A stretch of 64,000 bases of DNA, taken from Candidatus Pacearchaeota archaeon (GTDB taxonomy: Archaea; Nanoarchaeota; Nanoarchaeia; Pacearchaeales; GW2011-AR1). The notes beneath the pieces are model-generated. The model had not been told where the DNA came from. It worked only from the letters and a program-made list of their open reading frames with translations, and searched no databases. Position 1 is the stretch's first letter. Each line of letters begins with the position of its first letter. The stretch spans positions 1 to 64,000 of the forward strand of contig JALOBN010000008.1 in the NCBI GenBank assembly GCA_023228245.1. The letters run 5' to 3'. The position numbers and the translations under genes were made by a program. Shown piece after piece: positions 1 to 64,000 of this stretch.

Positions 1-107
1 ACGCTACTTGCTAGATCGCTGTGGAACGACCTATAAAGTTCAGCAAGAAGTCCTGCGCGAGGCATTGATCGAGTACTTAGATCGAAATTCGATGGCCCCG
101 CCCATGC
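1..107 (+). repeat. Left copy of 107-bp direct repeat
   Basis: Identical base for base to 58399-58505, same orientation. Identity reaches the window edge and may extend further left; it breaks at base 108 (c here, a in the other copy). It lies inside the coding sequence of the regulator that borders each tail module. Confidence 0.95.
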
Positions 108-304
108 CTGAGAAGAAACCCGAAAAAAGAAAGATCCCGCCCAATCGCCAGCCGCTTGAGGTTCGCGATCCAGATCTCGCGCAGAAAATAGTGGCCTATT
201 ATGGCGCTGGTAAACGCTCTGGTGGGCATTCGCGAAGCGAGACGGCAAAAGAGTTCGGGTTGGGTGAGGGTCAGATAGATAAGATTATCCGGCGCGCTAG
301 ATGA
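1..304 (+). CDS. DNA-binding protein, 5' truncated by window edge (RHH N-terminus, variable HTH C-terminus)
   Basis: The frame is open from base 2, so the start lies outside the window; a TTG at 8 is only an internal Leu codon. Bases 1-107 are identical to 58399-58505 inside the complete homologue at 58352, which shows the missing start. The shared part is the helical end of a ribbon-helix-helix-like domain. After it the proteins diverge: this copy ends in a different helix-turn-helix-like segment (SRSETAKEFGLGEGQIDKII). The stop overlaps the convergent tail gene by 8 nt. Inferred transcriptional regulator; target unknown. Confidence 0.75.
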   Translation, partial: RYLLDRCGTTYKVQQEVLREALIEYLDRNSMAPPMPEKKPEKRKIPPNRQPLEVRDPDLAQKIVAYYGAGKRSGGHSRSETAKEFGLGEGQIDKIIRRAR

Positions 305-1262
305 TCATGCAGTCGCCCAATGCCACCCCTGCGAAATTCCCACCGGCAGTCGACGGTGCAAAGTAGCCCACCAGATAGAAATCCAAGGCTGCATTCTCTA
401 TTTTTCCCTCAACAATTCGGTCAGAATCGCCCTCGACAGTGAACCACTGCCTGCCCCGGAGATAGGCGTACTGGTCAAACGTGCTGCCGTTCTTTCGCAG
501 GGCTGCTTGATAATGGGTTGTGCCGGTGACACCCGCCTCAAAGATTCCTACCGCTGCGCCGACCGGGAGCGCGGTTAGGTCTGCATAAGCTCCCGTGGTC
601 CCGGTCGAATAATCGGTCTTGGTGGTAGTGTTGAAGGTTGCCAATGCATCAGATGTTATATATCCGAGGAGATATATATCAGAATCCCACGCGCTCGTGG
701 AATAATATTCTACAATCCGATTGGTGCACCCCATCATGGCACAATGGTACATGCTGCCCTCTGCATGCGAATATAGGTTATCCGTGCACCCATCATTCCT
801 TAGCCCGAAACTGGACTCGTCTCGCTCCTTGATTAGCAAGATTACGCCTAGCGCGGTGCTTGGGATGTCATCGGAGAAGTCGATGTTTGTCCACGCGCTT
901 TCGGTGACGATTGAATATTCAATTGGCTGGCTCAGGAACTCGAATCCGCCGGTCAGGTAGCCTATAATATATATGCTGACATAAGTATTACTCTGTGCAT
1001 ATGCCTGAAAAACGTTGCTTGCATCGACACCCACCCACATGTCGTGTTGCTCAAGCGATGACGTGCCCGAACCATACGGCACCGACAGCGTGCACCCTTT
1101 CATACGAACGCCGCTATCGTAATCGCCCCTCGATACGATTCGCACCGCTACGCCGTTGGCCCCACCGGGCGGAAGCGTCACATAGTTGTCAAGATCTATG
1201 TCTACCCAAACACTGGTCGAGGCTATCGTTATTTTCGTGGGCTCAACTGCTACATATGGCAT
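297..1262 (-). CDS. Distal tail fibre / receptor-binding protein with three tandem domains
   Basis: 321 aa, last gene of tail module 1. Three tandem beta-rich units of about 100 residues each end in a similar strand (IYIIGYLTG, IYLLGYITS, FYLVGYFAP), and each carries an R-x-x-G/NGxT-like segment. This resembles repetitive host-recognition domains of phage fibres; the exact family is not recognised. Start ATG at 1262 has a GGAGTG Shine-Dalgarno just upstream, 3 nt after the previous stop. Position at the distal end of the tail operon supports receptor binding. Its positional counterpart in module 2 (58697-59389) is an unrelated LamG lectin-like protein. Confidence 0.7.
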   Translation of the reverse strand: MPYVAVEPTKITIASTSVWVDIDLDNYVTLPPGGANGVAVRIVSRGDYDSGVRMKGCTLSVPYGSGTSSLEQHDMWVGVDASNVFQAYAQSNTYVSIYIIGYLTGGFEFLSQPIEYSIVTESAWTNIDFSDDIPSTALGVILLIKERDESSFGLRNDGCTDNLYSHAEGSMYHCAMMGCTNRIVEYYSTSAWDSDIYLLGYITSDALATFNTTTKTDYSTGTTGAYADLTALPVGAAVGIFEAGVTGTTHYQAALRKNGSTFDQYAYLRGRQWFTVEGDSDRIVEGKIENAALDFYLVGYFAPSTAGGNFAGVALGDCMII

Positions 1263-1265
1263 GGC

Positions 1266-2471
1266 TCACTCCGAATGCTTGTTGATGCCGATTTTGAGCT
1301 TGACACCAAGCACGTAGATGGTCTCATCCAATACGTCGTCGCCGTGGGTAGGATCACGGTATAGCCTCAGCTCGCACGTTTCCCCGCCAGCGGGCGTGCC
1401 GCCTAGCGTGATGTCGGCCATGACCGGCGACTTAAGCCGCTTATAAGTTGCGCCTGTGGCTGAATCCGTCACCTCGACCGCTGTTCCCCAACTGGCATCC
1501 ATAGATTCATCATTGCCAATTGCGACCCCCTGCAGGCCGAACCGTACCCCGCTGCTTGTGGTTCCGGTGGAATACCAGGTCACATAACCCGAGATGGTGC
1601 CACCATCATAACCGTCGGGAAGCTCAAAATCACATGTTGCATATTTTTTTGCAGTATGCGGGAAGGCCAACGCGACCAGATTAAAATCGTTGGTGGAAAG
1701 CTCGATCTGTGTGGTGGATGAGGCCGCTGTACAACCATTGGTTATTGAGGCCAACCATGTCCCGGCCTTGATGTTGACGTGGATATACTTCTTGGCGAAG
1801 CTGTCCGCCGTCTTGCGCTTCATCGTGCCATTTTCATCGACTACCAGGCTGTCGGTGGTACCCACTGGCGCGGTGGTAGAAGCCGACTCCGCGAGCAGAA
1901 CCGCATTTACAATAGTCTCCGGCGTGCCAGCGTCCTTGCCAAGCTTGCCGGAATTATCGCCAAAAGAGACTATATGATCAGTGGTCGATGAGGCAGGACC
2001 CACGAAATCGCCAGTTCCGGCACCATCCGCTCCGCCGTAAGCAAACGCGCTCCAGACCGTTGCCCAATCTGCCCCCACTTCAGGCTCTGTTGATGCGCCT
2101 GATGTGTGCCCGGATGTGCATATATAGGAGCCTTTACCGTATCCGCTTCTGGCATGCTGGACCAAATCGTTGGCCTGGTAGGTTGTCGAAGTGGCCCAAT
2201 CGCCCTCTTCAGCCATAGTACCAGGATCGCCCGTGTCGCCCTTCACACCAGCTGGTCCCGCCCCCGGAAATACCTCCCAATAAGTTGCATAGCTCCCACC
2301 GGTGCCGGGTTCGCTTGCCGCTCCCGAAGTATGCGCTAGGATGCAGATGTAGCCAGAACCGTCATTGATTACCGTGTCATCGACGGCATAATCCACAGAT
2401 GTGAGCCATACGCTTTTCCAGAGGATAGGCGAACCGTCGCCTACCCGGATGAATTTCTCGACCAGTGTCAT
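1266..2471 (-). CDS. Tail fibre protein with two carbohydrate-binding-like modules and collagen-like linker
   Basis: 401 aa. Residues about 19-68 and 92-143 repeat a module resembling CBM5/12 chitin-binding folds: Trp, Tyr, x-D-x-V, Gly-x-Tyr-x-C, HTSGA, EPG/EPE, WATxW. Between them is a short collagen-like Gly-x-x stretch (GPAGVKGDTGDPG), as in many phage fibres. The C-terminal 200 residues are beta-rich, end in a jelly-roll-like segment, and match the C-terminus of the module 2 gene 60260-61240 in style (LRLYRDP... versus IVLFHIV...). Likely binds a host surface polysaccharide. GAGG SD upstream of ATG 2471. Confidence 0.7.
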   Translation of the reverse strand: MTLVEKFIRVGDGSPILWKSVWLTSVDYAVDDTVINDGSGYICILAHTSGAASEPGTGGSYATYWEVFPGAGPAGVKGDTGDPGTMAEEGDWATSTTYQANDLVQHARSGYGKGSYICTSGHTSGASTEPEVGADWATVWSAFAYGGADGAGTGDFVGPASSTTDHIVSFGDNSGKLGKDAGTPETIVNAVLLAESASTTAPVGTTDSLVVDENGTMKRKTADSFAKKYIHVNIKAGTWLASITNGCTAASSTTQIELSTNDFNLVALAFPHTAKKYATCDFELPDGYDGGTISGYVTWYSTGTTSSGVRFGLQGVAIGNDESMDASWGTAVEVTDSATGATYKRLKSPVMADITLGGTPAGGETCELRLYRDPTHGDDVLDETIYVLGVKLKIGINKHSE

Positions 2472-2481
2472 AAAACAAACC

Positions 2482-3624
2482 TCAGAAAATATCTCTATAA
2501 GTAGCGATTAAAAACGATAGCAGATGGTTAGATGTCTCTCCATCGCCAACTGTCAATGTTGCCGTTTCATCTTCTTCAATAGAAGGAAGATCGTTAACAT
2601 TACAATATCTTTCAATCTGTGCCTTCAGGCCCGATATCTGGATACTGGCATCGTCGCCGGTGACTATTCCGACAGCGATAAACGATTCCCCAACGGCGTC
2701 CAGAGGGAAGTCAATCTCATTTTTCCCGACAACCAGCGTATCGCAATCTATCTCTTCCAGATCGGATAGATCGGAGCTGTAAGCTATCTGCACCGTTGGC
2801 GCACCCGCGATTGCGGTAACATCTACTTCCAAATGAGGCGGTACATTACAGAGCAGCGGCCCATAGAAGGGGATCAGGATCTTGCCAGATGCGCCAATTA
2901 TTAGCGCGCCCTCTGCTATTGAGCCGCTTGTGCCATAATCGCAGAACGTGCTCCCTAAAAGGTCGATTTGCTGTTCTGCATAGGTCTTTTTGAAGGTCGT
3001 GGAATACTCATGCTTACAATTGCCAAATCTGTCTAATGTAAATCGGTCCCCTCTCATCAACTGTTGACAAAGAGTCACGTTGTTGGAACCTATCGAGAAA
3101 TAAGCATCTGTGGTATATTTTGGCGCGACGTAACCGCCCGACATGGTAAGGCAATCCAGGCCCGAAGGATAGTAGCCTGCATTAACAATGGTCGCTGTCT
3201 TCGGCAGGGGAACATTTCGCTGGAAGGCTATACCAGCATCCGCCCCATACAATAGCTCATTTTCGCATACTACAGTCGCATCGCTGTAATAAATCTGCCC
3301 GCCGCCCGCGATCTTGGTTATCTTGGCCGGGGTCGCATAGGCTTGCTGGATGTATGCTACCTGATCACTGTCAAATGGGCAAAATTCGGCTCCCGATGGA
3401 GCAGTATTGATCTCCTGGCGGGCCCGCTCTATGTCGCCCCTGGTGGTCGAATGAATCTCAAAAGAATAGGTTGCAGCGTCGTGCCCCGATTCGAGGACAG
3501 TCGCGTAGCTCATGCCAGAGGAAGACAGAGAGTCTATGTTCCGACCGCCGCCCGACACCGACACACCATCAATGTCCACGATATCTGTAAGGACAAGCCC
3601 ATGCAAAGAACAGTATGCGCTCAT
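2482..3624 (-). CDS. Distal tail protein (Dit-like)
   Basis: 380 aa. The N-terminal half carries the pattern of Dit/baseplate adaptor proteins: a Gly-rich turn near residue 25, a region with RGDIERARQEINTAP, and then 'FCPFDSDQVAYI'. The homologue at 61250-62416 has the equivalent 'NTAP...EFYPFDATRAGYI', so the family is represented twice in the window. C-terminal part is a galectin/jelly-roll-like beta domain. Start overlaps the upstream hub gene by ATGA. It probably joins the tail tube to the tip hub and fibres. Confidence 0.65.
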   Translation of the reverse strand: MSAYCSLHGLVLTDIVDIDGVSVSGGGRNIDSLSSSGMSYATVLESGHDAATYSFEIHSTTRGDIERARQEINTAPSGAEFCPFDSDQVAYIQQAYATPAKITKIAGGGQIYYSDATVVCENELLYGADAGIAFQRNVPLPKTATIVNAGYYPSGLDCLTMSGGYVAPKYTTDAYFSIGSNNVTLCQQLMRGDRFTLDRFGNCKHEYSTTFKKTYAEQQIDLLGSTFCDYGTSGSIAEGALIIGASGKILIPFYGPLLCNVPPHLEVDVTAIAGAPTVQIAYSSDLSDLEEIDCDTLVVGKNEIDFPLDAVGESFIAVGIVTGDDASIQISGLKAQIERYCNVNDLPSIEEDETATLTVGDGETSNHLLSFLIATYRDIF

Positions 3625-5558
3625 ATTGACAACCTCTTATAAAAATTCATAGAAGCCGAAACCGATAGCTCTGGATGGTCTTCCTCATCGGTATGGGCCA
3701 CCTCGTACTCGCTTGCCATGTGCACCCAGACTTTTACAGTATTTGTGGCCTTAGTGGTTATGCTGTCGGTGATGTCGATTTCTGGAATAGAGCTGCTACT
3801 GGTCTGCCCGATGCAGAGCCCTACTATGGCCCCATCTGGAACGACCACATCATCTATTTTTACTTCCAGTGCGCATCGGCCCAAATCCAGATCCTTTGTC
3901 TCGCTTATTTCTATCCAGTCGGTCGCCCATGAGGCCCCTATGCCCGGCTTGGTTGATGCAGCAGACGTGTGATCCGCAATGCAGCGATACAATTTTGTGA
4001 TTTCGTCTGAATCATCGCAATAGACCTCATCTCCAATAACGTATGCAGTTGAAGTTTTCCACATGGCGGTATTATCCACTGGCGAGATGGTCAAGCCAAG
4101 CGTGATCTTTGGATTGTATTTGTCCAAATCAACGCCAGGAGGAACATAGAACTCCATGCCGGCGGGTGCAAAGACGTGGGATGGATCTGATATGTGGATA
4201 GTCTCTGTCTTGGTGAGGGATTCCCGTTGATCCCTCAAATATTTATCAGTGAACCCACCTGGCGTGGACTCTCTCGCGTCCTCGACATCTTTCAGGGTCA
4301 AGTCCCTGTGCCCAAGCGACAGCTTGGTTTTGCCAGGCGACTCCACAATTTCCTGAGATCGGAAAATGCCCGGTGTCGCATGCAACGGATAGAATTTGAA
4401 GTAATCCCCGGGATAAATTTGAAACTGCCTGGCAACCTCGATATCATATTGCTGGTCTTGCTGCCGCCCGATGTAGTGGGCATCGACCTTGCGCTGGAAC
4501 ATACCATCGTCGCCGATGAATCCTGACTCCACTTCTAAAATTTCATGGACCCTCAGGCCCATGTAGGTAGGATCATCGGCAGAATATCGCTGCTCTCCGA
4601 ACCCCTGCCCGATGGTGCAGTGCGTCTTAGGATCGCCAGCGGTTGACTTCTCTATAGAACAGAATCCCCTCTCGCCTTCCCTGATAGTATACAGGCCGCC
4701 GGTTGACCCCCGGCCATCGGAAATCATCAGGTCAATGTAAGTGTAATTGTCATCGTCCCTGACCCTAACATACAGGTTGCTTGCGGTAATCAGATCCGCA
4801 ATGAGGTCCCCTATTTCGTCTAAGTTGGTTTCAAGGTCGCCTAATAGCGTTTGGGATGAATCATAGACCTCCCCTAGCCTAATCGTGGTATCATAGGCAC
4901 CATCCACAAGAAGGCCGCCATGCAGATACCAGGATCGGCATTTCTGATTATCTACTCGGATATACAGATCACTGACATCCCTATAATATCCTGTGTCGGT
5001 ATAGGTCAGGAGCGCCAGCGTTCCAGCATCAGTAAGCTTGATAGTGGCCGTGTTGCCAATGACATATAGATCACGGGTGCTGAAATAGCTCTGCGTGCCA
5101 TATCCCACGAGCTTGATGATGTTATGCGTCGCGTCATAGATCGAATATGGTAGGCCGGGCGGCACGGCGCTATTTGCCATTGCCAACAATCCAGGCACCG
5201 CATTATCTGTTAATTCGTCTGTTAGTATTTCTTCCAATGAAGATATGCCCATTGGATAGAAATATCGCACCGCTGGCCGGGAGTTTAGCAGCCCCTCCAT
5301 GCCTTTGACCGTCCATGTGGTCTTTGAGCCAGATGAGATATCTATCGAATTGCTCTCACAGTATCCTCGGAACTTGACCATGTTGCCGTCTTTGGCGGTG
5401 ACGATGGAGAACTGCGGAATGGGCAAGCGGCGATCTACCGTTAGCTCCATCTCGCGCGCATCCATGCGATCCAAGACAACCGGTCTGGTTAGCTCATAGT
5501 CGCAGTCGATGTTTTTTAGGGTTGTACCAGACGGCGTCTTTACATTGATCTTAATCAT
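3621..5558 (-). CDS. Tail tip hub / tail-associated protein (Tal-like)
   Basis: 645 aa. Begins with a beta-rich hub-like domain ('KINVKTPSGTTLKN', 'DARE..LTVDRRLP', 'FRGYCE'), placed directly after the tape measure as tail-tip hub proteins are. Residues about 500-553 hold one CBM5/12-like insert (WKTSTAYVIGD..Y.C...HTS...GASWATDW), the same module found in the fibre gene next door. Homologue in module 2: 62419-64000, which lacks the insert. ATGA overlaps with both neighbours indicate translational coupling. Confidence 0.7.
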   Translation of the reverse strand: MIKINVKTPSGTTLKNIDCDYELTRPVVLDRMDAREMELTVDRRLPIPQFSIVTAKDGNMVKFRGYCESNSIDISSGSKTTWTVKGMEGLLNSRPAVRYFYPMGISSLEEILTDELTDNAVPGLLAMANSAVPPGLPYSIYDATHNIIKLVGYGTQSYFSTRDLYVIGNTATIKLTDAGTLALLTYTDTGYYRDVSDLYIRVDNQKCRSWYLHGGLLVDGAYDTTIRLGEVYDSSQTLLGDLETNLDEIGDLIADLITASNLYVRVRDDDNYTYIDLMISDGRGSTGGLYTIREGERGFCSIEKSTAGDPKTHCTIGQGFGEQRYSADDPTYMGLRVHEILEVESGFIGDDGMFQRKVDAHYIGRQQDQQYDIEVARQFQIYPGDYFKFYPLHATPGIFRSQEIVESPGKTKLSLGHRDLTLKDVEDARESTPGGFTDKYLRDQRESLTKTETIHISDPSHVFAPAGMEFYVPPGVDLDKYNPKITLGLTISPVDNTAMWKTSTAYVIGDEVYCDDSDEITKLYRCIADHTSAASTKPGIGASWATDWIEISETKDLDLGRCALEVKIDDVVVPDGAIVGLCIGQTSSSSIPEIDITDSITTKATNTVKVWVHMASEYEVAHTDEEDHPELSVSASMNFYKRLSI

Positions 5559-8500
5559 TTCGCCGCCTCATACATCTTTTTGGTCAGTCTGCTCTCGATT
5601 TCTTTTGCAAGTTTCTTCTCATTTACGGCGGTCTTGGAATTGTTAATGACAGTGATGTTTATGTCACCGAACCCGCCCAACGCAGAGGCCGAACCGTGCC
5701 CTGCAAACCCACCTGAGGCAAAGGTCCTGATGCCCAATTCCTTCATGACCTGTGGCAAGATGCGCCTGCCTGCCGCGCGATCTGAGATGGGGACAAAGGC
5801 TTCTCTTCCGGCCTCGCCGAATACGCCGTAAACTGGATGATCGGTTATGCCGCCTTCGGCCCACCCCCACGAAACACCGCCATATGAACCGCTTGATCCA
5901 GCATTTGCAGAGGCTTGTGCGCCCCATCCAGACGATGATGCGCCGGTTCCCACCCAGCCACCGCCACCTGAGACCGACAAACCGCCCCAAAAACTTCCAG
6001 ACGTGCTCCCATACAGCCCGCTAGATCCTCCGCCGCCGCCCACCGAAGACACCAACATGCCCGTGGCATCCAATGTCAATCCGCTGAGCGACAGTGCTTG
6101 CTGCTGAAGGGCATACTGCTTTCCCAATTGATCATATATGTTGCTGGTATTCTCTTCAGTTTTCTGTTGCTCTTTATAAGATTCTTCGGCGACCTTCATC
6201 TGATTTTTCAGATCGGAGTTTGCTGCTGTAGCAACATTTGACCACCCATAGCCAGGTTCCTTGTCCTCGCTTCTGTATGGGCTATTTGTAGATAGTCCGA
6301 GATAGAATGGATCAGTGGTCTTTAGGCTTGCATCCGGGGCCACAAATGAAAGCCCCTCACAGGTATCGGTTCTCGGGTCATATGTGGCAATGTAACCCTC
6401 CTTGCTCAGGCCGGTTACTAGCGCGCCGCTTCCGCCTACTGAGAATGCGCCACCCGGAAAATTGGAGAGAGATCCACTTGTCTCGAATATACCGGTAGAT
6501 AGAATGTCTATCTGCTCGGAGAGGAACTTTTCGCTTGCAGCGGTGTTATCTTCGATGTCCGCGAGGATAGATTCAGCCCGGTCGCTTGATGATGCCACTG
6601 TCTGGCGGGCAGACAGTGGCATTGATCCAGATGCCAGATAAAACGGGTCAGTGGTTTTCAGGTAAGGCGCTTTCAACAACGGAATGCAAGAATCTGACCT
6701 TGGATCTTTCAACAAGGTTACATCCTCATTAATTTTCATTGACCCACTGTTAAGATAAAATTCGTCTGTTGTTTTTAAATATGGGGCACTCAATAGAGGA
6801 ATGCAAGCATCGCTTCTTGGATCTCTGAGCAAAGTCACATTATCATTTACTTTTATATCTCCCGTATCGATACTGGGGACGGCCCCGCCCTTATTCGCGG
6901 CCCAATTCTCAGCATACTTGGGCGACAATGCCGTTGCCGCTTCTGTCCACCAATCAGGTTGCGCCACCTCGCCTTTTAGCCAATATGGTACGACTGACCC
7001 CGCGCCGGTCTTGATCGCGTCGAGCTGCATTGCTCGGATCTCGGAGCTGATCATCTCCATGCCGGTAGTTTGTCCCTCGGACAGCCACGCGCTAGGCACG
7101 TTGCCAGATACGTTGACCTGTGGGGCGTTGGGCCATTTGCTATATTGGTAGCCGGATGGAGGAGTTATCTGATATTGGTAGTCCTCGAAGAATTTTTCTC
7201 CAGTCAAATATTGCATCGAGCCTTTAGCGGCCTTGGCAAAGTCTGGGTAAAGGCCTTTGATATCTGACTCTTTAATAACTCGCTCGCCTTTTTGTACCCA
7301 CGCAGGCCCGGATTGTGCAACAACACCGGTTTTTATTCCTTCATCATACCAAGCGCCAGCCGCCTTGAATTGGCTCTCTAAATTTGATGCAGCATATGGA
7401 TTGGCAAATGCGGCAGAAATCGCTTGCCCTGACCATTTAGAGCTTGTTAGTGATGTGCCTTGCCAGGTTGTTCCTGCGCTGCCGTAAGAACTCGCATGGG
7501 CACTGGAAAAAGAACTTGCAGCGGAGATCGCGGCAGCGGCAGCGCCCAATATCGCGGTATTGAACTGCAATAAGCTGCCGTTGGTCATCGCTATATGGTT
7601 ATCGGTGATGAGAAACGTGGTTCCTAATTGTTTACCGCCCGCATCGAGCACCACGAGACTGTTTCCGACCTGTTTAACTTGGCTATTGTACTCGACCATC
7701 CCGGTAGAGAGCAGCTGGCGGTACCAGGTCTCTTTTGTTATTTCAGGGGATAGTTCCTCGATATCTTTCTTCAGAGAGGGGAACGTGCTAAGAAGTCCAA
7801 CGTCTTTGCTGGTGACGGCCTGCTCCATCGCATTAATCCAGGTCTTGGTCTGCTCCGGGGTGGTCTTGTCGGCCTCCCAATCATGCCTAGATCTTTGCTG
7901 TTCATATTTTGGTATCTGGCCGGTTACATCTGCGATGGCGACATAGAGATCTGCCTTTTGCTGGAGCCACAGAGCAAAATCAGCCTCGAAATCACCGCTT
8001 GCTTTTAGATTAACTTCAAACGTCTTACCAGATAGGATGTCATCGATGTTGGTCAACAGTGCCTGGTCATCAGCCGAAAAATCTAGGGGGATATTTTGCT
8101 TATAAGTCTCTAGCAGTTCCTTATAAACCTCCAACTGTTTGCGTTCCATGTCGCCAAATATACCGTCTGAGACAACCTCTCCTAGATCGCTGCTCATGCC
8201 GGTATATTGGGTTTCCATGAACTTGGCAGAATTTTTGATACTGCCTCTCAGGTCGTTGTAATAGGCATCGGCAATTGCTTCTGATGTGTCTTTTCCAGAC
8301 GACTCTATCTCTTTCCATTCCGTATCGTCCGGGCCTTTCCACCAGTTGAGCTTGGTGTTATTGGATTCAGTTTGTCTAAGGGTATATTGGGAGCCTAGGA
8401 TGCTCATGGTGTTGTCGGCGCGCTTCATCTTGCCTTGGCCGCCCGATTGGGACTCGGCAGCAGCAAGCGCGGCGTTTGTTGTCATTCCAGACGCGATGAG

Positions 8501-10399
8501 TGCCGCTACTTCAGGCGAATTTTCTTTAAGAAGTTCGTTTACCTTGTCGAGATACGCCTGCCCGAACAGACTGCCCATCTGTTTTCCGGCCTGCCCCGCC
8601 ACATCATACAGTTTCAAATAATTATCTGAGAACGTCTTAGGCAGTGCGGTATTAAGTTCCTGGTTGAGCGCGTCCACATAACCAATGCCTGTCTTGCTGC
8701 CCAAATCCTTGAAAGATGCATCTGAGAAGCTTGCGCCGCTTGTGGCCTGCTCGCCCACCTTGTACATTGCAGATGCTTTGTAAGCGGCGGCAGCATTAGC
8801 AGCATCAGTATCTACTTGGGGCTCAGTGTAATATTTTCCGCCCGGCATATAGTCGGCGTTGTTATAGCCCATGAAACTAAGATATGAATTGGTGGCGCTG
8901 GTCATGGCCGATCCCGCGCCCGTTGCGAGTTTTTGCGCTGCTACAAATGCCTCAGATCCTAGCTGGTTGCCTTTTACCCATGCGTCTGCGATGGTGTTGG
9001 CAATATCGGCCACAATGGGCAGCAATAGGCCGCCAATCTTCTCTAAGCTGACCTGGGCAGCCTGGCCGATGCGATCAAATGCCTTGCTCGCATTATCTGC
9101 AACATCCTCATAGCCCTGAGCCACATTGCCCGGCTTCATCGCCAGGTCAATCGCGCCCTGGAGCTTGCCGGTTCCGGCCTCTATATCAGCAACTACCTTG
9201 TCGATTAGGACTTTGCCCTCTAGCCCAAACATCTTCGCGGTGTCGGGGCGTTCTGACTCCGGCAGGGCGGCTATGGCTTCGCCCAACCCCTGGACCGTGC
9301 CCATGAAGTCGGTCTTAAGCGATGATGAAAGGGAAGCCTGGTCTATGCCTAGGATGGCGGCAACCCCTGCCCCATTCTGATCCATCTTTTGGGCGACGCG
9401 CTCTATTTGGGTTCCGGCTTCTCCCGCGCTCGATCCTGTATCTATCAGGAAAGAGGCCATCGCTTGCCACTTACCATAGGTTTCCTCGCTTGGCGCATAC
9501 TTGGCAATGGCACCCGATGAGTTCCTCATCGCAGTAACTATTTCTTCTTCAGAGGAGCCCATCGCATTGGCAAGATTGTCCACTTGTCCGCCCACCCTAT
9601 AGGCATAGTCAGCCCATGACATCTCTTCCTCGCCGCGCGCCTTTCTTTGGACATTCCACGCGCCCAATGTGACAGAGCCCATCTTGCCGATGCCCTGAGC
9701 GGTCGATTCGGCAGACATCCCCCAGGCACCTTGCAGGATTGCGGTTGCTTTGGTGAAATCCAGGATCTCCTGTTTATAACCAGACACATCGCCAGCAGTT
9801 AGCTTGGATTGACCGACTCCAATAGATCCGGCCTGTTCCACCATGCTAGAGGCGGCCTGAGCAGTGACACCGAACTCCTGCCTGAGATCCTGGAGCTGGT
9901 TCATCAGGTCTTCCAGGTTGTCGCCTTTGAGTCCCGTGGTGCGGCCTATGCTGGTTTTCATATCCTCCCAGGCCATTGCAGCGTTAACAGACGCTGCCGC
10001 AAGCACACCGACACCTACGGCTGCCGCTCCTGCCGCTATTCCAATGGGGCCGAGGGCAGTCGCTACGCTGGTAGCCATGCCGCCCATCACGCCAAACTGT
10101 TGGGTCATGCCCATTGTCAGAGTTTGGCCCATCTCCTTTCCGACATTGGCAAACTTGCCTTTCTCGGAATTTAGGAAAGAGGAGAAGCCACCAGATACGG
10201 TGTTGGGCGGCTCGATAACAGACTTGATTTTTAGAGTCTTGGCTTCGATCTTATCAATAGCCGAAAAAAAGTTTCCAAAGTTGGGTTCCGGCACCTTGAT
10301 TGCAGGAACTTTAATGTTTGATAGTGTTGTATTCAGTTTTTGCAATTCGCTTGTAATGTTGCTGAAATTTGCAGTTCCTGATATCTCAAATGCTGGCAT
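5555..10399 (-). CDS. Tail tape measure protein
   Basis: 1614 aa, the longest gene, lying between the chaperone frameshift pair and the tail tip hub, as in siphoviruses. An Ala/Gly-rich hydrophobic stretch lies at about residues 95-140. A helical TMP-type core follows (SSMVEQAG, GQAAQ). Near the C-terminus is the usual tape-measure motif 'GGI...PVYGVFGEAGREAFVPI'. An unusual segment around residues 1210-1370 repeats DPRSD-x-C-IPLL-x-APYLKTTD-x-FYL two to three times. Length predicts a tail of roughly 240 nm at 0.15 nm per residue (family rule, inference). Confidence 0.92.
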   Translation of the reverse strand: MPAFEISGTANFSNITSELQKLNTTLSNIKVPAIKVPEPNFGNFFSAIDKIEAKTLKIKSVIEPPNTVSGGFSSFLNSEKGKFANVGKEMGQTLTMGMTQQFGVMGGMATSVATALGPIGIAAGAAAVGVGVLAAASVNAAMAWEDMKTSIGRTTGLKGDNLEDLMNQLQDLRQEFGVTAQAASSMVEQAGSIGVGQSKLTAGDVSGYKQEILDFTKATAILQGAWGMSAESTAQGIGKMGSVTLGAWNVQRKARGEEEMSWADYAYRVGGQVDNLANAMGSSEEEIVTAMRNSSGAIAKYAPSEETYGKWQAMASFLIDTGSSAGEAGTQIERVAQKMDQNGAGVAAILGIDQASLSSSLKTDFMGTVQGLGEAIAALPESERPDTAKMFGLEGKVLIDKVVADIEAGTGKLQGAIDLAMKPGNVAQGYEDVADNASKAFDRIGQAAQVSLEKIGGLLLPIVADIANTIADAWVKGNQLGSEAFVAAQKLATGAGSAMTSATNSYLSFMGYNNADYMPGGKYYTEPQVDTDAANAAAAYKASAMYKVGEQATSGASFSDASFKDLGSKTGIGYVDALNQELNTALPKTFSDNYLKLYDVAGQAGKQMGSLFGQAYLDKVNELLKENSPEVAALIASGMTTNAALAAAESQSGGQGKMKRADNTMSILGSQYTLRQTESNNTKLNWWKGPDDTEWKEIESSGKDTSEAIADAYYNDLRGSIKNSAKFMETQYTGMSSDLGEVVSDGIFGDMERKQLEVYKELLETYKQNIPLDFSADDQALLTNIDDILSGKTFEVNLKASGDFEADFALWLQQKADLYVAIADVTGQIPKYEQQRSRHDWEADKTTPEQTKTWINAMEQAVTSKDVGLLSTFPSLKKDIEELSPEITKETWYRQLLSTGMVEYNSQVKQVGNSLVVLDAGGKQLGTTFLITDNHIAMTNGSLLQFNTAILGAAAAAISAASSFSSAHASSYGSAGTTWQGTSLTSSKWSGQAISAAFANPYAASNLESQFKAAGAWYDEGIKTGVVAQSGPAWVQKGERVIKESDIKGLYPDFAKAAKGSMQYLTGEKFFEDYQYQITPPSGYQYSKWPNAPQVNVSGNVPSAWLSEGQTTGMEMISSEIRAMQLDAIKTGAGSVVPYWLKGEVAQPDWWTEAATALSPKYAENWAANKGGAVPSIDTGDIKVNDNVTLLRDPRSDACIPLLSAPYLKTTDEFYLNSGSMKINEDVTLLKDPRSDSCIPLLKAPYLKTTDPFYLASGSMPLSARQTVASSSDRAESILADIEDNTAASEKFLSEQIDILSTGIFETSGSLSNFPGGAFSVGGSGALVTGLSKEGYIATYDPRTDTCEGLSFVAPDASLKTTDPFYLGLSTNSPYRSEDKEPGYGWSNVATAANSDLKNQMKVAEESYKEQQKTEENTSNIYDQLGKQYALQQQALSLSGLTLDATGMLVSSVGGGGGSSGLYGSTSGSFWGGLSVSGGGGWVGTGASSSGWGAQASANAGSSGSYGGVSWGWAEGGITDHPVYGVFGEAGREAFVPISDRAAGRRILPQVMKELGIRTFASGGFAGHGSASALGGFGDINITVINNSKTAVNEKKLAKEIESRLTKKMYEAAK

Positions 10400-10400
10400 T

Positions 10401-10730
10401 TTACCTCTTTGGTGGCGTTATTCCCATTTTCTGGCAAGCGTTTACAAGCTCGGAAAATTCTTCTTCCTGGATTTCTTTGGCCTCTTCGGGCGGGCGGAAA
10501 AGCTCATCAAACGGCTTGAACTCAAACTCTTTCTGCCCGAAAATTGGCCGATTGGTCGAGGCCATCCAAGTGTACCAAGCTTGCCTCTGCATGGTGCTTT
10601 CGCGAATTTTGCTTTCTTCACGCGCGCGATAGGCATCTTCTAAGATGTCATTATAAGTATAATCTGTTAGTTTGTCTGGCGATAAGCCTAATTCAAGCCT
10701 GGCGATTCTGAGGAAGTAGAACCAGGGGTC
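10401..10730 (-). CDS. Tail assembly chaperone C-terminal extension made by -1 frameshift (gpT-like)
   Basis: A second reading frame, -1 relative to the upstream chaperone, is open through the chaperone's end and continues 300 nt past its stop to a TAA at 10401, two bases before the tape measure ATG. From about 10730 it reads DPWFYFLRIARLELGLSPDK and ends in a Pro/Glu-rich tail with FKPFDELF. It has no convincing own start in the first part; an internal ATG exists at 10592. This is the lambda gpG/gpGT arrangement. A plausible slip is at CTG ACC CCT GGT (10723-10732), where the Pro codon could re-pair as CCC; the exact site is inferred. Confidence 0.75.
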   Translation of the reverse strand, partial: DPWFYFLRIARLELGLSPDKLTDYTYNDILEDAYRAREESKIRESTMQRQAWYTWMASTNRPIFGQKEFEFKPFDELFRPPEEAKEIQEEEFSELVNACQKMGITPPKR

Positions 10731-11218
10731 AGCCTGGCCTTCGCATCTGCTATAGCTTTCGCTACCGCCTCCATCTGTTGATTCTCCGCTTCCGTCAGCA
10801 TCGCCTGTCTTTCGTCTGATACTTTCCAGCTCCTCTCCAGAGAGGCAAGAGAAGAAGGGTCTGTGGCAAGCTTGTATGCTCTGGCGATGTCCCTGATTAG
10901 ATCCAGCTTCTTGCCGCCAGACTCAATATAACTGTCAATTCCATTGTCAATTTCTTCTAACGATATCTTATCGTCTTCGTGTTTCAATCCGTGATACAAA
11001 ACTTGGCTCAGGATCTTGGCATTGCCGAGCCAGCCGGATACGATAGTATCCGCAAAAAGCATGCCGTCTTTGGATATGCCATTGGCTCGCAAAATCCGGT
11101 TAGCGTCCTCTTCCAGATTGCCTATTGCAGTATGCGAAAACTTGATCTGTCTGGTCTGGCCTGCGAATTCGATACTGACGGTTCTGAGTCCTTTTTCGGG
11201 ATTGGATTTTTTAGACAT
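10688..11218 (-). CDS. Tail assembly chaperone (gpG-like)
   Basis: 176 aa from ATG 11218, chosen over an upstream in-frame codon because AGGAGA lies 8 nt ahead. Mostly helical, with an N-terminal beta pair (RTVSIEFAGQTRQIKFSHTA), a frequent start of tail assembly chaperones, and a helical Ala/Gln-rich C-terminus (AVAKAIADAKARL). Its 3' end overlaps the -1 frame extension described at 10401-10730. It should coat the tape measure protein until tube polymerisation. Confidence 0.75.
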   Translation of the reverse strand: MSKKSNPEKGLRTVSIEFAGQTRQIKFSHTAIGNLEEDANRILRANGISKDGMLFADTIVSGWLGNAKILSQVLYHGLKHEDDKISLEEIDNGIDSYIESGGKKLDLIRDIARAYKLATDPSSLASLERSWKVSDERQAMLTEAENQQMEAVAKAIADAKARLTPGSTSSESPGLN

Positions 11219-11351
11219 AACAATTCTCCTGCAAAATTGTACCTGGAAAGAGGCCAACCAAACCGCCAGGATTCGGCTTGTCAGGTACGTATCCCTATGA
11301 TTGGCCCGCGAAAGCGTCTTTAACGCGATTCTGTGAATTATAAAAAGATGG

Positions 11352-11552
11352 TTATACTTTTGGTGTTAGAATGTAATCTTCTTCCAATGCCGCCTTAAGC
11401 AATGGATAGAACACTGTGAAAATATTTGCCTGATCCGGCTCGCTGCCCGCCAAAAGTGCTAGAATCTGAGGATATAGCGAGGCGGCAAGCACCGCCTCAT
11501 CTACATTGTACTCTATTTGCCCGACCTTCGGGTACGTATGCACTATCTTCAT
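11352..11552 (-). CDS. Small conserved tail-region protein, unknown function
   Basis: 66 aa starting at ATG 11552, which overlaps the preceding tail-tube gene stop as ATGA. Helical, acidic, no membrane segment. Lies between the tube protein and the chaperone. About 130 bp separates it from the chaperone ATG; that gap shows no further gene. No family recognised. Confidence 0.6.
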   Translation of the reverse strand: MKIVHTYPKVGQIEYNVDEAVLAASLYPQILALLAGSEPDQANIFTVFYPLLKAALEEDYILTPKV

Positions 11553-12550
11553 GATTCCCTGAAGTACAGGGGAGTCCCACACGATTCCAGCGTCAGGCTT
11601 TGCTCAATGAGCTTGCCCGGATCTATGGTTATGCTGTTGCCCTTGATCACTGCATATCCTTCATATCTCCTGTCAGAGCTATATGTATCGTAGAATATCG
11701 CGATCAGCTTCGCGGTTTCCGATGTCAGGTCCGTTGCATCGAGGCCGCCGGTTAGCGCGCCATTGGGTGATGCCAGAGCCGCCACTATGCCTACACCGGT
11801 TTCCGCCCCTGCAAGCGCAGCGGTGATCTTCAGGTTTGAGACGGCATCCGCCGTGCTCAGGGCAGCGACAAGCTCCAATGCTGTAGTGGTGATGGCCGGA
11901 ACGGCAGAACTTGCCAAGGTCACGGTTATGGTCGTGCCAGTGACAGATACATCCGCCGTGGCATTTTCCACACCCGGATCGACCAGGACCAGCTCGTAGT
12001 CATTCCCATCCGTGCCGCCGGGCTCGTGGGTTAGGGTGATGTGGCTGTTGGCATCCCCACCCGATGTGGTCAACGTGGCCTGAGTTAGCGGCCAATATGC
12101 GCCTACTGTAGCCGTCCAATCCTTGTGAATGAGGCTTGCAGACGGGACAGAATCGCCCAGGCACATAGATTTTTCGGTAACCCATGACATATCCAGCCGC
12201 CAATCCTTAGCTCCTAGGCACTTGGCATAAGTGTAATAATTACCAGAGTGGACCCGGACGGCATGGCCTGAAGTGAGGGCCGAACTCAAAAATATCCTGC
12301 CGCCGGCGTATTGGACTTCTGCGGGGGTCAGTGTTTGCCAGTCGGTGATTCCTTGATCTTCCTGGAACACCACAGCGGCATTATCTTTTATGTACCGCTT
12401 AGTGTCGTCTGTGACCTGATAGACGGTATAGCGAGGATAGCCTTCAGCCGAAAGGTTCACCTCCGACATGGCTTCATCGCTGTATGCGCTGCCTGTTCCT
12501 TTGGCTAAATAGAATGCAGCGACCTTACCAGTGCTGTTAACAAGAGCCAT
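11549..12550 (-). CDS. Major tail tube protein paralogue with inserted domain
   Basis: 333 aa. Residues about 120-150 read W-x-TEK-x-M-x-LGD-x-x-PSA-x-x-x-x-K-x-WT, the signature also present in the neighbour at 12563-12964, so both belong to one tail tube-like family. This copy is 2.5 times longer: it has an N-terminal extension (beta-rich, residues 1-110) and an Ala/Thr-rich Ig-like insert at about 155-255 (THEPGGTDGNDYELVLVDPG, TGTTITVTLASS). SD AGGAGAG before ATG 12550. Confidence 0.65.
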   Translation of the reverse strand: MALVNSTGKVAAFYLAKGTGSAYSDEAMSEVNLSAEGYPRYTVYQVTDDTKRYIKDNAAVVFQEDQGITDWQTLTPAEVQYAGGRIFLSSALTSGHAVRVHSGNYYTYAKCLGAKDWRLDMSWVTEKSMCLGDSVPSASLIHKDWTATVGAYWPLTQATLTTSGGDANSHITLTHEPGGTDGNDYELVLVDPGVENATADVSVTGTTITVTLASSAVPAITTTALELVAALSTADAVSNLKITAALAGAETGVGIVAALASPNGALTGGLDATDLTSETAKLIAIFYDTYSSDRRYEGYAVIKGNSITIDPGKLIEQSLTLESCGTPLYFRES

Positions 12551-12562
12551 TTAAGACTCTCC

Positions 12563-12964
12563 TCACAGGCTGTTGGTAATCGCAGTGCCCATGTACGGCT
12601 CGAAGGTCACGCTTGCGGTATTGGACTTGTTGGGGTCCACATTGATGCTATATTTGGTGACAACTGCCGTGCTGGTCCAATAATGGGTAGCATCCACGTA
12701 GCCTTTGAATGCCAGGCTGGTGCCGTCATCGAACGCCGTCCGGATGAGATCCTGGCCGGCATCTGCAAGATCCTCGGTCAGATCAAAGGTTACAGTCCAT
12801 TCCTTGAAGTTGAGCAGTGCGCTAGGTGCGGTATCCTGCAAATGCATGAGCTTTTCGGTGCTCCATGCTGGATCGATTTTCAGATTTCTAACTCCGAGTA
12901 CAGAGGTGTCCGCGCCGCTGACTTTCAGATTACCGGCGCGGCCTGGTGCATTAACTAGACTCAT
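12563..12964 (-). CDS. Major tail tube protein (short paralogue)
   Basis: 133 aa. Carries the same WSTEKLMHLQDTAPSALLNF-type signature as its downstream neighbour, followed by an all-beta sequence ending in a typical tube-protein hairpin (VVTKYSINVDPN, SVTFEPYMGT). AAGGAG SD 8 nt ahead of ATG. The compact length suits a tube monomer; which of the two paralogues forms the bulk tube cannot be told from sequence. Confidence 0.65.
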   Translation of the reverse strand: MSLVNAPGRAGNLKVSGADTSVLGVRNLKIDPAWSTEKLMHLQDTAPSALLNFKEWTVTFDLTEDLADAGQDLIRTAFDDGTSLAFKGYVDATHYWTSTAVVTKYSINVDPNKSNTASVTFEPYMGTAITNSL

Positions 12965-13056
12965 TTATTCAATTCTCCTTCAATTGTTTTTGCAAAAACA
13001 TTCATAGACTATGCATAGCCTCAGCTTCTTGGTAGATGCATCATAGGCGAAAAATA

Positions 13057-13467
13057 TCAAATGTAATCAATTGTAAGAATCTCTAACCAGATACTCAGAT
13101 CGTCGCTTGTATCCGAAAACTGGTAGATGTTTGTCAGATTAAACGGGATGGTTGCCCCTTGCCAGGGCAGGCTTACCGCCGTGCTCAGGTAGGCTATGAC
13201 GGCATCCGCCAGATCCTTGCATTCTTGCTCACTGCTTTTCGATATGCAGCGAACTTCAATTTGGCCGAACTTCTCCATGTCGGATGCCCCGAGATAGGGC
13301 TTTCTGGTAACTGGAAGGTCGCATATCGCGATACATGCATACGGAGATGCCGCGAGCAAGGCATCCTGCAAGGTAAAGTTCCGGCCCGATATAACGCCCG
13401 AGATCAATATAGATATACCGGAATCGTTTTGCAGTGCGGCGGCTAAGGCGGCGGATAAGGAAGACAT
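13057..13467 (-). CDS. Tail completion / terminator protein (gpU/DUF3168-like)
   Basis: 136 aa. Alpha-beta protein with an Ala-rich helix at the start, central 'IEVRCISKSSEQECKDLADAVIAYL' pattern and terminal strands (IYQFSDTS, WLEILTIDYI) resembling tail terminators. Position between the HK97-gp10-like gene and the tube protein matches. GAGGT SD before ATG 13467. Confidence 0.6.
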   Translation of the reverse strand: MSSLSAALAAALQNDSGISILISGVISGRNFTLQDALLAASPYACIAICDLPVTRKPYLGASDMEKFGQIEVRCISKSSEQECKDLADAVIAYLSTAVSLPWQGATIPFNLTNIYQFSDTSDDLSIWLEILTIDYI

Positions 13468-13662
13468 GGGGGGACCTCGATAAGTATTTATGTGATAAAA
13501 TCAATTTGCGTATATGGATAATTGGAAATTATCAGAACCATACAACTTGGGCGATGTCGTATCGCATTTGATCTGGATCATGCCGAAATTTTATGGCCCG
13601 CGTCGGCTGTCCGATTTGGCAAAAGATCATGAGTTTTGGGAGGTCAAAGCGGCCTATCCATA

Positions 13663-13671
13663 ACTATATAA
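13663..13671 (+). promoter_or_regulatory. Archaeal TATA box for the moron at 13695
   Basis: The motif actatataa is centred 28 nt ahead of ATG 13695, so the transcript should be nearly leaderless. It is a separate plus-strand unit inside the minus-strand tail operon. Confidence 0.6.
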
Positions 13672-13694
13672 GACAAGAAATCAATTCGCTTGTC

Positions 13695-13925
13695 ATGAAG
13701 ATAATACTAACAATGATCCTTTTGGCGCTTTTAGTGACATGCGCAGATGCCAGGATGCCGCAAGTCGGTGAGAAAGTATCGATCAAGACCGTGAACACTG
13801 ACATAGACGGGGTGGTCACAGAGATAGCCGATACCATGATAAGCGTCGAGGGCTACATGGGGTCCAATAAGATTGATGTTTGTATCGGCCTTGGGAGCAT
13901 CACGACATTGACGTGGGTAACCTAG
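13695..13925 (+). CDS. Secreted small protein, moron
   Basis: 76 aa from ATG 13695, chosen because the TATA box at 13663 sets the 5' end there. Residues 1-19 form a signal peptide (Lys, hydrophobic core, CADA). The mature part is a small beta barrel-like sequence (GEKVSIKTVNTDIDGVVTEI) that could be SH3- or LSm-like. Oriented against the surrounding tail operon and overlapping its convergent neighbour by 4 nt, it looks like an independently expressed accessory gene; function unknown. Confidence 0.65.
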   Translation: MKIILTMILLALLVTCADARMPQVGEKVSIKTVNTDIDGVVTEIADTMISVEGYMGSNKIDVCIGLGSITTLTWVT

Positions 13926-14296
13926 TCGCCAAACACTCTATCTATACATTCTTCCGATTTGACCATCATGACCATGCCGCCCGGCCTGATATGCGGGCTG
14001 AATCCCCACGTTTTTTCGCTATCTATCGGGCCGGTTTCCTGCGCCGCGCCATATTCGACCCCATTCGCGAGAGTTATCGCAAACTGGCATGGCGCGATCC
14101 TGGTTACGCTTGATGCCTCGGCGATGCTATCTTTCAGTGCCCCGGTATCCTTTCGGCACATGCCCTGCGCGGCAGCGACACCTTCTAAGAGGATTTGCTG
14201 CGAGGCTTGCATGCCATTGGAATCTAGGCGCTTGATCTCTTCGGCTATAGCGGCACGGATAGCAGATTGATCTATCTTGAACTGGATGTCACCCAT
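13922..14296 (-). CDS. HK97 gp10-like head-tail / neck protein
   Basis: 124 aa from ATG 14296 with GGAG 7 nt upstream. Central helix with 'RKDTGALKDSI', then 'ANGVEYGAAQETGP', and a late 'IRPGGMV', the usual order in the HK97-gp10-like minor tail/neck family. Overlaps the upstream MuF-like gene by 8 nt. Confidence 0.75.
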   Translation of the reverse strand: MGDIQFKIDQSAIRAAIAEEIKRLDSNGMQASQQILLEGVAAAQGMCRKDTGALKDSIAEASSVTRIAPCQFAITLANGVEYGAAQETGPIDSEKTWGFSPHIRPGGMVMMVKSEECIDRVFGD

Positions 14297-15038
14297 ATAG
14301 CTCCTGCAATTTTGCCATGCTAGGATGAGGATGATCGGCAACCTTGGGCGAAAAATTGAACTCTTCCCATCCGCGACAATTAATATCTACTTCTCCGGGA
14401 TACATCTCGCCGTTGCTGTATGGGCGATCCATCGGCACTTCTTCCCCCATTATCTTTCGGTGAGATGGTCGCGTTCTGTGATCGCCTACCTCACGCCGTA
14501 TCCTAGATTTTGCTCCAGCTTCCAGCGAAATGATTCTTGCTCCTGATCGTATGGCCCGGCCTCTTTCCGTCCTGATTATCGTTTCCGGCCTATGGCCCGC
14601 GACTATCGAGACCAGGTTAGGCTCCTTGAGGATTTGCCTAGCCAATGGTCTTTCATTCTTCATCGAATTTTGCCAGATGAAGGCAGTAAGGCGCTTCTGG
14701 TCGGTGGCGGTCATGCGCTTAATCAGGAACCCGCCTCTTGCCCCCATGTAATCGGTCGCGATCTCGCGAACGTTGGGAGGCTTGATCAGGCCATATGCAA
14801 CGATGAAGGCGGTACCGAAATCTACCATCTCAGGAAACAGCCACTTCTCCAAGACGCTCCAGACTTCGCGATTCTTGGCCAGGGAGGCTTTGCGATAGGC
14901 CGCCATCGCGCGGGGATTGAGAAGATCGGTTGCTGTATATGGTCCAGCGATATCGAAAAACCGTTGGCTTTTCAGGTACGCTTCGATTTCCGGGCCAAAT
15001 TTCTTCAGGACGGCGGCAACCTCGCGATCAGGTAGCAT
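14289..15038 (-). CDS. Minor head protein, Mu gpF / SPP1 gp7-like
   Basis: 249 aa. C-terminal third shows the MuF signature: 'RTERGRAIRSGARIISLEAG', then 'DHRTRPSHRKIMGEEVPMD', and finally 'PGEVDINCRGW', matching the family pattern of R-T-E, D-x-RTR-x-x-H and P-G-x-x-x-x-CRC/G-W. N-terminal part is helical. Normally beside the portal; here it is 16 kb away on the same strand, beside neck and tail completion genes. Confidence 0.75.
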   Translation of the reverse strand: MLPDREVAAVLKKFGPEIEAYLKSQRFFDIAGPYTATDLLNPRAMAAYRKASLAKNREVWSVLEKWLFPEMVDFGTAFIVAYGLIKPPNVREIATDYMGARGGFLIKRMTATDQKRLTAFIWQNSMKNERPLARQILKEPNLVSIVAGHRPETIIRTERGRAIRSGARIISLEAGAKSRIRREVGDHRTRPSHRKIMGEEVPMDRPYSNGEMYPGEVDINCRGWEEFNFSPKVADHPHPSMAKLQELYG

Positions 15039-15047
15039 TGGAAACCT

Positions 15048-15377
15048 CTAGCTGCATATATCGTTCCTCGGCCAATCGATACTCATAAAATCATACGTAT
15101 AATAATCCCCCATATACAAACCAAATGGCGTATATTCCCAGGATAGCTCTCTCAATTGCCGCTTATCTGCTTGTCTGCGCCCCATGTACCGCTTTTCCTT
15201 CAGCCTCTTGCATGTCGCGCAATTGCCCATGCAGTATGCCCCATATCGCCTGAAGATATACCAGTCCTCTGCAATGGCAACTATCCTAGGATCATCCAGA
15301 TTGCTCATGATCCATCCTTTTAGGCCGGGGCCGCCCAGAAGTGGCCGCTTGTGGTAATCTCTGATCGTGTGGCTCAT
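15048..15377 (-). CDS. Hypothetical protein with Cys cluster
   Basis: 109 aa; Cys residues at C-x3-C-x2-C with RLKEKRYMGRRQADKRQ after them suggest a metal site in a basic stretch, and the C-terminus is Tyr-rich. First gene of the minus-strand tail operon, 9 nt ahead of the MuF-like gene. No family recognised; the start at 15377 has only a weak SD. Confidence 0.5.
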   Translation of the reverse strand: MSHTIRDYHKRPLLGGPGLKGWIMSNLDDPRIVAIAEDWYIFRRYGAYCMGNCATCKRLKEKRYMGRRQADKRQLRELSWEYTPFGLYMGDYYTYDFMSIDWPRNDICS

Positions 15378-15703
15378 CTACGTGTAACCTGCAATTGCAT
15401 GTCGATCTGTCAGAAAGTCCTAAAATGCATTCCAGCCAACAACTGATTCCTATAGTCTTGGTAAAACCGGGTTTACAATTCGCCGATATCGATTTTTCGA
15501 TAGCAGTAAAACGAAAAGTGAATTTCACTTTCCGCCGCGCAACCCCATGCGTTACCGGGCGTGATCTATATTTATAGAATTTTTCTGATCGCAGGCAGCG
15601 ATTTGGCGGCATGGTTGGTTGGTATGTACAACTTGTTAGCGTGCTAGATGTTAGCACGATGCATAGATAACTATAAATAGACGTACGTACGTACATAGTA
15701 TCT
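15378..15703. promoter_or_regulatory. Divergent control region with several palindromes and TATA boxes
   Basis: No gene. Visible: a 17-bp palindrome at 15515-15531 (AAAGTGAA-T-TTCACTTT); a TATA-like stretch at 15565-15577 that reads on either strand; an inverted repeat CGTGCTA (15640-15646) / TAGCACG (15652-15658); a strong plus TATA box at 15670-15680 (actataaatag); and the self-complementary run acgtacgtacgtac (15681-15694) between that box and the leaderless ATG at 15704. The two latter elements flank the core promoter like operators. Divides the tail operon from the plus-strand small genes. Confidence 0.6.
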
Positions 15704-15838
15704 ATGGCAAGAATCACCAGAACAATCGGAAAACTCTGGAATAGGCTCTGCGACAAGTCCGAAACCGTTGATCACCTTGATAGCATGATCCGCTACAGGA
15801 TCGCGCTCATGGGGGGATTTAATGCCCAAACTTTTTGA
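15704..15838 (+). CDS. Small basic protein, leaderless
   Basis: 44 aa (MARITRTIGKLWNRL...), ATG 24 nt downstream of a consensus TATA box, so probably leaderless. Helical; could be a short ribbon-helix-helix repressor acting at the flanking palindromes, which is inference. Overlaps the next gene by 17 nt in another frame. Confidence 0.5.
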   Translation: MARITRTIGKLWNRLCDKSETVDHLDSMIRYRIALMGGFNAQTF

Positions 15839-16043
15839 CTCGTTTGGAAACGAGATCGGAAAGGAATATTTCATGACCCTAAATTCTTCATGGGACGGCC
15901 AATTTTTTGAATTTGCCAATGGAGCAAAGGTCGTCTTTGCTCGAAAATATGGAGGCATGGGATTTGATCGCTTATGGGAAAACACGAATGGGGGCTTAGA
16001 AACCTATGAGCACTGGAGAAGGCACGGCTGCCTCCCGACCTGA
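15822..16043 (+). CDS. Small hypothetical protein
   Basis: 73 aa, beginning MPKLFDSFGNEIGKEYF; mixed alpha/beta with aromatic residues. Overlaps the preceding small gene, suggesting co-translation. No family recognised. Confidence 0.5.
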   Translation: MPKLFDSFGNEIGKEYFMTLNSSWDGQFFEFANGAKVVFARKYGGMGFDRLWENTNGGLETYEHWRRHGCLPT

Positions 16044-16050
16044 CCCCCTC

Positions 16051-16152
16051 GTGTCGGTCAGCATAAAAATTAGGGCCTCCCAACGAGAAAAGGTGCGAAA
16101 TATCAATCTCTCCGAGGGGGTTCGCGATTGGATTGATCGCGGTATGCCCTAA
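16051..16152 (+). CDS. Short ribbon-helix-helix-like protein (GTG start)
   Basis: 33 aa from GTG 16051, 8 nt after the previous stop. The sequence VSIKIRASQREK...NLSEGVRDWID has the strand, then Leu-Ser-Glu-Gly-x-Arg helix cap typical of RHH DNA-binding proteins. Ends 4 nt inside the convergent gene at 16149. Start uncertain, since no SD is seen. Confidence 0.45.
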   Translation: MSVSIKIRASQREKVRNINLSEGVRDWIDRGMP

Positions 16153-16475
16153 CCAAATTTCCTGAATAATCGAGTCAGCCGGTGTTGCGAGTTCTCGGTG
16201 GGGGCCTTTTCTGGTGTCATGCCCGCTGCCTTGAATGCGCTCACAAGCTTTCTCATCTCGGCCTTATAATCACCCCTTTCGCCGGCGGCGGCGGTTGCCG
16301 CTTCTATCTGATTTTCTGACATTTTTGAATGGATCGGCACGCCACTATATCCCAGTGTTTTGGGCTCATTTGCCTTATTCGCTTCTCTGAATACCTCGCC
16401 GGGTTGCTGATTATCCGGCAGCGATGCACCGCCCCCGCCGCCAGATTTACTTCCGCCACTGCCACCACAACACAT
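16149..16475 (-). CDS. Cys/Gly-leader protein, copy 2
   Basis: 108 aa from ATG 16475 (AGGTG 8 nt ahead). N-terminus is MCCGGSGGSKSGGGGG, shared at protein level with the gene at 17151-17636; after the leader the two diverge. The rest is helical with AATAAAGERGDYKAEM. Gly-rich N-termini occur on some phage connector or ejected proteins, but the Cys-Cys pair is unusual. Function unknown. Confidence 0.65.
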   Translation of the reverse strand: MCCGGSGGSKSGGGGGASLPDNQQPGEVFREANKANEPKTLGYSGVPIHSKMSENQIEAATAAAGERGDYKAEMRKLVSAFKAAGMTPEKAPTENSQHRLTRLFRKFG

Positions 16476-16532
16476 AATTATGCACCTATCCATTTATCAT
16501 ATATTTTCATTTTGGGTAACTCCGAGGGAAGG

Positions 16533-16542
16533 TTATTTATAC
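16533..16542 (+). promoter_or_regulatory. TATA box for 16591 gene
   Basis: The motif ttatttatac lies about 55 nt ahead of ATG 16591, leaving a short leader that ends in AAGGA. It lies between two minus-strand genes and drives a two-gene plus-strand unit. Confidence 0.45.
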
Positions 16543-16590
16543 CATTATAGCCACTATAGTTATTGTGCGAAGGCACAAGGACTGATACAA

Positions 16591-16917
16591 ATGGTAACTC
16601 AAGAAGCAATCAATATGATAATGTCTGGAAAGCATTCTGAGAAAATCGTCGCCGAAGAGGACGATGATTACTCCGAAAAGCTCCAGCGAGCGGCGGTTTC
16701 CTGCGAAGTTCCTGAATGGGTCAGGCGAGCCTCCCAAAGGATCATAGAGTCTTCTATGAGGCAGAATATCCCCGTAGATCGCGTGAGCTTCGACTCAGTT
16801 GGCCTCGGACTGCACGACAACATTGTAGAAGCCGCCATCATTGGATGCGAGTCAGAGCGATTCTTCAAGATTGTGATGAATTTTGAAGAGGCAATCGAGA
16901 ATATGAGGGGCTTCTAA
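16591..16917 (+). CDS. Hypothetical acidic protein
   Basis: 108 aa from ATG 16591, preferred over an upstream ATG because the TATA box at 16533 would exclude that one. Charged, helical (EEDDDYSEKLQRAAV) with a C-terminal alpha/beta segment. Followed directly (TAAATG) by the Cys-rich gene. No family recognised. Confidence 0.55.
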   Translation: MVTQEAINMIMSGKHSEKIVAEEDDDYSEKLQRAAVSCEVPEWVRRASQRIIESSMRQNIPVDRVSFDSVGLGLHDNIVEAAIIGCESERFFKIVMNFEEAIENMRGF

Positions 16918-17154
16918 ATGGTCCGCCCCTGTAATTTTTGGGTAGATCAGGCAGACAAGTTTCACGGGGATTGCCAACACCCGGATGTCCAACCGGGCAC
17001 ACCCTGTATCCTGAATACAGAGGACCACTGCATTCTCAGAGAGGAGTCTTCGACCACGATTCAGGTCTCTCGGCGAAATCGTGCCAGGCTGGAAAAGGTG
17101 GCATCGACCGCGAATTTAGCGGTCGAGAAGCTGCTAGATGACGCAGGATATTAG
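16918..17154 (+). CDS. Cys-rich protein with RHH-like C-terminus
   Basis: 78 aa. N-terminal half has four Cys in a knuckle-like arrangement (C at residues 5, 19, 30, 38). The C-terminal half (TTIQVSRRNRARLEKVAS...VEKLLDDAG) fits a ribbon-helix-helix domain. Could be a zinc-bearing repressor. Overlaps the convergent gene by 4 nt. Confidence 0.55.
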   Translation: MVRPCNFWVDQADKFHGDCQHPDVQPGTPCILNTEDHCILREESSTTIQVSRRNRARLEKVASTANLAVEKLLDDAGY

Positions 17155-17636
17155 AAGAGAGTTGGGTCCCACTTTCGGCCAACTCTCTTCTCATATTCTT
17201 TGTCGAACTCCTTTTGTGATTGTTTTTTGGGCATCGGATTCGCTTTGGCATATTTTGTCGCCTCCGCCGGGGATCTGATACCATAACCACGCGGCAAGGC
17301 ATCATGTAAGGGATCGCCAGCAAACGGATCATTCCTGGTATTCTGCGTGACCCGTCTTGGTTGAATGACCGCTGCCCGTTGCGGTGCGTTGGATTTTCCC
17401 AAGAGTTCATGTGGCTTGATTTTCGCGGCAGTCGCTAAATCGGATGCCTTGAACATTAAATCCTTCGCGGTTGCATAATCTCCTTTGGATTTTGCTTCAT
17501 TGGCTTGCGCTTGCATCAACTTTACGGCTTCAATTACTTGACTTCGTTGCAGACTTCCCGATGATATGTTCTCTTGGATTGTATTGCCGCCGCCACCTCC
17601 GCCCGATTTACTTCCTCCGCTTCCACCACAGCACAT
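17151..17636 (-). CDS. Cys/Gly-leader protein, copy 1
   Basis: 161 aa from ATG 17636, which shares one base with the stop of the radical SAM gene (TAATG), so the two are coupled. N-terminus MCCGGSGGSKSGGGGGG matches the 16149 gene; codons differ, so the leader is conserved as protein. The middle is helical (QANEAKSKGDYATAK), the C-terminus basic (KKQSQKEFDKEYEKRVGRKW). Shared features with its paralogue beyond the leader are only the EAxxKGDYxxA helix. Confidence 0.65.
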   Translation of the reverse strand: MCCGGSGGSKSGGGGGGNTIQENISSGSLQRSQVIEAVKLMQAQANEAKSKGDYATAKDLMFKASDLATAAKIKPHELLGKSNAPQRAAVIQPRRVTQNTRNDPFAGDPLHDALPRGYGIRSPAEATKYAKANPMPKKQSQKEFDKEYEKRVGRKWDPTLF

Positions 17637-18742
17637 TAAGAACACCTCGAATAAGTCATATCGTCTTTGTGAAAAACAATGCCCGGAACCGCCTTAGTCA
17701 ATCGGCCCTTAGACCATTCCATTGCAAATTCCTTGTCCCAAGGACAGTCTAAACCAGCCATATATTCCTCATAGCTCGTATGCTCAGTTATCTTATGCCC
17801 TCGGACATGATACGCCCAAGGAGCAGCCGCAAATCCCGGCGCACCATCGATGCCACAACATGACCTCCAGTTACGGGTTCCTGTAAAATCGTCAACAGAC
17901 AGCACTTCCAGCCCAATCTCGCGACAGATCTCTTCCAGTTTCAGGATCTCTGTTTTTTGATCTGACAGACTGGCAATCCTGAAGTTGTGTCGTTGCTCCC
18001 AAGACACGCAAGAATTATCAGGCAAGTCATAGCCTAAAGTTTGGCGGAATCGCGCTCTGTCGTTGCCTGCATTGAAGAGCTTCAAGAAATTTGCTTGGAC
18101 AGTCCTAACTCCGGCATCATGGGCGGCATTTAGCAGAACCTCCAGATTGCCACATAGATCGGGGATGTAAGGGACTAGCCGTAGGATGCAAGTAACGCCG
18201 GAATCGGAAAGAGTGGACATAGCAGCAAGCCGCCTCTTCCAGCTCGGAGCTGCAGGTTCTAGGACACTTAGCATGGCCTGATCCTCACTTGATATGCTGC
18301 ATTGTACCACAAGAGGCAGGCCGTCGATGGCCGCCAAATAGGGATCTTCTGTGAGCATGCCCGGCCACTTGGTAGTTATGATGGTCGGATATTCGAAGTC
18401 TTTTAGGATGCCCAATGTCTTCAAGGTTATGCGATGCGCCTTTTCTAACGGCTGAAGAGGATCACTTGATGGTGACATCTGCACCGGATATCTGCGATCT
18501 ATAAGCTGCCTCTCCATGCCGCGCGACTTATAGAAGATGTGCTCGATATATTTTATGGGGCTTGGGGCCACCTGGTCGAAATGGCCCATCGCGCGACTAT
18601 CCCATCTCGCGGTCTGCGCTCCCATGCTACAGTATTTGCATCCGCCTTGGCAACCCCTGTAACAATTGATTTTCAAGGGGATGGGGCACAAGAGACGGTC
18701 GTCCCCATCGGCAATGAAGGCGGGGCGATTGTAGGGAAGCAT
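17636..18742 (-). CDS. Radical SAM protein (SplB / photolyase-like)
   Basis: 368 aa. The N-terminus carries INCYRGCQGGCKYC, a Cys cluster of the spore photoproduct lyase-like radical SAM type, which holds a 4Fe-4S cluster and cleaves S-adenosylmethionine. Later elements fit: SPSSDPLQPLE, TTKWP, CSISSEDQ, CILRLVPYIP. The substrate is not shown. A nucleic acid repair or modification role is the family default; the coupling to a Cys/Gly-rich protein raises the alternative that it modifies that peptide. A TATA-like box near 18817-18830 would give a leader of about 50 nt. Confidence 0.8.
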   Translation of the reverse strand: MLPYNRPAFIADGDDRLLCPIPLKINCYRGCQGGCKYCSMGAQTARWDSRAMGHFDQVAPSPIKYIEHIFYKSRGMERQLIDRRYPVQMSPSSDPLQPLEKAHRITLKTLGILKDFEYPTIITTKWPGMLTEDPYLAAIDGLPLVVQCSISSEDQAMLSVLEPAAPSWKRRLAAMSTLSDSGVTCILRLVPYIPDLCGNLEVLLNAAHDAGVRTVQANFLKLFNAGNDRARFRQTLGYDLPDNSCVSWEQRHNFRIASLSDQKTEILKLEEICREIGLEVLSVDDFTGTRNWRSCCGIDGAPGFAAAPWAYHVRGHKITEHTSYEEYMAGLDCPWDKEFAMEWSKGRLTKAVPGIVFHKDDMTYSRCS

Positions 18743-19037
18743 GGAAGATTACCAAGAAAGGTCGCGAGCTGGAATATCACTCACGATTTAATCAGCTCTC
18801 ATGTCGCTAAAATTGTACTGTTTATAATCCAGAGTAAAGGCTAAAGTTTTAGTCTTTAGCTCTAAAATCAGATCTATCTATCATTTTACTGCTTATATAC
18901 TATCTATTTTATATCATATCCATATCCTAAGATACGATTATATAGAAATATGCGATAACCACATATTTCTTTCGCGAAGTCAGAGAAAGAGGGCAACCCG
19001 CCCCAAGTATCTGAGGAAAGGACTAAAGCCTAAAATT
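18743..19037. promoter_or_regulatory. AT-rich intergenic region with palindromes; possible small RNA
   Basis: No gene seen. Contents: inverted repeat AGAAATATG (18944-18952) / CATATTTCT (18962-18970); TATA-like attatatag at 18937-18945; downstream of it a potentially folded plus-strand stretch with TCAGA (18980-18984) pairing TCTGA (19010-19014) around GGG-CAA-CCC; and a perfect palindrome CCTAAAATTTTAGG at 19029-19042 overlapping the end of the next gene, possibly a bidirectional terminator. A related motif CTAAAgtTTTAG lies near 18840-18855. Confidence 0.4.
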
Positions 19038-19526
19038 TTAGGGTTCGCCTCTGAGCAAATGCTCATAATAAATCTTGGTAAGCTTGACCAGCTTGCCGCC
19101 AGAGGTCTTGCCATCAGTCACAACAAAACTCTTCTTGTCGGCCTCTAGGAGCTTGCCAAAATGAGTCATGTTTTGCTCGCGAGTATTCTTGCCGTTCTTT
19201 CGCGAACCTAGCTCTAAGAACTTGCCAATCTGAGCGTAAGTCATGCCGATATTCTTGGTTGCGACAAGTTGGTCCGCGAGGGCCTTCTTTCTGGCATCGG
19301 ACTTCTTACCGGGTTTCGCGACCTTAGCGGCATACTTCAGATCTTGGATATATTCAGATTGCTTGTTGAGCCTTAATTCATGTTCGTTTATTTGCGATTT
19401 AAGGCCCATATTTTCTTTTTCTAAGATAATCAGTCGTTCTAGTATCTGATCGTTGAGCCTTGCCCGTTCTGTGAGATCCTGGTATGTTTCCGTGAGGATC
19501 GTGGTAAGCGTCGGCCCTTCCATCAT
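19038..19526 (-). CDS. Coiled-coil protein with C-terminal DNA-binding-like region
   Basis: 162 aa, ATG 19526 overlapping the previous stop as ATGA. Residues about 15-75 form a coiled coil (ILERLIILEKENMGLKSQIN). After a Lys-rich linker comes an HTH-like stretch (GMTYAQIGKFLELGSRKNGK). Could be a transcription factor or nucleoid-type protein; no family recognised. Confidence 0.6.
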   Translation of the reverse strand: MMEGPTLTTILTETYQDLTERARLNDQILERLIILEKENMGLKSQINEHELRLNKQSEYIQDLKYAAKVAKPGKKSDARKKALADQLVATKNIGMTYAQIGKFLELGSRKNGKNTREQNMTHFGKLLEADKKSFVVTDGKTSGGKLVKLTKIYYEHLLRGEP

Positions 19527-19747
19527 CGCCTCAGCCCCCATACCAGATCGCACCCATCAACAACGGTCGCGATGGGCGTATTGCCCCATTTCGCGCGATA
19601 TAGGTCGAGGGCAGTCTTGAACTCGATGATGTGCGCCTCTCCGCACATGCCACGCACCAAGTGCGACGGCTTGGCTGATAGGAGATATTCGTCTACCTTC
19701 AAGCATGCCCGCCCAAAGGCTGAAATAGGATTGACGCCTTCTTGCAT
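19523..19747 (-). CDS. Hypothetical protein
   Basis: 74 aa from ATG 19747 with a GGAAGGGAT SD, chosen over an upstream in-frame codon. Globular alpha/beta sequence with VDEYLLSAKPSHLVRGMCG. Middle gene of a three-gene unit led by the RHH protein at 19776. Confidence 0.55.
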   Translation of the reverse strand: MQEGVNPISAFGRACLKVDEYLLSAKPSHLVRGMCGEAHIIEFKTALDLYRAKWGNTPIATVVDGCDLVWGLRR

Positions 19748-19775
19748 ATGTAATCCCTTCCACAGGTTACAATGC

Positions 19776-19958
19776 TTAGGCTGAGCAAAGGGTCTTACCG
19801 TTTCCCTTTGTCTCACCTATTTGCTTTTCATGCTCTATTCCTGCCAGTATCAGCTCATTGATTACCTTACTCTGCTCCTTTAGCCGCCTTCCCGATACGG
19901 CCATGAACATAGCCAGCTCTCGCGCTACGTCCTCGCGCATTTCAACCGTGGTGATCAT
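19776..19958 (-). CDS. Ribbon-helix-helix transcriptional regulator
   Basis: 60 aa. Strand ITTVEMREDVARELAMF, then two helices with SKVINELILAG: an RHH/CopG-like fold. A TATA box 25-34 nt ahead makes it leaderless. The palindrome at 19996-20019 lies between its promoter and that of the divergent gene at 20079, so autoregulation and control of the neighbour are likely (inference). Confidence 0.7.
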   Translation of the reverse strand: MITTVEMREDVARELAMFMAVSGRRLKEQSKVINELILAGIEHEKQIGETKGNGKTLCSA

Positions 19959-19982
19959 GAGGGATACTTATGAAGGCTTATG

Positions 19983-20043
19983 GTTTATATACCTTTCTAG
20001 GTAAAATATGCAACCTAGATGAGTATGCGAAAAGGTTAAATAC
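19983..20043. promoter_or_regulatory. Divergent promoters sharing an operator palindrome
   Basis: Minus-strand TATA box (gtatataaa read on minus) at 19983-19992; plus-strand box ggttaaatac at 20034-20043. Between them is a perfect 7-bp inverted repeat TCTAGGT (19996-20002) / ACCTAGA (20013-20019), 17 bp centre to centre, a spacing suited to RHH dimer pairs. Confidence 0.6.
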
Positions 20044-20078
20044 TAGCGAAGCCTACTAGGGTATAGAGGTAAGATTAA

Positions 20079-20279
20079 ATGAGAGATATTGTAGTATTCG
20101 AGCGCGATGCGCGCTATACAGAATCGGGAAAAGACGAACTCGGCTTTAGGCTCCATAGGAGCATTTTGCCTGCCGGATCTTCTCCGGTGGCAATTGTCAA
20201 CGATAACCAGATTATGGTTATTGGTGGGCAGTGGTTCACGCAAGAAGAGATAATTGCGTATATCAGAGAGGTGGCTTAA
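20079..20279 (+). CDS. Small conserved-looking protein
   Basis: 66 aa; ATG 20079 with GAGGT SD. Beta-rich middle (PVAIVNDNQIMVIGGQWF) and terminal helix EEIIAYIREVA. First gene of a plus-strand string of tiny, mostly Cys-rich proteins, under the divergent promoter. No family recognised. Confidence 0.6.
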   Translation: MRDIVVFERDARYTESGKDELGFRLHRSILPAGSSPVAIVNDNQIMVIGGQWFTQEEIIAYIREVA

Positions 20280-20306
20280 TTTCTTTTTGAGGAGATGAAG
20301 GAAAAC

Positions 20307-20453
20307 ATGATAGACGATGAATTCGTTAAGGTGCATGGATGCACCACAAGAGCAAATTGGAATATCGAATTGTGTCTGGGTTGCATGTATCGCATTGATT
20401 GCCCGCGAGTATGGAATCCAGATTTCAGAGCATTCCACGGGTTGGGGGCATGA
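20307..20453 (+). CDS. Tiny Cys-rich protein
   Basis: 48 aa from ATG 20307 (AAGGA ahead; ATG 20295 is an alternative). Cys at C-x11-C-x2-C-x5-C could bind zinc. Its stop overlaps the ATG of a 22-codon frame at 20450-20518, itself 1 nt from the next gene, so the string is likely one coupled operon. Confidence 0.5.
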   Translation: MIDDEFVKVHGCTTRANWNIELCLGCMYRIDCPRVWNPDFRAFHGLGA

Positions 20454-20519
20454 GTGACAGATTACTTAGACGAATGCTCTCCACGTGGCTGCAACAGCTC
20501 TGCATGTGGATGATCTGAC

Positions 20520-20678
20520 ATGAAGCCATTCACCATCGAAGGCATGACCCTCCGGCCATGCTATGATGACTGCCTGGAGGAGTATCGCGGCTGTCTGGAC
20601 GAGTCAGGAGAATTTGAGGCATGCGATAATTGCAGGCTTAGGGCGAAATGTCCGATAAATGGAGATGAGGACGAATGA
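20520..20678 (+). CDS. Tiny Cys-rich protein
   Basis: 52 aa (MKPFTIEGMTLRPC...). Six Cys including C-x3-C, C-x2-C and C-x5-C at the end, with an acidic C-terminus; a knuckle-type zinc or iron-sulfur site is possible. ATGA overlap with the following gene. Confidence 0.5.
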   Translation: MKPFTIEGMTLRPCYDDCLEEYRGCLDESGEFEACDNCRLRAKCPINGDEDE

Positions 20679-20854
20679 AGAAATTATGCCCGCTATGGGC
20701 AGCATCCGCCGCGATAGAGAAATCAATCGGTCCGTGTGAGTGCATCAACGATGAATGTCAAATGTGGTGCAAAGAAGAAATATATCCAGGAAGTGGAAAC
20801 GCCAAGTATCGCGCCGGATGTGGCTTAATGCCCAAGGAGAACAGGGCAATCTAA
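20675..20854 (+). CDS. Tiny Cys-rich protein (zinc-ribbon-like)
   Basis: 59 aa. Pattern CPLWAASAAIEKS...C-x-C-x4-C-x3-WC and a late AGCGL is seen in many small phage and archaeal-virus proteins of unknown function. Coupled (ATGA) to the preceding Cys-rich gene; converges on minus-strand genes 2 nt later. Confidence 0.55.
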   Translation: MKKLCPLWAASAAIEKSIGPCECINDECQMWCKEEIYPGSGNAKYRAGCGLMPKENRAI

Positions 20855-20856
20855 AT

Positions 20857-20967
20857 TCATTTCCTCTTTTCCGCCAGCACCTCATTGCAAATCGCGATCA
20901 TCTGCTCCAAATCTTCAGGCGGCCAATCTCGCATGACCGCCCTGAAATCCATATCACAAAATCTCAT
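20857..20967 (-). CDS. Tiny hypothetical protein
   Basis: 36 aa (MRFCDMDFRAVM...), 2 nt after the metallopeptidase stop. Acidic helical C-terminus. Weak support: position in the operon only. Confidence 0.35.
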   Translation of the reverse strand: MRFCDMDFRAVMRDWPPEDLEQMIAICNEVLAEKRK

Positions 20968-20969
20968 GA

Positions 20970-21800
20970 TCATCCGTACAATTTGCCGATCCCGGCCTGG
21001 TCCCCGGTGCCAAGCGATCTTGTCACTTTTAGGTAGTATCCGTACATTGCTTGGCCAGAGTCAGTGTTGCTATACAGATCTCCTAGCCCTAACGTGTGCC
21101 CCAACTCATGCAAGGCTATGGTCTCTACATCTGCACCAACTGTGCCCTCTGTCCGCCATGCATAATTCGTGTTAAACACCAGGTCGGAGTCTACGGTGGT
21201 TTTGTATCCATCCACCAGGGTACTCTTATACCAGGATCTGGAATATGCGATGCATCGGTTCAGGAAGGGCTTCCAGTTGATGGTATTGATCTTGTTGTAG
21301 CTGTCGGTTGCGATGGCCGAGCTTGATGTGATCAGGCCGCTATCTGCGAATAGGTTCTGGGGGGCGGCAGTATCCCATGTCTGGGTGGCATTGTATATGG
21401 CCGACTGTACCTTTCCGGCGGCAAGCCCCTCTCCCGCCAGGTATGCATCAGTCTTCAGCACAAATTTAAGCTGAGGATCGCGCGCGTTCCATCGCTTGCC
21501 AGTGAGGACATAGGCAGTCGCTACATCTTCGCGAGCTGTAACCTTTGTCAGGCCATTCGAGGCAGTGACCTTGAAGCCCCGGACCTTCCCCGGAACATTG
21601 ATGGATACATCGACACCTATTTTTTCTTTTGCAAGTACCTTGGCCTCATCTCGCGAGAGTATGATGGTGCCTTGATATTTCAGATCTCTCTGCGATATGC
21701 TTAGATCATTCTTGTGCGGGGTATCCGCCGGAATCATGTAGTTGGCGGAGGCAAGTGAGCAAATCAAAAATAGGGCTAACGCCCATGCTATATATTTCAT
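20970..21800 (-). CDS. Secreted zinc metallopeptidase (metzincin-like)
   Basis: 276 aa from ATG 21800 (AGGTT ahead). Residues 1-19 are a signal peptide ending ASA. The active site is TIALHELGHTLGLGDLYS: HExxHxxGxxD, with the third ligand Asp (or His in classic metzincins), and a downstream AMYGYY resembling the Met-turn. It follows an XhlA-like protein and a holin candidate, so digestion of the archaeal S-layer or sheath protein during exit is a reasonable inference; virion entry is the alternative. Confidence 0.75.
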   Translation of the reverse strand: MKYIAWALALFLICSLASANYMIPADTPHKNDLSISQRDLKYQGTIILSRDEAKVLAKEKIGVDVSINVPGKVRGFKVTASNGLTKVTAREDVATAYVLTGKRWNARDPQLKFVLKTDAYLAGEGLAAGKVQSAIYNATQTWDTAAPQNLFADSGLITSSSAIATDSYNKINTINWKPFLNRCIAYSRSWYKSTLVDGYKTTVDSDLVFNTNYAWRTEGTVGADVETIALHELGHTLGLGDLYSNTDSGQAMYGYYLKVTRSLGTGDQAGIGKLYG

Positions 21801-21813
21801 AGAATAACCTCTA

Positions 21814-22074
21814 TTATTTTGCGCCGCCAATCACTATCCAGCCCCATCCCATGAGCAGACACAGTACCGCAAACGCCCCTGCCCCGACCCATCTTGCCTT
21901 TTCCAGACTCGATACCCTGGCGGGCAAATCCTGATGAGCTTTACAGTTGCTTTGCAAGTTCGCAATTTCGATTGCAGCGGAGTCCTTGAAGGCACAGAAT
22001 GACTTTACTTTTTCTTGAATGTACTCCAATCGCACATCCATCCTGGACAGTAAATCATGCTCTTCCGGTGTCAG
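21814..22074 (-). CDS. XhlA-like membrane protein, probable CTG start
   Basis: Coiled coil (RLEYIQEKVKSF, LPARVSSLEKARW) followed by one C-terminal membrane helix (VGAGAFAVLCLLMGWGWIVIGG): the layout of XhlA-type lysis accessories. ATG 22041 would give 75 aa, but the frame extends upstream as LTPEEHDLLSRM, a common start of this kind of phage protein, and a GGAGG lies 7 nt before the CTG at 22074. I therefore place the start there (86 aa). A TATA-like box at 22098-22113 lies just upstream. Confidence 0.65.
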   Translation of the reverse strand: MTPEEHDLLSRMDVRLEYIQEKVKSFCAFKDSAAIEIANLQSNCKAHQDLPARVSSLEKARWVGAGAFAVLCLLMGWGWIVIGGAK

Positions 22075-22169
22075 GGTCGCGCCTCCGAGGAAATGATATA
22101 AATATGATAGCAGTTATAAGTAGAACCGGCGCGGCGGCTAGATGGTAAGGTCATCATGTCGTTTGCGCC

Positions 22170-22472
22170 TCAAAGTTTTGCAGTGGTGTTATAGGTTATC
22201 TGGTTAGGCCGGACCAAATGGTCAAACCAATGCAGCCTAGGAGCTTCATCTGTCATCGTGTAGGGCCTTTCTTCCAGCCTCTTGACCTTTTCTTTCAGCC
22301 CCGCAATCTCATCTCTCTGGTCTTCTAGGCATCCTCGGAGTGCATCGAAGTCTTTCATGAGGGCCAAGATCATTTCGGCATTATCGCATTCTGAGTCATC
22401 CTCTTCAAAGAACTCTTCCAACGCGGCAAGCGATGCTTGCTTGATATCGGAATTTGTAATTATAACGCACAT
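22170..22472 (-). CDS. Acidic coiled-coil protein
   Basis: 100 aa from ATG 22472, overlapping region of the holin candidate's stop by a few bases. Acidic helical N-terminus (EEFFEEDDSECDNAEM), then coiled coil (DEIAGLKEKVKRLEE), then a Pro-containing tail. No family recognised. The 95 bp between it and the XhlA-like start hold only the promoter-like box. Confidence 0.55.
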   Translation of the reverse strand: MCVIITNSDIKQASLAALEEFFEEDDSECDNAEMILALMKDFDALRGCLEDQRDEIAGLKEKVKRLEERPYTMTDEAPRLHWFDHLVRPNQITYNTTAKL

Positions 22473-22474
22473 GT

Positions 22475-22639
22475 TCAAGCCTCTGTAACTGTTTGATGGC
22501 TGCCGAAATAGAAGCCGATCACGAGACCCACGACCTCAGTAGGAATGGCCGCGCCAAGTGCCCATGCCCCGATAACAGACATTGCCAAAAGGAACCGCTT
22601 GCTGATGAGTTCCTTCTCTACATAGGGAGTAATATCCAT
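22475..22639 (-). CDS. Small membrane protein, holin candidate
   Basis: 54 aa. Charged N-terminus (VEKELISKRF) and a long hydrophobic segment (LLAMSVIGAWALGAAIP, VVGLVIGFYFG) able to cross the membrane twice. Length, topology and position before the metallopeptidase suit a holin. Its start abuts the stop of the secreted-protein gene at 22640. Confidence 0.55.
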   Translation of the reverse strand: MDITPYVEKELISKRFLLAMSVIGAWALGAAIPTEVVGLVIGFYFGSHQTVTEA

Positions 22640-22915
22640 CTATACCGGCCTCGGTGCCATGCCGACATAGGCGTGCTTAGTCGCATTGCCAATTGGCTTG
22701 CCATCGGCTGCATTGTCTCTCAGGACGCTTGCCTGAGAAGGAGTGACACTATAAGCAGTAGGATCAAAAGCCCAACCGTCTTGAAAGTAGCCCACCTCAA
22801 AAACGCTTGCATTGGTCCCGGACAGTCTGGTTACACCGTCAACTTTTACGAAGTCTTGTCCAAAAGCGATACCTGTAAGTGCTATGATTGTTAACATGAT
22901 AATTGACAGTCTCAT
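22640..22915 (-). CDS. Secreted small protein
   Basis: 91 aa with an N-terminal signal peptide (MRLSIIMLTIIALTGIAFG). Mature part is beta-like with Gly/Asn; no Cys. Function unknown; belongs to the lysis/surface cassette. Confidence 0.6.
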   Translation of the reverse strand: MRLSIIMLTIIALTGIAFGQDFVKVDGVTRLSGTNASVFEVGYFQDGWAFDPTAYSVTPSQASVLRDNAADGKPIGNATKHAYVGMAPRPV

Positions 22916-22924
22916 CTAGTCACC

Positions 22925-23314
22925 TCACGGAATTTTAAACACTGTATTCCCTTGCCTAATCTGCTTAAGAGCTTCCAGCTCCAGGACATCCGAGCCAAAG
23001 GCGGCCTTCCATTCCCATCTATCCAGAAGGGTTCCGCCACCCGCCCTCTTTGCCACAAAGAACCGCTTGCCATAGGCGGTTACGATCTTGTCAAAAGAGT
23101 TTTCATTTATCTGGCAACCTATAATTTTATCCTCGGGCTTCAGATCGGCCCCCTTCACTTCCCGGAATCCAGCCTCTTCTTCCACGTCTAGGATCTCCCA
23201 CCGTCTAACCAGATCCATTGCTCGGAAATTTGGGATAGTAGTTATCTCACCCACCGGAAGGTCTGCCTCAGTGCCGTTCCAGGGGATACATTCAAGCCAT
23301 TCATTTTCAGCCAT
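22925..23314 (-). CDS. Hypothetical globular protein
   Basis: 129 aa, acidic, no signal peptide (MAENEWLECIPWNG...). Mixed alpha/beta. 60 bp upstream is AT-rich and could hold a promoter near 23345-23360. No family recognised. Confidence 0.55.
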   Translation of the reverse strand: MAENEWLECIPWNGTEADLPVGEITTIPNFRAMDLVRRWEILDVEEEAGFREVKGADLKPEDKIIGCQINENSFDKIVTAYGKRFFVAKRAGGGTLLDRWEWKAAFGSDVLELEALKQIRQGNTVFKIP

Positions 23315-23375
23315 TAAGCATCAAGCCACCAATGTGTTACGGGATCTATCTTATTATTCATATTATAATAAAAAT

Positions 23376-23645
23376 TTATGAGGACTTGATGTCCTCATCT
23401 TGATCTCCGATAGCAGCCAAAACCGGCGTATCGGTTGCTGGCTTATCAAGCAGCGGCATAACCTGCTCTTCCAGGATGGCCTTGGCCCTGGCGGAATCGA
23501 ATTTCAGGAAGCCCGCGCCAAAATGCCGGGAATTGCTGGTTATCAGTTCGCCCATAACTAGCTCAAAAAGTTCTCCGAGATAGTTGATGGTATTGTTCTT
23601 TACCTTCGGGAAATCCGTAGGTACTGGTATCGAAATTTCAGTCAT
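23376..23645 (-). CDS. Hypothetical protein
   Basis: 89 aa; helical middle (YLGELFELVMGELI) with acidic end (DQDEDIKSS). Followed 60 bp later by the 22925 gene. No family recognised. Confidence 0.5.
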   Translation of the reverse strand: MTEISIPVPTDFPKVKNNTINYLGELFELVMGELITSNSRHFGAGFLKFDSARAKAILEEQVMPLLDKPATDTPVLAAIGDQDEDIKSS

Positions 23646-23659
23646 ATCTACTCACCTAT

Positions 23660-23767
23660 TCATGTGGCCCTCGGGCGGGCGTTCCTTCCCGCATTCATGG
23701 GGCAATTATTGCAAAAATAATCGGTAGCGGTCCGAAGGTGGCCCGCGCAGGCGATATAAGAAATCAT
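23660..23767 (-). CDS. Tiny Cys protein
   Basis: 35 aa; C-x16-C-x2-C spacing could bind a metal. ATGA overlap with the upstream secreted-protein gene is the main support. Confidence 0.4.
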   Translation of the reverse strand: MISYIACAGHLRTATDYFCNNCPMNAGRNARPRAT

Positions 23768-24138
23768 GCCCCCGTCCAAGTGCCTCTTAGAACAACCGCC
23801 AGATGGTTTGTCGTGTCCAGCGGAACCAAACGCACCCATCCGTATTGTGTGACAGTGGAGATCTGATCGTATGCGGTACCGTTGCAAATTATCTTTTTTC
23901 CCGATGCAGCTTTGACGATTTGAATATGATTGTACCGATTAATTACCTCTCTGGCAGTGGTATTCAGGCCCGGATCGCTTAGAGTAATCGTTTGGGACCA
24001 AGAAGCATGACCGCCCCGGATAATTTCAGGAGAGGAAGCTGTAAGCGTGATGTTGTTTTCGGTGCTCCAGTAACCCGTGAACGCCGAAGCCGATCCAATC
24101 AATATCAATACAAGCAAAAATATAATTTTAGATTGCAT
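23764..24138 (-). CDS. Secreted beta-rich protein
   Basis: 124 aa from ATG 24138. Signal peptide at residues 1-19 (SKIIFLLVLILIGSASA). The mature part is beta-rich with NITLTAS and SWSQTITL, and possible N-glycosylation sequons (NIT, NTT, NGT). The start lies inside the end of the tailspike gene (11-nt overlap). It may act on the host surface. Confidence 0.6.
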   Translation of the reverse strand: MQSKIIFLLVLILIGSASAFTGYWSTENNITLTASSPEIIRGGHASWSQTITLSDPGLNTTAREVINRYNHIQIVKAASGKKIICNGTAYDQISTVTQYGWVRLVPLDTTNHLAVVLRGTWTGA

Positions 24139-25657
24139 AAGCACTCCTCGCAAACCAGTAGAATGTCACTCCGGCATCCACAGTTGCTAAAATGTTCTTG
24201 CTGCTAACCGGCACGCCCCGCCGCTCTCCGGTGGCTGGGATGAAAATATACGCATCCGAAAGATCCCAATATAGGCCGGATGCGATAGTCTGCTCTGCGC
24301 CGGTCCCAACAGAACTGCCTGCATTCTTCGCCTTATAGGTGCAATCTTCGAATTTATTTCCAGTCCCGTATGTGGGATTTACCAGAGATGTGAAAGTACA
24401 CCTTCTGAATCGATTATTTGTGGTTGCCTCGTAGAGGGCAGAGTTTGAAAACGCACAATCCTCAAATACTGTATCAATTCCCTGCAATCTAGTGGATCGG
24501 ATGCCCCATGTGCCGATGGCAGAGAAGTTCTTCACCCTGCCACCAGTGCCAGCAACATCGAGTCCGTAAGTGGCCGGAGAAGACGCAGCAGGAGTTATGA
24601 TAACGTCAAACAATTTTCCCGTACCGCCTAATCTAATCGCGTATGTGTTTACGCAGTTCAATATTTCAGAATGCTCCAATGATCCGTCGATATTGAACAT
24701 AGCCGATATGGTACCGGGGCTTATGACGGGATTATTTACAAAGATTTTAGTGGCATGTGTCGAAGTTGGGACGGTATTCCAACCACAAGCGTCTTCGCGT
24801 ATCGTATCCCATGAAATGTTGACACTTTTGCCCGTAGCACACCCTATTCCTGCTTCACAGGCATACAATTCTATATTTTTGAAGTGGACATCTTCGCAGG
24901 GCGTTTCTGTGTCAGTATGGTTATGGACATCGAGCGCGGGGATCGGAGATGCTGCCGGCCCAATGTTCTTTAATATACCATTTGAGATCCATGCGCCTTT
25001 GACCCCATTCTGTACCTCGATGCCCCGGCAGACAGTATCGATATCGAACCCGTCAACACGAACGTTTGTCGCACCGTTGCCGATGTAAATAGCATCAGTA
25101 TAATATCCTGCACCGGGATAGGCATTTGCTATTTTTATATCTCTTAGAACTATGTTATTAATTGCGCCACCGACGCGAAATCCAGCGACGGTTCCAAATC
25201 CGCCAGCAACGCCTATTCGTTCTGCGAATGAATCCGATGCCATCCAGATAGACCGCTCGAACCCGGATGATGGGCAAGATATTGAAAAATCAGATAGGTA
25301 TGAGCCTGTGCCAGCCTGTATAGATCGACCAGTCGGAGAAGCTTCAGCGATCCCGGACATATCGAAGACTGTAATATCTCGGCCAAGACCGACCATGCCA
25401 ACTTTCGCAGAAAGTGCAATATAAGTTTGTGGTGCGATGGATCTAGCAGCGATTTTTATTATCCCGCCGCCAAGGCCGTTAAGATAGGTGTTGGCAGCGA
25501 ATATGACCGCGCTTTCGTTTGCCCCGACATCCCCATATGCTCCTGATATACGCTTTCCTCGATAGTTCTCTGCGTATATTTTCCCGCCCGCGCCCTCTGA
25601 AAATAGTGTAGCAACTGATTCATGTCGCTTAATGGCCGGGGGCGAAGATTGCGCCAT
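24128..25657 (-). CDS. Right-handed beta-helix tailspike (pectate lyase-like)
   Basis: 509 aa from ATG 25657 (TAATG with the previous stop). A short N-terminal head is followed by 'DVGANESAVIFAANTYL', the usual entry of Pectate_lyase_3 tailspikes, then many rungs with V/I-x-L/F-x-x-I/C-x-I and N/G turns (VLRDIKIAN, VRVDGFDIDT, AWISNGILKN). The terminal domain has several Cys. Such proteins bind or depolymerise host glycans. Encoded among connector genes, away from the tail operon. Confidence 0.7.
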   Translation of the reverse strand: MAQSSPPAIKRHESVATLFSEGAGGKIYAENYRGKRISGAYGDVGANESAVIFAANTYLNGLGGGIIKIAARSIAPQTYIALSAKVGMVGLGRDITVFDMSGIAEASPTGRSIQAGTGSYLSDFSISCPSSGFERSIWMASDSFAERIGVAGGFGTVAGFRVGGAINNIVLRDIKIANAYPGAGYYTDAIYIGNGATNVRVDGFDIDTVCRGIEVQNGVKGAWISNGILKNIGPAASPIPALDVHNHTDTETPCEDVHFKNIELYACEAGIGCATGKSVNISWDTIREDACGWNTVPTSTHATKIFVNNPVISPGTISAMFNIDGSLEHSEILNCVNTYAIRLGGTGKLFDVIITPAASSPATYGLDVAGTGGRVKNFSAIGTWGIRSTRLQGIDTVFEDCAFSNSALYEATTNNRFRRCTFTSLVNPTYGTGNKFEDCTYKAKNAGSSVGTGAEQTIASGLYWDLSDAYIFIPATGERRGVPVSSKNILATVDAGVTFYWFARSAYAI

Positions 25658-26268
25658 TACGTCCACATCTCCAGAAGCACAATGTCGCCCGCTGTTATGC
25701 CCGCGACATAGAGCGTTTCGCTGGTCAGAAGCAGATTGCTTTCGGAGTAGACCGACCCGCCATCCAAAAGCATAAATGGCAATGTGGAATCATGAACTTT
25801 GTCAGTTTCAAAAGCGTATCGAATGTCGCTGCCTGCATTTATCTTCGTAGAATCAACGCACCGGAAAGTTAGGGTCTTGCAGTTTGCGGGAAGTGCTTTG
25901 CTGTATTCGGTATTTGCAAGAGTCAGCGTTATGCTGTCCATCGTCACAGTGCCCGCCGGGGTTGCCCCCTCCACAGCCGTCTTGATGCTTGACAGGCTCG
26001 CGTTTCCGGTGTCTTGCTTTGCTTCCGTCGCTGGCGCTGCTATGAGCTTTGCCAGGATCGCTTGCTCTGCCGTGATCTGAGTATCTTGCTTGGCGGATGT
26101 GGCTGCGCCAGTTGGCAATGCAGATGATGCTGTGCTCACCACCAATGTTCCCGTGCCATCTCCATTATCCGTTACCAGCAACGGCTTTAATGCCGCCTTC
26201 GCTGCTGTATATCCATATTGAACGAATGCGCCTATAGCATTTCCCCAAATCTTTTCGCCTAATACCAT
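25657..26268 (-). CDS. Structural protein (fibre/anchor-like)
   Basis: 203 aa. Middle holds a heptad-like Ala/Lys/Gln stretch repeating ATSAKQDTQ and ATEAKQDTG, typical of trimeric fibres. The C-terminal half resembles virion proteins with 'NTEYSKALPANCKTLTFR' and 'SETLYVAG'. Coupled by TAATG to the tailspike, so it may be its anchor. Confidence 0.6.
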   Translation of the reverse strand: MVLGEKIWGNAIGAFVQYGYTAAKAALKPLLVTDNGDGTGTLVVSTASSALPTGAATSAKQDTQITAEQAILAKLIAAPATEAKQDTGNASLSSIKTAVEGATPAGTVTMDSITLTLANTEYSKALPANCKTLTFRCVDSTKINAGSDIRYAFETDKVHDSTLPFMLLDGGSVYSESNLLLTSETLYVAGITAGDIVLLEMWT

Positions 26269-26301
26269 ATGTTCATCTCCGCTGCCATTTCAGCCGGTAA
26301 T

Positions 26302-26847
26302 CTATGCTAAATAAGTGTAAAAGTCGGATTCTTGACCCAAATCCGGGTTATCTTCAGCATTTTGAATTCTATAATCTCGTGCACCTTTGCGAACGATGTC
26401 GCCAATTTGCAATTCAGTTGTGCTAAGGATCAGGCTATTAGTTTTTGTCCAGACGCCCTGCGAATTGTAAAAACCGCTATTGTAGGCCTCGATCCTGGTA
26501 TTAATTGCGGTAAGTGTTTCGGCCACAACATCCGCACCGCCCACATCGATGACAGTAATATGGCAATGACAATCCAGACCAGAGCTGGTTATAACCGGGG
26601 TTGCTGTCAAGCTTACTGTGGTCTGCTTAGTTCCGGCCTGAATAAATGTTAGCGTCTCGCTGCCTATTGTCATCGTTCCGGCGCAATCGGTATGTCCGAT
26701 TGCAGATGAGATAGTAACCTTGCATCGACCAGTGACACCATCCGGCCATGCTCCAATAGTGGGCGAGGCCACCATCACACCATAGAAAAGAGATACAGCC
26801 GCCTTAGTTACCTTGTAGGCCCCCGCAGCTAGATAATCCTCGATCAT
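26302..26847 (-). CDS. Head-tail connector or closure protein, putative
   Basis: 181 aa. Terminal segment 'LQIGDIVRKGARDYRIQ' and an all-beta middle recall head-closure proteins. A Thr/Gly-rich insert with paired Cys at about residues 42-95 is unusual. Placed after the DnaT-like adaptor and coupled with it (ATGA). Function by position. Confidence 0.5.
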   Translation of the reverse strand: MIEDYLAAGAYKVTKAAVSLFYGVMVASPTIGAWPDGVTGRCKVTISSAIGHTDCAGTMTIGSETLTFIQAGTKQTTVSLTATPVITSSGLDCHCHITVIDVGGADVVAETLTAINTRIEAYNSGFYNSQGVWTKTNSLILSTTELQIGDIVRKGARDYRIQNAEDNPDLGQESDFYTYLA

Positions 26848-27377
26848 GGCATTGGCCGCACTGCCCCGGCGATGTATTGTTTCATGAGGTCGTAAGCTTC
26901 CTGGCTATGCAGGCCCTTCCATTTGGCCGATGTGCTAACATTCCCATAGCTTTCTGACAGTTTGCCTATGGAAAAGCTCTTCACGCCTTGGTTTTGCAGC
27001 TTCCTCCGCTTCTGATCGCCTGGAGAAGACACATAAAAGTCATAGAGAGCTATGGCTTCTTCCAGACATGCCTTCTTGACATCTTCGGGAACGATGGCGG
27101 TACTTGTCGAATCATCCCAGTCGTGGGCATAGCCGTTAATGACCCTCGGAAACATCAGGGCTTGCTCATCGGTGGATGGTGATGTCTTGTCGATGTAATT
27201 ATAGGTAGATCCTTTCAAGGGCAAGGCATCGATCAGCAAAGTGGCCTTCTGCAAGTACCATGTTTGACTTGCATCAGACGCGGCAAGTAAAGCGATTGCA
27301 GCAGACCTAGGATCAGATGTAAGCCTCGTCTCTAAATCAGCAATCGTTGTAATGTATGAATCGCTTACATCCACCAT
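26844..27377 (-). CDS. Head-tail adaptor (DnaT-like / gp6-like)
   Basis: 177 aa. Helical, with the order A-rich helix, ALPLKGSTYNYIDKTSPS, ALMFPRV, VPEDVKKACLEEAIALYDFY, then a late SFSIGKLSESYG. This is the usual layout of the phage adaptor family often mislabelled DnaT-like ssDNA-binding protein. Downstream of capsid genes, as expected. Confidence 0.7.
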   Translation of the reverse strand: MVDVSDSYITTIADLETRLTSDPRSAAIALLAASDASQTWYLQKATLLIDALPLKGSTYNYIDKTSPSTDEQALMFPRVINGYAHDWDDSTSTAIVPEDVKKACLEEAIALYDFYVSSPGDQKRRKLQNQGVKSFSIGKLSESYGNVSTSAKWKGLHSQEAYDLMKQYIAGAVRPMP

Positions 27378-27380
27378 ACC

Positions 27381-27533
27381 CTACTCCTTCTTTCGCTTTT
27401 TTGCGGGCTTGGCTGCATCGGCCAAAGATCGCTCAATCATTATATTGCCAGTAGAATCAGGAACCGTGAGGCGTGTTCCTATCTCTAGGCGAACCGTGCC
27501 TAATACCATAGGGCGCTTAGTAATTATTTCCAT
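27381..27533 (-). CDS. Small capsid-region protein
   Basis: 50 aa from ATG 27533 (MEIITKRPMVLGTV...). Short beta strand set, then a Lys-rich tail (AAKPAKKRKKE). Similar small proteins occur between capsid and adaptor genes in many siphoviruses. Four bases from the acetyltransferase stop. Confidence 0.55.
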   Translation of the reverse strand: MEIITKRPMVLGTVRLEIGTRLTVPDSTGNIMIERSLADAAKPAKKRKKE

Positions 27534-27537
27534 GTTA

Positions 27538-27960
27538 TTATATTTTCTTGGCCGGATTTCCGGCAATTGTACAATGCCCTTCCGGGAAGCTGTGAGTCAC
27601 AACAGAACCGGCCCCCACAATCGTATGATCGCCCAGTGTCACGCCCGGCAGGATCACTGCATTCATGCCTATCCAACAGTTGTCGCCTATGTAGACATCT
27701 TCAGGCGGCAAATGGTTAGACGGGTTCGCTGGATCGTGATTTATGGCTATTATTCCCGCGTTTGGGGCGATGTAACAGCCCTGCCCAATGTGGATATGTG
27801 GCGTGTCTTGGATGTAAACACCGGGTGACCAGATGTGTGAATGATCTTTGCAATCAATTTTCGATATGTGGCGACCAAATTTCACCAAGATCGTCGGCCA
27901 TCCAGGAAAACTCCTCATCTGATGGAAGAAAAAACTTCTCAAAGAGCCAATCAAGAACAA
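27538..27960 (-). CDS. Left-handed beta-helix acetyltransferase (hexapeptide repeat)
   Basis: Up to 140 aa (TTG 27960; an ATG at 27918 gives 126). Rungs of hexapeptides (IHIGQGCYIAPNAGIIAINH, VYIGDNCWIGMNAVILPGVT, HTIVGAGSVVTHSF) and terminal IAGNPAKKI place it with maltose/galactoside O-acetyltransferase-like enzymes; the His in AINHD is the catalytic candidate. An accessory gene within the head operon: it could acetylate a surface or virion glycan. Start codon uncertain. Confidence 0.8.
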   Translation of the reverse strand: MFLIGSLRSFFFHQMRSFPGWPTILVKFGRHISKIDCKDHSHIWSPGVYIQDTPHIHIGQGCYIAPNAGIIAINHDPANPSNHLPPEDVYIGDNCWIGMNAVILPGVTLGDHTIVGAGSVVTHSFPEGHCTIAGNPAKKI

Positions 27961-28221
27961 TCATCTCTGCCGCCTCAGCGCGTTCCATTCAGGGTTCAGC
28001 TTGCTATTGAATTCAAGTTCAGACGGTAAGAAATATTTATACCAAATTATAGTTATCGAAGTTATTGCAACAAATCCAATCGCTAAACAGATTGCAGCGA
28101 GCCATTTAACCTCTGATGTCTTCCAAAATATATATGCTATCATCGGGCCGTTGATGAGCAGGCCATAAAATATCATTGCCTGTTGTGCAAGCATTTTCAG
28201 CTTAATTATTTTTAGCTTCAT
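27961..28221 (-). CDS. Small two-helix membrane protein
   Basis: 86 aa. Two membrane segments (MIFYGLLINGPMIAYIFW; WLAAICLAIGFVAITSITII) with basic ends. Next to the acetyltransferase. Might be a superinfection or membrane-anchoring factor; no family recognised. Confidence 0.6.
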   Translation of the reverse strand: MKLKIIKLKMLAQQAMIFYGLLINGPMIAYIFWKTSEVKWLAAICLAIGFVAITSITIIWYKYFLPSELEFNSKLNPEWNALRRQR

Positions 28222-28237
28222 AAAAAGGTAGGCGGGC

Positions 28238-29602
28238 CTATGCGTGGCCGCCCCATGTTCCTATGCTATTCAGTTCATACCAGGAAGTGCCATCGCAGAT
28301 GACCGCCAGGAGCGTGCCAACTGCATCAGTTGTTGCCTGAATTGCCGTGCCATCCACGGTTTCCGCGCCTTCGCCATCAACCCTAACATAGTTAGCGCCT
28401 AGATCGGTGGTCACCAAGAACGTGATGATCCTACCAGTATTATCGACAGCCGTGGGCAATGTGTATGTCTGATTGCCCGGCTCAGTAGAATTGCCACAGA
28501 ACCAGAAGTCAGGATCGGTGTCAGTGATAGTGATATTGGTCGCGGATGTGTTAGTCCTGTGCTCAGTCTCGCCGACTGTAAATGTCTTGCCGGCATCGAT
28601 AGACGTAGAACCCTTGAGCGCGACCGCGCCGGTGCCCGTGGTGAAGGTCTTAGCGCCGCTTATTGTGGTATCGCCGCTCAAGGTATTTGCGCCAGTCGGA
28701 GTTGTGAATATACCTGACGACAGGCTATAATCTATATCGGACGCCCCGCCAATCGCTACCAGATCGGACGCGCTGGACGGCGAAGCCGTGCCAGACCAGG
28801 TATAACCGTCATCAAATTGCGGGTTGCCCTTAATTGTCATATAGTTGCCGGATGTCAGCCACTGGATATATCCGGTCCCAGCCGTGTTAAATATGAGCTT
28901 CTTGTTTTGGGTCAGGCTCACATTTTCAAAGGTGGCATCGCCGTTGGTATCGAGCGTGGTATTGATTGTCAGGCTCGCTATGGTGCTTGCCTCATCGATT
29001 CTTGCCGCACCATCGACCACCAGATTATCAGTGACAGTTGCATCGTCCGACGCCGTTAGGTTAGCGCCAGCCACGGTGCCCGATCCGGTGATGTCGGTTC
29101 CGCCGATGGTCGAATTGCAAGAAATCACATTGACAGTCAGGGTTTCGTCAATTCTCGCGCCGCCGTCAACGGTCAGATCATCGGTTATGATTGCGTCATC
29201 GGATGCTGTTACATCAGATGCGGCAACGGTTGTGTTGCTCACAACATCATTGGCGGTGAGCGTCCCATATACCAGAGCGTCATCGGTGCTGGTAAGCTGC
29301 TCTCCTTGGATGGTCCCGGTGGCGGTTACTGAAGTGGCTGATATTGCCCCGCCCGTGAACCCTGCCCCCAATGTCACCGCTTCTTCCAGATAGATTGGCG
29401 TATTATTGACGTAGATCTTATCTTCCGAAGAATCGTAGCTTATCGCGGCATCCGCGCCAGTCCCAAAGAACATGTATTTGTCATCAACTAGCGTGATGTT
29501 ATCGTAGTTGGTGACAGGGACATTTACTTTTTGCGGATACCATGCCGCGCTAGATGCCCCAATCACTATCAGGAGCACCAAGAGAATCATAGTTTTCTTC
29601 AT
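28238..29602 (-). CDS. Repetitive fibre-like protein with signal peptide
   Basis: 454 aa from ATG 29602 (AGGAG ahead). Residues 1-20 are a signal peptide (LLVLLIVIGASSA). The body is made of tandem repeats like TASDDAxxTDxLxVDGxARIDExxT and SxxTxxGTxxG, as in beta-roll head or tail fibres; the end has a triple-beta/jelly-roll look with SWYELN. A signal peptide on a virion-type fibre encoded right after the capsid gene is odd: it may be displayed on the host surface. Confidence 0.7.
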   Translation of the reverse strand: MKKTMILLVLLIVIGASSAAWYPQKVNVPVTNYDNITLVDDKYMFFGTGADAAISYDSSEDKIYVNNTPIYLEEAVTLGAGFTGGAISATSVTATGTIQGEQLTSTDDALVYGTLTANDVVSNTTVAASDVTASDDAIITDDLTVDGGARIDETLTVNVISCNSTIGGTDITGSGTVAGANLTASDDATVTDNLVVDGAARIDEASTIASLTINTTLDTNGDATFENVSLTQNKKLIFNTAGTGYIQWLTSGNYMTIKGNPQFDDGYTWSGTASPSSASDLVAIGGASDIDYSLSSGIFTTPTGANTLSGDTTISGAKTFTTGTGAVALKGSTSIDAGKTFTVGETEHRTNTSATNITITDTDPDFWFCGNSTEPGNQTYTLPTAVDNTGRIITFLVTTDLGANYVRVDGEGAETVDGTAIQATTDAVGTLLAVICDGTSWYELNSIGTWGGHA

Positions 29603-29638
29603 GAATAATCTCCTAAAATGAGAATGCCGAAGCATTCT

Positions 29639-30643
29639 CTAGGGCACCAGCACAGAGAACGGGTACCTGCTCGCGTCGGTTGTCTGGATCTGGTTTTCGG
29701 GGTTGGGGAGTTGCCAGCCAAGCCTGCATGTGACTCGCATAGCGAGCATGTCCTGTTGCAATAGGTTGAACACGACAGCACCAGAAGCATCGGTGATCAC
29801 GCCGCTATCGAATATCTTATAGGTGATATCCTGCCTCCAGCAGTAGACGGCCCTTTGCCAATCGCCCGCGATCAGGAGCGCGGCTGTGCTATCCAGAGCG
29901 CCGTTCTTGGGGAATGCCACCGGCACACCGGCCAAGCTGTACTTAGTTGGGCTGGTCACGTCGGGCTGAAGCAAGAACTGTCCTGTAGAGTCTCTGAGGC
30001 CCCGGAGAGCAGCCTTTTGGCTGAGTGCTCCAACAATGCCATTGACATCATAGCCATCGGCCTCTACCAGGGCAAACAGGCCGCCTTCTCCCAGGATGGC
30101 ATCTGCGAGATCCGGGAATGTCAGGCCGGAACCAACCGAAGAGGACTTATCGATGCTCTGAGACTTGCTTGTGGCATCGGTTACGATGCCATTGGGCCAG
30201 GACGTAGGCTTGTTTGTGCCGTGGATGATGGCTGCATCAATCGCCTTTGCAATGGCCTCAGCGAGCCGAGGGGCCGTTTCGCCCCAAATATCATAGCCAC
30301 CGCTTGCAGCGTCATCAATGACGGCAGACGGGATCGGCACAATAACAGCAAGCTCTTCAGCCGTGATGGTGGCATAGGACCAGTTCTGCTTTGTGGTCTT
30401 CTTCAGGCCTTCGTCGTATGAAGAGCTGGTGCCATCGCCAGACTCGGACGCCAGGAAGTAGGCCGTAGGGTACAGGCTCATGACCGGCAACTGCCTAACC
30501 TTGGTAGGCATGTCGTTGAGCCTGGTCATCCTGGGTAGGGTAAAGCTTCCCTCGATGGCGGTCTGGATGATAGTCTTTGCATATTCGGTTGGGATAAGGT
30601 TACTTACCCCGCTCCGAGTGATAATATTGTCATAATCTGTCAT
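29639..30643 (-). CDS. Major capsid protein (HK97 fold)
   Basis: 334 aa. Recognisable order: 'LIPTEYAKTIIQTAIEGS', a loop with P-V-M-S, the E-loop region (YATITAEELAVIVPIPSAVIDDA), spine helix (RLAEAIAKAIDAAIIHGTN), and A-domain strand 'FPKNGALDS...LIAGDWQRAVY' ending in 'DMLAMRVTCRLGWQ'. Preceded by a scaffold-like gene and the portal. Confidence 0.92.
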   Translation of the reverse strand: MTDYDNIITRSGVSNLIPTEYAKTIIQTAIEGSFTLPRMTRLNDMPTKVRQLPVMSLYPTAYFLASESGDGTSSSYDEGLKKTTKQNWSYATITAEELAVIVPIPSAVIDDAASGGYDIWGETAPRLAEAIAKAIDAAIIHGTNKPTSWPNGIVTDATSKSQSIDKSSSVGSGLTFPDLADAILGEGGLFALVEADGYDVNGIVGALSQKAALRGLRDSTGQFLLQPDVTSPTKYSLAGVPVAFPKNGALDSTAALLIAGDWQRAVYCWRQDITYKIFDSGVITDASGAVVFNLLQQDMLAMRVTCRLGWQLPNPENQIQTTDASRYPFSVLVP

Positions 30644-30658
30644 AAGAAATTACCTCAT

Positions 30659-31219
30659 TCATCGGCCCCCCCTACCAGCAGCCGCGAGAATAGCCGCGTT
30701 CATGAACGCATGCTTGCTTTCCGGCGCCTCGCTGCCGGATGGAGTAGGATTGCCGATGTTCTTTTTTAGCTTTAGGCCAAAATCGGCGGCTATTGACTCG
30801 ATGTTCTTTAGGATTTCCTCTTCGTTCTTGCCCTTAACGTATTTTAGCAAATTACTTGGAAGAGGCTCGCCGCTTTTGGTCTTGAAGTCAGAGAACAGTT
30901 TGGTCCGAAGTTCCAGCGCCTCGAATTTCTCGAGTTTCTTCTTAGTGGACTCGGCCTCTTTCTTGGCCTCATCGCGCTCAAGCTGGAGCTGTTGGGCTTC
31001 GGTGAGCTTGGACTTCTCGATTTCTTTGAGCTTCGTCTTCAGGTCGTCATAGTCTGCGAATTGTTCCTTAATTCGCGACCTTTCGGCTGAAAGAATCTTG
31101 CCAAGCTTCTTTTTCTGTTCGGGTGTAAAATCATCAGATTCCGGCTCTGACGGGTTCGCCGATGCACCAGATTTATCTGCTGGCGGCTGGTTCCCGCCAT
31201 TAAGCTCATCATCTGTCAT
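30659..31219 (-). CDS. Capsid scaffolding protein
   Basis: 186 aa, acidic N-terminus, long central charged coiled coil (EQKKKLGKILSAERSRIKEQ ... KKKLEKFEALELRTKLF), and a basic C-terminal tip. This is the DUF4355-like scaffold layout, 15 nt ahead of the capsid gene. The 110 bp before it hold a hairpin (GGAATTGT/ACAACTCC, 31249-31270 region) that may be a partial terminator after the portal gene or a leader element. Confidence 0.8.
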   Translation of the reverse strand: MTDDELNGGNQPPADKSGASANPSEPESDDFTPEQKKKLGKILSAERSRIKEQFADYDDLKTKLKEIEKSKLTEAQQLQLERDEAKKEAESTKKKLEKFEALELRTKLFSDFKTKSGEPLPSNLLKYVKGKNEEEILKNIESIAADFGLKLKKNIGNPTPSGSEAPESKHAFMNAAILAAAGRGGR

Positions 31220-31329
31220 GTAATTTCACCAAACTTTAACGCAAGTTAGCAGCGAGTAGGAATTGTTAACGGACAACTCCCAAAACCGAAATATTGAAAT
31301 TATTATCAAAAAAGAATAATACGGGCAGC

Positions 31330-32664
31330 CTATATGCCGCCCTGTAAAGCCAACTCTTCCTTAATTTGCATCTGGTCAGCATCGGCCTGGTCTGAGGTCC
31401 ATCCGTACCGACGCATTGCAGCGGCCTTCTTGCTAGATATGCCTGCCGTTGTATCGTTCATCTCTATCTGAGACTGTTGCAATTCGTCTTCTGGCAGGCC
31501 ATCCTTCCATTTGATGGTTATCTCATTGGGCTCAATTGGGATGTCTGACAGGCCCGCCAACAGCAATATAAGCTTCTTTAGGGCAGGATCTATATTGAGC
31601 CTTAAGCGCTCGACGCGCTTCAATGGGGCCATCATTCGCAGTCTGAGCGAGGTGCCACTTTCGGCAGTGCCGCTTATGGATTGGCCGAAGGCTTGCGGGC
31701 AGGTTTCAGACAACGCATAGAGCTGATCCATGAGGAAAGAGATCTCTTGGAAGGAAGCCGATAACTGCCCGTCCCAGGTGATGTACTCGGGCGGCTTCTG
31801 CCCATCCGCCATCGGGAAAACTCGAAGATTGCTGTCATAGGACATTTCGCCCGTTTCCGGGTTCCTGGTCACTGCATCTTCAGGAACTCCCATCGCAGGC
31901 TCAGAGTGCGCGTCTAGGATTCGGCCTAACCTAGTAAGCCTGGTTTCCAGCCGCTTGATAATGGGGTCGAGGGAGGTATAATCATCTATCCCCCATTGGT
32001 TCGTGGTGGTTGTCAGATTGCAGAAGGGGATTAACAGGAAATCGTCTATACCATATGTCTCTTTGGCCTCTTTGTTAATTTCTATCTCAGTGGCCTCACT
32101 AGCAATCTTGCCATCGATTACCTGGTAAGTCCTGGTTTCGACTTCGCCTTTGCGGTGAATCTCACAGTTCAAAGTTTTGTCAACTTGCCAGGCTAAAAGA
32201 TGCTCTATAACCCGCCCAGAAGTATCGACGACAGGGAACCACCTAGAAGGCGCGATGGCCTGAGCATGTGGTAGGCCTGACTCATCCAGATATGCCTTTA
32301 TTGGCCCGGTACCAAATCGAGATGTATCGATCAGGGCTTTATATGCCTCTGGAAATAGCGAAGTATCAAGAATGAGCTGATCAATCGCTTTCTGGCTGCT
32401 TTCGGATACCTTAATTTCAGGCAGTTCGCCGATCAACAGATCAGGCCACAAGGTCGATAGCCTGCGATGCCAATTCAGGCACATCACTATCTTCTGGTGT
32501 TCGGCTGCATTCTCATGGAAGAGTCTGAGTAGGCCTGTATAAACCGCGGTATGATTGCCATCGAAAAGGTTTTCATTTTGCTTATATAGCGTGAGCCTAG
32601 TTTTTTCGGCATCGGGAGGCCATCGCAAACCTTTTTGCAAGATCGAATCTGCATCATAAATCAT
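31330..32664 (-). CDS. Portal protein (SPP1 gp6-like)
   Basis: 444 aa. Motifs of the family: W-x-x-x-L-I-G-E near residue 75, 'GTGPIKAYLDESGLPHA', 'FNLLIP..N' type loop (DFLLIPFCNL), 'YTSLDPIIKRLETRLTRLGRILD', and the long C-terminal helix with SGTAESGTSLRLR. Forms the dodecameric DNA entry ring. Overlaps the terminase gene by 4 nt. Confidence 0.85.
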   Translation of the reverse strand: MIYDADSILQKGLRWPPDAEKTRLTLYKQNENLFDGNHTAVYTGLLRLFHENAAEHQKIVMCLNWHRRLSTLWPDLLIGELPEIKVSESSQKAIDQLILDTSLFPEAYKALIDTSRFGTGPIKAYLDESGLPHAQAIAPSRWFPVVDTSGRVIEHLLAWQVDKTLNCEIHRKGEVETRTYQVIDGKIASEATEIEINKEAKETYGIDDFLLIPFCNLTTTTNQWGIDDYTSLDPIIKRLETRLTRLGRILDAHSEPAMGVPEDAVTRNPETGEMSYDSNLRVFPMADGQKPPEYITWDGQLSASFQEISFLMDQLYALSETCPQAFGQSISGTAESGTSLRLRMMAPLKRVERLRLNIDPALKKLILLLAGLSDIPIEPNEITIKWKDGLPEDELQQSQIEMNDTTAGISSKKAAAMRRYGWTSDQADADQMQIKEELALQGGI

Positions 32665-34055
32665 AATATTTGCCCCATTTGCCGTAAGACTTTTGCCGCG
32701 TATCTTGCCCCATACCTGAAGGCATCCGAACCATGATCAGCCGCGCCAGTGCCGCCCTTCAAGTACATATCCTTTCCTTGTGCCTGTTGTTTGGGGTCCC
32801 AGAGCAATTCGTTAATACTGCGAATTGTAACCGGGCAATTGTGCCGATAGATCTTGCATTTTCCCAGGCTCAAGATGGTGGTCACATCCTCTATACCGGG
32901 CATAATGCTGTTATCCGCCTGGTGTGCACCTATCAGGTTCGGTCTGGTCTGGCCCGCCCTCTTCAGATCCCGTATGAACCCGTTTTCTTCGGGCGGCACC
33001 AGGATCTTTTTTGGAAACACCGGCTTACCATTCCAGTTAATCAGCCTGGTCATGTCCTCGATATAATCAGGATTGCTTTTCTGTTTCTGCTCTTTTACAG
33101 AGTCCCAATTGAACTCATCTAGGATGTACCAACAGCCACCAGACAGGCCCCAAAGCTGGGCGATAAACGGATTGCTAATGCCGTAATCAAGAGATACTAG
33201 ATATTCAATGAAGTGGTTAGGTACCTGGTCAACTACATAACCGGCATCTGGATCATCGGAGAAAAACGGGAACACCCGGCCTTCCGCCATTACCCATAGG
33301 CCAAGAATGTTTCGATTGTAGAATACTGAGCCTTTCGGCCATCTGCGCTCGTATCTGGCGCGCGTCTTTGCGGACAAAGACAGATTGTCGTCCATCAAAA
33401 AATGCAAATGGAGAAGTTGCTTCTCTTGCAATTTTTGCAAATACTCCTGATAAAACCAATGGTTCGCCCCCTGTGGATTGCAGTTATACCAGAGCTTCGC
33501 ATCCTCCAGGGAGCAACGGCCTTCGGCAGTTTCAACGAAACTGCGTGGCATAAGTTCAACCTGGTCGAAGTAGAAGCCGCCACCAGTAAAACCCAAAACC
33601 GGATCTTGGCTTCGTTCGTTGTTGCCACCAAACAGATAAAATTTATTAACTCTCCTGCCTTTGGAGATCTCTAAATGGGGCTCTTCCGCGCTCCGGTTAT
33701 CCTTGATCTTGTAACCGCGCCCTGGCAGGACTCTCTTCAGAGGGCCAATGACATTTCGCCGGAGGGCCCCAAGGGTCTTCCCGGCCATGCCAAGTGTTTC
33801 ATTGTTGTATGTCTGCATGCCCCAATCGATGAAACTTACAGACTCTGGCAAGGTCTTGCCGGCCCTGATAGAGCCATCCAGAATTATGCCGTCATAATCA
33901 GATACGCCGCTTTCAGGCATCCACCAGTTCATCACCGACCGCTGCTTGTCGCTCAGTGGTTTCCATTGAAACAGGGCGGGCGTCTTTCCAGTCATTTTTT
34001 GCTGCCACTCTGACGGCCTCAATGTAACCGTCTGATTCAGTTTCGTTCGTATCAT
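32661..34055 (-). CDS. Terminase large subunit
   Basis: 464 aa. ATPase: adenine-binding FQWKPLSDKQRSVM, Walker A-like GSIRAGKT, Walker B GFYFDQVE, coupling-motif region NCNPQG. Nuclease: VSLDYGISNPFI with the first Asp, and GGTGAADHGSDAFRY with the last acidic residues. Packages DNA by cleaving concatemers. The N-terminal 40 residues overlap the small-subunit gene by 143 nt in another frame, yet contain the conserved W-x-P-x-S-x-K-Q segment, so the overlap looks real. Confidence 0.93.
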   Translation of the reverse strand: MIRTKLNQTVTLRPSEWQQKMTGKTPALFQWKPLSDKQRSVMNWWMPESGVSDYDGIILDGSIRAGKTLPESVSFIDWGMQTYNNETLGMAGKTLGALRRNVIGPLKRVLPGRGYKIKDNRSAEEPHLEISKGRRVNKFYLFGGNNERSQDPVLGFTGGGFYFDQVELMPRSFVETAEGRCSLEDAKLWYNCNPQGANHWFYQEYLQKLQEKQLLHLHFLMDDNLSLSAKTRARYERRWPKGSVFYNRNILGLWVMAEGRVFPFFSDDPDAGYVVDQVPNHFIEYLVSLDYGISNPFIAQLWGLSGGCWYILDEFNWDSVKEQKQKSNPDYIEDMTRLINWNGKPVFPKKILVPPEENGFIRDLKRAGQTRPNLIGAHQADNSIMPGIEDVTTILSLGKCKIYRHNCPVTIRSINELLWDPKQQAQGKDMYLKGGTGAADHGSDAFRYGARYAAKVLRQMGQIL

Positions 34056-34383
34056 CGAGCATGGTTTTTCCCATCAACCCGAGCGCTCTTATCGCCGGCT
34101 CCAAACAGTTCGCAGCTGCTTGATAATCGCGTGAAGTTGCCGCCGTTTCCTCAGCCAACACACTCAGATTCTTGCACCGCTCATAGATCTCGTTAATGCG
34201 ATCTTCGACGGCGATCTTATGCCGCTTCTCGATTATATCCGTGAACGTCCCTGGATTGGGCGGCTGCATGCGCTCAGGATACTTGCCAACATGCCCCATG
34301 TGAGCATGCTTGCTTATTTCCCGCCAGGCTTGCTTTCTATTGATCTGCTTATCGTATTTGCGGGCGATGGCGGCATAGGACAT
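33913..34383 (-). CDS. Terminase small subunit, start uncertain
   Basis: 156 aa from ATG 34383, but the frame remains open upstream to a TGA at about 34470 and reads PYCRICALDPDIRRAIDLDL before the ATG, exactly the Cys-x-x-Cys/helix start usual in such TerS proteins. No ATG, GTG or TTG is available there; an ATT at 34456-34458 lies at the predicted start of a leaderless transcript from the TATA box at 34478-34490. The protein has an HTH (SYAAIARKYDKQINRKQAW) and helical rest. Recognises viral DNA for packaging. Confidence 0.75.
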   Translation of the reverse strand: MSYAAIARKYDKQINRKQAWREISKHAHMGHVGKYPERMQPPNPGTFTDIIEKRHKIAVEDRINEIYERCKNLSVLAEETAATSRDYQAAANCLEPAIRALGLMGKTMLDDTNETESDGYIEAVRVAAKNDWKDARPVSMETTERQAAVGDELVDA

Positions 34384-34477
34384 CTCGTGTGTTAGGTCGA
34401 GGTCTATGGCGCGACGGATGTCAGGATCTAGGGCGCAAATACGGCAATAGGGGGCAATGGGAGATCAACTCGAAAGG

Positions 34478-34490
34478 CTTATATATTATA
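34478..34490. promoter_or_regulatory. Bidirectional TATA box
   Basis: The near-symmetric cttatatattat stands 25 nt from ATG 34508 on the plus strand and 25 nt from the proposed TerS start on the minus strand. It separates the packaging operon from the plus-strand DNA metabolism operon. Confidence 0.6.
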
Positions 34491-34507
34491 GAATACTCTA
34501 GGATACT

Positions 34508-34624
34508 ATGAAACTCAAATGCAAGAACAAGGATTGCGGGTACAAATGGGACTACAAAGGCAAGAATCCGTTTTGGGCGTGCTGCCCGAGATGCAAGCAT
34601 TCGGTGAAGGTGACAAAGAAATGA
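34508..34624 (+). CDS. Tiny zinc-ribbon protein
   Basis: 38 aa, leaderless. Cys at C-x4-C ... CC-x2-C form a rubredoxin/zinc-ribbon-like set in a Lys-rich chain (MKLKCKNKDCGYKW). ATGA overlap with the DUF1937 gene. Confidence 0.65.
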   Translation: MKLKCKNKDCGYKWDYKGKNPFWACCPRCKHSVKVTKK

Positions 34625-34950
34625 TCTATCTCGCTTGCCCTTACTCGCATCCGCTGGAAGGCATCCGATTGGCCCGTTTCCGAGCCGCAAACATCGCCGC
34701 CGCGCGCCTGATGGCGGAAGGGCATATCGTCTATTCAGCCATCAGCCACACGCACCCAATCGCGGTTGAGAACAATTTGGGCCTTGATTGGGATTACTGG
34801 CGGTCCGCGGATGTCTATTTCATCGGACTATGCGATGAGATGGTCGTTTTGAAATATCCGGGATGGGAAGAATCGAAAGGCATCGACGCAGAAATTCGCC
34901 TCGCGAAGAGTTTGGGTAAGAAGATTAGATTCATGGAGTGGACAGAATGA
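34621..34950 (+). CDS. DUF1937-family protein (nucleoside deoxyribosyltransferase-like)
   Basis: 109 aa from ATG 34621. MIYLACPYSHP at the start, then 'GHIVYSAISHTHPIA', 'LGLDWDYW', 'DEMVVLKYPGWEESKGIDAEI': the Rossmann-like pattern of DUF1937, related to nucleoside 2-deoxyribosyltransferases. Glu in the GID-x-E-I motif corresponds to the catalytic acid. May act in nucleotide salvage or base modification (inference). Confidence 0.75.
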   Translation: MIYLACPYSHPLEGIRLARFRAANIAAARLMAEGHIVYSAISHTHPIAVENNLGLDWDYWRSADVYFIGLCDEMVVLKYPGWEESKGIDAEIRLAKSLGKKIRFMEWTE

Positions 34951-36320
34951 ACGATTATCAAACATTCCTGGCATCAAAGCGATTTCATGCCAAACCGAGC
35001 GGATTTCAACCCAAAGACATCAACGCAAAACTCTTCCCATTCCAACGAGATATAGTCTCTTGGGCTTGCCAGAAAGGCAAGGCCGCCATTTTCGCCGGGA
35101 CCGGTCTAGGCAAGACGCCTATTCAATTGGAATGGGCCAGACAGGTCTACAACGAATCTAAAGGCAATGTCCTTATCTTAGCACCACTGGCGGTTGCTCA
35201 GCAGACAGTTGATGAAGGTCACAAGTTTGGGGTCGAGGTCCGCCTATGCAGGAAACAAGCCGATGTCATGCCAGGGATAAACATAACTAACTATGAAATG
35301 CTAGACCATTTCGATGCCAAGCAGTTCATTGGCGTGGTTCTGGATGAATCGAGCATAATCAAGGCCTTTGAGGGAAAAGTCAGGAATCAGATCGTAGATA
35401 GCTTCAGGGAAACGCCCTATAAGCTCGCTTGCACCGCGACGCCTGCTCCAAATGACCACATGGAGCTAGGCAATCACGCAGAGTTCATGGGAGTCATGTC
35501 CAGGACCGAAATGTTGAGTGCATATTTCGTACATGACGGCGGAAAGACAAGCCAATGGAGGCTCAAGGGCCATGCCAAAACCGCCTTCTGGAAATGGGTC
35601 GCATCATGGGCCGTCATGCTTCAGATGCCTTCTGATTTAGGCTATGAGGACAACGGCTTCAAGTTGCCGCCCCTAAACATTGAGCAGCATGTGGTAGATC
35701 ATACCGGCTACATTGTTCGCGAAGCGCAAACGCTTCAGGATCGCAGAGGCGCACGCCGGAATAGCTTAGATTTGCGTGTCGCGAAGGCTGCAGAACTGGC
35801 AACCTCTTCAGAAGGCCCGTGGCTTGTGTGGTGCGATCTGAATGTTGAAGCCGATGCGTTGCGAAAGGCTATTCCCGGATCGGTTGAAATACGCGGCTCG
35901 GATGATCCTGAAAAGAAAGCTCAGGCGGCTCGCGATTTTGCGGCAGGGAAGATCAACGTGCTCATTTCCAAAAGTTCAATTTTTGGTTTTGGCCTCAATT
36001 TTCAGGTCTGCCACAAAATGATATTCACCGGCATCTCGGACAGCTTTGAGCAGTACTATCAGGCGGTGCGCCGCGCCTGGCGGTTTGGCCAAACATCGCA
36101 GGTAGACGTTTATGTCGTCACTTCAGAAGCGGAAGGCGCTGTCGTGAAGAACATCAAGCGCAAAGAGCACGAATTCGAGATCATGCTAAAAGGCATGGTC
36201 GCGAATACCCAAGAGATTTGTGCCGAGAACCTGAAAATGGTTAGCAGAGAGACAGATGAGTATAACTGCAATTTGGCCATGATGTTACCAAATTGGGTAA
36301 AAACCGAAATCTATATATAG
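34947..36320 (+). CDS. SNF2/DEAD-type helicase
   Basis: 457 aa from ATG 34947 (ATGA overlap). Walker A AGTGLGKTP; motif II variant VVLDESSII; motif III region CTATPAPNDHMELG; C-terminal lobe with 'LISKSSIFGFGLNFQVC', 'FEQYYQAVRRAWRFGQ' (motif VI, Q-x-x-R-R-x-x-R). Typical phage superfamily 2 helicase with a DESS box. Likely in replication or recombination. Confidence 0.85.
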   Translation: MNDYQTFLASKRFHAKPSGFQPKDINAKLFPFQRDIVSWACQKGKAAIFAGTGLGKTPIQLEWARQVYNESKGNVLILAPLAVAQQTVDEGHKFGVEVRLCRKQADVMPGINITNYEMLDHFDAKQFIGVVLDESSIIKAFEGKVRNQIVDSFRETPYKLACTATPAPNDHMELGNHAEFMGVMSRTEMLSAYFVHDGGKTSQWRLKGHAKTAFWKWVASWAVMLQMPSDLGYEDNGFKLPPLNIEQHVVDHTGYIVREAQTLQDRRGARRNSLDLRVAKAAELATSSEGPWLVWCDLNVEADALRKAIPGSVEIRGSDDPEKKAQAARDFAAGKINVLISKSSIFGFGLNFQVCHKMIFTGISDSFEQYYQAVRRAWRFGQTSQVDVYVVTSEAEGAVVKNIKRKEHEFEIMLKGMVANTQEICAENLKMVSRETDEYNCNLAMMLPNWVKTEIYI

Positions 36321-36342
36321 CTATAGAACCCTATAGCAGTCT

Positions 36343-36897
36343 ATGATAATAGAATACGACTGCGTCGTGTGTGGAAAACATGTTAGGAAACGGCGCAGTC
36401 CGGGAAACCTCAAAGTGTATCCTAAGTATTGCAGTCAGAAATGTCACGGGATCGCGTCGCGTGTTCCTGATAGGGTTCAAGCGCCTAATACAAAATTTAC
36501 CTGCATTGTATGTGGCAAAGAAGTTGAGACATATCGGAGTCCGTCTAGCATGTCCAACTACATACCAAAATATTGTAGTGTCGCGTGTACTGGAAAAGGC
36601 CAAATGGGAAAAAATAATCCAGCATATAGCGGCGGAAGACACAAACTAAGCACGGGATATGTCGTGGTTCTTTGCCCGGATCATCCGCGATGCGACTCGC
36701 GCGGATACGTATTAGAGCACCGATTTGTAATGGAGTCGGTATTATGCCGATATTTAGACGAATCGGAGGCAGTACACCACATAAACGGCATAATTGATGA
36801 TAATCGGATTTGCAATTTATGTGTATTCAAAACGCATAGCGAACACGAGATGTACCACCAAGCGCTTAAGGAGCTGAAAAACAATGAACGTGATTGA
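36343..36897 (+). CDS. HNH homing endonuclease
   Basis: 184 aa. Two zinc-knuckle-like CxxC units (CVVCGK..., CIVCGK...) each with a second C-x3-C, then the HNH nuclease: EHRFVME...AVHHINGIIDDNRICNL...HSEHEMYH. It has its own TATA box (ctatatatag, 36311-36320) and is leaderless. Inserted between helicase and methyltransferase, overlapping the latter by 14 nt, it looks like a free-standing mobile gene. Confidence 0.8.
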   Translation: MIIEYDCVVCGKHVRKRRSPGNLKVYPKYCSQKCHGIASRVPDRVQAPNTKFTCIVCGKEVETYRSPSSMSNYIPKYCSVACTGKGQMGKNNPAYSGGRHKLSTGYVVVLCPDHPRCDSRGYVLEHRFVMESVLCRYLDESEAVHHINGIIDDNRICNLCVFKTHSEHEMYHQALKELKNNERD

Positions 36898-37786
36898 TCA
36901 AGAGATAACCGAAAAATATGCAATGTATAGAGGAGATTGCTGCGAAACGGTAAAGGGCATTCCAGAAAACTCGATTCACTGGATATGTTTTTCTCCTCCC
37001 TTCTCCAGTCTTTACACCTATAGCAACTCCGAGAGGGATCTAGGCAACTGCAAGGACGATAACGAATTCTTTCAGCACTTTGAGTTCTTGTCATCGGAAC
37101 TCTTCAGAGTTCTCATGCCAGGCCGCTTGATGTCGGTCCACTGCATGAATCTGCCTACCTCTAAGCAATCTCAGGGAGTTATTGGCATCAGGGACTTTAG
37201 AGGAGATCTCATTAGAATATTCCAAAAGGCAGGATTCATTTATCATTCCGAAGTCTGCATATGGAAAGATCCAGTAACTGCTATGCAGAGAACTAAAGCA
37301 TTGGGATTGCTTCATAAGCAACTGAAAAAGGATAGCTGCATGAGTAGGCAGGGTATACCCGATTACCTAGTAACTTTCAGAAAGCCAGGAGACAATCCCG
37401 AAAGGGTCACGCACACAAATGAGACATTCCCGGTAAAGATCTGGCAGGAATATGCATCGCCCGTATGGGATGATATTAACCCATCGGAGACATTGCAAAA
37501 GACATCCGCCAGAGAGGATGCTGATGAAAGGCATATCGCGCCACTTCAGCTCGAGGTAATCAGGCGCGGATTGGAGCTTTGGACTAATCCGGGCGATATT
37601 GTTTTCTCTCCGTTCGCGGGCATCGGGTCAGAAGGCTTTGAGGCCGTCAAGAATGGCCGCCGCTTCGTGGGAATTGAGCTGAAAGAAAGCTACTACGAGC
37701 AGGCCCGAAAGAATCTGGCACGAGCAGAATTTGAATCCAAGAAGCCCGCGCAGATTGGATTGGATGCATTTGCGCAGGAGGCTTAA
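36884..37786 (+). CDS. DNA methyltransferase (beta class, N4-C or N6-A)
   Basis: 300 aa. Catalytic motif IV SPPF near residue 37 preceded by ENSIHWICF; SAM-binding motif I 'FSPFAGIGSEGFEA' near the C-terminus followed by RRFVGIELKESYY (motif II/III): the circular order of beta-class enzymes. N-terminal MYRGDCCE matches phage orphan methylases. Probably protects viral DNA from host restriction; target base not determinable. No cognate nuclease beside it. Confidence 0.85.
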   Translation: MNVIDQEITEKYAMYRGDCCETVKGIPENSIHWICFSPPFSSLYTYSNSERDLGNCKDDNEFFQHFEFLSSELFRVLMPGRLMSVHCMNLPTSKQSQGVIGIRDFRGDLIRIFQKAGFIYHSEVCIWKDPVTAMQRTKALGLLHKQLKKDSCMSRQGIPDYLVTFRKPGDNPERVTHTNETFPVKIWQEYASPVWDDINPSETLQKTSAREDADERHIAPLQLEVIRRGLELWTNPGDIVFSPFAGIGSEGFEAVKNGRRFVGIELKESYYEQARKNLARAEFESKKPAQIGLDAFAQEA

Positions 37787-37788
37787 TC

Positions 37789-37881
37789 ATGCCTCTTGAT
37801 ACTAAAATTATTATCGCCTTAAGAAAGGCGCTCAGACATCCTAATCAAAGAACCTTAATAGATTTCGGTATGGTGATTTAA
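37789..37881 (+). CDS. Tiny hypothetical protein
   Basis: 30 aa (MPLDTKIIIALRKAL...), 2 nt after the methyltransferase and immediately before PCNA (TAAATG). Amphipathic. Support is position only. Confidence 0.35.
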   Translation: MPLDTKIIIALRKALRHPNQRTLIDFGMVI

Positions 37882-38607
37882 ATGTTCAATGTTGTTATCA
37901 GTCAAAATAATCTGAAAGGCGTGATAGATGCGGTCAGCCACCTGGTGAGCGAGGCAAAGATTATGATCTTGGAAGATGGCATCAAGATAGAGGCAGTCGA
38001 CCCGGCCAATGTCGCGATGGTCTTCTTACACGCATCAAGCGGTGCATTTGAGTACTTCAAGGCCACCCCCGGAGAGATCGCGCTGGATCTGTCGAAGCTA
38101 TCCAGCCTGTCCGCTGGCAAGGACAGTGTCAGCATGGAACTGGAAGAGGAGACGCATAAGCTCAAGATCGTTGTCGGGAAGGCCAAATATAAGATGTCCT
38201 TGTTAGATCCCACTGCGATCAAACCCGGCCCGCGACTGCCCTCTATGGACATGCCTGCGCATGTGGCGCTGTCTGGCGGCGATCTGCAAGAGGCGGTTAA
38301 GGCAGCGGCGAAGGTGTCTGATCATGTGATATTCAGCCAGGGGGAGAGCAATTTCACGGTCAGCGCCAAAGGCGACATAGACGCCTTTGAGATGCCGTTC
38401 CCGCTAACAGAATTGCAAGGGGTCAAGATGGGTGAAAGCAGAGCCTTATTCTCACTTGAGTACATTGAGGATATTGCGAAAGTCGCGAGCCGGGCAGATC
38501 TGGCAAAGATAGAGACGGGGATAGATTATCCCGCCAGGATAACGTTTAATATTGGGGAATATATTAATATCCAGTATCTTTTAGCTCCCCGAATCGAGCA
38601 AGAGTGA
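37882..38607 (+). CDS. pcn: DNA polymerase sliding clamp (PCNA)
   Basis: 241 aa, full length. Both PCNA halves visible: 'GIKIEAVDPANVAMVFLH', 'LSKLSSLSA', interdomain connector LLDPTAIKPGPRLP, second domain 'KAAAKVSDHVIFSQ', and C-terminal 'IQYLLAPRIEQE'. Archaeal-eukaryal clamp; recruits polymerase, flap nuclease and ligase. Viral copies are uncommon, and no viral polymerase is visible in this window, so it likely tethers host polymerase. Confidence 0.92.
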   Translation: MFNVVISQNNLKGVIDAVSHLVSEAKIMILEDGIKIEAVDPANVAMVFLHASSGAFEYFKATPGEIALDLSKLSSLSAGKDSVSMELEEETHKLKIVVGKAKYKMSLLDPTAIKPGPRLPSMDMPAHVALSGGDLQEAVKAAAKVSDHVIFSQGESNFTVSAKGDIDAFEMPFPLTELQGVKMGESRALFSLEYIEDIAKVASRADLAKIETGIDYPARITFNIGEYINIQYLLAPRIEQE

Positions 38608-38640
38608 GGACGATTCGTCCTCATTGTTAATATTTTCATT
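38606..38640 (+). terminator. Hairpin and T-rich terminator after PCNA
   Basis: GAGGACG (38606-38612) pairs with CGTCCTC (38616-38622) over a 3-nt loop, followed by a T-rich run (ttgttaatattttcattt). It ends the 34508-38607 operon. Confidence 0.65.
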
Positions 38641-38783
38641 TACAATCAGATAACAAGGATACCCTCCAAGGTTATTATCCTTGAAGGAGGTAGCGTAGAT
38701 TTCCTTGCCGTCTTCGGCTCACCAAATTGACGGCTTCGCATGGATGGTTGTCACAGATTAGGTGACTAGGAAAGGATATGAAA

Positions 38784-38872
38784 GCCACATGAGAGACTTG
38801 AACTCCCGACAGGGGGATATTCTGGAGGAATATCTTACAGATCCCCGACTCTACCAACTGAGCTAATGTGGC
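38784..38872 (-). tRNA. tRNA-Thr(TGT) with 17-nt archaeal intron
   Basis: Acceptor GCCACAT/ATGTGGC is perfect; D-arm GCTC...GAGT; anticodon stem GGGGA/TCCCC; T-arm GGGAG-TTCAAGT-CTCTC; variable loop CTGTC. The anticodon loop is split by an intron at 38819-38835. A textbook bulge-helix-bulge forms: helix TCTG/CAGA, bulges TAA and ATA; cutting after the second bulge base leaves loop TCTGTAA with anticodon TGT at 37/38 splicing. G1-C72, C2-G71 and U73 agree with archaeal threonine identity. C33 instead of U33 is odd. No encoded CCA. Confidence 0.88.
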
Positions 38873-38983
38873 ACATGCCGCTTGCTTGCTATTCCGTTCT
38901 ATCGTAAATGCGCGCTGCGCATTTCAATAAGCGGTGAGAGGCAAGCGATAATTAGGAAACGCAAATTTTAATTCAGGAACAAA

Positions 38984-38994
38984 AGTATATATAG
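38984..38994. promoter_or_regulatory. TATA box, nearly symmetric
   Basis: agtatatatag could drive the plus-strand small frames from about 39015 or, read on the minus strand, the tRNA gene with a leader of some 85 nt. Between 38873 and 39056 nothing else is seen. Confidence 0.45.
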
Positions 38995-39056
38995 TTTTGT
39001 CCCTCCATTAAAATAATTCCCGGTGATGGTCCCCACTGCCCCCGGGAAAGTCGTAT

Positions 39057-39149
39057 ATGATCAGAAAGCCAAACCGCCCCGTACTTCCTCTCGATGGGCA
39101 TAACCCCTCGTCATTGTTTTCCGAGGCTGATCTTATATGGCTAAAATAA
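39057..39149 (+). CDS. Tiny hypothetical protein
   Basis: 30 aa (MIRKPNRPVLPLDG...). Downstream of the 38984 TATA box and overlapping the next small frame by 13 nt. Weakly supported. Confidence 0.3.
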   Translation: MIRKPNRPVLPLDGHNPSSLFSEADLIWLK

Positions 39150-39286
39150 ATATGATGGCGGATCGCGTTTGCAGCCTCGCTACTAGCGACCCGCATATGC
39201 CGATGATCATAAGCTCATCCAGGCTCGGCGGACACCTGGAAGGCACTCTTGCAAGAGGTCGAAGGCAGGGGATCGGCCTGCTATGA
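39137..39286 (+). CDS. Tiny hypothetical protein
   Basis: 49 aa (MAKINMMADRVCSL...), basic C-terminus with LARGRRQG. Converges on the 39281 minus gene with 6-nt overlap. Weakly supported. Confidence 0.3.
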   Translation: MAKINMMADRVCSLATSDPHMPMIISSSRLGGHLEGTLARGRRQGIGLL

Positions 39287-39505
39287 CTGTGATTCATACC
39301 CAAATGGTTTCTTCCCGCCAGTTTCCTCAATCGATAGGATGTCTCTGATAGCTACGATCATACTGGTTTCGCCTTGCAAAACAAGGCTATGTTCGCCCCA
39401 TTTCATTAGGCAACCGTCGCATATCGTTCCTACCTTTGTCACTATATGCAAATTTGTATTGAGATATCTGCCTAGAAAATCTCTGAAAGTTTCGTCGCAT
39501 TTCAT
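39281..39505 (-). CDS. Small beta-barrel protein, possibly Sm-like
   Basis: 74 aa from ATG 39505. Helix FRDFLGRYLN then strands LHIVTKVGTICDGCLMKW, HSLVLQ, MIVAIRDILSIEE: the helix plus bent-sheet order recalls Sm/Hfq folds, with 'V.I.DI.SI' at the Sm2 position. Similarity is by eye only. Coupled to a short upstream frame ending TAACATG. Confidence 0.5.
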   Translation of the reverse strand: MKCDETFRDFLGRYLNTNLHIVTKVGTICDGCLMKWGEHSLVLQGETSMIVAIRDILSIEETGGKKPFGYESQS

Positions 39506-39506
39506 G

Positions 39507-39692
39507 TTAATCAACTCTTTTTTGATCTTTTTGTGGGGATCGGCCAATGGTGATGTGAGAGGCCCCGCGCCAACGGGATCTCTCTGATGCAAAATAGGTC
39601 ACGGTGTGACCCATGACAATGATAACCGGGAAAGCTGCAACCTTCCCGGATGATGGAAGTCTGGTCTCTGTATCGTGCGGCTTGGCGGCCAC
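39507..39692 (-). CDS. Small hypothetical protein
   Basis: 61 aa from GTG 39692, or 35 aa from ATG 39614. Basic C-terminus (QKDQKRVD). Its stop is one base from the start of the Sm-like gene, which is the only real support; frame choice is uncertain because an alternative minus frame (39511-39711, Cys-rich) is also open. Confidence 0.35.
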   Translation of the reverse strand: MAAKPHDTETRLPSSGKVAAFPVIIVMGHTVTYFASERSRWRGASHITIGRSPQKDQKRVD

Positions 39693-39800
39693 AGTGACAA
39701 GTAATGGGCAAATTTCAAGTCTTGCTCGGGACTATTATCGCATGGGCCGCCAATTGTGCGCTATGCAGCCTAGGATTTTCACCTATTTAGGCAGCCCTTG

Positions 39801-39902
39801 TTAGGCATCCTTCTTGCAGATCGAAGGTCTCTTAGGATATTTCATAATGGGGAGCCGCCGTCCTTGAACCCCGTAGGGCGCGTTGAGCTTTGACAGCGAC
39901 AT
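39801..39902 (-). CDS. Tiny basic protein, leaderless
   Basis: 33 aa (MSLSKLNAPYGVQGRRL...), ATG 39902 is 19-28 nt from a minus-strand TATA box at 39921-39930. Lys/Arg-rich. The 39693-39800 stretch after it shows no convincing gene. Confidence 0.4.
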   Translation of the reverse strand: MSLSKLNAPYGVQGRRLPIMKYPKRPSICKKDA

Positions 39903-39959
39903 CGAGAGATAGATCGAGTGATATATAGAGTTATCGCTTGATAAGATGAATGCCAGGAC

Positions 39960-40511
39960 TTATGCCGACTCCTCCTCAGAGGAAATGTCTTGCCTGGCAT
40001 AACTGTAATATTCTTCTTGTGGTATGTCGCGCTTTTGCGGCTCATCTAACTCATTAGATAGCGTATAATTAGATGATAACAGCCCACACTCGATACACCG
40101 CTTGAAGCCGTTTTCCTTGAATCGCACTTCTCCGCCACACTCATCGCATTTGGTAGACTCAAACCACCGGTGCGTTTCGCCGTGCTTGTCTTGCTTCTCT
40201 ACCAGATGCTCGACTCGTTGGCCTACTTTGCTTTCATTGCCAACTTTGGGATGGCACCCTATGACTTGCTGACGGCGGTATAAGAGGAAATGCTTTTTGG
40301 CTTCAGGTGATTGGAAGGAGATTGTTATCTTTCGATATTTTCCTTTCAATTGTAAGCGGCTCATTTTACCGCTTTTTGCATTATTTGCATTTCTTCTCTC
40401 TTTGTCGCATTCTTTACATAATCTTCTATATCCATGCCCGCTTTTTCGATTCTTATAAGCATTTTCGCGGTATAATCGAATGCCACACACACGACAGAAA
40501 TGTTTCGACAT
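39960..40511 (-). CDS. Zinc-finger protein with TFIIB-like zinc ribbon
   Basis: 183 aa, AAAGGAG SD and a TATA box at 40571-40580. N-terminal zinc unit C-x2-C ... C-x2-C in the recurring phage style 'FCRVCG...LCKECDKERR'; second ribbon at about residues 121-142, C-x2-C-GGEVRFKENGFKR-C-x2-C, like the N-terminal ribbon of archaeal TFB. Acidic C-terminus (DISSEEESA). No TFB cyclin folds, so it may modulate rather than replace TFB (inference). Confidence 0.6.
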   Translation of the reverse strand: MSKHFCRVCGIRLYRENAYKNRKSGHGYRRLCKECDKERRNANNAKSGKMSRLQLKGKYRKITISFQSPEAKKHFLLYRRQQVIGCHPKVGNESKVGQRVEHLVEKQDKHGETHRWFESTKCDECGGEVRFKENGFKRCIECGLLSSNYTLSNELDEPQKRDIPQEEYYSYARQDISSEEESA

Positions 40512-40638
40512 GTTATGCTCCTTTAGAGGTTCGGTGGTAAGGCGAACCCAATTGTCCTGATAATCGTTATGGTATAAATAGGTATGGATAATATAAAATT
40601 GATATTAGGACAGATAGGAAAAAAGAGTTAAGGATATA

Positions 40639-40878
40639 TTACCAGCTTTCTTCGAACTTAGGCCATCTCATCATGCCGGGCCGATCACTTGCCGCCGCCT
40701 TGACATAGCCAAACGGCCTATATCGGATCTCTAATGTCTGCCTCTCCACAAGCCCCTTCCTCATGAGGCTGTTCAGGCGGTGGGACAGGACACCGCTTTC
40801 GATGTGAAGCTGCTGCATAAGTTGTTTCTGTGTTAGGGGTTCATCTGACAGAGCCGCCAGGACAACATCCTGCGACAT
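40639..40878 (-). CDS. Winged-helix DNA-binding protein
   Basis: 79 aa from ATG 40878. 'VVLAALSDEPLTQKQLMQQL', 'LSHRLNSLMRKGLVERQ' is a compact winged helix with its wing at YRPFGYV. Third of three small winged-helix genes in a row (40639-41256). Confidence 0.65.
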   Translation of the reverse strand: MSQDVVLAALSDEPLTQKQLMQQLHIESGVLSHRLNSLMRKGLVERQTLEIRYRPFGYVKAAASDRPGMMRWPKFEESW

Positions 40879-40879
40879 G

Positions 40880-41071
40880 TCAAGCCTTCTCCCACAATGC
40901 AATCCTGCCCAGTGGCCCGGTCCTGCCCACCCGCTTGATCCGGCCCATATCCTCCAGGTGCGCCAGCACGCCGCCCATACCAGGACCAAGGCCGATATCC
41001 TTGGCGGTGAATTGGCCGGCTGGCATCTGAGCTAGAAGGGCTTCGTCACGATAGCGATGGCGGCCTTTCAT
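40880..41071 (-). CDS. Winged-helix DNA-binding protein
   Basis: 63 aa from ATG 41071 (ATGA with the upstream gene). 'LLAQMPAGQFTAKDIGLGPG', then 'VLAHLEDMGRIKRVGRT' wing. Lone DNA-binding domain. Confidence 0.6.
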   Translation of the reverse strand: MKGRHRYRDEALLAQMPAGQFTAKDIGLGPGMGGVLAHLEDMGRIKRVGRTGPLGRIALWEKA

Positions 41072-41256
41072 ACCCACCACATGATGAATTGGTTCGCCCT
41101 AGCAGGATATTCGCAATGCACTGCGCCGTCTTTCTTCAGCCTGGTCATGAAGTGCCGGCATGACTCCAAGTTGTTGTCGGTCTCTCTGGAAATTTCGGCT
41201 ATAGTATGCTTGCCAGGGTGGGATTGCAGGAAAGACACGCATTCTGCCTTGCTCAT
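41068..41256 (-). CDS. Winged-helix DNA-binding protein
   Basis: 62 aa from ATG 41256 (ATGA overlap). 'CVSFLQSHPGKHTIAEISRE', 'HFMTRLKKDGAVHCEY' gives recognition helix and wing. Bare domain, like its two downstream neighbours. Confidence 0.6.
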   Translation of the reverse strand: MSKAECVSFLQSHPGKHTIAEISRETDNNLESCRHFMTRLKKDGAVHCEYPARANQFIMWWV

Positions 41257-41639
41257 GCAACCTCGCCTTTCATCGCCAAAAGGGCGTATCCGCACTTATC
41301 GGCCCATGCATCCTCGTTTCCCTGGTTGCCCGTCGCTATCCTCATGCTCTTATCAAAGTCCCTGACCAGAGCTAAGAGATCCTCATATTGCTCCGGCCTG
41401 ATGCCATCTGGATAGAGGAGTCGCAGGTAATCGGGGCACTTGTGAAAGCTGTCTCCATACTGTCTTTGCTTGCTATCCACCAGGCGGCCTATGGCCCGCC
41501 CTTTGGCTTCGTAGCCGCATATATCTTGTTTCCTATTTTCCGCTATATGTAAATCGGTCTGCTCACAAATCGTACAATCCATACGATTAACTTCGTCGAG
41601 GGCACAAAATCGCCCCCCGGTGCGATAACATTCGGCCAT
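41253..41639 (-). CDS. Conserved phage protein (YGDSF-type)
   Basis: 128 aa. N-terminal C-x2-C pair; then 'SKQRQYGDSFHK', 'LYPDGIRPEQYEDLLALVRDFDKSMRIAT', 'EDAWADKCGYALL', a pattern I know from a widespread phage family of unknown function that resembles MazG/dUTPase-type helical folds. Coupled with the winged-helix cluster. Confidence 0.6.
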   Translation of the reverse strand: MAECYRTGGRFCALDEVNRMDCTICEQTDLHIAENRKQDICGYEAKGRAIGRLVDSKQRQYGDSFHKCPDYLRLLYPDGIRPEQYEDLLALVRDFDKSMRIATGNQGNEDAWADKCGYALLAMKGEVA

Positions 41640-41664
41640 GTTTTAAGCTCCCATTTGGCAAGTT

Positions 41665-41964
41665 TCAAATGCGCTGAGTGGATGGTTTGAGTCCGGCATC
41701 CACCAGATTTTTGAGGTAGATCTTGGTCGCTTTATGAACAAATCTTGCGACATCGGCTACAGATACTTCATTTAATGCGAGATGTGCTCTGTCAAATCGT
41801 TTAATATTCCACGAAGACGTATAGGCCGGATGATGTTCATTTCCAAGATTTTTAACAATTTCATTTATCAATCCGTCCTCGTCACAATAATATTCAGCAT
41901 GACCAAATGAAACGATGAAGTATTCACTTGGAACACCTCGCTTAAGTTCGATTAAGATACTCAT
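41665..41964 (-). CDS. Hypothetical protein
   Basis: 99 aa. Beta N-terminus (SEYFIVSFGHAEYYCDE), helical C-terminus (VADVARFVHKATKIYLKNLV). ATGA overlap with the small upstream gene. No family recognised. Confidence 0.55.
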   Translation of the reverse strand: MSILIELKRGVPSEYFIVSFGHAEYYCDEDGLINEIVKNLGNEHHPAYTSSWNIKRFDRAHLALNEVSVADVARFVHKATKIYLKNLVDAGLKPSTQRI

Positions 41965-42080
41965 GCTTTCCTCTCCTTGCCATATCTCACCCTCACCATC
42001 TGTCTATCCGCCCGCCAAACCCTGGGATGCAAAGGCAAGCGAATGGGATGAGGCGGCCAAGGGCGATGTAGGCGGATCAT
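41961..42080 (-). CDS. Tiny basic protein
   Basis: 39 aa (MIRLHRPWPP...RADRQMV...KERKA), rich in Arg and Pro. Overlaps both neighbours by ATGA, so it is likely translated. Confidence 0.45.
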   Translation of the reverse strand: MIRLHRPWPPHPIRLPLHPRVWRADRQMVRVRYGKERKA

Positions 42081-42238
42081 GCTGGCACCATCTTGATATG
42101 ATCGCCGCAGACGCATGTAAATGGATGAACTAACACGATTATTCCAGGAATACCAGACGGGATGCCTTTTTGTGTGTTCTCCCACGCGCCGTCGTCAACT
42201 TCTTGGATTCGGCCACATTCAGGACATTTTATCTTCAT
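42077..42238 (-). CDS. Small zinc-ribbon protein
   Basis: 53 aa. C-x2-C near the start (MKIKCPECGRIQEV) and C-x-C near the end (FTCVCGDHIK) form a zinc ribbon. ATGA overlaps at both ends. Confidence 0.6.
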   Translation of the reverse strand: MKIKCPECGRIQEVDDGAWENTQKGIPSGIPGIIVLVHPFTCVCGDHIKMVPA

Positions 42239-42420
42239 TTCCAGTGTCCTCCCTTAGCAAATCGTTGTGCCGCTTCTGCTTTCTGAGCTATGCGATCTAT
42301 ATGTTTATCGCTAATGGTTGTCTTTTTAACTATATTGCAACGCGCCGGGGTACACATCCCAAATAAAACGGTGGGTGTGGCGGTTGTGGAACTGAGATAG
42401 ACACGTCCATTAAATGTCAT
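42235..42420 (-). CDS. Small hypothetical protein
   Basis: 61 aa; helical basic C-terminus (DRIAQKAEAAQRFAKGG). ATGA overlaps at both ends within the nuclease operon. Confidence 0.5.
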   Translation of the reverse strand: MTFNGRVYLSSTTATPTVLFGMCTPARCNIVKKTTISDKHIDRIAQKAEAAQRFAKGGHWK

Positions 42421-43214
42421 GCTTTCGCCCTCATTCCGTAAACCATCGCTATCTTTTTGTCAATTATTGCAGCTCTCTTTGGCCCAATGCCCTTTATGTC
42501 GCATGGCTGCTCTGCAAATTCGCCTCTTGGCAACAGGCATAGCTCGTATTGCTCCATGACAGGCTTTAGCACGCCCGGACCGATCTTGTCGCCGTGAAAC
42601 AGGATTGCAGCGGCCAATAGCTCGCGCTCCCCGCCCGCGGGCCTCTGCCTGAAGCCCATCATGTCGCCATCTGTGAGATAGTCATGAGCCAACTCCAGGA
42701 TGTCCTTGAACTGGTCCTCGCTGTCAAAAAATCCGCTGTCATCTCCTGCATGAAAGACCGGCACGCCATTCAGCATAGACCGCTTGCGGAAGCTCTTGCA
42801 CCTGGCATGCACACTTGCTATTACATGCCCGATTTCAGATCGCTTCACACCGCGCCCGGTTGCTGAGTCCTTGATAGCTGCATATATCTCATCAGAGCCG
42901 CCTAATATGACGACACACGCATCTTGGCCGGCTTCCCTGCATGAAAGTACCTGCTCTTGCAGATGGCCCGATAGAACCGATTGTACAAAATCATTTGGCT
43001 CTTTTAATTCTATATTCAATATTTTATCGCAATATTCCTCTCCAAGCAGATCGTGCCCGACATGCTCGACTATTGAGAATTGCAAGTCCACACCAATCTC
43101 TCGGAAGCTTGGCAGCATGAAGCGGTTATCCTCATATATCGCCAGGGCAAGATGCTTGGCCCGATCAGAGCCGCGCTCGTTGGGGCTAATGTAGACGGCT
43201 ATTCTTTCCTGCAT
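42417..43214 (-). CDS. XPF/ERCC4-like nuclease with HhH
   Basis: 265 aa from ATG 43214. Nuclease core 'IVEHVGHDLLG...ILNIELKEPNDFVQSVLSGHLQEQ' follows the ERCC4 order (D, then E-x-K-x3-D, here ELKEPND) and 'CVVILGG' afterwards. C-terminal helix-hairpin-helix IKGIGPKRAAIIDKKI. Structure-specific endonucleases of this kind cut branched DNA and typically bind PCNA; the virus encodes both. Catalytic Arg of ERK is Leu here, worth noting. Confidence 0.75.
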   Translation of the reverse strand: MQERIAVYISPNERGSDRAKHLALAIYEDNRFMLPSFREIGVDLQFSIVEHVGHDLLGEEYCDKILNIELKEPNDFVQSVLSGHLQEQVLSCREAGQDACVVILGGSDEIYAAIKDSATGRGVKRSEIGHVIASVHARCKSFRKRSMLNGVPVFHAGDDSGFFDSEDQFKDILELAHDYLTDGDMMGFRQRPAGGERELLAAAILFHGDKIGPGVLKPVMEQYELCLLPRGEFAEQPCDIKGIGPKRAAIIDKKIAMVYGMRAKA

Positions 43215-43381
43215 TTTACACCCCACTCGATCTTATCAAGCATTTTCTGAAATTCCGCTTGCAACGAGCCCAATACCGTGATGGCCTGCGAAGTATCACA
43301 GCTAATATATACATTCCATGATTGGGGCGGATCTAGCCAATTTGCTAACCGCCTGAGGTATGTGGCTATCGTTCCCTGCAT
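43199..43381 (-). CDS. Small hypothetical protein
   Basis: 60 aa (MQGTIATYLRRL...). Central WNVYISCD strand. Overlaps the nuclease start by 16 nt and the upstream gene end by 16 nt. Confidence 0.5.
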   Translation of the reverse strand: MQGTIATYLRRLANWLDPPQSWNVYISCDTSQAITVLGSLQAEFQKMLDKIEWGVKCRKE

Positions 43382-43590
43382 TCTTTTAGCTCCTTGACCA
43401 GCATCGGAAACATGCGCAACGCACCCGATTTAGCCGCTAGAATCTTGCTCATGTCCCTGAAATGGGCTCTTACATCTGGGTATTCTTTGGAGAGTATTTC
43501 GGCAAGCAGTTCTGCCTGCCTGAGATCTATTCGACTATCCGGCATTCCAGACATCTTGGAGTATCTATGACTGAATTTAATTACTGTCAT
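43366..43590 (-). CDS. Small protein, possibly ASCH-like
   Basis: 74 aa from ATG 43590. Start MTVIKFSHRYSKM recalls ASCH-domain openings (RNA-binding beta barrels), the rest is helical. Weak assignment. ATGA overlap with the tiny membrane protein ahead. Confidence 0.5.
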   Translation of the reverse strand: MTVIKFSHRYSKMSGMPDSRIDLRQAELLAEILSKEYPDVRAHFRDMSKILAAKSGALRMFPMLVKELKECRER

Positions 43591-43676
43591 GATCGTGCTC
43601 CTATCCAGCATAATATAACTCCTGATGCGAATCCTAATATAAACGCGATCGCGTGACTATCAGCAACGTCAATCAT
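43587..43676 (-). CDS. Tiny membrane protein
   Basis: 29 aa with one membrane helix (AIAFILGFASGVMLCWIG). ATGA coupling to the following gene. Confidence 0.45.
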   Translation of the reverse strand: MIDVADSHAIAFILGFASGVILCWIGARS

Positions 43677-43746
43677 GCTCTTCGTCCTCCCTAACATCCG
43701 GCAACATCTGTTCAATCAGCTTGCGCCGGGCTTCTTCAGGAGTCAT
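43669..43746 (-). CDS. Tiny acidic protein
   Basis: 25 aa (MTPEEARRKLIEQML...). ATGA overlap with the upstream gene and 8-nt overlap with the next suggest translation. Confidence 0.35.
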   Translation of the reverse strand: MTPEEARRKLIEQMLPDVREDEEHD

Positions 43747-44033
43747 TTGAACCACAGCCGCCATCCCAGATGTACCATGCTCTCTTGCAATTCCTCAAGT
43801 TCCTTTGTCTTGGCCTCAATTTGCCGCTTGATTGCGTTTGTTTCCGCGTCTATGAATTGAGACAGATCGACCTCGACTTCTTTGAAGAATTCGATCTTTT
43901 CAGGCGGGACATCATACGAATATATCCATCCATCACCATCACATGATAGCGGAATGGCTCCTTTGCAGATCGATTCTGCGAGAGAGTACCATTCGCGGTC
44001 TTTGGTAGAACATTTGTAGAGATTGAGCTTCAT
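43743..44033 (-). CDS. Hypothetical protein with coiled coil
   Basis: 96 aa. N-terminal alpha/beta part with two Cys; C-terminal coiled coil (AIKRQIEAKTKELEELQESM). Follows RecT with ATGA overlap. Confidence 0.55.
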   Translation of the reverse strand: MKLNLYKCSTKDREWYSLAESICKGAIPLSCDGDGWIYSYDVPPEKIEFFKEVEVDLSQFIDAETNAIKRQIEAKTKELEELQESMVHLGWRLWFK

Positions 44034-44899
44034 GCTGATACCTCCTTCTCAGGATCAATACCCATCTCATCGCCGTCATACATTCCAGAGAACTCCGACG
44101 GAAACGCTTCTCGAAGAGCCTGTACCAAGGCCACTTTCCTAATCATTGTGGCGGGTTTTGAAACCCAATTAGACTTGCCCGTGCTGTATTCGCCCATCGA
44201 AACGGCCATCTTATACGGCGTTGCTTTGCGATCTGAGCGGTATACTTCGGCCCACCCCCCCAACAGATCTTCGCCTTTCAGAAGGAAGGTGCCCTCTCTG
44301 TAATCCAGCCCGTTTAGACTGCCTGGATTCTTCACAATGATTCCCGCTTTGTAGCCGTCAAATTTTGGATGGTCCTCCGCCTTTTTGGTAAATGCATCTT
44401 TGCCCACAACCATTTGAGCGGGTTTCGTCTGGTCGTACTTGATCAAGTAGGCATCACGAAGGAATGGGTTGAGGTTTCGGGCTTGACAAAGCTTCAGGAA
44501 TATCATAACTTCCTGGTCGTTTGCTGCCGGGCAGATATATGTCTTGATGTCCTCGAAGGTTAAATCCGCCACCTGGATATCGCGGACTGCCCCCGAGGCA
44601 GGCTTGATTTGCCCAAGGCCCGACGATCTCTCCTTGGTGGGAACAATTGCCTGCCCGTTGGACGATCTGCCGTTCTTGGCCACTACAGGCAGATATTCCA
44701 TGAAGTCCAGCCCGAACTCCACGGGAGCAGACTGCAAGCATCCTGCATCCAGCCACACGATGGGATCACCGTCACCAGGAGCACCCGCAAATATCCTTAT
44801 CTTGCCATCTTCGGACGTGCTGAAGGTCTCGCAGTTGGCGTTGCAGTAGGCGGCGACTGCTTGAGCGAGATCGGCAGGAGACAGGGATTTGCCAGCCAT
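44030..44899 (-). CDS. RecT-family single-strand annealing protein
   Basis: 289 aa from ATG 44899. The conserved core 'FLKLCQARNLNPFLRDAYLIKYD', 'KDAFTKKAEDHPKFDGYKAGI', 'PYKMAVSMGEYSTGKSNW', 'KPATMIRKVALVQALREAFP' marks RecT/Bet proteins. Ca. 110 N-terminal residues are extra. Anneals single strands in recombination-dependent replication. A partner exonuclease could be the nuclease at 49576. Confidence 0.88.
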   Translation of the reverse strand: MAGKSLSPADLAQAVAAYCNANCETFSTSEDGKIRIFAGAPGDGDPIVWLDAGCLQSAPVEFGLDFMEYLPVVAKNGRSSNGQAIVPTKERSSGLGQIKPASGAVRDIQVADLTFEDIKTYICPAANDQEVMIFLKLCQARNLNPFLRDAYLIKYDQTKPAQMVVGKDAFTKKAEDHPKFDGYKAGIIVKNPGSLNGLDYREGTFLLKGEDLLGGWAEVYRSDRKATPYKMAVSMGEYSTGKSNWVSKPATMIRKVALVQALREAFPSEFSGMYDGDEMGIDPEKEVSA

Positions 44900-44900
44900 T

Positions 44901-45263
44901 TCAGATCGCCCCCAATCGTTGTGCCTCGCAATCTGCCGCCGCTTGCTCATTGCGAATTTGCCACTTCAGGCAATCCACTGCCATACAGGCAAGATCAAAG
45001 GCAAGCTGGCATTCCCGCTTTTCGGCCTCGGCTTTCTCGGCATCCTTTCGTTCATCGAAAGTTAGCTCTCGGATCGTGGCATTTCTCGCAGCCTCGTTTC
45101 CGCCTAGCTTCTTGGGGTCGGCGGCATTGACCAGCAAAACGGCGGCCTCGGCTTTCTTCAGGGCCTCCCGCGTCGCCAACTCACGCTCTCCTGCATGGAA
45201 GAGCGATACCTTACTATTTCGCATTGCATCGAATGCGTTTTGTAGATCGACATTGCTTACCAT
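44901..45263 (-). CDS. Coiled-coil protein beside RecT
   Basis: 120 aa, Ala/Glu/Arg-rich helices (ALKKAEAAVLLVN, ERKDAEKAEAEKRECQL). Ends 1 nt before RecT. Possibly a recombination accessory; no family recognised. Confidence 0.55.
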   Translation of the reverse strand: MVSNVDLQNAFDAMRNSKVSLFHAGERELATREALKKAEAAVLLVNAADPKKLGGNEAARNATIRELTFDERKDAEKAEAEKRECQLAFDLACMAVDCLKWQIRNEQAAADCEAQRLGAI

Positions 45264-45360
45264 TTATCACACCTCACGAATATTAACTCCCTCAATTCAA
45301 ACATGCCCAGTTTCACTAACACAAGTTGGCCGCTCATGCTCTCTTATCACAGGGAGAGAT

Positions 45361-45439
45361 ATGTCGGGCCGGATTTGAACCGGCGTTCTGGAAGGCATCA
45401 TGCGATCCCAGGTTCTTGGCCGTGCTGAACTACCGACAT
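45361..45439 (-). tRNA. tRNA-like gene with abnormal 12-nt anticodon loop
   Basis: Perfect acceptor ATGTCGG/CCGACAT, D-arm GTTC/GAAC, T-arm GCCGG-TTCAAAT-CCGGC, anticodon stem TGGGA/TTCCA, A73. The anticodon loop has 12 bases (TCGCATGATGCC) rather than 7, too few for a bulge-helix-bulge intron, and the D-loop is 11 nt. The isotype cannot be assigned; it may be a decayed tRNA or one with an altered function. No encoded CCA. Confidence 0.7.
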
Positions 45440-45523
45440 AGGGGGAATGCGCCAGACGGGAAGGAAGCCCAACCGCCTGGCAAGAGGCAGGGGCGGTAAC
45501 GATCCGCCCTGAATCCATGCTGC

Positions 45524-45850
45524 CTATTTGAATCGATTCATGAATTGCTCGATGGAGCCCGCACCCCATGCCCAATAGCCATCGCCTTTGATCTCCTCCG
45601 CTTTTGGCGGGTTGCTTGTCCGCACAGGCACGGCAGTCTTGAAATCCATCGCAAGCGCGTCCGAAAGCTTGCCATACCACATGCACCGGACTTCTCCGAG
45701 GCACCCGACCGGCGACCAGATTATGCGTATGTGGCGATCTTTGCCGGGAATATCCATATCATCGCATCCAACGCCTTCTCCATAGTAGCACATTACCCGA
45801 TAAGCGCCGGTTTGTTTGACGCTTTCCAATACTTCTCCAAGATTTTCCAT
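45524..45850 (-). CDS. Hypothetical protein
   Basis: 108 aa from ATG 45850. Alpha/beta with four Cys and 'HIRIIWSPVG'; C-terminus Gly/Trp-rich (GDGYWAWGAGSIEQF). No family recognised. The 85 bp between its stop and the tRNA-like gene hold nothing evident. Confidence 0.55.
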   Translation of the reverse strand: MENLGEVLESVKQTGAYRVMCYYGEGVGCDDMDIPGKDRHIRIIWSPVGCLGEVRCMWYGKLSDALAMDFKTAVPVRTSNPPKAEEIKGDGYWAWGAGSIEQFMNRFK

Positions 45851-45860
45851 TTCATTCACC

Positions 45861-46067
45861 TCAAACATGTATAGGGCCTGTATAGCCCATCATAAATCTC
45901 AATTCATCCTCGCGCTCTGCGATCTTTCCGGCTGACAGGGGCATCTTCACGGCGTAGATCGACGGATGACCACACCGCTTGCAGAGAGAGTGATGGATCG
46001 CCTGATGCTTGTGCCAGCGAGTAATCTGCTGGCAAGATAAACAGAACCGGAAGCTATCTCCGCACAT
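45861..46067 (-). CDS. Small zinc-binding protein
   Basis: 68 aa from ATG 46067. Ligand order C-x6-C-x2-C ... H-x2-H ... C-x2-C-GH suggests one or two zinc sites. 14-nt overlap with the upstream gene. Confidence 0.55.
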   Translation of the reverse strand: MCGDSFRFCLSCQQITRWHKHQAIHHSLCKRCGHPSIYAVKMPLSAGKIAEREDELRFMMGYTGPIHV

Positions 46068-46350
46068 CGTGCATCCCCTCTGCTCTGCGCTCAATCTCGG
46101 CCCGGATGTGCAGGAGAAAGCGTTCGCGGCGCTCGTTCCAGCCAAGGGAGGAATCGAGAATCTCACTGCACTCACCTAGGATCGGGCAGTCATCACAACT
46201 CCGCCCGGTACCACCATTCACTTCCACGAGCCACCAGTCACACATGGCACATGGCACAGCGTACTTGGCCGGGTCGTTTGGTTCCACGATCCTTTCCCAT
46301 TTGTTCCTGACTTTCTCAAGAACTTGCAGGGGAACTTGGGAGAGATCCAT
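46054..46350 (-). CDS. Cys-rich protein
   Basis: 98 aa. C-x2-C then C-x2-C-x4-C (SCDDCPILGEC), the small phage Cys-cluster pattern also seen at 20520-20854; helical ends (RRERFLLHIRAEIERRAEG). Confidence 0.6.
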   Translation of the reverse strand: MDLSQVPLQVLEKVRNKWERIVEPNDPAKYAVPCAMCDWWLVEVNGGTGRSCDDCPILGECSEILDSSLGWNERRERFLLHIRAEIERRAEGMHDVRR

Positions 46351-46473
46351 TCAGATCCCCCAATGGTCGCAAATTTCGACAATTCTCTTGCCGTATTCAG
46401 GGTGCTCGTGCTCGTTGTCAATTAGATAGGCCAACTGCTTCTCTACGTGATCTGGAATTTGTTTCGTATTCAT
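46351..46473 (-). CDS. Tiny protein, first gene of the operon
   Basis: 40 aa (MNTKQIPDHVEKQL...), GGAGCG SD. First gene behind the minus promoter at 46526-46537; its stop is one base from the next ATG. Confidence 0.5.
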   Translation of the reverse strand: MNTKQIPDHVEKQLAYLIDNEHEHPEYGKRIVEICDHWGI

Positions 46474-46525
46474 GATCTCGCTCCTGTCAGGTGGTAACTC
46501 TGACATAACCTAGCTTGTTTTATGA

Positions 46526-46571
46526 GTATATATAGTTAACGCTTAAACTAAAGTTGATAAAGTATATATAG
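46526..46571. promoter_or_regulatory. Divergent promoters
   Basis: Two copies of tatatatag(t): 46528-46537, read on the minus strand for the 46473 operon, and 46562-46571 on the plus strand for the leaderless RHH gene at 46594. Their proximity allows joint control by that repressor. Confidence 0.55.
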
Positions 46572-46593
46572 TAGAAACAATAACATTATCGGT

Positions 46594-46734
46594 ATGAAAC
46601 GGCTTAATGTCATGCTAGAAGACGATGCTTTCCAGATCCTAAAAGAGTATCAGGAGAAGCATAAGATGACCACGCGAGATGAGGCGACAACCGCGCTATT
46701 AAGAGAATTCGCGAAGCGGAGACCAAAGACATGA
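46594..46734 (+). CDS. Ribbon-helix-helix repressor
   Basis: 46 aa. MKRLNVMLEDDAFQIL, KMTTRDEATTALLREF: strand, helix, turn, helix of the CopG/Arc type. Leaderless and first in the 46594-49536 operon, coupled by ATGA. Confidence 0.65.
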   Translation: MKRLNVMLEDDAFQILKEYQEKHKMTTRDEATTALLREFAKRRPKT

Positions 46735-47066
46735 ACATGATTGCTGAGGTGGCCCGGCTGAAAGAACTGGAAGGCAGGCTCGCCGCGATCAAGGCCCGGC
46801 AACGCGACACCGGTAAGCCGAATCACGCGCTGCTTGAACGGCTGGATATCGAACGCTGCCTGGCAAATGCTTTGCCGGCCATACTCGATGTCTTGGGTGG
46901 CTTCCAGCCAGGTGACGGTGATCTGCTGGAAGAAATGATTTCTTGGATGGAGGCAATGGACGCAGACGCCAGGAAAGACGGCATCATAGACGGATTTCTG
47001 CAAGAAGAGATTGATGTCTTGCGTCGGATGCAAGCGATGGCGGTACGGATGGAGGAGAGCAAATGA
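46731..47066 (+). CDS. Helical protein
   Basis: 111 aa. Coiled-coil start (VARLKELEGRLAAIKARQRD), helical acidic remainder. ATGA overlaps on both sides. No family recognised. Confidence 0.55.
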   Translation: MNMIAEVARLKELEGRLAAIKARQRDTGKPNHALLERLDIERCLANALPAILDVLGGFQPGDGDLLEEMISWMEAMDADARKDGIIDGFLQEEIDVLRRMQAMAVRMEESK

Positions 47067-47299
47067 AAGACATTCTTGCAATTCGTAGAATATTAGCAGA
47101 TATATATTATCTGCGAAACATGGCGGTCACCGCCGTAGATGAGCGCGACCAGACCACTCTCGTAAATGAATTGAGAGAGATGAAAAGAAAAATAGCGACT
47201 TTGGAAGCGATGGCCATCCAGATGGAAGCAAGCGACCCCATGCCCACCAGCGAGCTAGACCGGATCGCGAAACAGCATACCACGGGAGGGCCGATATGA
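47063..47299 (+). CDS. Small helical protein
   Basis: 78 aa; helices LAIRRILADIYYLRNM and ELREMKRKIATLEAMAIQME. ATGA overlaps on both sides. Confidence 0.5.
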   Translation: MKDILAIRRILADIYYLRNMAVTAVDERDQTTLVNELREMKRKIATLEAMAIQMEASDPMPTSELDRIAKQHTTGGPI

Positions 47300-47778
47300 G
47301 CAAATTTGATATTGCAAAGGCCCGTCAGGAAAAACGGGTATCCGAGATCGTAGATCATCTTTTGCCCGCTGCTCTGGGTGAGATCGAACGGCTAACCCGC
47401 CTGGTAGATGAAACTGTGGTCCAACTTGGTGCGTGCCGGTTGGTCGCAAAACAAATCCAGAATGGGCAGGCCAAGCGCATAGCAGAGCTGGAAGCTGCGC
47501 TTCAAGTCGAAAAATCAGCGCACGGGGGGACCAAATACGCTGCTGCCGAAACATCGAATCAGGCGTTCTCGCGGATCGCCAAGCAGCGTGCCGCTCTCAA
47601 GAAGCTAGGCGAGAAGGTCCGGCAGAGGGGCAAGGCGCTGGTTGAGGAGCGAGCAAGGTGCATCGCATGCGACGCATCCGGCGATTTCGTGGATGTGCGC
47701 GGGGAGTATATGTTCCGTATAGTCTCGCCTAACATTAATGTAGCCCGCGATCAGCTTCGTCAGGAGGGCTTGCTATGA
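47296..47778 (+). CDS. Coiled-coil protein
   Basis: 160 aa, long coiled coil (EIERLTRLVDETVVQL, AKRIAELEAALQVEKS, KKLGEKVRQRGKAL), then a C-terminal C-x2-C and beta segment. ATGA overlap downstream. No family recognised. Confidence 0.55.
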   Translation: MSKFDIAKARQEKRVSEIVDHLLPAALGEIERLTRLVDETVVQLGACRLVAKQIQNGQAKRIAELEAALQVEKSAHGGTKYAAAETSNQAFSRIAKQRAALKKLGEKVRQRGKALVEERARCIACDASGDFVDVRGEYMFRIVSPNINVARDQLRQEGLL

Positions 47779-48158
47779 GCCCCGAGGAGCTGGATGGCAT
47801 GCGCGCAATGGTCGGGATCAAAGATCCTGGACGATTTGGGTTTGCTGGCAAATTGCTTGCCCATATAGATGAACAGGCCAAGCAGATCGAATCTTGGCGA
47901 CAAGCATGTTTCCTGCGCACCCAGGTCGTCGGACAGGTTGAACGGGAAAATCACAAGCTGCGAGACCAGATCGCGACCTTGAAGGCGGCACTCATAACCG
48001 AAAAGGCGATGTCCCTCCATTGGTACCAGACCGCAAAAGAAGGAGAAACCCGCGATTGGGAAGAATATTCTGGCGAAGAGCAAGAATCTAGATTGTGGTA
48101 TGCGGAGCATCGTTTGGCCCGCGAGCTACCCGATATTTTTGGAGATGATAGGATATGA
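47775..48158 (+). CDS. Coiled-coil protein
   Basis: 127 aa. Opens with SPEELDGMRAMVGIKDPG, then coiled coil (KLRDQIATLKAALITEKAM), then an acidic/aromatic tail. ATGA overlaps on both sides. Confidence 0.5.
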   Translation: MSPEELDGMRAMVGIKDPGRFGFAGKLLAHIDEQAKQIESWRQACFLRTQVVGQVERENHKLRDQIATLKAALITEKAMSLHWYQTAKEGETRDWEEYSGEEQESRLWYAEHRLARELPDIFGDDRI

Positions 48159-48697
48159 GCGATATAGCAGACAGAGCTGAGGCTATTCTAAACAAGACAT
48201 GGCATTACCCGGAAGATGCGTATGCTGCCTTTGAGATGCTGCCCGAATTGGTAACTGAGATCAAGCGGCTGCGAGAAGAAAAAACCAAAATGGTAGACGA
48301 TTGGCAGGATGAACTAGATGGATGCCAAGAATGTGAAAAAGACTATGAGGGCAGATTATCGGATCTGATGGCTAACTGCAACCAGCTAAGAACCCGATGC
48401 TGGAAAGCAGAAGAGGATTGCAAGAGATGGCAACAAGTTGCCATCGAAGCAAAAGCAGTCTTGCACTTCGTGAATTTCCCTAATAGAGAACAAGGTTTCT
48501 ACTTACAACCAAAGGAAATACAGGACAACTACCGCAAGCAAACGGCCAAAGAACTTGGCTTGCAAATGGAGCAAGAAGCGAGCTATACAGATAGATTGGA
48601 GCGGTTGGCTTTATCAATGTGCCTAGAAGCTGGATGGGACCAATCCGATTTTGAGGCGGCCTTAGCTGAGATCAGGGAGGGCATATGCCAGAAATAA
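48155..48697 (+). CDS. Coiled-coil protein with Cys
   Basis: 180 aa. Coiled coil with a C-x2-C in DELDGCQECEKDYEG; Trp/Cys region CWKAEEDCKRWQQ. Similar phage proteins pair such helices with a Cys clamp. ATGA start overlap. Confidence 0.5.
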   Translation: MSDIADRAEAILNKTWHYPEDAYAAFEMLPELVTEIKRLREEKTKMVDDWQDELDGCQECEKDYEGRLSDLMANCNQLRTRCWKAEEDCKRWQQVAIEAKAVLHFVNFPNREQGFYLQPKEIQDNYRKQTAKELGLQMEQEASYTDRLERLALSMCLEAGWDQSDFEAALAEIREGICQK

Positions 48698-48825
48698 GTG
48701 TAGTTATATTCGATCTTCCTGAATATAAATATCAGGATATGATATATCAAGGTGATCGGGAAACATGCACTCAATTGCTGGAGGCAATTAGAACATTGAT
48801 GAATGGATGGGAGGGCAGGGAATGA
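48685..48825 (+). CDS. Tiny hypothetical protein
   Basis: 46 aa (MPEISVVIFDLPEY...), beta then helix. 13-nt overlap with the preceding gene and ATGA with the next. Confidence 0.45.
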   Translation: MPEISVVIFDLPEYKYQDMIYQGDRETCTQLLEAIRTLMNGWEGRE

Positions 48826-49178
48826 AAGACATGCTTGCCCGGCTTGAGAAGGCCGATCCAGAGACATACCAACGGATTACTGAATTCCACTGGTTAGATG
48901 ACATCATGAGCCGGCATGAATATGAATGCGATGAGTGGGGGCATCGCGCCACCCTAAGCATGCCGGATTTCTACGAGGATGCGATCTTACAGGCGGTGTT
49001 GCAAGAGGCAATAACAAGCCGCGGATGGCTCTTAGAGCAGTCCACATACACCGTTAAACCATCGGCTAAAATCTGGAAGACGGCCGACCCGATATGGAAG
49101 ACCTATAGGGGCGTCGGTGATTCGCCTGTAGCGGCATTGCTCGCGGCTTACCTATCAGCTATCGAGGAGCAAGCATGA
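48822..49178 (+). CDS. Hypothetical protein
   Basis: 118 aa from ATG 48822. 'LLEQSTYTVKPSAKIWKTADP...VGDSPVAALLAAYLSAIEE' resembles a short domain common in phage genomes. ATGA overlaps on both sides. Confidence 0.55.
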   Translation: MKDMLARLEKADPETYQRITEFHWLDDIMSRHEYECDEWGHRATLSMPDFYEDAILQAVLQEAITSRGWLLEQSTYTVKPSAKIWKTADPIWKTYRGVGDSPVAALLAAYLSAIEEQA

Positions 49179-49396
49179 GCGACATGCAAGAAATCCTAGA
49201 TAGGATGCGACAAGACGCACGCGATCTGTCATACTATTGCTTCGATTCGCGAGATATATCAGAATGCATATATTATTTTGCGAAGGAAGGTTATTCGGCA
49301 GAGGATATTAATATAAAAGTTAAAGAATTGCTTAAGGGATGCAGACATTCCGGCGATCTGTGGAATTGGATGTATCATAATGGGGTGCAAGCATGA
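49175..49396 (+). CDS. Small hypothetical protein
   Basis: 73 aa; helical with Asp/Tyr, WMYHNG near the end. ATGA overlaps on both sides. Confidence 0.5.
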   Translation: MSDMQEILDRMRQDARDLSYYCFDSRDISECIYYFAKEGYSAEDINIKVKELLKGCRHSGDLWNWMYHNGVQA

Positions 49397-49536
49397 GCAA
49401 GCAGCGTGGCCCCAAAGGTCGCAGACAATCCGACATCGTGGAAGATGAGATGTACAGGCAGCTACTCACAGAAGAGCGAGCGAATGATGCCACGCTGCCG
49501 AGCTGTATGGATCAGCCGAGCGGTGATTGGCAATGA
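49393..49536 (+). CDS. Tiny hypothetical protein
   Basis: 47 aa (MSKQRGPKGRRQSD...). Basic start, acidic middle. Last gene of the operon, before the hairpin at 49552. Confidence 0.45.
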   Translation: MSKQRGPKGRRQSDIVEDEMYRQLLTEERANDATLPSCMDQPSGDWQ

Positions 49537-49551
49537 GCATCTGTCTGTTAC

Positions 49552-49573
49552 GAGGGCTTTTTGGGGAGCCCTC
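49552..49573 (+). terminator. Convergent terminator hairpin
   Basis: GAGGGCT (49552-49558) pairs with AGCCCTC (49567-49573), loop includes TTTT and GGGG. Sits between the plus-strand operon end and the stop of the minus-strand gene at 49576. Confidence 0.6.
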
Positions 49574-49575
49574 TA

Positions 49576-50292
49576 TCAAGCAAATGTAACTACTTTTACG
49601 CCTTCATGCTCCAAGTAATCCAGAGAATCCTTATCAAGTTCTGTATATGTTGTTATTACCATGCGCATAGGTATTATCACAGATCTATTCGGCAACGTCC
49701 TTCTAAGAAGGCTATTATACGTCTTGAGTTGTCGCAAAACATCGCCAATGCTATTAAGTTCCGGTTTAGCTTCAATCAGCGTGTCTGCTTGCAATTCAAA
49801 TTGCCCCTTTACATACGGCTTACTATACCCCAAATCAACGCAAACGTCGCCGCTATAGAGCGATCTGATAATAGCATCTGCATAACCTATTATAAAATTT
49901 CCACTTCGAGCGATCACTTCCGTTTCATAGGAATGCTTCACCGAAATGTTTTCAAGAGTTGGTTTGGCTTCGATTTGTCGAATGGTCTTAGTGCAGATCG
50001 ATTGACATGAGCAACCATAAAAATTGCACCGGTTATCATATCCGATGGTTGGAATCTCCCGATTATAGCCATCGGACCACCCGGAATATATCGTCATTGT
50101 CTTATCAGATCGCTCGCATACGGTATATTTCTCGTTTAGGTACAATTGCCTTTTACGATCATTATACACAACTGTATCGATGTCAATGGCATCTAACACT
50201 CGCTTTATTCCATCTTCGGATAGTGTTTTTATCATCAATTTATCATGTTTAGGTGATCCGGCTTTAAAGAATTCCTCATGAAACTTACTCAT
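49576..50292 (-). CDS. PD-(D/E)XK-like nuclease
   Basis: 238 aa from ATG 50292. The motif E-x-K lies in LQADTLIEAKPELNSIGDVLRQLKTYNS, a strand-helix usual in this nuclease superfamily (E-A-K-P-E, Q-x-x-x-Y). A Cys set (NRCNFYGCSCQSIC) could hold a metal or Fe-S cluster as in Cas4/AddB. Candidate partner exonuclease for RecT. Confidence 0.65.
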   Translation of the reverse strand: MSKFHEEFFKAGSPKHDKLMIKTLSEDGIKRVLDAIDIDTVVYNDRKRQLYLNEKYTVCERSDKTMTIYSGWSDGYNREIPTIGYDNRCNFYGCSCQSICTKTIRQIEAKPTLENISVKHSYETEVIARSGNFIIGYADAIIRSLYSGDVCVDLGYSKPYVKGQFELQADTLIEAKPELNSIGDVLRQLKTYNSLLRRTLPNRSVIIPMRMVITTYTELDKDSLDYLEHEGVKVVTFA

Positions 50293-50401
50293 CGTCATCA
50301 CCCGCAAGCTCCATTATGAAATCATGCCAGGACTTCCCGTCCTTCTTTTTCATAAGGCGTTCCATTTCTTCATCCTCGAAGGTTATTCGTATGTGTTTCA
50401 T
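50285..50401 (-). CDS. Tiny ribbon-helix-helix protein
   Basis: 38 aa. KHIRITFEDEEMERLM then SWHDFIMELAG: strand and two helices of the RHH type. Overlaps the nuclease start by 8 nt. Confidence 0.55.
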   Translation of the reverse strand: MKHIRITFEDEEMERLMKKKDGKSWHDFIMELAGDDDE

Positions 50402-50439
50402 CAATCAATGATTGACTTAATCACATAAATAGCGTTCGG

Positions 50440-52776
50440 TCACGTCTTAAAGATCGCCTGCTTATCTATATAAGTCCTGAAATGCTCTTTTCTTAAAGCA
50501 TCCTGTTTATCGACTTCTTCTTTGGTGAGGACATGAGGACATGAATGGGACACTGAATGGGACAATATATTAGTATCTATATCACTATCTATCTCTTCAT
50601 TTTTCTTATTATCTATCTTACTGTCCTCACTGTCCTCATGATTTTTGCCCTTTTCTACAAAGAAATTTTCTTTGTCTTTCTCCCTACAATCTCTCTTATT
50701 CTCATGGGACGGCGGGGTTTTGGGGACATTTGCCCCCCCGTTATCGGTTTTGCTGTCCTCATCATGTCCTTTGCCCGTGTAAATCTCCAGTGCTTCTTTA
50801 GAAATCAACCACCCATAAACACGGCTCTTATTCAACCGATATCGATATTTGCGCCTACCCTCATCCAGAACCAAGTAATCCGACTGGGCCAATGCGTCTG
50901 TAAGACTCGCCTCTGTCGGGATCTGAGTAAATACGCCGATCCGTTTTAAGGCAAACAAAGTTGCTTTTGGCTCCAGGAAAATGCCCTTTCCGGCTATCTC
51001 TTTGCCTATAATCTCGCGATTGAATGAGTCCACAACTTCACTTGATTGAATCAATCCTGGTTGTGTAGCGAGCAGAGCAGCCACGCCAGACATGAGTTTT
51101 GCGACCTCAGTTTCCTCGCTCACCATCGCGCCTTGCTCCTCTGCACACCTGTCTAGCTCAGATAGAAACCGCTTAGACCTGGTCTCAAAGACATCTGCGA
51201 AAGGAGAGGCTAACAGTGCTGCCCATGTCGCCCTAAGCAGCGTGTAGATGGTCGCCAAGCGGCCTGAATTGACATAGTTCTTCTCATTGAACTCATCTGT
51301 CTTGGCAGTCCTATTCTCTTCGAAGCCTTCCAGGTTAAGCTCTGTGGCCGCGAGATGCCTTAACCAGTGATAACCGATCACTGGCAAATCCTTGATGTGC
51401 TTGGCCACATAATCGACCTCTGCTTTGCTCTTTGGCTCGGACCATTTCAGGTTGAAGATTCTCGCAGAGGTACTTGCCTCATCGGGTTTGATCTCGCCTG
51501 TCACTATCGGCGTGCAACAGAACGCCTTGCTGTCCCTGATCCCGCCGTCTTTCTTGCCACGAACCTTGTCTTTTCCTTCGATCACGCTATGGATAGTAGC
51601 GATATATTGTTGAGCATCGCGAGGATCTACACTTTTGACATTATCGATAATATGAGGCAGAATGCCAGCGCCGCCCAAAACCTCGGACTGCCCAACGCCC
51701 GTAGAACTATTTCTACCAAACTTAAGAAGATTGATGTCATCGTTATAACCTTCCCCATATATGCCCATAGCCTTCTTAGCTATCGATGTCTTGAGGCTTC
51801 CAGACCTGCCCCAAACACCCACTCCAAACCGATCATTGGAAAAACATCTGGCATATATCGGCGCGCCAAATATCGCAGTAACCAAGATCGGTGTTGGTCC
51901 TGGGATGTCTAGCAGCTTGCCCAGGCAGTCTTTGGCATTCTGCAAGTTGCCATCATGGACTTGAGCCGGTATCATATCGAGCAGCTTAAATTCTATGTCA
52001 TCTGCAAGATCCACGCCGGGAACCATCGGCTTACCATCTACCCAGGCCGGTGCTGTGAGCCGCCTTCTTTTTATAGTGTTCCTTGTTATCTTTTGAATCG
52101 TATCAAAAGTTAGCTCACCTAATCGATTTGCAGCGCCAAAAGCATTAGTGAGCATCGCCTTAAGTTTTCGCGAATCGGGACAATCCCCCGCGGCCATCAC
52201 GAACCGGACATGTCTCTTATCTGCCGATCCTGCTCCCTCAAAGACAAATTCCGTCTCATCCTCTGCGATTGTCTCAGTGTGAATGTAAACGGCACAATCT
52301 GACACCCATTCAAGCACCTTGGCCGTCTCACCGCTTTTTTTTTCGACCATCTTAACTTTCTTGATCGCGCCATCTTCGTCTATGCCTATGCTGCCCGGAT
52401 CATCGGACAGATAGACTCTAACCGCGGTGGGCTGATCACCGGGCGGCACAATTGGCCTTTCGTAGTAAGTACATTTGACATTTGTGCATCCATTCAAGAA
52501 GCTTGCCGACCCCATCAGTTCTTTGCAGGATAGCTCTATTTCGCTGTTATAGGCCGCTTTGACATGCAGACCTATCTCCTCTATATCCAAATCCTCTAAA
52601 CTGTCCGTGTGGTCAAATAAACGGCTTATGTGCATGGCCGCGACAGATTCATCTGCACCGCAAAACTTGAACCACTTTCCCAGATTGATGCACCATGCAA
52701 GGCCATCTTCGGGCGTTGGACCGTGCTGCTTGGCGTGCTCGATGCAGGGAGGGATAACCTCTTTCGAGAAGGTCAT
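50440..52776 (-). CDS. DUF927-type replicative helicase/primase-like ATPase
   Basis: 778 aa. N-terminal part with 'SFLNGCTNVKCTYY' (Cys pair); ATPase domain in the middle with Walker A GRSGSLKTS, LLKFGRNSSTGVGQ, 'GGAGILPHIIDNV' (Walker B region), 'TPIVTGE' sensor: the DUF927 helicase order, common in phages and archaeal viruses. C-terminal winged-helix-like region followed by a charged, low-complexity linker (residues about 685-750). Likely the viral replicative helicase; the N-terminal region may be a degraded primase. Confidence 0.75.
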   Translation of the reverse strand: MTFSKEVIPPCIEHAKQHGPTPEDGLAWCINLGKWFKFCGADESVAAMHISRLFDHTDSLEDLDIEEIGLHVKAAYNSEIELSCKELMGSASFLNGCTNVKCTYYERPIVPPGDQPTAVRVYLSDDPGSIGIDEDGAIKKVKMVEKKSGETAKVLEWVSDCAVYIHTETIAEDETEFVFEGAGSADKRHVRFVMAAGDCPDSRKLKAMLTNAFGAANRLGELTFDTIQKITRNTIKRRRLTAPAWVDGKPMVPGVDLADDIEFKLLDMIPAQVHDGNLQNAKDCLGKLLDIPGPTPILVTAIFGAPIYARCFSNDRFGVGVWGRSGSLKTSIAKKAMGIYGEGYNDDINLLKFGRNSSTGVGQSEVLGGAGILPHIIDNVKSVDPRDAQQYIATIHSVIEGKDKVRGKKDGGIRDSKAFCCTPIVTGEIKPDEASTSARIFNLKWSEPKSKAEVDYVAKHIKDLPVIGYHWLRHLAATELNLEGFEENRTAKTDEFNEKNYVNSGRLATIYTLLRATWAALLASPFADVFETRSKRFLSELDRCAEEQGAMVSEETEVAKLMSGVAALLATQPGLIQSSEVVDSFNREIIGKEIAGKGIFLEPKATLFALKRIGVFTQIPTEASLTDALAQSDYLVLDEGRRKYRYRLNKSRVYGWLISKEALEIYTGKGHDEDSKTDNGGANVPKTPPSHENKRDCREKDKENFFVEKGKNHEDSEDSKIDNKKNEEIDSDIDTNILSHSVSHSCPHVLTKEEVDKQDALRKEHFRTYIDKQAIFKT

Positions 52777-53057
52777 TTGATCACCTGCTTGAGCTTTTCG
52801 TATGCGGCGTTCACTTGTTGCATGGTCCGCGTATCGCCGCCTTTGTCCGGGTGATGCTGGTTCGCAAGAGCCCTATAACCTGCCTGAATGATGCGTTCCA
52901 TCATAGGCATTTTCGCATCCAGATAGGCCACGCGGCGCTCCTTTTCACCCCTAAACATCTTCAGATTGGCTTCGTTGGAGGTGATCATATACTCGATATA
53001 ATCATCAGGGACATCCGAAAGCTCCCATCCATTGTACTTTCCAAACGAGAGCTTCAT
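52773..53057 (-). CDS. ExoX-C/DUF3820-like plus J-domain protein
   Basis: 94 aa from ATG 53057. First part 'KLSFGKYNGWELSDVPDDYIEYM' is the quorum 'GKYxG-x-x-x-x-DVPxDYxxW' motif of DUF3820/ExoX C-terminus. Second part is a J domain: helix AGYRALANQ, catalytic tripeptide HPD in HHPDKGGD, helix NAAYEKLKQV. Presumably recruits host Hsp70 to the replication complex. ATGA overlap with the helicase. Confidence 0.75.
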   Translation of the reverse strand: MKLSFGKYNGWELSDVPDDYIEYMITSNEANLKMFRGEKERRVAYLDAKMPMMERIIQAGYRALANQHHPDKGGDTRTMQQVNAAYEKLKQVIK

Positions 53058-53293
53058 CAGGCCCACCCCCACATTTTCATGTAGTAACGATACTTGATAC
53101 CCGGCCCCCAAATAATGTAAGTCCGATGAAACGCCTTCGCCTTGCCCCGTTTTTTGATTATGTTCTTGGCTTTCAGAGTTTGGACTAACCGCTGGTCCAA
53201 TTGCATCTCTGAAGCGGTCATATTGTGGCTATCTAACTCATGGAGGCGGGATGCTTCTAACAGCTCATGGAATTCCTTAGAACGAATTCTCAT
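53057..53293 (-). CDS. Small DNA-binding-like protein
   Basis: 78 aa; helical with 'QLDQRLVQTLKAKNIIKKRGKAKAF', a wing-like end rich in Tyr/Trp (IIWGPGIKYRYYM). Shares one base with the next start (TGATG). Confidence 0.5.
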   Translation of the reverse strand: MRIRSKEFHELLEASRLHELDSHNMTASEMQLDQRLVQTLKAKNIIKKRGKAKAFHRTYIIWGPGIKYRYYMKMWGWA

Positions 53294-53511
53294 GCTATAG
53301 CCGCCTTTATCCGGTGTCTGCCGTCTGCCTCCAATCGCGACTCATAATTAAGCTGAGTTGCCGCTTTTAGGAAAGCATCCGGGCGTATCGGCACGCCTGC
53401 CCATCTTGATACTCTGCTCGCATAATCTTCACAAGACCTTGGCGCATAGTGTTTTGCCGGTCTAGCGAAGTATCTAAGCCATTTCCTGGCTAAATCGATC
53501 TCATCTTGCAT
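53290..53511 (-). CDS. Small protein, first gene of helicase operon
   Basis: 73 aa. Helical (LARKWLRYFARPAKHYAPRS...). Similar 'LARRWLRYFA' openings occur in primase-associated phage proteins. Strong GGAGCG SD. Reading starts after the repeat region at 53552-53584. Confidence 0.5.
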   Translation of the reverse strand: MQDEIDLARKWLRYFARPAKHYAPRSCEDYASRVSRWAGVPIRPDAFLKAATQLNYESRLEADGRHRIKAAIA

Positions 53512-53551
53512 GTTTCGCTCCTTGGTTGGTAATGTTTATATTAGCGGATAA

Positions 53552-53584
53552 ATGTATATCTTTGGTTACCAATGTACATCTTTG
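53552..53584. repeat. Iteron-like direct repeats upstream of the replication operon
   Basis: ATGTATATCTTTG (53552-53564) and ATGTACATCTTTG (53572-53584) repeat with a 20-bp period, 12 of 13 bases alike. A weaker third copy starts near 53523. They sit 40 bp before the helicase operon start, so they may be an operator or part of a replication origin. Confidence 0.55.
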
Positions 53585-53619
53585 TACGTCCTATAGATTC
53601 GACCTAATCTATTGTCTCT

Positions 53620-53766
53620 CTATATCACCTTCGGCCTGCCCCGCTTATGCGTTTTCTTCAGCCTGAACATGGATGGCTTAAACCTGCATGTATCGCTATC
53701 CGCAATGCCAGCATATTCAGATCGGCATCGGTTGATCCAGCGACAAGAACCACATTGATCTTTCAT
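53620..53766 (-). CDS. Tiny Cys-rich basic protein
   Basis: 48 aa. Cys at C-x2-C ... C ... C, then Lys/Arg-rich end (RLKKTHKRGRPKV) typical of DNA or RNA contact. ATGA overlap with the upstream gene. Confidence 0.5.
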   Translation of the reverse strand: MKDQCGSCRWINRCRSEYAGIADSDTCRFKPSMFRLKKTHKRGRPKVI

Positions 53767-53930
53767 GCCCGATCCATCCTTTCAATCGCCTCAATGATCG
53801 CCGACTCCGCCGTCTTGCCCTGACCACATACTTTTCCGGCCAATTCGCATACAAACGTGTCAATTACTGGCACATAATCAAGCGTCATGTGCCACTTCTC
53901 TTGTTTTATGCGGGAAAGCAGCTCATTCAT
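53763..53930 (-). CDS. Small hypothetical protein
   Basis: 55 aa (MNELLSRIKQEKW...); helical, ends AIIEAIERMDRA. ATGA overlaps on both sides. Confidence 0.5.
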   Translation of the reverse strand: MNELLSRIKQEKWHMTLDYVPVIDTFVCELAGKVCGQGKTAESAIIEAIERMDRA

Positions 53931-54130
53931 TGCCAGACCCCATTATCCAGTATCACCGGTGCTTGCATCGGCCATTCACCATTATGCTTGACAATGTAAT
54001 CAGTCAGCAATTCACCATCTTCTAGCAAATCCTGGATAGGTTTCTCAGCATATGCAATGTTAGCTTTCTTCCATTCGGCCATCTGTCTATGGCAGTTTGG
54101 ACAGTTGGCTGTTGTATAGATAATCAGCAT
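53927..54130 (-). CDS. Glutaredoxin-like protein
   Basis: 67 aa. LIIYTTANCPNCHRQMAEW holds the CPNC redox motif; 'MQAPVILDNGVW' matches the cis-Pro (TxP-like) strand. A compact thioredoxin-fold glutaredoxin, as carried by many phages to supply ribonucleotide reductase, though no reductase is seen here. Confidence 0.75.
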   Translation of the reverse strand: MLIIYTTANCPNCHRQMAEWKKANIAYAEKPIQDLLEDGELLTDYIVKHNGEWPMQAPVILDNGVWQ

Positions 54131-54294
54131 TTTTCAACCGCCTTTGACGCCAAAAGCATTGTCAGTAAGACTAATATTCCTTCAGTTAAAAATATCAGAT
54201 TTTGCATGTCAGTGTGTTGATTTTCTGCGTATGAATGCGCATACATAAACACGACACCTATAAAGACGCCAATCGTAGCAACGGCGCGCGTCAT
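54124..54294 (-). CDS. Small membrane protein
   Basis: 56 aa with two hydrophobic segments (VATIGVFIGVVFMYA; IFLTEGILVLLTMLLA). 7-nt overlap with the glutaredoxin start. Confidence 0.5.
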   Translation of the reverse strand: MTRAVATIGVFIGVVFMYAHSYAENQHTDMQNLIFLTEGILVLLTMLLASKAVEKC

Positions 54295-54359
54295 TCAGTA
54301 TCATCTCCTCGCTTATAGCCCCAAATCGCCATCAGAACATCCACAGATTCTTCGCTCAT
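54291..54359 (-). CDS. Tiny protein
   Basis: 22 aa (MSEESVDVLMAIWG...). ATGA overlaps at both ends are the sole support. Confidence 0.35.
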   Translation of the reverse strand: MSEESVDVLMAIWGYKRGDDTE

Positions 54360-54589
54360 TGCTCATCCCTCAATATTTTTAATTCGCTATCGCAGATATT
54401 AATTCCATCCTGGTAGTCATCCCTCGCCTCGACATAACAGGCCTTTTGCGCTTCCAGCATGGCGATCCTCTCATATGCCGGAATGAGTCGCGTTGTCGGC
54501 CTGGTCGGCCGGTCCCTCTTGGAATGGATTGGATGGGTCGCCAGGACCATCTCATGTCTTCGTATTGCATCGACGTCAAAATCGTTCAT
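54356..54589 (-). CDS. Small helical protein
   Basis: 77 aa. His/Arg-rich N-terminus, then helix YERIAMLEAQKACYVEARDDY. ATGA overlaps at both ends. Confidence 0.5.
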   Translation of the reverse strand: MNDFDVDAIRRHEMVLATHPIHSKRDRPTRPTTRLIPAYERIAMLEAQKACYVEARDDYQDGINICDSELKILRDEQ

Positions 54590-54759
54590 TTCATCACCCG
54601 ATAAATCCTATCCGGCCCCTTCACGATCTCACCCAACTGAACCAATTTTGTTAGCGCCTTGCTGGTCTGGCTTTGTGCCCTGCCGATGGTGGTATGAATC
54701 TCATGCAACCCCATTGGGCCACGTGTTCTGAGAACATCCAAAATTTCTTGTTGGCTCAT
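54586..54759 (-). CDS. Winged-helix DNA-binding protein
   Basis: 57 aa from ATG 54759. 'QEILDVLRTRGPMGLHEIHT', 'TSKALTKLVQLGEIVKG' is a bare winged helix. ATGA overlap with the similar domain upstream. Confidence 0.6.
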   Translation of the reverse strand: MSQQEILDVLRTRGPMGLHEIHTTIGRAQSQTSKALTKLVQLGEIVKGPDRIYRVMK

Positions 54760-55058
54760 AATATCACTCGATACTTCTCGCCGCCAAAATAGCATCTCTC
54801 TATGGCCGATCGCGCTTGCAGGGCAGTCAGATGCCTCATGACGGGCCCTCTTTCTTGGTGTAGGCACAATTCTATGTCGAACACCGAGCACGGGCCGTGC
54901 TGCTCGATATACGCAAGAATCTCCTGCCGATCCTTGCACCTGTAAGCTGTGTATTGGTTACACTGGCTATCTGTCGCATACCGATCTCTCGGAAACGCAC
55001 ATGCCGGCACATACAGGCCATTGAAGTGCCCGGCCTCGCCGACTGCCTTGAACCTCAT
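54756..55058 (-). CDS. Cys-containing winged-helix protein
   Basis: 100 aa from ATG 55058. N-terminal small domain with Cys (VPACAFPRD, CNQYTAYRC), C-terminal winged helix (EILAYIEQHGPCSVFDIEL, VMRHLTALQARSAIERC) related in form to the next gene. Confidence 0.55.
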   Translation of the reverse strand: MRFKAVGEAGHFNGLYVPACAFPRDRYATDSQCNQYTAYRCKDRQEILAYIEQHGPCSVFDIELCLHQERGPVMRHLTALQARSAIERCYFGGEKYRVIL

Positions 55059-55144
55059 GATTCCCTCTGTGATGTTGCCAGCAGCCATATGTAAAACGGC
55101 CCCAGAAACAGCAGCAACAGACCTAAAATCAATATGGCACTCAT
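55055..55144 (-). CDS. Tiny membrane protein
   Basis: 29 aa: AILILGLLLLFLGPFYIWLL spans the membrane. ATGA overlaps on both sides. Confidence 0.45.
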   Translation of the reverse strand: MSAILILGLLLLFLGPFYIWLLATSQRES

Positions 55145-55377
55145 GCTTGACACCTGATTACATGCCAGGTAGTCCCATTCAGCCCAACCACGCCGGTCTG
55201 GGTCACATTATACCCATGCATGGCAAGCAAAAAGGCGGATTCCTCATCAGTCAGGTTATCGCCCGGCAACTCGATCTCCATGATATGTGAGCCGGTGCCG
55301 TTGGCGCTACCGGATTCTTCAAGGCAGATCGCCCTGGCAAGTGAAATGCAGAAAAATGCAATTGCTAAGATTCGCAT
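55141..55377 (-). CDS. Secreted small protein
   Basis: 78 aa from ATG 55377. Signal peptide (RILAIAFFCISLARA), then an acidic domain with possible glycosylation sequons (NGT, NLT, NVT) and two Cys. Possibly exported or surface-anchored. Confidence 0.55.
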   Translation of the reverse strand: MRILAIAFFCISLARAICLEESGSANGTGSHIMEIELPGDNLTDEESAFLLAMHGYNVTQTGVVGLNGTTWHVIRCQA

Positions 55378-55440
55378 ATCCCCTCCACATGCTAACACGC
55401 CGCACGGAAGGCTTTTATAGACAAATGACGACTATATGTA

Positions 55441-55545
55441 CTAGGGGTGGCCGGTTCATGTGCCGGCTGCCTAGCATGTGCCTTCGGGCGCATGTTCTCC
55501 TTGGTTCGGGCCGGGCCTGGTAAGCCGCTATTTTTGGCCCGAACC
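55441..55545 (+). ncRNA. Candidate structured RNA of three stem-loops
   Basis: Three consecutive hairpins on the plus strand, opposite to all genes for 8 kb around. Hairpin 1: CTAGG/CCTAG (55441-55445/55470-55474) enclosing GCCGG/CCGGC. Hairpin 2: CATGTGCC-TTCG-GGCGCATG (55475-55494), a stable C(UUCG)G tetraloop that exists only on this strand. Hairpin 3: GGTTCGGGCC/GGCCCGAACC (55503-55512/55536-55545), 10 perfect pairs with an inner GGC/GCC. A TATA box (ttttatag, 55413-55420) lies 25 nt ahead of the first stem. No ORF. Function unknown. Confidence 0.65.
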
Positions 55546-55585
55546 TAATCTTAATTACTATACATTTGGTAAGGTAATCAGTTAT

Positions 55586-55744
55586 TTATACTTTGGGATT
55601 GATATTATCTCGATCATTCATTATAATGATCGCTCTTGTCACAATTTCCCCCCTTGTGACATGATTCTTTGCCGCCAAATGGTCAATCATCGCGTCGGTT
55701 TCCGGCGCGAGCTGGAAGCAATATGCCTTCTTTCCTAATCCCAT
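55586..55744 (-). CDS. Ribbon-helix-helix protein
   Basis: 52 aa from ATG 55744 with GGAGG 8 nt ahead (an ATG at 55789 is less likely). 'KKAYCFQLAPETDAMIDHLA', 'TRGEIVTRAIIIMND' fits CopG/RHH. Confidence 0.6.
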   Translation of the reverse strand: MGLGKKAYCFQLAPETDAMIDHLAAKNHVTRGEIVTRAIIIMNDRDNINPKV

Positions 55745-55837
55745 CTCTTCCCTCCCTTGTCTGCGGCGGACAATGCTATTTATACTCATGTTCGCCAAAT
55801 ACAATCATTATATCAATCCTATATAACCTTTTCTCCC

Positions 55838-56575
55838 TCAAACCAGATGCAACAGCGCATAAATCCATATCATCCAGCCATCAATAAGCAGATCGTATTG
55901 CAAGTTAGGGCGCTGCTTACTGAAATAAAGTATAAAGATCCCAATCATGGCCGCGATAACTGGCGACAAAAAGGCAATCGGTACGTCGATGGCCGCCAGG
56001 ACCATTAGCGTTCGCGAAGATCCGAGGATAACGGGCAAGGTTCGGACCCCATTCATGGAGTCGCCGCAAATATCCCTCAGATCAGAGAATATTGTGCCGG
56101 CCATCATGAGCAAAAAGATCAGCATGTAGCCGCTGCCGGTCAGCCAGCCATAGCAGAAAGCGGTTGCAGTGGCGACAATCAGATTCTTGGCTAGAGGAAT
56201 GTCCTTTGGCCGGATACCGCAAATCCTTGTTGTATAGAGTGCTCCAGCGATACCTGGCGCGAGTACGGCATATATCGCGATAGGCCGCCAGACAGTCACT
56301 AACACGATTGCAGCGACGTAGGCAAAGGCAGCAAGCCGCTTAATAGGATACTTGGCAAGCATTGCTCTGTCAGGATCATTCAGCAAGTCCTCTCGCGAAC
56401 CTGACACCTTGTCAATCGCATAGACTGCCCATGTGACCAAGAAAACAAGCGCGCTTGCTATCGGATCATAAGGCAGGCCATATATCTTGCAGATGATCGC
56501 CGGGCCGAGGGAGGCGCTTAGGGCAATCCATATAGAAGATATAGACAATAGACGAAAGATATAGATTAAGGACAT
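55838..56575 (-). CDS. UbiA-family prenyltransferase
   Basis: 245 aa, eight or so hydrophobic segments. First Asp-rich motif region YAIDKVSGSREDLLNDPDR and second motif DLRDICGD match UbiA enzymes, which transfer isoprenoid chains to acceptors in membranes. In archaea the family includes the ether-lipid synthase for the second geranylgeranyl group. Leaderless with a TATA box 23-33 nt ahead (56598-56608). Substrate not deducible; could remodel host lipid or quinone-type cofactors. Confidence 0.85.
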   Translation of the reverse strand: MSLIYIFRLLSISSIWIALSASLGPAIICKIYGLPYDPIASALVFLVTWAVYAIDKVSGSREDLLNDPDRAMLAKYPIKRLAAFAYVAAIVLVTVWRPIAIYAVLAPGIAGALYTTRICGIRPKDIPLAKNLIVATATAFCYGWLTGSGYMLIFLLMMAGTIFSDLRDICGDSMNGVRTLPVILGSSRTLMVLAAIDVPIAFLSPVIAAMIGIFILYFSKQRPNLQYDLLIDGWMIWIYALLHLV

Positions 56576-56665
56576 AAAAATAGCACCGTGCCTGAAGTAT
56601 ATAGATTATAGGAAAAGATGGAAGGAATATTTATAAGTGAGCTGAAAAGGTGAAACTAAAAGAGT

Positions 56666-57436
56666 TTAAACTTTATGGGATAGGTTTTTATAATGATTGA
56701 ATAATCGCATCCCCCATTCTACCGCCCCCGCCCCTCTGCATACTAGATCCTGATTGGTATCGTACTTGCCCGAGAGGAGATACAATCCAAGCGATAATAT
56801 GTCATCGGCCACTGTGAAGGCCGTCTTAACTTCCTGATCTATCTGATACAGATGGAAGTTGCTCGCGGCAAGCAAGCTCTTGAGCTGCTCCTGGTCGAGC
56901 AAGGCCATGATCTCGCTTGTCAGGATCAAGTGGACTTCGGCTCCTGCCTCTACCAGTCCTGCAATGAGCTCTGCATGACCCGGTGCAATGACAGGCGACA
57001 CTGCCCACATATGCTTTGCCTTCGATGTTTCCCGCAAGAAGCCATCCAATGACTTCATCACGAAGCCATTGTCCTGTACGCATTGGCCGCCAGACAGCAA
57101 ACCTATATCGGCCAACAGCCCAGCTGGAATGCCTGAGATATCATGAGATTGCCAAAAGGCAGCATTCTCATCCAGAGCAATCAGGCAAGAAAGCAGCCGG
57201 TTAAGGGCCTCGGCCCGGATCATGCCTAGATTGGTCAGATGATATGTCGTCCCTTCCTTCGCGATCTCTTCTCGCATGGCCGCAATCGAATGTGCCACAG
57301 TTGATGTGCTCGCGCCAACGACCCCCGATAGAGGCCTAATCGGCATTGGCCCATCTCGGAGGGCTAGAAGGATCTTACCCCTGGTAGATGAGCCTGTTAA
57401 GGCGCGTAAGCCGGCTTCGGCTTGATTATAGATCAT
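56666..57436 (-). CDS. FilR1-type winged-helix regulator
   Basis: 256 aa. N-terminal winged helix (RGKILLALRDGPMPIRPLSG, STSTVAHSIAAMREE, YHLTNLGMI), then a FilR1-like ligand or output domain (FWQSHDISGIPAGLLADIGLL, VSPVIAPGHAELIAGLVEAG, 'SLGLYLLSGKYD'). The family is abundant in Methanosarcinales and was named in Methanothrix; its presence supports such a host. Probably captured from the host; may redirect host transcription. ATGA start overlap. Confidence 0.8.
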   Translation of the reverse strand: MIYNQAEAGLRALTGSSTRGKILLALRDGPMPIRPLSGVVGASTSTVAHSIAAMREEIAKEGTTYHLTNLGMIRAEALNRLLSCLIALDENAAFWQSHDISGIPAGLLADIGLLSGGQCVQDNGFVMKSLDGFLRETSKAKHMWAVSPVIAPGHAELIAGLVEAGAEVHLILTSEIMALLDQEQLKSLLAASNFHLYQIDQEVKTAFTVADDILSLGLYLLSGKYDTNQDLVCRGAGAVEWGMRLFNHYKNLSHKV

Positions 57437-57579
57437 AACTTGGCCTCCCTGACGGCCTGCTCACAGACGGCAGATAGCTTTCGCTTGGCCGCCAATCGGC
57501 GGGCTTTCGTCTCTAGCTCTGGCGGGATGGATATGTGCGCTCGATAGGCGCGCTCCGAAAGAGGTTTGGCGGTTGGCAT
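57433..57579 (-). CDS. Ribbon-helix-helix protein
   Basis: 48 aa from ATG 57579. 'YRAHISIPPELETKARRLAA', 'LSAVCEQAVREA' are the strand and helices of an RHH domain. Coupled to the FilR1 gene. Confidence 0.6.
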   Translation of the reverse strand: MPTAKPLSERAYRAHISIPPELETKARRLAAKRKLSAVCEQAVREAKL

Positions 57580-58016
57580 CAGGCCACCTCCATGAGCTGC
57601 GGCCCATGTGGCTGAACGAACTCCGAGTCCAGCCACCCCCAATCATACCCATATTCGTCCCCTGGATGACTTGCCAGGCGATATATCAGATGATCCTGAT
57701 ATTCCATCCATCCATCTCCTCTCGGGGATGGAAGAAGTTTCTTTTCCGTCTGCGGGGTCAGGGCAAATGTTTTTATCAGCCCAGACCGATAGATCTCTCG
57801 ATCTCGGCCAGACAGTTCCATCATTCTGTCATAATATTTTTTTGGAAATGCAGCAATGGGCGTTTTTCCATCTCCATATGAGATGGAGACGATCCAGGCG
57901 TATTTTCCAGTCCGCGCACCTTCGCAAAGAAACATGTTGCTGCCCATTGGACATATAGATTCCATTCTCGCCGCCATATTCGGCAGCGAGAGCAGGCTGT
58001 CTTCGGAGATAGCCAT
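57579..58016 (-). CDS. Hypothetical protein
   Basis: 145 aa. Alpha/beta with 'KYAWIVSISYGDGKTPIAAFPKKYYDRM'. Shares a base with the RHH start (TGATG). No family recognised. Confidence 0.55.
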   Translation of the reverse strand: MAISEDSLLSLPNMAARMESICPMGSNMFLCEGARTGKYAWIVSISYGDGKTPIAAFPKKYYDRMMELSGRDREIYRSGLIKTFALTPQTEKKLLPSPRGDGWMEYQDHLIYRLASHPGDEYGYDWGWLDSEFVQPHGPQLMEVA

Positions 58017-58223
58017 CTAGGCCACCTCCTCGACCCGCACATAATGACCCGTATTAGCCATGATCACGCGGGCCGCCTCATTGAGCGCTCTGACATCGCC
58101 TTCCGGGACGCCGGAGTAATCCATTCGGGGGAGCCAGTCAAACCAGCTTTCCAGAGTGGCGATCATCTCAGCCCAGTTCTCTATTCTTTGTACCTCATTT
58201 CCATCTGATATTTTGTATGCCAT
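58017..58223 (-). CDS. Small hypothetical protein
   Basis: 68 aa from ATG 58223. Helical, acidic. First gene of the FilR1 unit; its minus TATA box is 58268-58280. Confidence 0.5.
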   Translation of the reverse strand: MAYKISDGNEVQRIENWAEMIATLESWFDWLPRMDYSGVPEGDVRALNEAARVIMANTGHYVRVEEVA

Positions 58224-58267
58224 TTTTCTCAACCTCGCACTTCAGTATTACCCTATTAGTAGCCACG

Positions 58268-58330
58268 CATATATATACTTTACGCTAAAGATCTCCAGAT
58301 CTACAGATATTTCAATATCACTTATATATC
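58268..58330. promoter_or_regulatory. Divergent promoters of the regulator and FilR1 unit
   Basis: Minus-strand box catatatatactt at 58268-58280, plus-strand box cttatatatc at 58321-58330, 22-31 nt ahead of the leaderless ATG 58352. No clear operator palindrome. Confidence 0.5.
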
Positions 58331-58351
58331 GAGACCGATCTATATCTATCT

Positions 58352-58726
58352 ATGAGATTATGCCTAGATGTAGACCAATCGCTAGCAGTAAGGTTGAAAC
58401 GCTACTTGCTAGATCGCTGTGGAACGACCTATAAAGTTCAGCAAGAAGTCCTGCGCGAGGCATTGATCGAGTACTTAGATCGAAATTCGATGGCCCCGCC
58501 CATGCATGAGAAGAGGTCCGAAAAAAGGGGAATTGGCGCACCAATTCCAGTCTCGCGCGAAGGCGAGACGAAGCGGCCAAGGATTCGCGATGATCCTATG
58601 CTGGTTAAGAAAATAGGCGCGATGATCGCAGATGGCAAGACCATCGCAGAGATTGCGAGGGAGATAGGATATTCGTGGAGCACGGTGAAAAGCTACCTAC
58701 AACATGCCTCGCTGGAACGCATATAA
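58352..58726 (+). CDS. RHH + HTH DNA-binding protein bordering tail module 2
   Basis: 124 aa. Residues 1-45: strand RLCLDVDQSLAVRLKRYLL and helices of an RHH. Residues 85-120: resolvase-type HTH (KTIAEIAREIGYSWSTVKSYL). Identical to the truncated left-edge gene over 107 bp, then different. Leaderless. Its 3' end overlaps the convergent lectin-like gene by 30 nt, so an exchange inside the gene would swap its C-terminal HTH together with the tail genes. Confidence 0.7.
   Translation: MRLCLDVDQSLAVRLKRYLLDRCGTTYKVQQEVLREALIEYLDRNSMAPPMHEKRSEKRGIGAPIPVSREGETKRPRIRDDPMLVKKIGAMIADGKTIAEIAREIGYSWSTVKSYLQHASLERI
58399..58505 (+). repeat. Right copy of 107-bp direct repeat
   Basis: Identical to bases 1-107. 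To its left lie the promoter and first codons of the regulator, which the left edge lacks. Confidence 0.95.
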
Positions 58727-59389
58727 GCGGCTCATTTGGGCAGGCGTAAGCGCATAATCCAGCAGTTGCAGCTCATCCATCGAGCATGTGGGCAGGTAGC
58801 CGACCGATAGCGGTGTATATCCGTCCACATAGGCCCCTCCGATGGAGCAACACCGATACGCTGCGCTGCTCCCGAATGTGGGAGTCACCGGATTCGGTTC
58901 TTCCGCATCCACTGCCCCGTCGACATAGATCCTGGCATAGCTATCGTCTCTGGTGGCTGCTATAAGATGCCATTTGCCATCGTTTACGACCTTGGTTCCC
59001 GCCAGGATCAACGCCCAACTTGTCGATCCATCGCCCAAAATTAGCCTAACAATTCCAGACGACGTTTCGATATCATATCCATAGAAATTCGAGCTAGAAC
59101 TATTCACTTTTATCCCCGATGCCGTGAAAAGTATAGCTCTTCCTGAAGTATCCGTCCCTTTGTACCACAATATGACGGAAAATGCGGTGAGAAACAACGT
59201 GGCAATCAACGTCAGAGCGAACCGCGCCGTTCCATCGAAAACGGCGCATTTTCCGAATCTTCCGAAAGCGAACGTCACGCCTCCGCTATCGGTTCCGTCG
59301 TGACCGTTCCCGGAAGAATCGTTGCCATTGCTCTCGAAATGCCAAAGTCCCTCGCAGCCTTCATGTGGCCAATTGTATGCGCTACTCAT
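58697..59389 (-). CDS. LamG / concanavalin-like lectin tail protein
   Basis: 230 aa. Single LamG-like jelly roll: GCEGLWHFESNGNDSSGN, 'FGKCAVFDGTARF', 'FSVILWYKG', 'DGKWHLIAATRDDSYARIYVDG', 'CSMDELQLLDYALTPAQM'. Binds sugars in related proteins. Takes the distal-fibre position of module 2. Confidence 0.8.
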   Translation of the reverse strand: MSSAYNWPHEGCEGLWHFESNGNDSSGNGHDGTDSGGVTFAFGRFGKCAVFDGTARFALTLIATLFLTAFSVILWYKGTDTSGRAILFTASGIKVNSSSSNFYGYDIETSSGIVRLILGDGSTSWALILAGTKVVNDGKWHLIAATRDDSYARIYVDGAVDAEEPNPVTPTFGSSAAYRCCSIGGAYVDGYTPLSVGYLPTCSMDELQLLDYALTPAQMSRLYAFQRGML

Positions 59390-60252
59390 TCCGTATACCG
59401 CCAGGCTACCGGCATCGACCAGATATAGATATACGCATCCGCTCCCGGTGTCGTTGCGTGCCCGCTGTCATAGTCGAGAGAAATCTTGCTTTTAGCGGCG
59501 ACTGCAACCGTTGCCGTGGCCTCGGTTGCAGCAGCGGCTATTTCCGGCTTTGTGGCAAAGACTGAAGTCCCATCGTCATTGATATCCCAGACTCCTTTCG
59601 TGGTCGTCGGAGCAGTCTGGTAGACCACCACAGTCGAAAATACATAACGATCTTCCCGCCAGGACAGGATCTTCCCGATGTTGGTTTGTGCCGCGATAGG
59701 CATGTTGCCAGGAATGGTCCAGCAGTCCTCTTGTGCCCGATGAATGCAGTATTTCATGCCCGTAAAGCCTGCCGAAATGGTGTTACCTTTCAACTCGAAA
59801 GTAACATAATTGGCGGCATAAGAGGCTGAAATGATCTTCGCCGCTTGCCACCCGCCGCCCGACTTCTCCCAGGAGATGATCGTTCCTGCCGAAAAGATCA
59901 GGTCGTAACCGTTCGCGTTGGAGGTGTCTACAATTCTGAAAGAAGTATCGGACACACGCGACGGCAGGCCCGGCATATCTGCCCATATCGTTTTTATGCC
60001 GCTCGCCCCATCCGTGCCTTTTTCGGCGTATAGACTCCAGTAGGCATTCTCTGTATCAGGATACGTGGGCGGATCGTTGCCAGTCGTCTCCTGGAGGGCA
60101 TAGAACGCCCTCCCTCCGAAAATCGCCCCGTCGTTGGCGGCATACGTGGTTCCCGCTCCGTACTCTCCCTTCCAGCTCAACGTGCCTCCTGGGATGCCTT
60201 GCGGGCCGATCAGGTTAGGGATATCTGATCTGAGGAGATATCGCTGTTGCAT
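59386..60252 (-). CDS. Tail fibre protein
   Basis: 288 aa from ATG 60252. Starts with collagen-like GPQGIPGG, then a CBM5/12-like unit (WKGEYGAGTTYAAND...), then an all-beta domain (GYDLIFSAGTIISWEKSG) and Ala-rich helix near the C-terminus. ATGA overlap with the lectin gene. No counterpart of this domain set in module 1. Confidence 0.65.
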   Translation of the reverse strand: MQQRYLLRSDIPNLIGPQGIPGGTLSWKGEYGAGTTYAANDGAIFGGRAFYALQETTGNDPPTYPDTENAYWSLYAEKGTDGASGIKTIWADMPGLPSRVSDTSFRIVDTSNANGYDLIFSAGTIISWEKSGGGWQAAKIISASYAANYVTFELKGNTISAGFTGMKYCIHRAQEDCWTIPGNMPIAAQTNIGKILSWREDRYVFSTVVVYQTAPTTTKGVWDINDDGTSVFATKPEIAAAATEATATVAVAAKSKISLDYDSGHATTPGADAYIYIWSMPVAWRYTE

Positions 60253-60259
60253 GGCTGCC

Positions 60260-61240
60260 TCAATATTCTGCAGCTTCGTAGTTCGCCACAGCACCGAGCA
60301 GCACAAAGGTCAGGTTCGCGGTAGCTGCGTCCTTGATTCGCACACGCAGGGCGTAGGTCTCCAGATCAGCGGCATATGCCTGTTCGCCGACTGGAATTGT
60401 TACGGTCGCTGTATGCGTTCCTGCTGCCATCCTTTCAGCATTTGTGTTATGGGCCGCGTCGTAGTCTTCGTTCGCGTCCCCAGCCAGAACACCCCCGGTT
60501 GGGGCAGATCCGTCCGCTCCGAGCGTCTGCTTCACAATGTGGAACAGTACAATATCGTTCGTGGTGTCTATCGTTCCTCCAACCGTGTAGTTCACCGTCA
60601 CCGATTTTAGCTTCGCGCCCTTGCTCGCAGTATTCCTTTTCGGAAGCGGAATCGGCATCCGGTAATAATGATCGGCAACGGCGGCCGTCCGGGTCACGAT
60701 CTGGATATCATCGCTCGCGCCCTCGGAGACCGTCCAGGTGCCGCCTATCGCGCCTGTAGTGCCCACAGTCCCGATGCCCCTGGCGATGTCGAGAGCTATC
60801 TGGTGATCGGTCTTCACTGCGACAATTCCGCCTGTCAGTGCCAGCGAGCCGGTGACTACCATATTCCCGGTCAGCATGTCGATGGATGCTCGGAGCGCAG
60901 ACGCAGCATTGTCGTAGAACTGGAGCACGCCTGCAGCTAGCCGGATCAGGACGTCATTGGCGGATCCGTCGATCAGCCTCATGTATGGAGCGGTATCGGT
61001 GGCCTTGAAATAGGTCGCATCGGCAACGCCTATCGTCACGTACTGCAAGGCTTTCCAGACAGTTGCCCAATTCGCGCCCACTCCCGGTTCCGTGGCGGCT
61101 GATGCCGTATGACCAGTAGTACAGATGAATGACCCGGAATTTTGGGAAAGGTTACCCACCTCGTAGTCCTCGCCGGAAACCCACGCGCCGCGATCCACTA
61201 TTATGATTCCCTCTGATCTCAAAATATATTTAGTATCCAT
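60260..61240 (-). CDS. Tail fibre protein with carbohydrate-binding module
   Basis: 326 aa. Residues about 17-65 are the CBM5/12-like unit (YEVGNLSQNSGSFICTTGHT, EPGVGANWATVW) found in the module 1 fibre; then a trimeric-fibre-like segment (FYDNAASALRASIDMLTGN) and C-terminal beta sandwich. Positional counterpart of 1266-2471. Confidence 0.7.
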   Translation of the reverse strand: MDTKYILRSEGIIIVDRGAWVSGEDYEVGNLSQNSGSFICTTGHTASAATEPGVGANWATVWKALQYVTIGVADATYFKATDTAPYMRLIDGSANDVLIRLAAGVLQFYDNAASALRASIDMLTGNMVVTGSLALTGGIVAVKTDHQIALDIARGIGTVGTTGAIGGTWTVSEGASDDIQIVTRTAAVADHYYRMPIPLPKRNTASKGAKLKSVTVNYTVGGTIDTTNDIVLFHIVKQTLGADGSAPTGGVLAGDANEDYDAAHNTNAERMAAGTHTATVTIPVGEQAYAADLETYALRVRIKDAATANLTFVLLGAVANYEAAEY

Positions 61241-61249
61241 ATATAAACC

Positions 61250-62416
61250 TCAATACCAAAACCGATCATTGTAGCAGGCTTGAACAAACCTGAGCTGGGT
61301 AGCAGCCGTACTTTCTACTCTGATTTTGAAAGTTTCGTCTGGATCGGCATAAGGAATCTTGCTCGGGGCCACATATCTGTGAACCGTCCCTTTCAGTGCC
61401 GATATAGCCACAGATCCGCTTGCAGCGGCCTTGATTCCGAAGGCGATATGCTCCTCCCCCTCAACATCCGGAACATAGATGGTATTGGCCCCGACTACCA
61501 AATCATCATGATCTAGCTCTTCCATGTCGCCTAGATCTGTCTCTACTGCCTTCCAGATGGTCGCCCCATCGCCTGTTAGCGCATCGACTGTTAGCTCTAT
61601 CTTGGCCGCCCCTGCCTCTCCTGAAACCTGTAACGGCCCATAGAACGGCATCATTACATAATCGGAATTGTCGAGTGTAAGTACGCCGCCAGATATCGAT
61701 CCACCGGATGTTTTGGAATGGCAATCATAGGACAGGGATGCCATCGAGATTAGGGGCGAATCATACGAGTGCCAGACTTCGCCCCTCCATCCAAGCTCGA
61801 AAATATCCCCTCGGAGCATTTTCTCGCATAGAATTAGCTCCCTGTCGTGTTCTGCGCTAGATGCGCCCGGTGTGATCCTGACGGATAGATCCTCGACATA
61901 GTCCGCTATCCGATCAGCCGATACCTGCATGTAGCTGATCGGTGCTCGCTCGTGGCCGGCGTTGGTCAAAAGATCGGAAACGCTAGGTATAGGGGCCGTC
62001 CAAGTCATATCAATGCCCTGATCCGGCCCGTAAAGCCACGCCTCGCGGCAAGTGATTTCAGCAACGGCTTCGTAAAGATTCTTGTCAAGTGCCATGCCAG
62101 ACGAAAGATACGCATGCGCCAGGGCAATGTAGCCCGCCCTGGTAGCGTCGAATGGGTAGAACTCAGACTCAGCCGGGGCAGTGTTCACTTCCTTCAGAAA
62201 TGCTTCCAGAAGTTCCCTGTCCTTGGTTTTGATTGTTCGGATCTTGTATTTCTTGGCCGCTCTGCCTTTGCTTCTGACATCGGCATAATTTCTACCAGGC
62301 ACCTGAACTTCCTCGACTCCCTGCCCACCGCCTGAGGAGTCAACGCCTTCTGCAAAAATGATATCAGAGAAATCATATCCGTGGATTTGGCAGTAGGGAG
62401 TAACGTAAGTAGCCAT
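61250..62416 (-). CDS. Distal tail protein (Dit-like), module 2
   Basis: 388 aa from ATG 62416. Clear homologue of 2482-3624: CQIHGYDFSDI, SSGGGQGVEEVQVPGR, 'NTAPAESEFYPFDATRAGYI', 'ALKGTVHRYVAP', but with low identity. Overlap with the hub gene is about 3 nt away. Confidence 0.65.
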   Translation of the reverse strand: MATYVTPYCQIHGYDFSDIIFAEGVDSSGGGQGVEEVQVPGRNYADVRSKGRAAKKYKIRTIKTKDRELLEAFLKEVNTAPAESEFYPFDATRAGYIALAHAYLSSGMALDKNLYEAVAEITCREAWLYGPDQGIDMTWTAPIPSVSDLLTNAGHERAPISYMQVSADRIADYVEDLSVRITPGASSAEHDRELILCEKMLRGDIFELGWRGEVWHSYDSPLISMASLSYDCHSKTSGGSISGGVLTLDNSDYVMMPFYGPLQVSGEAGAAKIELTVDALTGDGATIWKAVETDLGDMEELDHDDLVVGANTIYVPDVEGEEHIAFGIKAAASGSVAISALKGTVHRYVAPSKIPYADPDETFKIRVESTAATQLRFVQACYNDRFWY

Positions 62417-62418
62417 TT

Positions 62419-64000
62419 TCAGCTCCTGACCCAAGCGTAAACTTTTCCCTTAAGTCTCTTCCAGGTGGCGTAGGTCACTTTCTGGGTGTTGAGCCCGCGC
62501 TTGATGTTGCTTCCTAGGATCGTTCGCTTCCACATCCTAACAGTTGTAGAAATGTCGAATGTTGGATGGTTGATGCATGCCGCGCCGGACCATTCACCGT
62601 TTTTCTGTACCCAAATGGCAATAGTGCTCGCCGATCCGTAATTGACATACCTGGTTATGTCGAGCCCGGAAATTTGATCATTCAGAAGATAATGCCGAGG
62701 TTGACAGAAAATATTTTCCCCGCCATTAATCTGTACAAACACGGCGCATGATACCGGTTTCTCATCGGCAGTGATAGAAATATCGAGCGTGACCCTATGC
62801 GACCAGTCCGATTCGTAAGCCTCCGCTGGAACCGTGATGCTTGCTGATGCGCCGCCACACACCCCGTGAGTAGTATCGCCTAATTGCAGATCGGTGCCGC
62901 TTGTGGTTATGGCCTTTCCGAACTCGACCAAATATTCATCCAAGTAGATTCTGTTCAAAGAATCTTTTGAGTTGAAAGCATCGACCAGATCGCTCTTTCG
63001 ACCGCCTATCTCCATTTCGTAGCCGCCTTTGCTATCGGTTTTGGCGCTGGCGACTTGCAGGAGTTTTTCGGATTCTCCCACCAACCGCAATCTGATCATA
63101 TCGTTAGGCTTTGGCTTGTGACCCCAATCAGGCGATGGTGAGACGGTGAACATTTCGTCGTCGAGCCGGATAGCGTATTCGGCGTCAATGTACGGCTTCA
63201 GGTTGCCCACAGCGTCTAAAAATCCTTCGTCCACATCTAAAGAATCTTCAATCCAGATTCCTTTCCACGAATGATCTGAGGGAGTATAGACGTGCTGCAC
63301 ATCCCTGCTGCCGTAGCCTAGTCCGATCAAGGCATGTACTCTCTGATCCTCATTGTAGCTTTGTGTGACTTCTTCTATATTTTCCTCCGAAAGTGTAAAT
63401 TCCGTCTCGACCGGCTCATCCAGACAGTCTAAATATGTATAATTTCTTTCGCGTCTAAACCTGGGATTGAGGCCGTAGAACTCGGCGAGATCTATGAGGA
63501 CATCCATTATTCTATCAAAATTCGTCTGGAAGTTGCCAGTCAAAAGGCTGCTAGCAAGGTCTATGTCCCCCATCCGAACGCCGGTGTCGTAGGCATTTTC
63601 TGCGAGCATCATAAATTTTGGGCCGAACCCGCCATTGAGCGCGGAATCGTCGAGCCGTACCCATAGGTCGTCGTCGGACCAACAAGATACATCGGTGCTG
63701 AGCAAATCCGCGAAGCTATCTACCCGAGGCAATAGAGTGCCTTCTGCATAGATATCAGCCGAACCGATTCGGCTATCCAGTCCAAGCCCGACTAGCTTGT
63801 ATATCCAATCTGAGCCATAAGCCCACCAATCATATACAGGGACAGTAGGATCAATGACAGTGTTGCCATGCAGCGGTATCATGGAGTTGGCGATGAAAAG
63901 CAGCCCGACGTTCCCGATTACGCCGTAAGAATCCGCTACCTGCGAAGGTGCATCGGACTGGAAAACCTGCCCAAGGTAGCGAGTGCTCGCCTGATATGCA
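62419..64000 (-). CDS. Tail tip hub protein, module 2 (5' cut by window edge)
   Basis: At least 526 codons: the frame stays open from the ATG at 63882 to the window end (YLGQVFQSDAPSQVADSYG lies upstream), so that ATG is internal. Same position and general layout as 3621-5558: 'NFQTNFDRIMDVLIDLAEFY' matches 'DLETNLDEIGDLIADLITAS', and 'RVHALIGLGYGSRD' matches 'HCTIGQGFGEQR'. Lacks the carbohydrate-binding insert of the first copy. Confidence 0.7.
   Translation of the reverse strand, partial: AYQASTRYLGQVFQSDAPSQVADSYGVIGNVGLLFIANSMIPLHGNTVIDPTVPVYDWWAYGSDWIYKLVGLGLDSRIGSADIYAEGTLLPRVDSFADLLSTDVSCWSDDDLWVRLDDSALNGGFGPKFMMLAENAYDTGVRMGDIDLASSLLTGNFQTNFDRIMDVLIDLAEFYGLNPRFRRERNYTYLDCLDEPVETEFTLSEENIEEVTQSYNEDQRVHALIGLGYGSRDVQHVYTPSDHSWKGIWIEDSLDVDEGFLDAVGNLKPYIDAEYAIRLDDEMFTVSPSPDWGHKPKPNDMIRLRLVGESEKLLQVASAKTDSKGGYEMEIGGRKSDLVDAFNSKDSLNRIYLDEYLVEFGKAITTSGTDLQLGDTTHGVCGGASASITVPAEAYESDWSHRVTLDISITADEKPVSCAVFVQINGGENIFCQPRHYLLNDQISGLDITRYVNYGSASTIAIWVQKNGEWSGAACINHPTFDISTTVRMWKRTILGSNIKRGLNTQKVTYATWKRLKGKVYAWVRS

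What the first reader, a model, noticed from the sequence alone, without database searches (positions are those of the whole stretch)
1..5558. Two diverged host-recognition tail modules joined to one identical border gene
Bases 1-107 equal 58399-58505 in the same orientation. Right of each copy lie convergent tail genes in the same order (fibres, Dit-like, hub) but with strongly different sequences: 297-5558 versus 58697-64000. Either the virus carries a duplicated, exchangeable receptor module, or the molecule is a circle of 58,398 bp and the sequence has run past its origin into a second allele of the same locus. I favour the second, since identity begins at base 1 and nothing else is duplicated. 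Either way host-range genes vary as a cassette.
Basis: partly seen in the sequence, partly recalled or inferred. Interest (0 to 1): 0.85.

Follow-up and report, generated by a model that had tools for sequence, protein, structure and literature searches.

The report
Virus contig overrunning into alternative tail genes
A virus that probably infects methane-producing archaea seems to have been read slightly more than once around its ring-shaped genome, with the second pass running into a different version of its tail genes, an instance of the known interchangeability of tail genes in tailed viruses.

Summary
Observation confirmed. Bases 1-107 equal 58399-58505 exactly, the only exact repeat over 15 nt. 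Right of each copy lie homologous but strongly diverged tail genes in the same order (fibres, Dit-like, hub-like). The window is the first 64,000 bases of a 64,780-bp contig that starts at base 1. The favoured reading (a circle of 58,398 bp overrun into a second tail allele) is well supported, not proven. Three relatives with exact end repeats close at 59.7, 59.9 and 56.6 kb; in none was a second Dit, hub or tape measure found. One of them, G007, has the same early flank, the border gene, then one tail operon; L107/L108 have that flank with the other border-gene version. So the two versions are alternatives at one locus. The border gene is itself mosaic, though it is not found beside the tail in G001, G005 or L109. 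'Cassette' needs qualification: B-type Dit genes elsewhere come with a distant tape measure, and B-like fibres sit on another tail type, so the exchanged unit may be larger, and a chimeric join of two viruses is not excluded. This is a known kind of variation (metaviromic islands, flexible modules), here probably in a methanogen virus.

The parts
1..107 (+). First copy of the exact repeat; starts at the contig's first base
58399..58505 (+). Second copy of the exact repeat, inside the complete border gene
2..304 (+). A0: border gene, A-side version, 5' part cut by the contig start; N-terminal half identical to B0, C-terminal half different. The ORF tool starts it at base 8
   Evidence: relatives in L107/L108 (68%)
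58352..58726 (+). B0: border gene, B-side version, 124 aa; N-terminal half tentatively ribbon-helix-helix, C-terminal helix-turn-helix (all Pfam hits below curated cut-offs); 3' end overlaps B1 by 30 nt
   Evidence: relatives
297..1262 (-). A1: last gene of tail set A, probable distal fibre/adhesin (by position); 3' end overlaps A0 by 8 nt
   Evidence: no PHROG; CBM96, below cut-off
1266..2471 (-). A2: tail fibre with carbohydrate-binding module CBM_5_12
   Evidence: (PHROG tail fiber)
2482..3624 (-). A3: Dit-like distal tail protein, version A
   Evidence: homolog of B4
3621..5558 (-). A4: hub-like protein, version A (label from gene order; no family hit, structure model failed)
5555..10399 (-). 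Tape measure protein, seen once in the window
   Evidence: phrog_28, 2.5e-9
58697..59389 (-). B1: laminin-G/concanavalin-like lectin domain, distal fibre
   Evidence: homolog in G005 35%
59386..60306 (-). B2: tail fibre
   Evidence: homolog in G005 53% over 216 aa
60260..61240 (-). B3: fibre sharing the A2 N-terminal repeat unit
61250..62434 (-). B4: Dit-like distal tail protein, version B
62419..63999 (-). B5: hub-like protein, version B; open to the window end, N-terminus (94 aa by L015) lies beyond 64000
55838..57436 (-). Early flank found beside the border gene in G007, L107 and L108: UbiA-like prenyltransferase (55838-56575) and FilR1-like regulator (56666-57436)
44030..44950 (-). RecT single-strand annealing protein, possible driver of module exchange (inference)

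Best explanation
The window is one circular or circularly permuted genome of about 58,398 bp of a head-tailed virus, probably of a methanogenic archaeon, read once round plus about 6 kb. The contig starts inside the border gene, crosses tail set A and the whole genome, returns to the border gene and leaves the first path at base 58506 into a different version of the same locus, tail set B, carried by other genomes in the same sample. The two versions share at least 107 bp of the border gene exactly and differ from its linker onward, so the crossover that exchanges tail genes lies in or left of that stretch. Shown here: the sequences, unit length and order by comparison with relatives, and that the two border versions occur at one locus in different relatives. 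Inferred: that B comes from the same virus population; that exchange uses homologous recombination, possibly helped by the virus's RecT; that it changes host recognition.
For: Single exact repeat starting at contig base 1. Within the window, head genes and tape measure were seen once, Dit, hub and fibre-type genes twice. Relatives with exact end repeats close at 59,700 (G001, 4,571-bp repeat), 59,924 (G005, 75 bp) and 56,617 (G007, 127 bp); ORF self-comparison (150 aa or more) shows no second Dit, hub or tape measure in them. After removal of overlapping shadow ORFs, 25 of 26 reciprocal best hits between window and G007 are colinear (200 shuffles: mean 9.7, maximum 13); 26 of 30 with G001 and 13 of 14 with G005 (shuffle maxima 13 and 9) (before removal 27/28, 31/42, 16/17). 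G007 has UbiA-like, FilR1-like, border gene, then one tail operon, across its own closed circle. B0-type border gene behind that flank in G007, A0-type in L107 and L108. The border gene is mosaic in relatives too: P0003, P0004 and P0008 carry another N-terminal half on the B0-type helix-turn-helix. 107 is odd, as a k-mer overlap at a fork would be; G007's 127 and G005's 75 could be the same signature (inference).
Against: No reads and no other contig of the sample were available. The 780 bp after base 64000, where set B must meet a tape measure, were not seen; a search aimed at that piece returned nothing from this contig. The window-G007 anchors run from 15 to 58.7 kb; the tail region and the closure itself carry none, because the tails differ. 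The border gene is not a constant landmark: no match in G001, and in G005 only a weak one away from the tail; none in L109, which has the same flank. B-type Dit genes elsewhere have a distant tape measure (4 of 4: L015, L013, G002, L103) and G002 has no match to the window's capsid, which would also fit a chimera. Set B is the strongest outlier in tetranucleotide use (z 6.1, beyond all 95 core slices); set A (z 3.8) and the modules of G001 (3.1) and G007 (2.7) are also beyond all their core slices, G005's two slices (1.7, 0.4) are not.
Confidence: 0.65

Rival explanations
1. Chimeric assembly: the 58.4-kb circle is right, but the B arm comes from a different virus that shares little more than the border-gene segment and was joined there by the assembler. 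Biology then shows only a recently shared border-gene half, not two alleles of one population.
For: B-type Dit genes elsewhere go with a distant tape measure (L015, L013, G002, L103), and G002 has no match to the window's capsid; set B is the compositional outlier; identity starts exactly at the contig edge.
Against: A B0-type border gene sits behind the same early flank in G007, and B1/B2-like fibres occur in G005, which has the window-type capsid (78%) and a closed circle, so B-like parts do belong to window-like viruses.
Confidence: 0.22
2. True duplication: one genome of 64 kb or more carries two tail sets, as a spare or switchable receptor module.
For: Both sets have open genes and lie in one contig.
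Against: No second Dit, hub or tape measure found in the three closed relatives; A3 and B4 differ as much from each other (35%) as A3 does from G001's Dit (37%); no tape measure or upstream tail gene is duplicated inside the window; the repeat starts at base 1; no long inverted repeats for switching.
Confidence: 0.07
3. The 107-bp identity is conservation of an essential DNA-binding half or a packaging or integration site, unrelated to circle closure.
For: Border-gene relatives are found in other contigs (10 of the 12 hits are not the window's own).
Against: 35 full codons are identical at every position, while the closest other protein, P0001, already differs at several residues in that stretch; the N-terminal half is the less conserved half among relatives.
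Confidence: 0.04

Closest known systems
Metaviromic islands in marine phages (Mizuno, Ghai, Rodriguez-Valera 2014, PMC3909814; abstract and passages read)
   Same: Regions of phage genomes that under-recruit reads from the same habitat, with host-recognition genes prominent; its Table 1 also lists tape measure and DNA-binding genes.
   Different: There shown by read recruitment against many genomes; here inferred from a single contig with two arms, in a probable archaeal virus.
Flexible gene modules in cryoconite phages (PMC7468147, Nat Commun 2020; abstract and passages read)
   Same: Alternative homologous versions of a module coexist in each location and interchange against a near-identical core, attributed to recombination.
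   Different: Core identity between A- and B-carrying genomes could not be measured here.
Haloviruses HF1 and HF2 (described in the review PMC4284463, passages read; the original paper was not read)
   Different: Two haloarchaeal isolates; here a metagenomic contig with no isolate.
Hafunaviridae adhesin groups (PMC8651126, abstract and passages read)
   Same: Archaeal tailed viruses whose adhesin gene lies in a hypervariable region, with four adhesin groups and overall genome relatedness a poor predictor of host range.
   Different: One adhesin gene (with a small neighbour) there; here Dit, hub, fibres and the neighbouring border gene all differ.

Membership tests
Flexible host-recognition module / metaviromic island | Alternative homologous gene sets at the same locus | tested here: met
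   A3/B4 and A4/B5 homologous in the same order; both border versions behind the same flank in G007 and L107/L108
Flexible host-recognition module / metaviromic island | Near-identical core genomes carrying the alternatives in one sample | not testable with these tools
Flexible host-recognition module / metaviromic island | Content includes host-recognition proteins | tested here: met
   By family only: tail fibre PHROGs on A2, B1, B2; LamG on B1 above cut-off; CBM_5_12 on A2 above cut-off
Closed-circle contig with end repeat | Exact repeat at both contig ends | tested here: not met
   First copy at the contig start, second at 58399-58505, 6,275 bp before the end of the 64,780-bp contig
Closed-circle contig with end repeat | Unit length and gene order match closed relatives | tested here: met
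   58.4 kb against 56.6-59.9 kb; colinear chains 25 of 26 (G007), 26 of 30 (G001), 13 of 14 (G005), above all 200 shuffles each
Tandem duplication inside one genome | Second tail set present in complete relatives | tested here: not met
   No second Dit, hub or tape measure in 3 of 3 closed relatives
Invertible (invertase-switched) tail genes | Inverted repeats flanking a segment | tested here: not met
   No exact inverted repeat over 15 nt; none of 40 nt or more with mismatches; both sets lie in the same orientation
Diversity-generating retroelement | Reverse transcriptase and template/variable repeat pair | tested here: inconclusive
   No direct repeat pair of 40 nt or more besides the border repeat and one 47-nt pair; not all genes were scanned for reverse transcriptase
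Dit (distal tail) protein | Dit fold in B4 | tested here: inconclusive

The most novel reading that the evidence does not exclude
In part of this virus group the border gene is a standing exchange point: a two-part DNA-binding gene whose 3' end overlaps the last fibre gene, so that crossovers in its linker bring in a new tail operon together with a matching C-terminal DNA-binding half, letting tail type and its regulator reassort as a pair in viruses of methanogens.
Probability: 0.1. Interest if true: 0.55.

Novelty: new member of a known kind. Interest (0 to 1): 0.3.

Why it matters
It argues that the window is a nearly closed virus genome rather than a virus with a doubled tail, and adds a probable methanogen virus to the cases where tail genes at one locus exist in strongly different versions. 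The mosaic border gene gives a precise place to look for recombination junctions in reads. It also warns that end-repeat tests can miss circles whose second pass enters another allele.

Tried and rejected
The window's own genome is not held. No near match in the phage collection for 1-20000, the only part searched this way; B4 has no tblastn match there; terminase and capsid match only at under 60%. Both genome-contig scans (terminase, B4 alignment) confirmed no relative. A 53-base probe of the border gene found nothing in viral contigs. The search for the tape-measure piece beyond base 64000, with A- and B-type C-termini as rows, listed 19 proteins, none from the 64,780-bp contig; not evidence either way, since a fragment may be clustered under a longer protein. 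The hub model was poor (pLDDT 40) and was not used for a fold search; 'hub' rests on gene order. Composition was tried as a test of foreign origin and is weak, since the modules of G001 and G007 deviate too. Considered and rejected: invertible segment, tandem duplication; DGR left inconclusive. Paper searches in the held open-access library: Methanothrix + virus + tail fiber, six assembly-graph terms and ribbon-helix-helix + tail fiber + archaeal virus + mosaic listed none; a tail-module/allele search listed one unrelated paper. Searches gave listings, from which five papers were opened for passages.
Full report
What is in the sequence. Bases 1-107 and 58399-58505 are identical in the same orientation. 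Similarity continues at 97% to base 129 and ungapped identity then drops to chance. No other exact repeat, direct or inverted, exceeds 15 nt. Each copy lies in a small plus-strand gene (the border gene) that ends against, and overlaps, the last of a row of minus-strand tail genes. Set A is A1-A4 (297-5558) followed by the tape measure (5555-10399). Set B is B1-B5 (58697 to the window end). A3/B4 are 32% and A4/B5 25% identical; as DNA only one 54-nt stretch matches beyond the repeat at E < 0.001. B5 is still open at the window end; by comparison with the full gene in L015, 94 codons (282 nt) are missing.

Where the contig starts and ends. Two proteins in the large protein database are the window's own border proteins, and the contig they come from is 64,780 bp long. 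One of them, P0012, is 100 aa, begins with arginine and equals the reading from base 2, so it is a partial gene at a contig edge. The window therefore begins at the contig's first base, and 780 bp lie beyond its end.

Circle size. Three relatives were read whole. G001 (IMGVR_UViG_3300002171_000008, 64,271 bp) repeats its first 4,571 bases exactly at its end, giving a circle of 59,700. G005 (IMGVR_UViG_3300034158_000041) has a 75-bp end repeat and a circle of 59,924. G007 (IMGVR_UViG_3300042808_000057) has a 127-bp end repeat and a circle of 56,617. The window's 58,398 falls in this range. Self-comparison of ORFs of at least 150 aa shows no second Dit, hub or tape measure in the three; G005 and G007 each have three related ~235-aa tail genes in a row, and in G001 one short stretch (87 aa) is shared by a hub ORF and a gene of the head region. 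G001's overrun shows that a record can run past its origin; there both passes agree. A fourth record read whole, G002 (55,288 bp), has no end repeat and no match to the window's capsid.

Gene order. After overlapping shadow ORFs are removed, 25 of 26 reciprocal best hits between the window and G007 are colinear, against at most 13 in 200 shuffles; 26 of 30 with G001 (a block with helicase and PCNA genes has moved; shuffle maximum 13) and 13 of 14 with G005 (maximum 9) (raw counts 27/28, 31/42, 16/17). The G007 anchors run from 15 to 58.7 kb of the window; the tail region has none, since the tails are of different types. In G007 the order is UbiA-like, FilR1-like, border gene, then one convergent tail operon of a third type, within a closed circle. 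In L107 and L108, which overlap identically where compared and may be the same virus, the two flank genes are followed by a border gene of the A0 type (68% to A0; DNA 79% over 152-296). In G007 the border gene is of the B0 type (48%). Both versions therefore occupy the same place in different viruses. This is the strongest argument that sets A and B are alternatives at one locus. Against a universal rule, L109 has the two flank genes but no border-gene match in the part held, G001 has none, and G005 only a weak one (E 0.005) away from its tail.

The border gene is mosaic. Within the window the two copies share the first half and differ in the second. Of 12 database hits, two are the window's own; P0003, P0004 and P0008 have a different first half on the B0-type second half; P0001 and P0002 have first halves that resemble B0's to differing degrees. 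The last residues vary as well: P0001-P0004 end exactly like B0, in the 30 nt that overlap B1, and P0007-P0009 end differently. Pfam sees a helix-turn-helix in the second half and, weakly, a ribbon-helix-helix in the first; all are below curated cut-offs. That the overlap ties the second half to the fibre gene is an inference. Against a strict tie, the A0-type border gene goes with a G007-like tail in L107, and the B0-type goes with that tail in G007.

How big is the swapped unit. B-type genes are close in L015 (84-87%, DNA 75%) and more distant (55%) in L013 and G002; in L103 only B4 is clearly B-type (52%; hub 27%, no nearer than to A4, 29%). Close copies of single genes exist elsewhere: A3 93% in P0014 and B4 96% in P0013, both on short contigs without context. 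The L015 tape measure is a good PHROG tape measure but matches the window's only over 425 columns at 28%, L013 and G002 over 398 at 27%, L103 over 56 at 41%. A-type relatives are no more identical (L011 28%, G001 26%) but match over 1,722 and 945 columns, and at the C-terminus, next to the hub gene, G001 is 51% identical to the window while L015 and G002 are 16-18%. G005 has the window-type capsid, a different hub and tape measure, and fibres like B1 (35%) and B2 (53%). Fibres, hub/Dit plus tape measure, and head genes thus combine differently among relatives, and B in this sample may reach beyond the hub.

Mechanism. Most likely, genomes in the sample share the early region and the border gene's first half and differ beyond it. 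The assembly graph forks there; the contig begins at the fork, goes round through A, returns to the fork and leaves through B. An exact overlap of 107 (an odd number) fits a k-mer length, but the assembler is unknown. The exchange itself is presumably homologous recombination at the conserved border half; the virus encodes a RecT annealing protein, which is suggestive only. The alternative, that the assembler joined two different viruses at a shared segment, keeps the circle but weakens the allele claim; I give it 0.22. A true duplication I give 0.07.

Host. FilR1_middle (86.6 bits, cut-off 27), PCNA (35.6, cut-off 20.3) and a UbiA-like gene (32.3, just under its cut-off of 34.2) point to a methanogenic archaeon. 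A B4 relative is named Methanothrix sp. (P0037, 55% to B4), and one terminase match at 40% is listed with host Methanosarcinales. Against this, the closest terminase and capsid matches are phages of bacteria or of unstated host, and Candidatus Pacearchaeota appears as a record name. Head-tailed (pro)viruses associated with Methanotrichales are reported in PMC11576556 (passages read); whether this virus is among them was not tested. The host is a lead, not a result.

Known or new. Variation of this kind is described as metaviromic islands (PMC3909814), flexible modules (PMC7468147), the HF1/HF2 divergence (PMC4284463) and adhesin groups in Hafunaviridae (PMC8651126); passages of these were read, not the whole texts. 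What may be new in detail is the mosaic DNA-binding gene at the border; one paper search for such a gene found none. The finding is real, mostly explained, and of moderate interest.

Noticed in passing
window 34938-37786: Helicase (34938-36320) and DNA methylase (36884-37786) are separate ORFs with an HNH endonuclease ORF (36343-36897) between them; in G005 both match one ORF (54499-56769), and in G001 an HNH-ORF homolog lies beside an ORF matching the helicase C-terminus and the methylase.
   Followed up: partly
window 37882-38607: PCNA-like sliding clamp encoded by the virus, with homologs in G001 and G005.
   Followed up: no
window 55838-57436: UbiA-like prenyltransferase and FilR1-like methanogenesis regulator near each other, also in G007, L107, L108 and L109.
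   Followed up: partly
window 20970-21830: Matrixin-type metalloprotease domain (Peptidase_M10, 37 bits, cut-off 24), with a homolog in G005 (45%).
   Followed up: no
G001 33981-36009; L011 6952-8878: The hub homolog is two overlapping ORFs in G001 and is matched as two overlapping stretches in L011, while it is one ORF in the window.
   Followed up: no
window 38783-38872: tRNA-Tyr gene predicted.
   Followed up: no
window 16429-16475 and 17590-17636: 47-nt direct repeat at 85% identity, the only other repeat of 40 nt or more.
   Followed up: no
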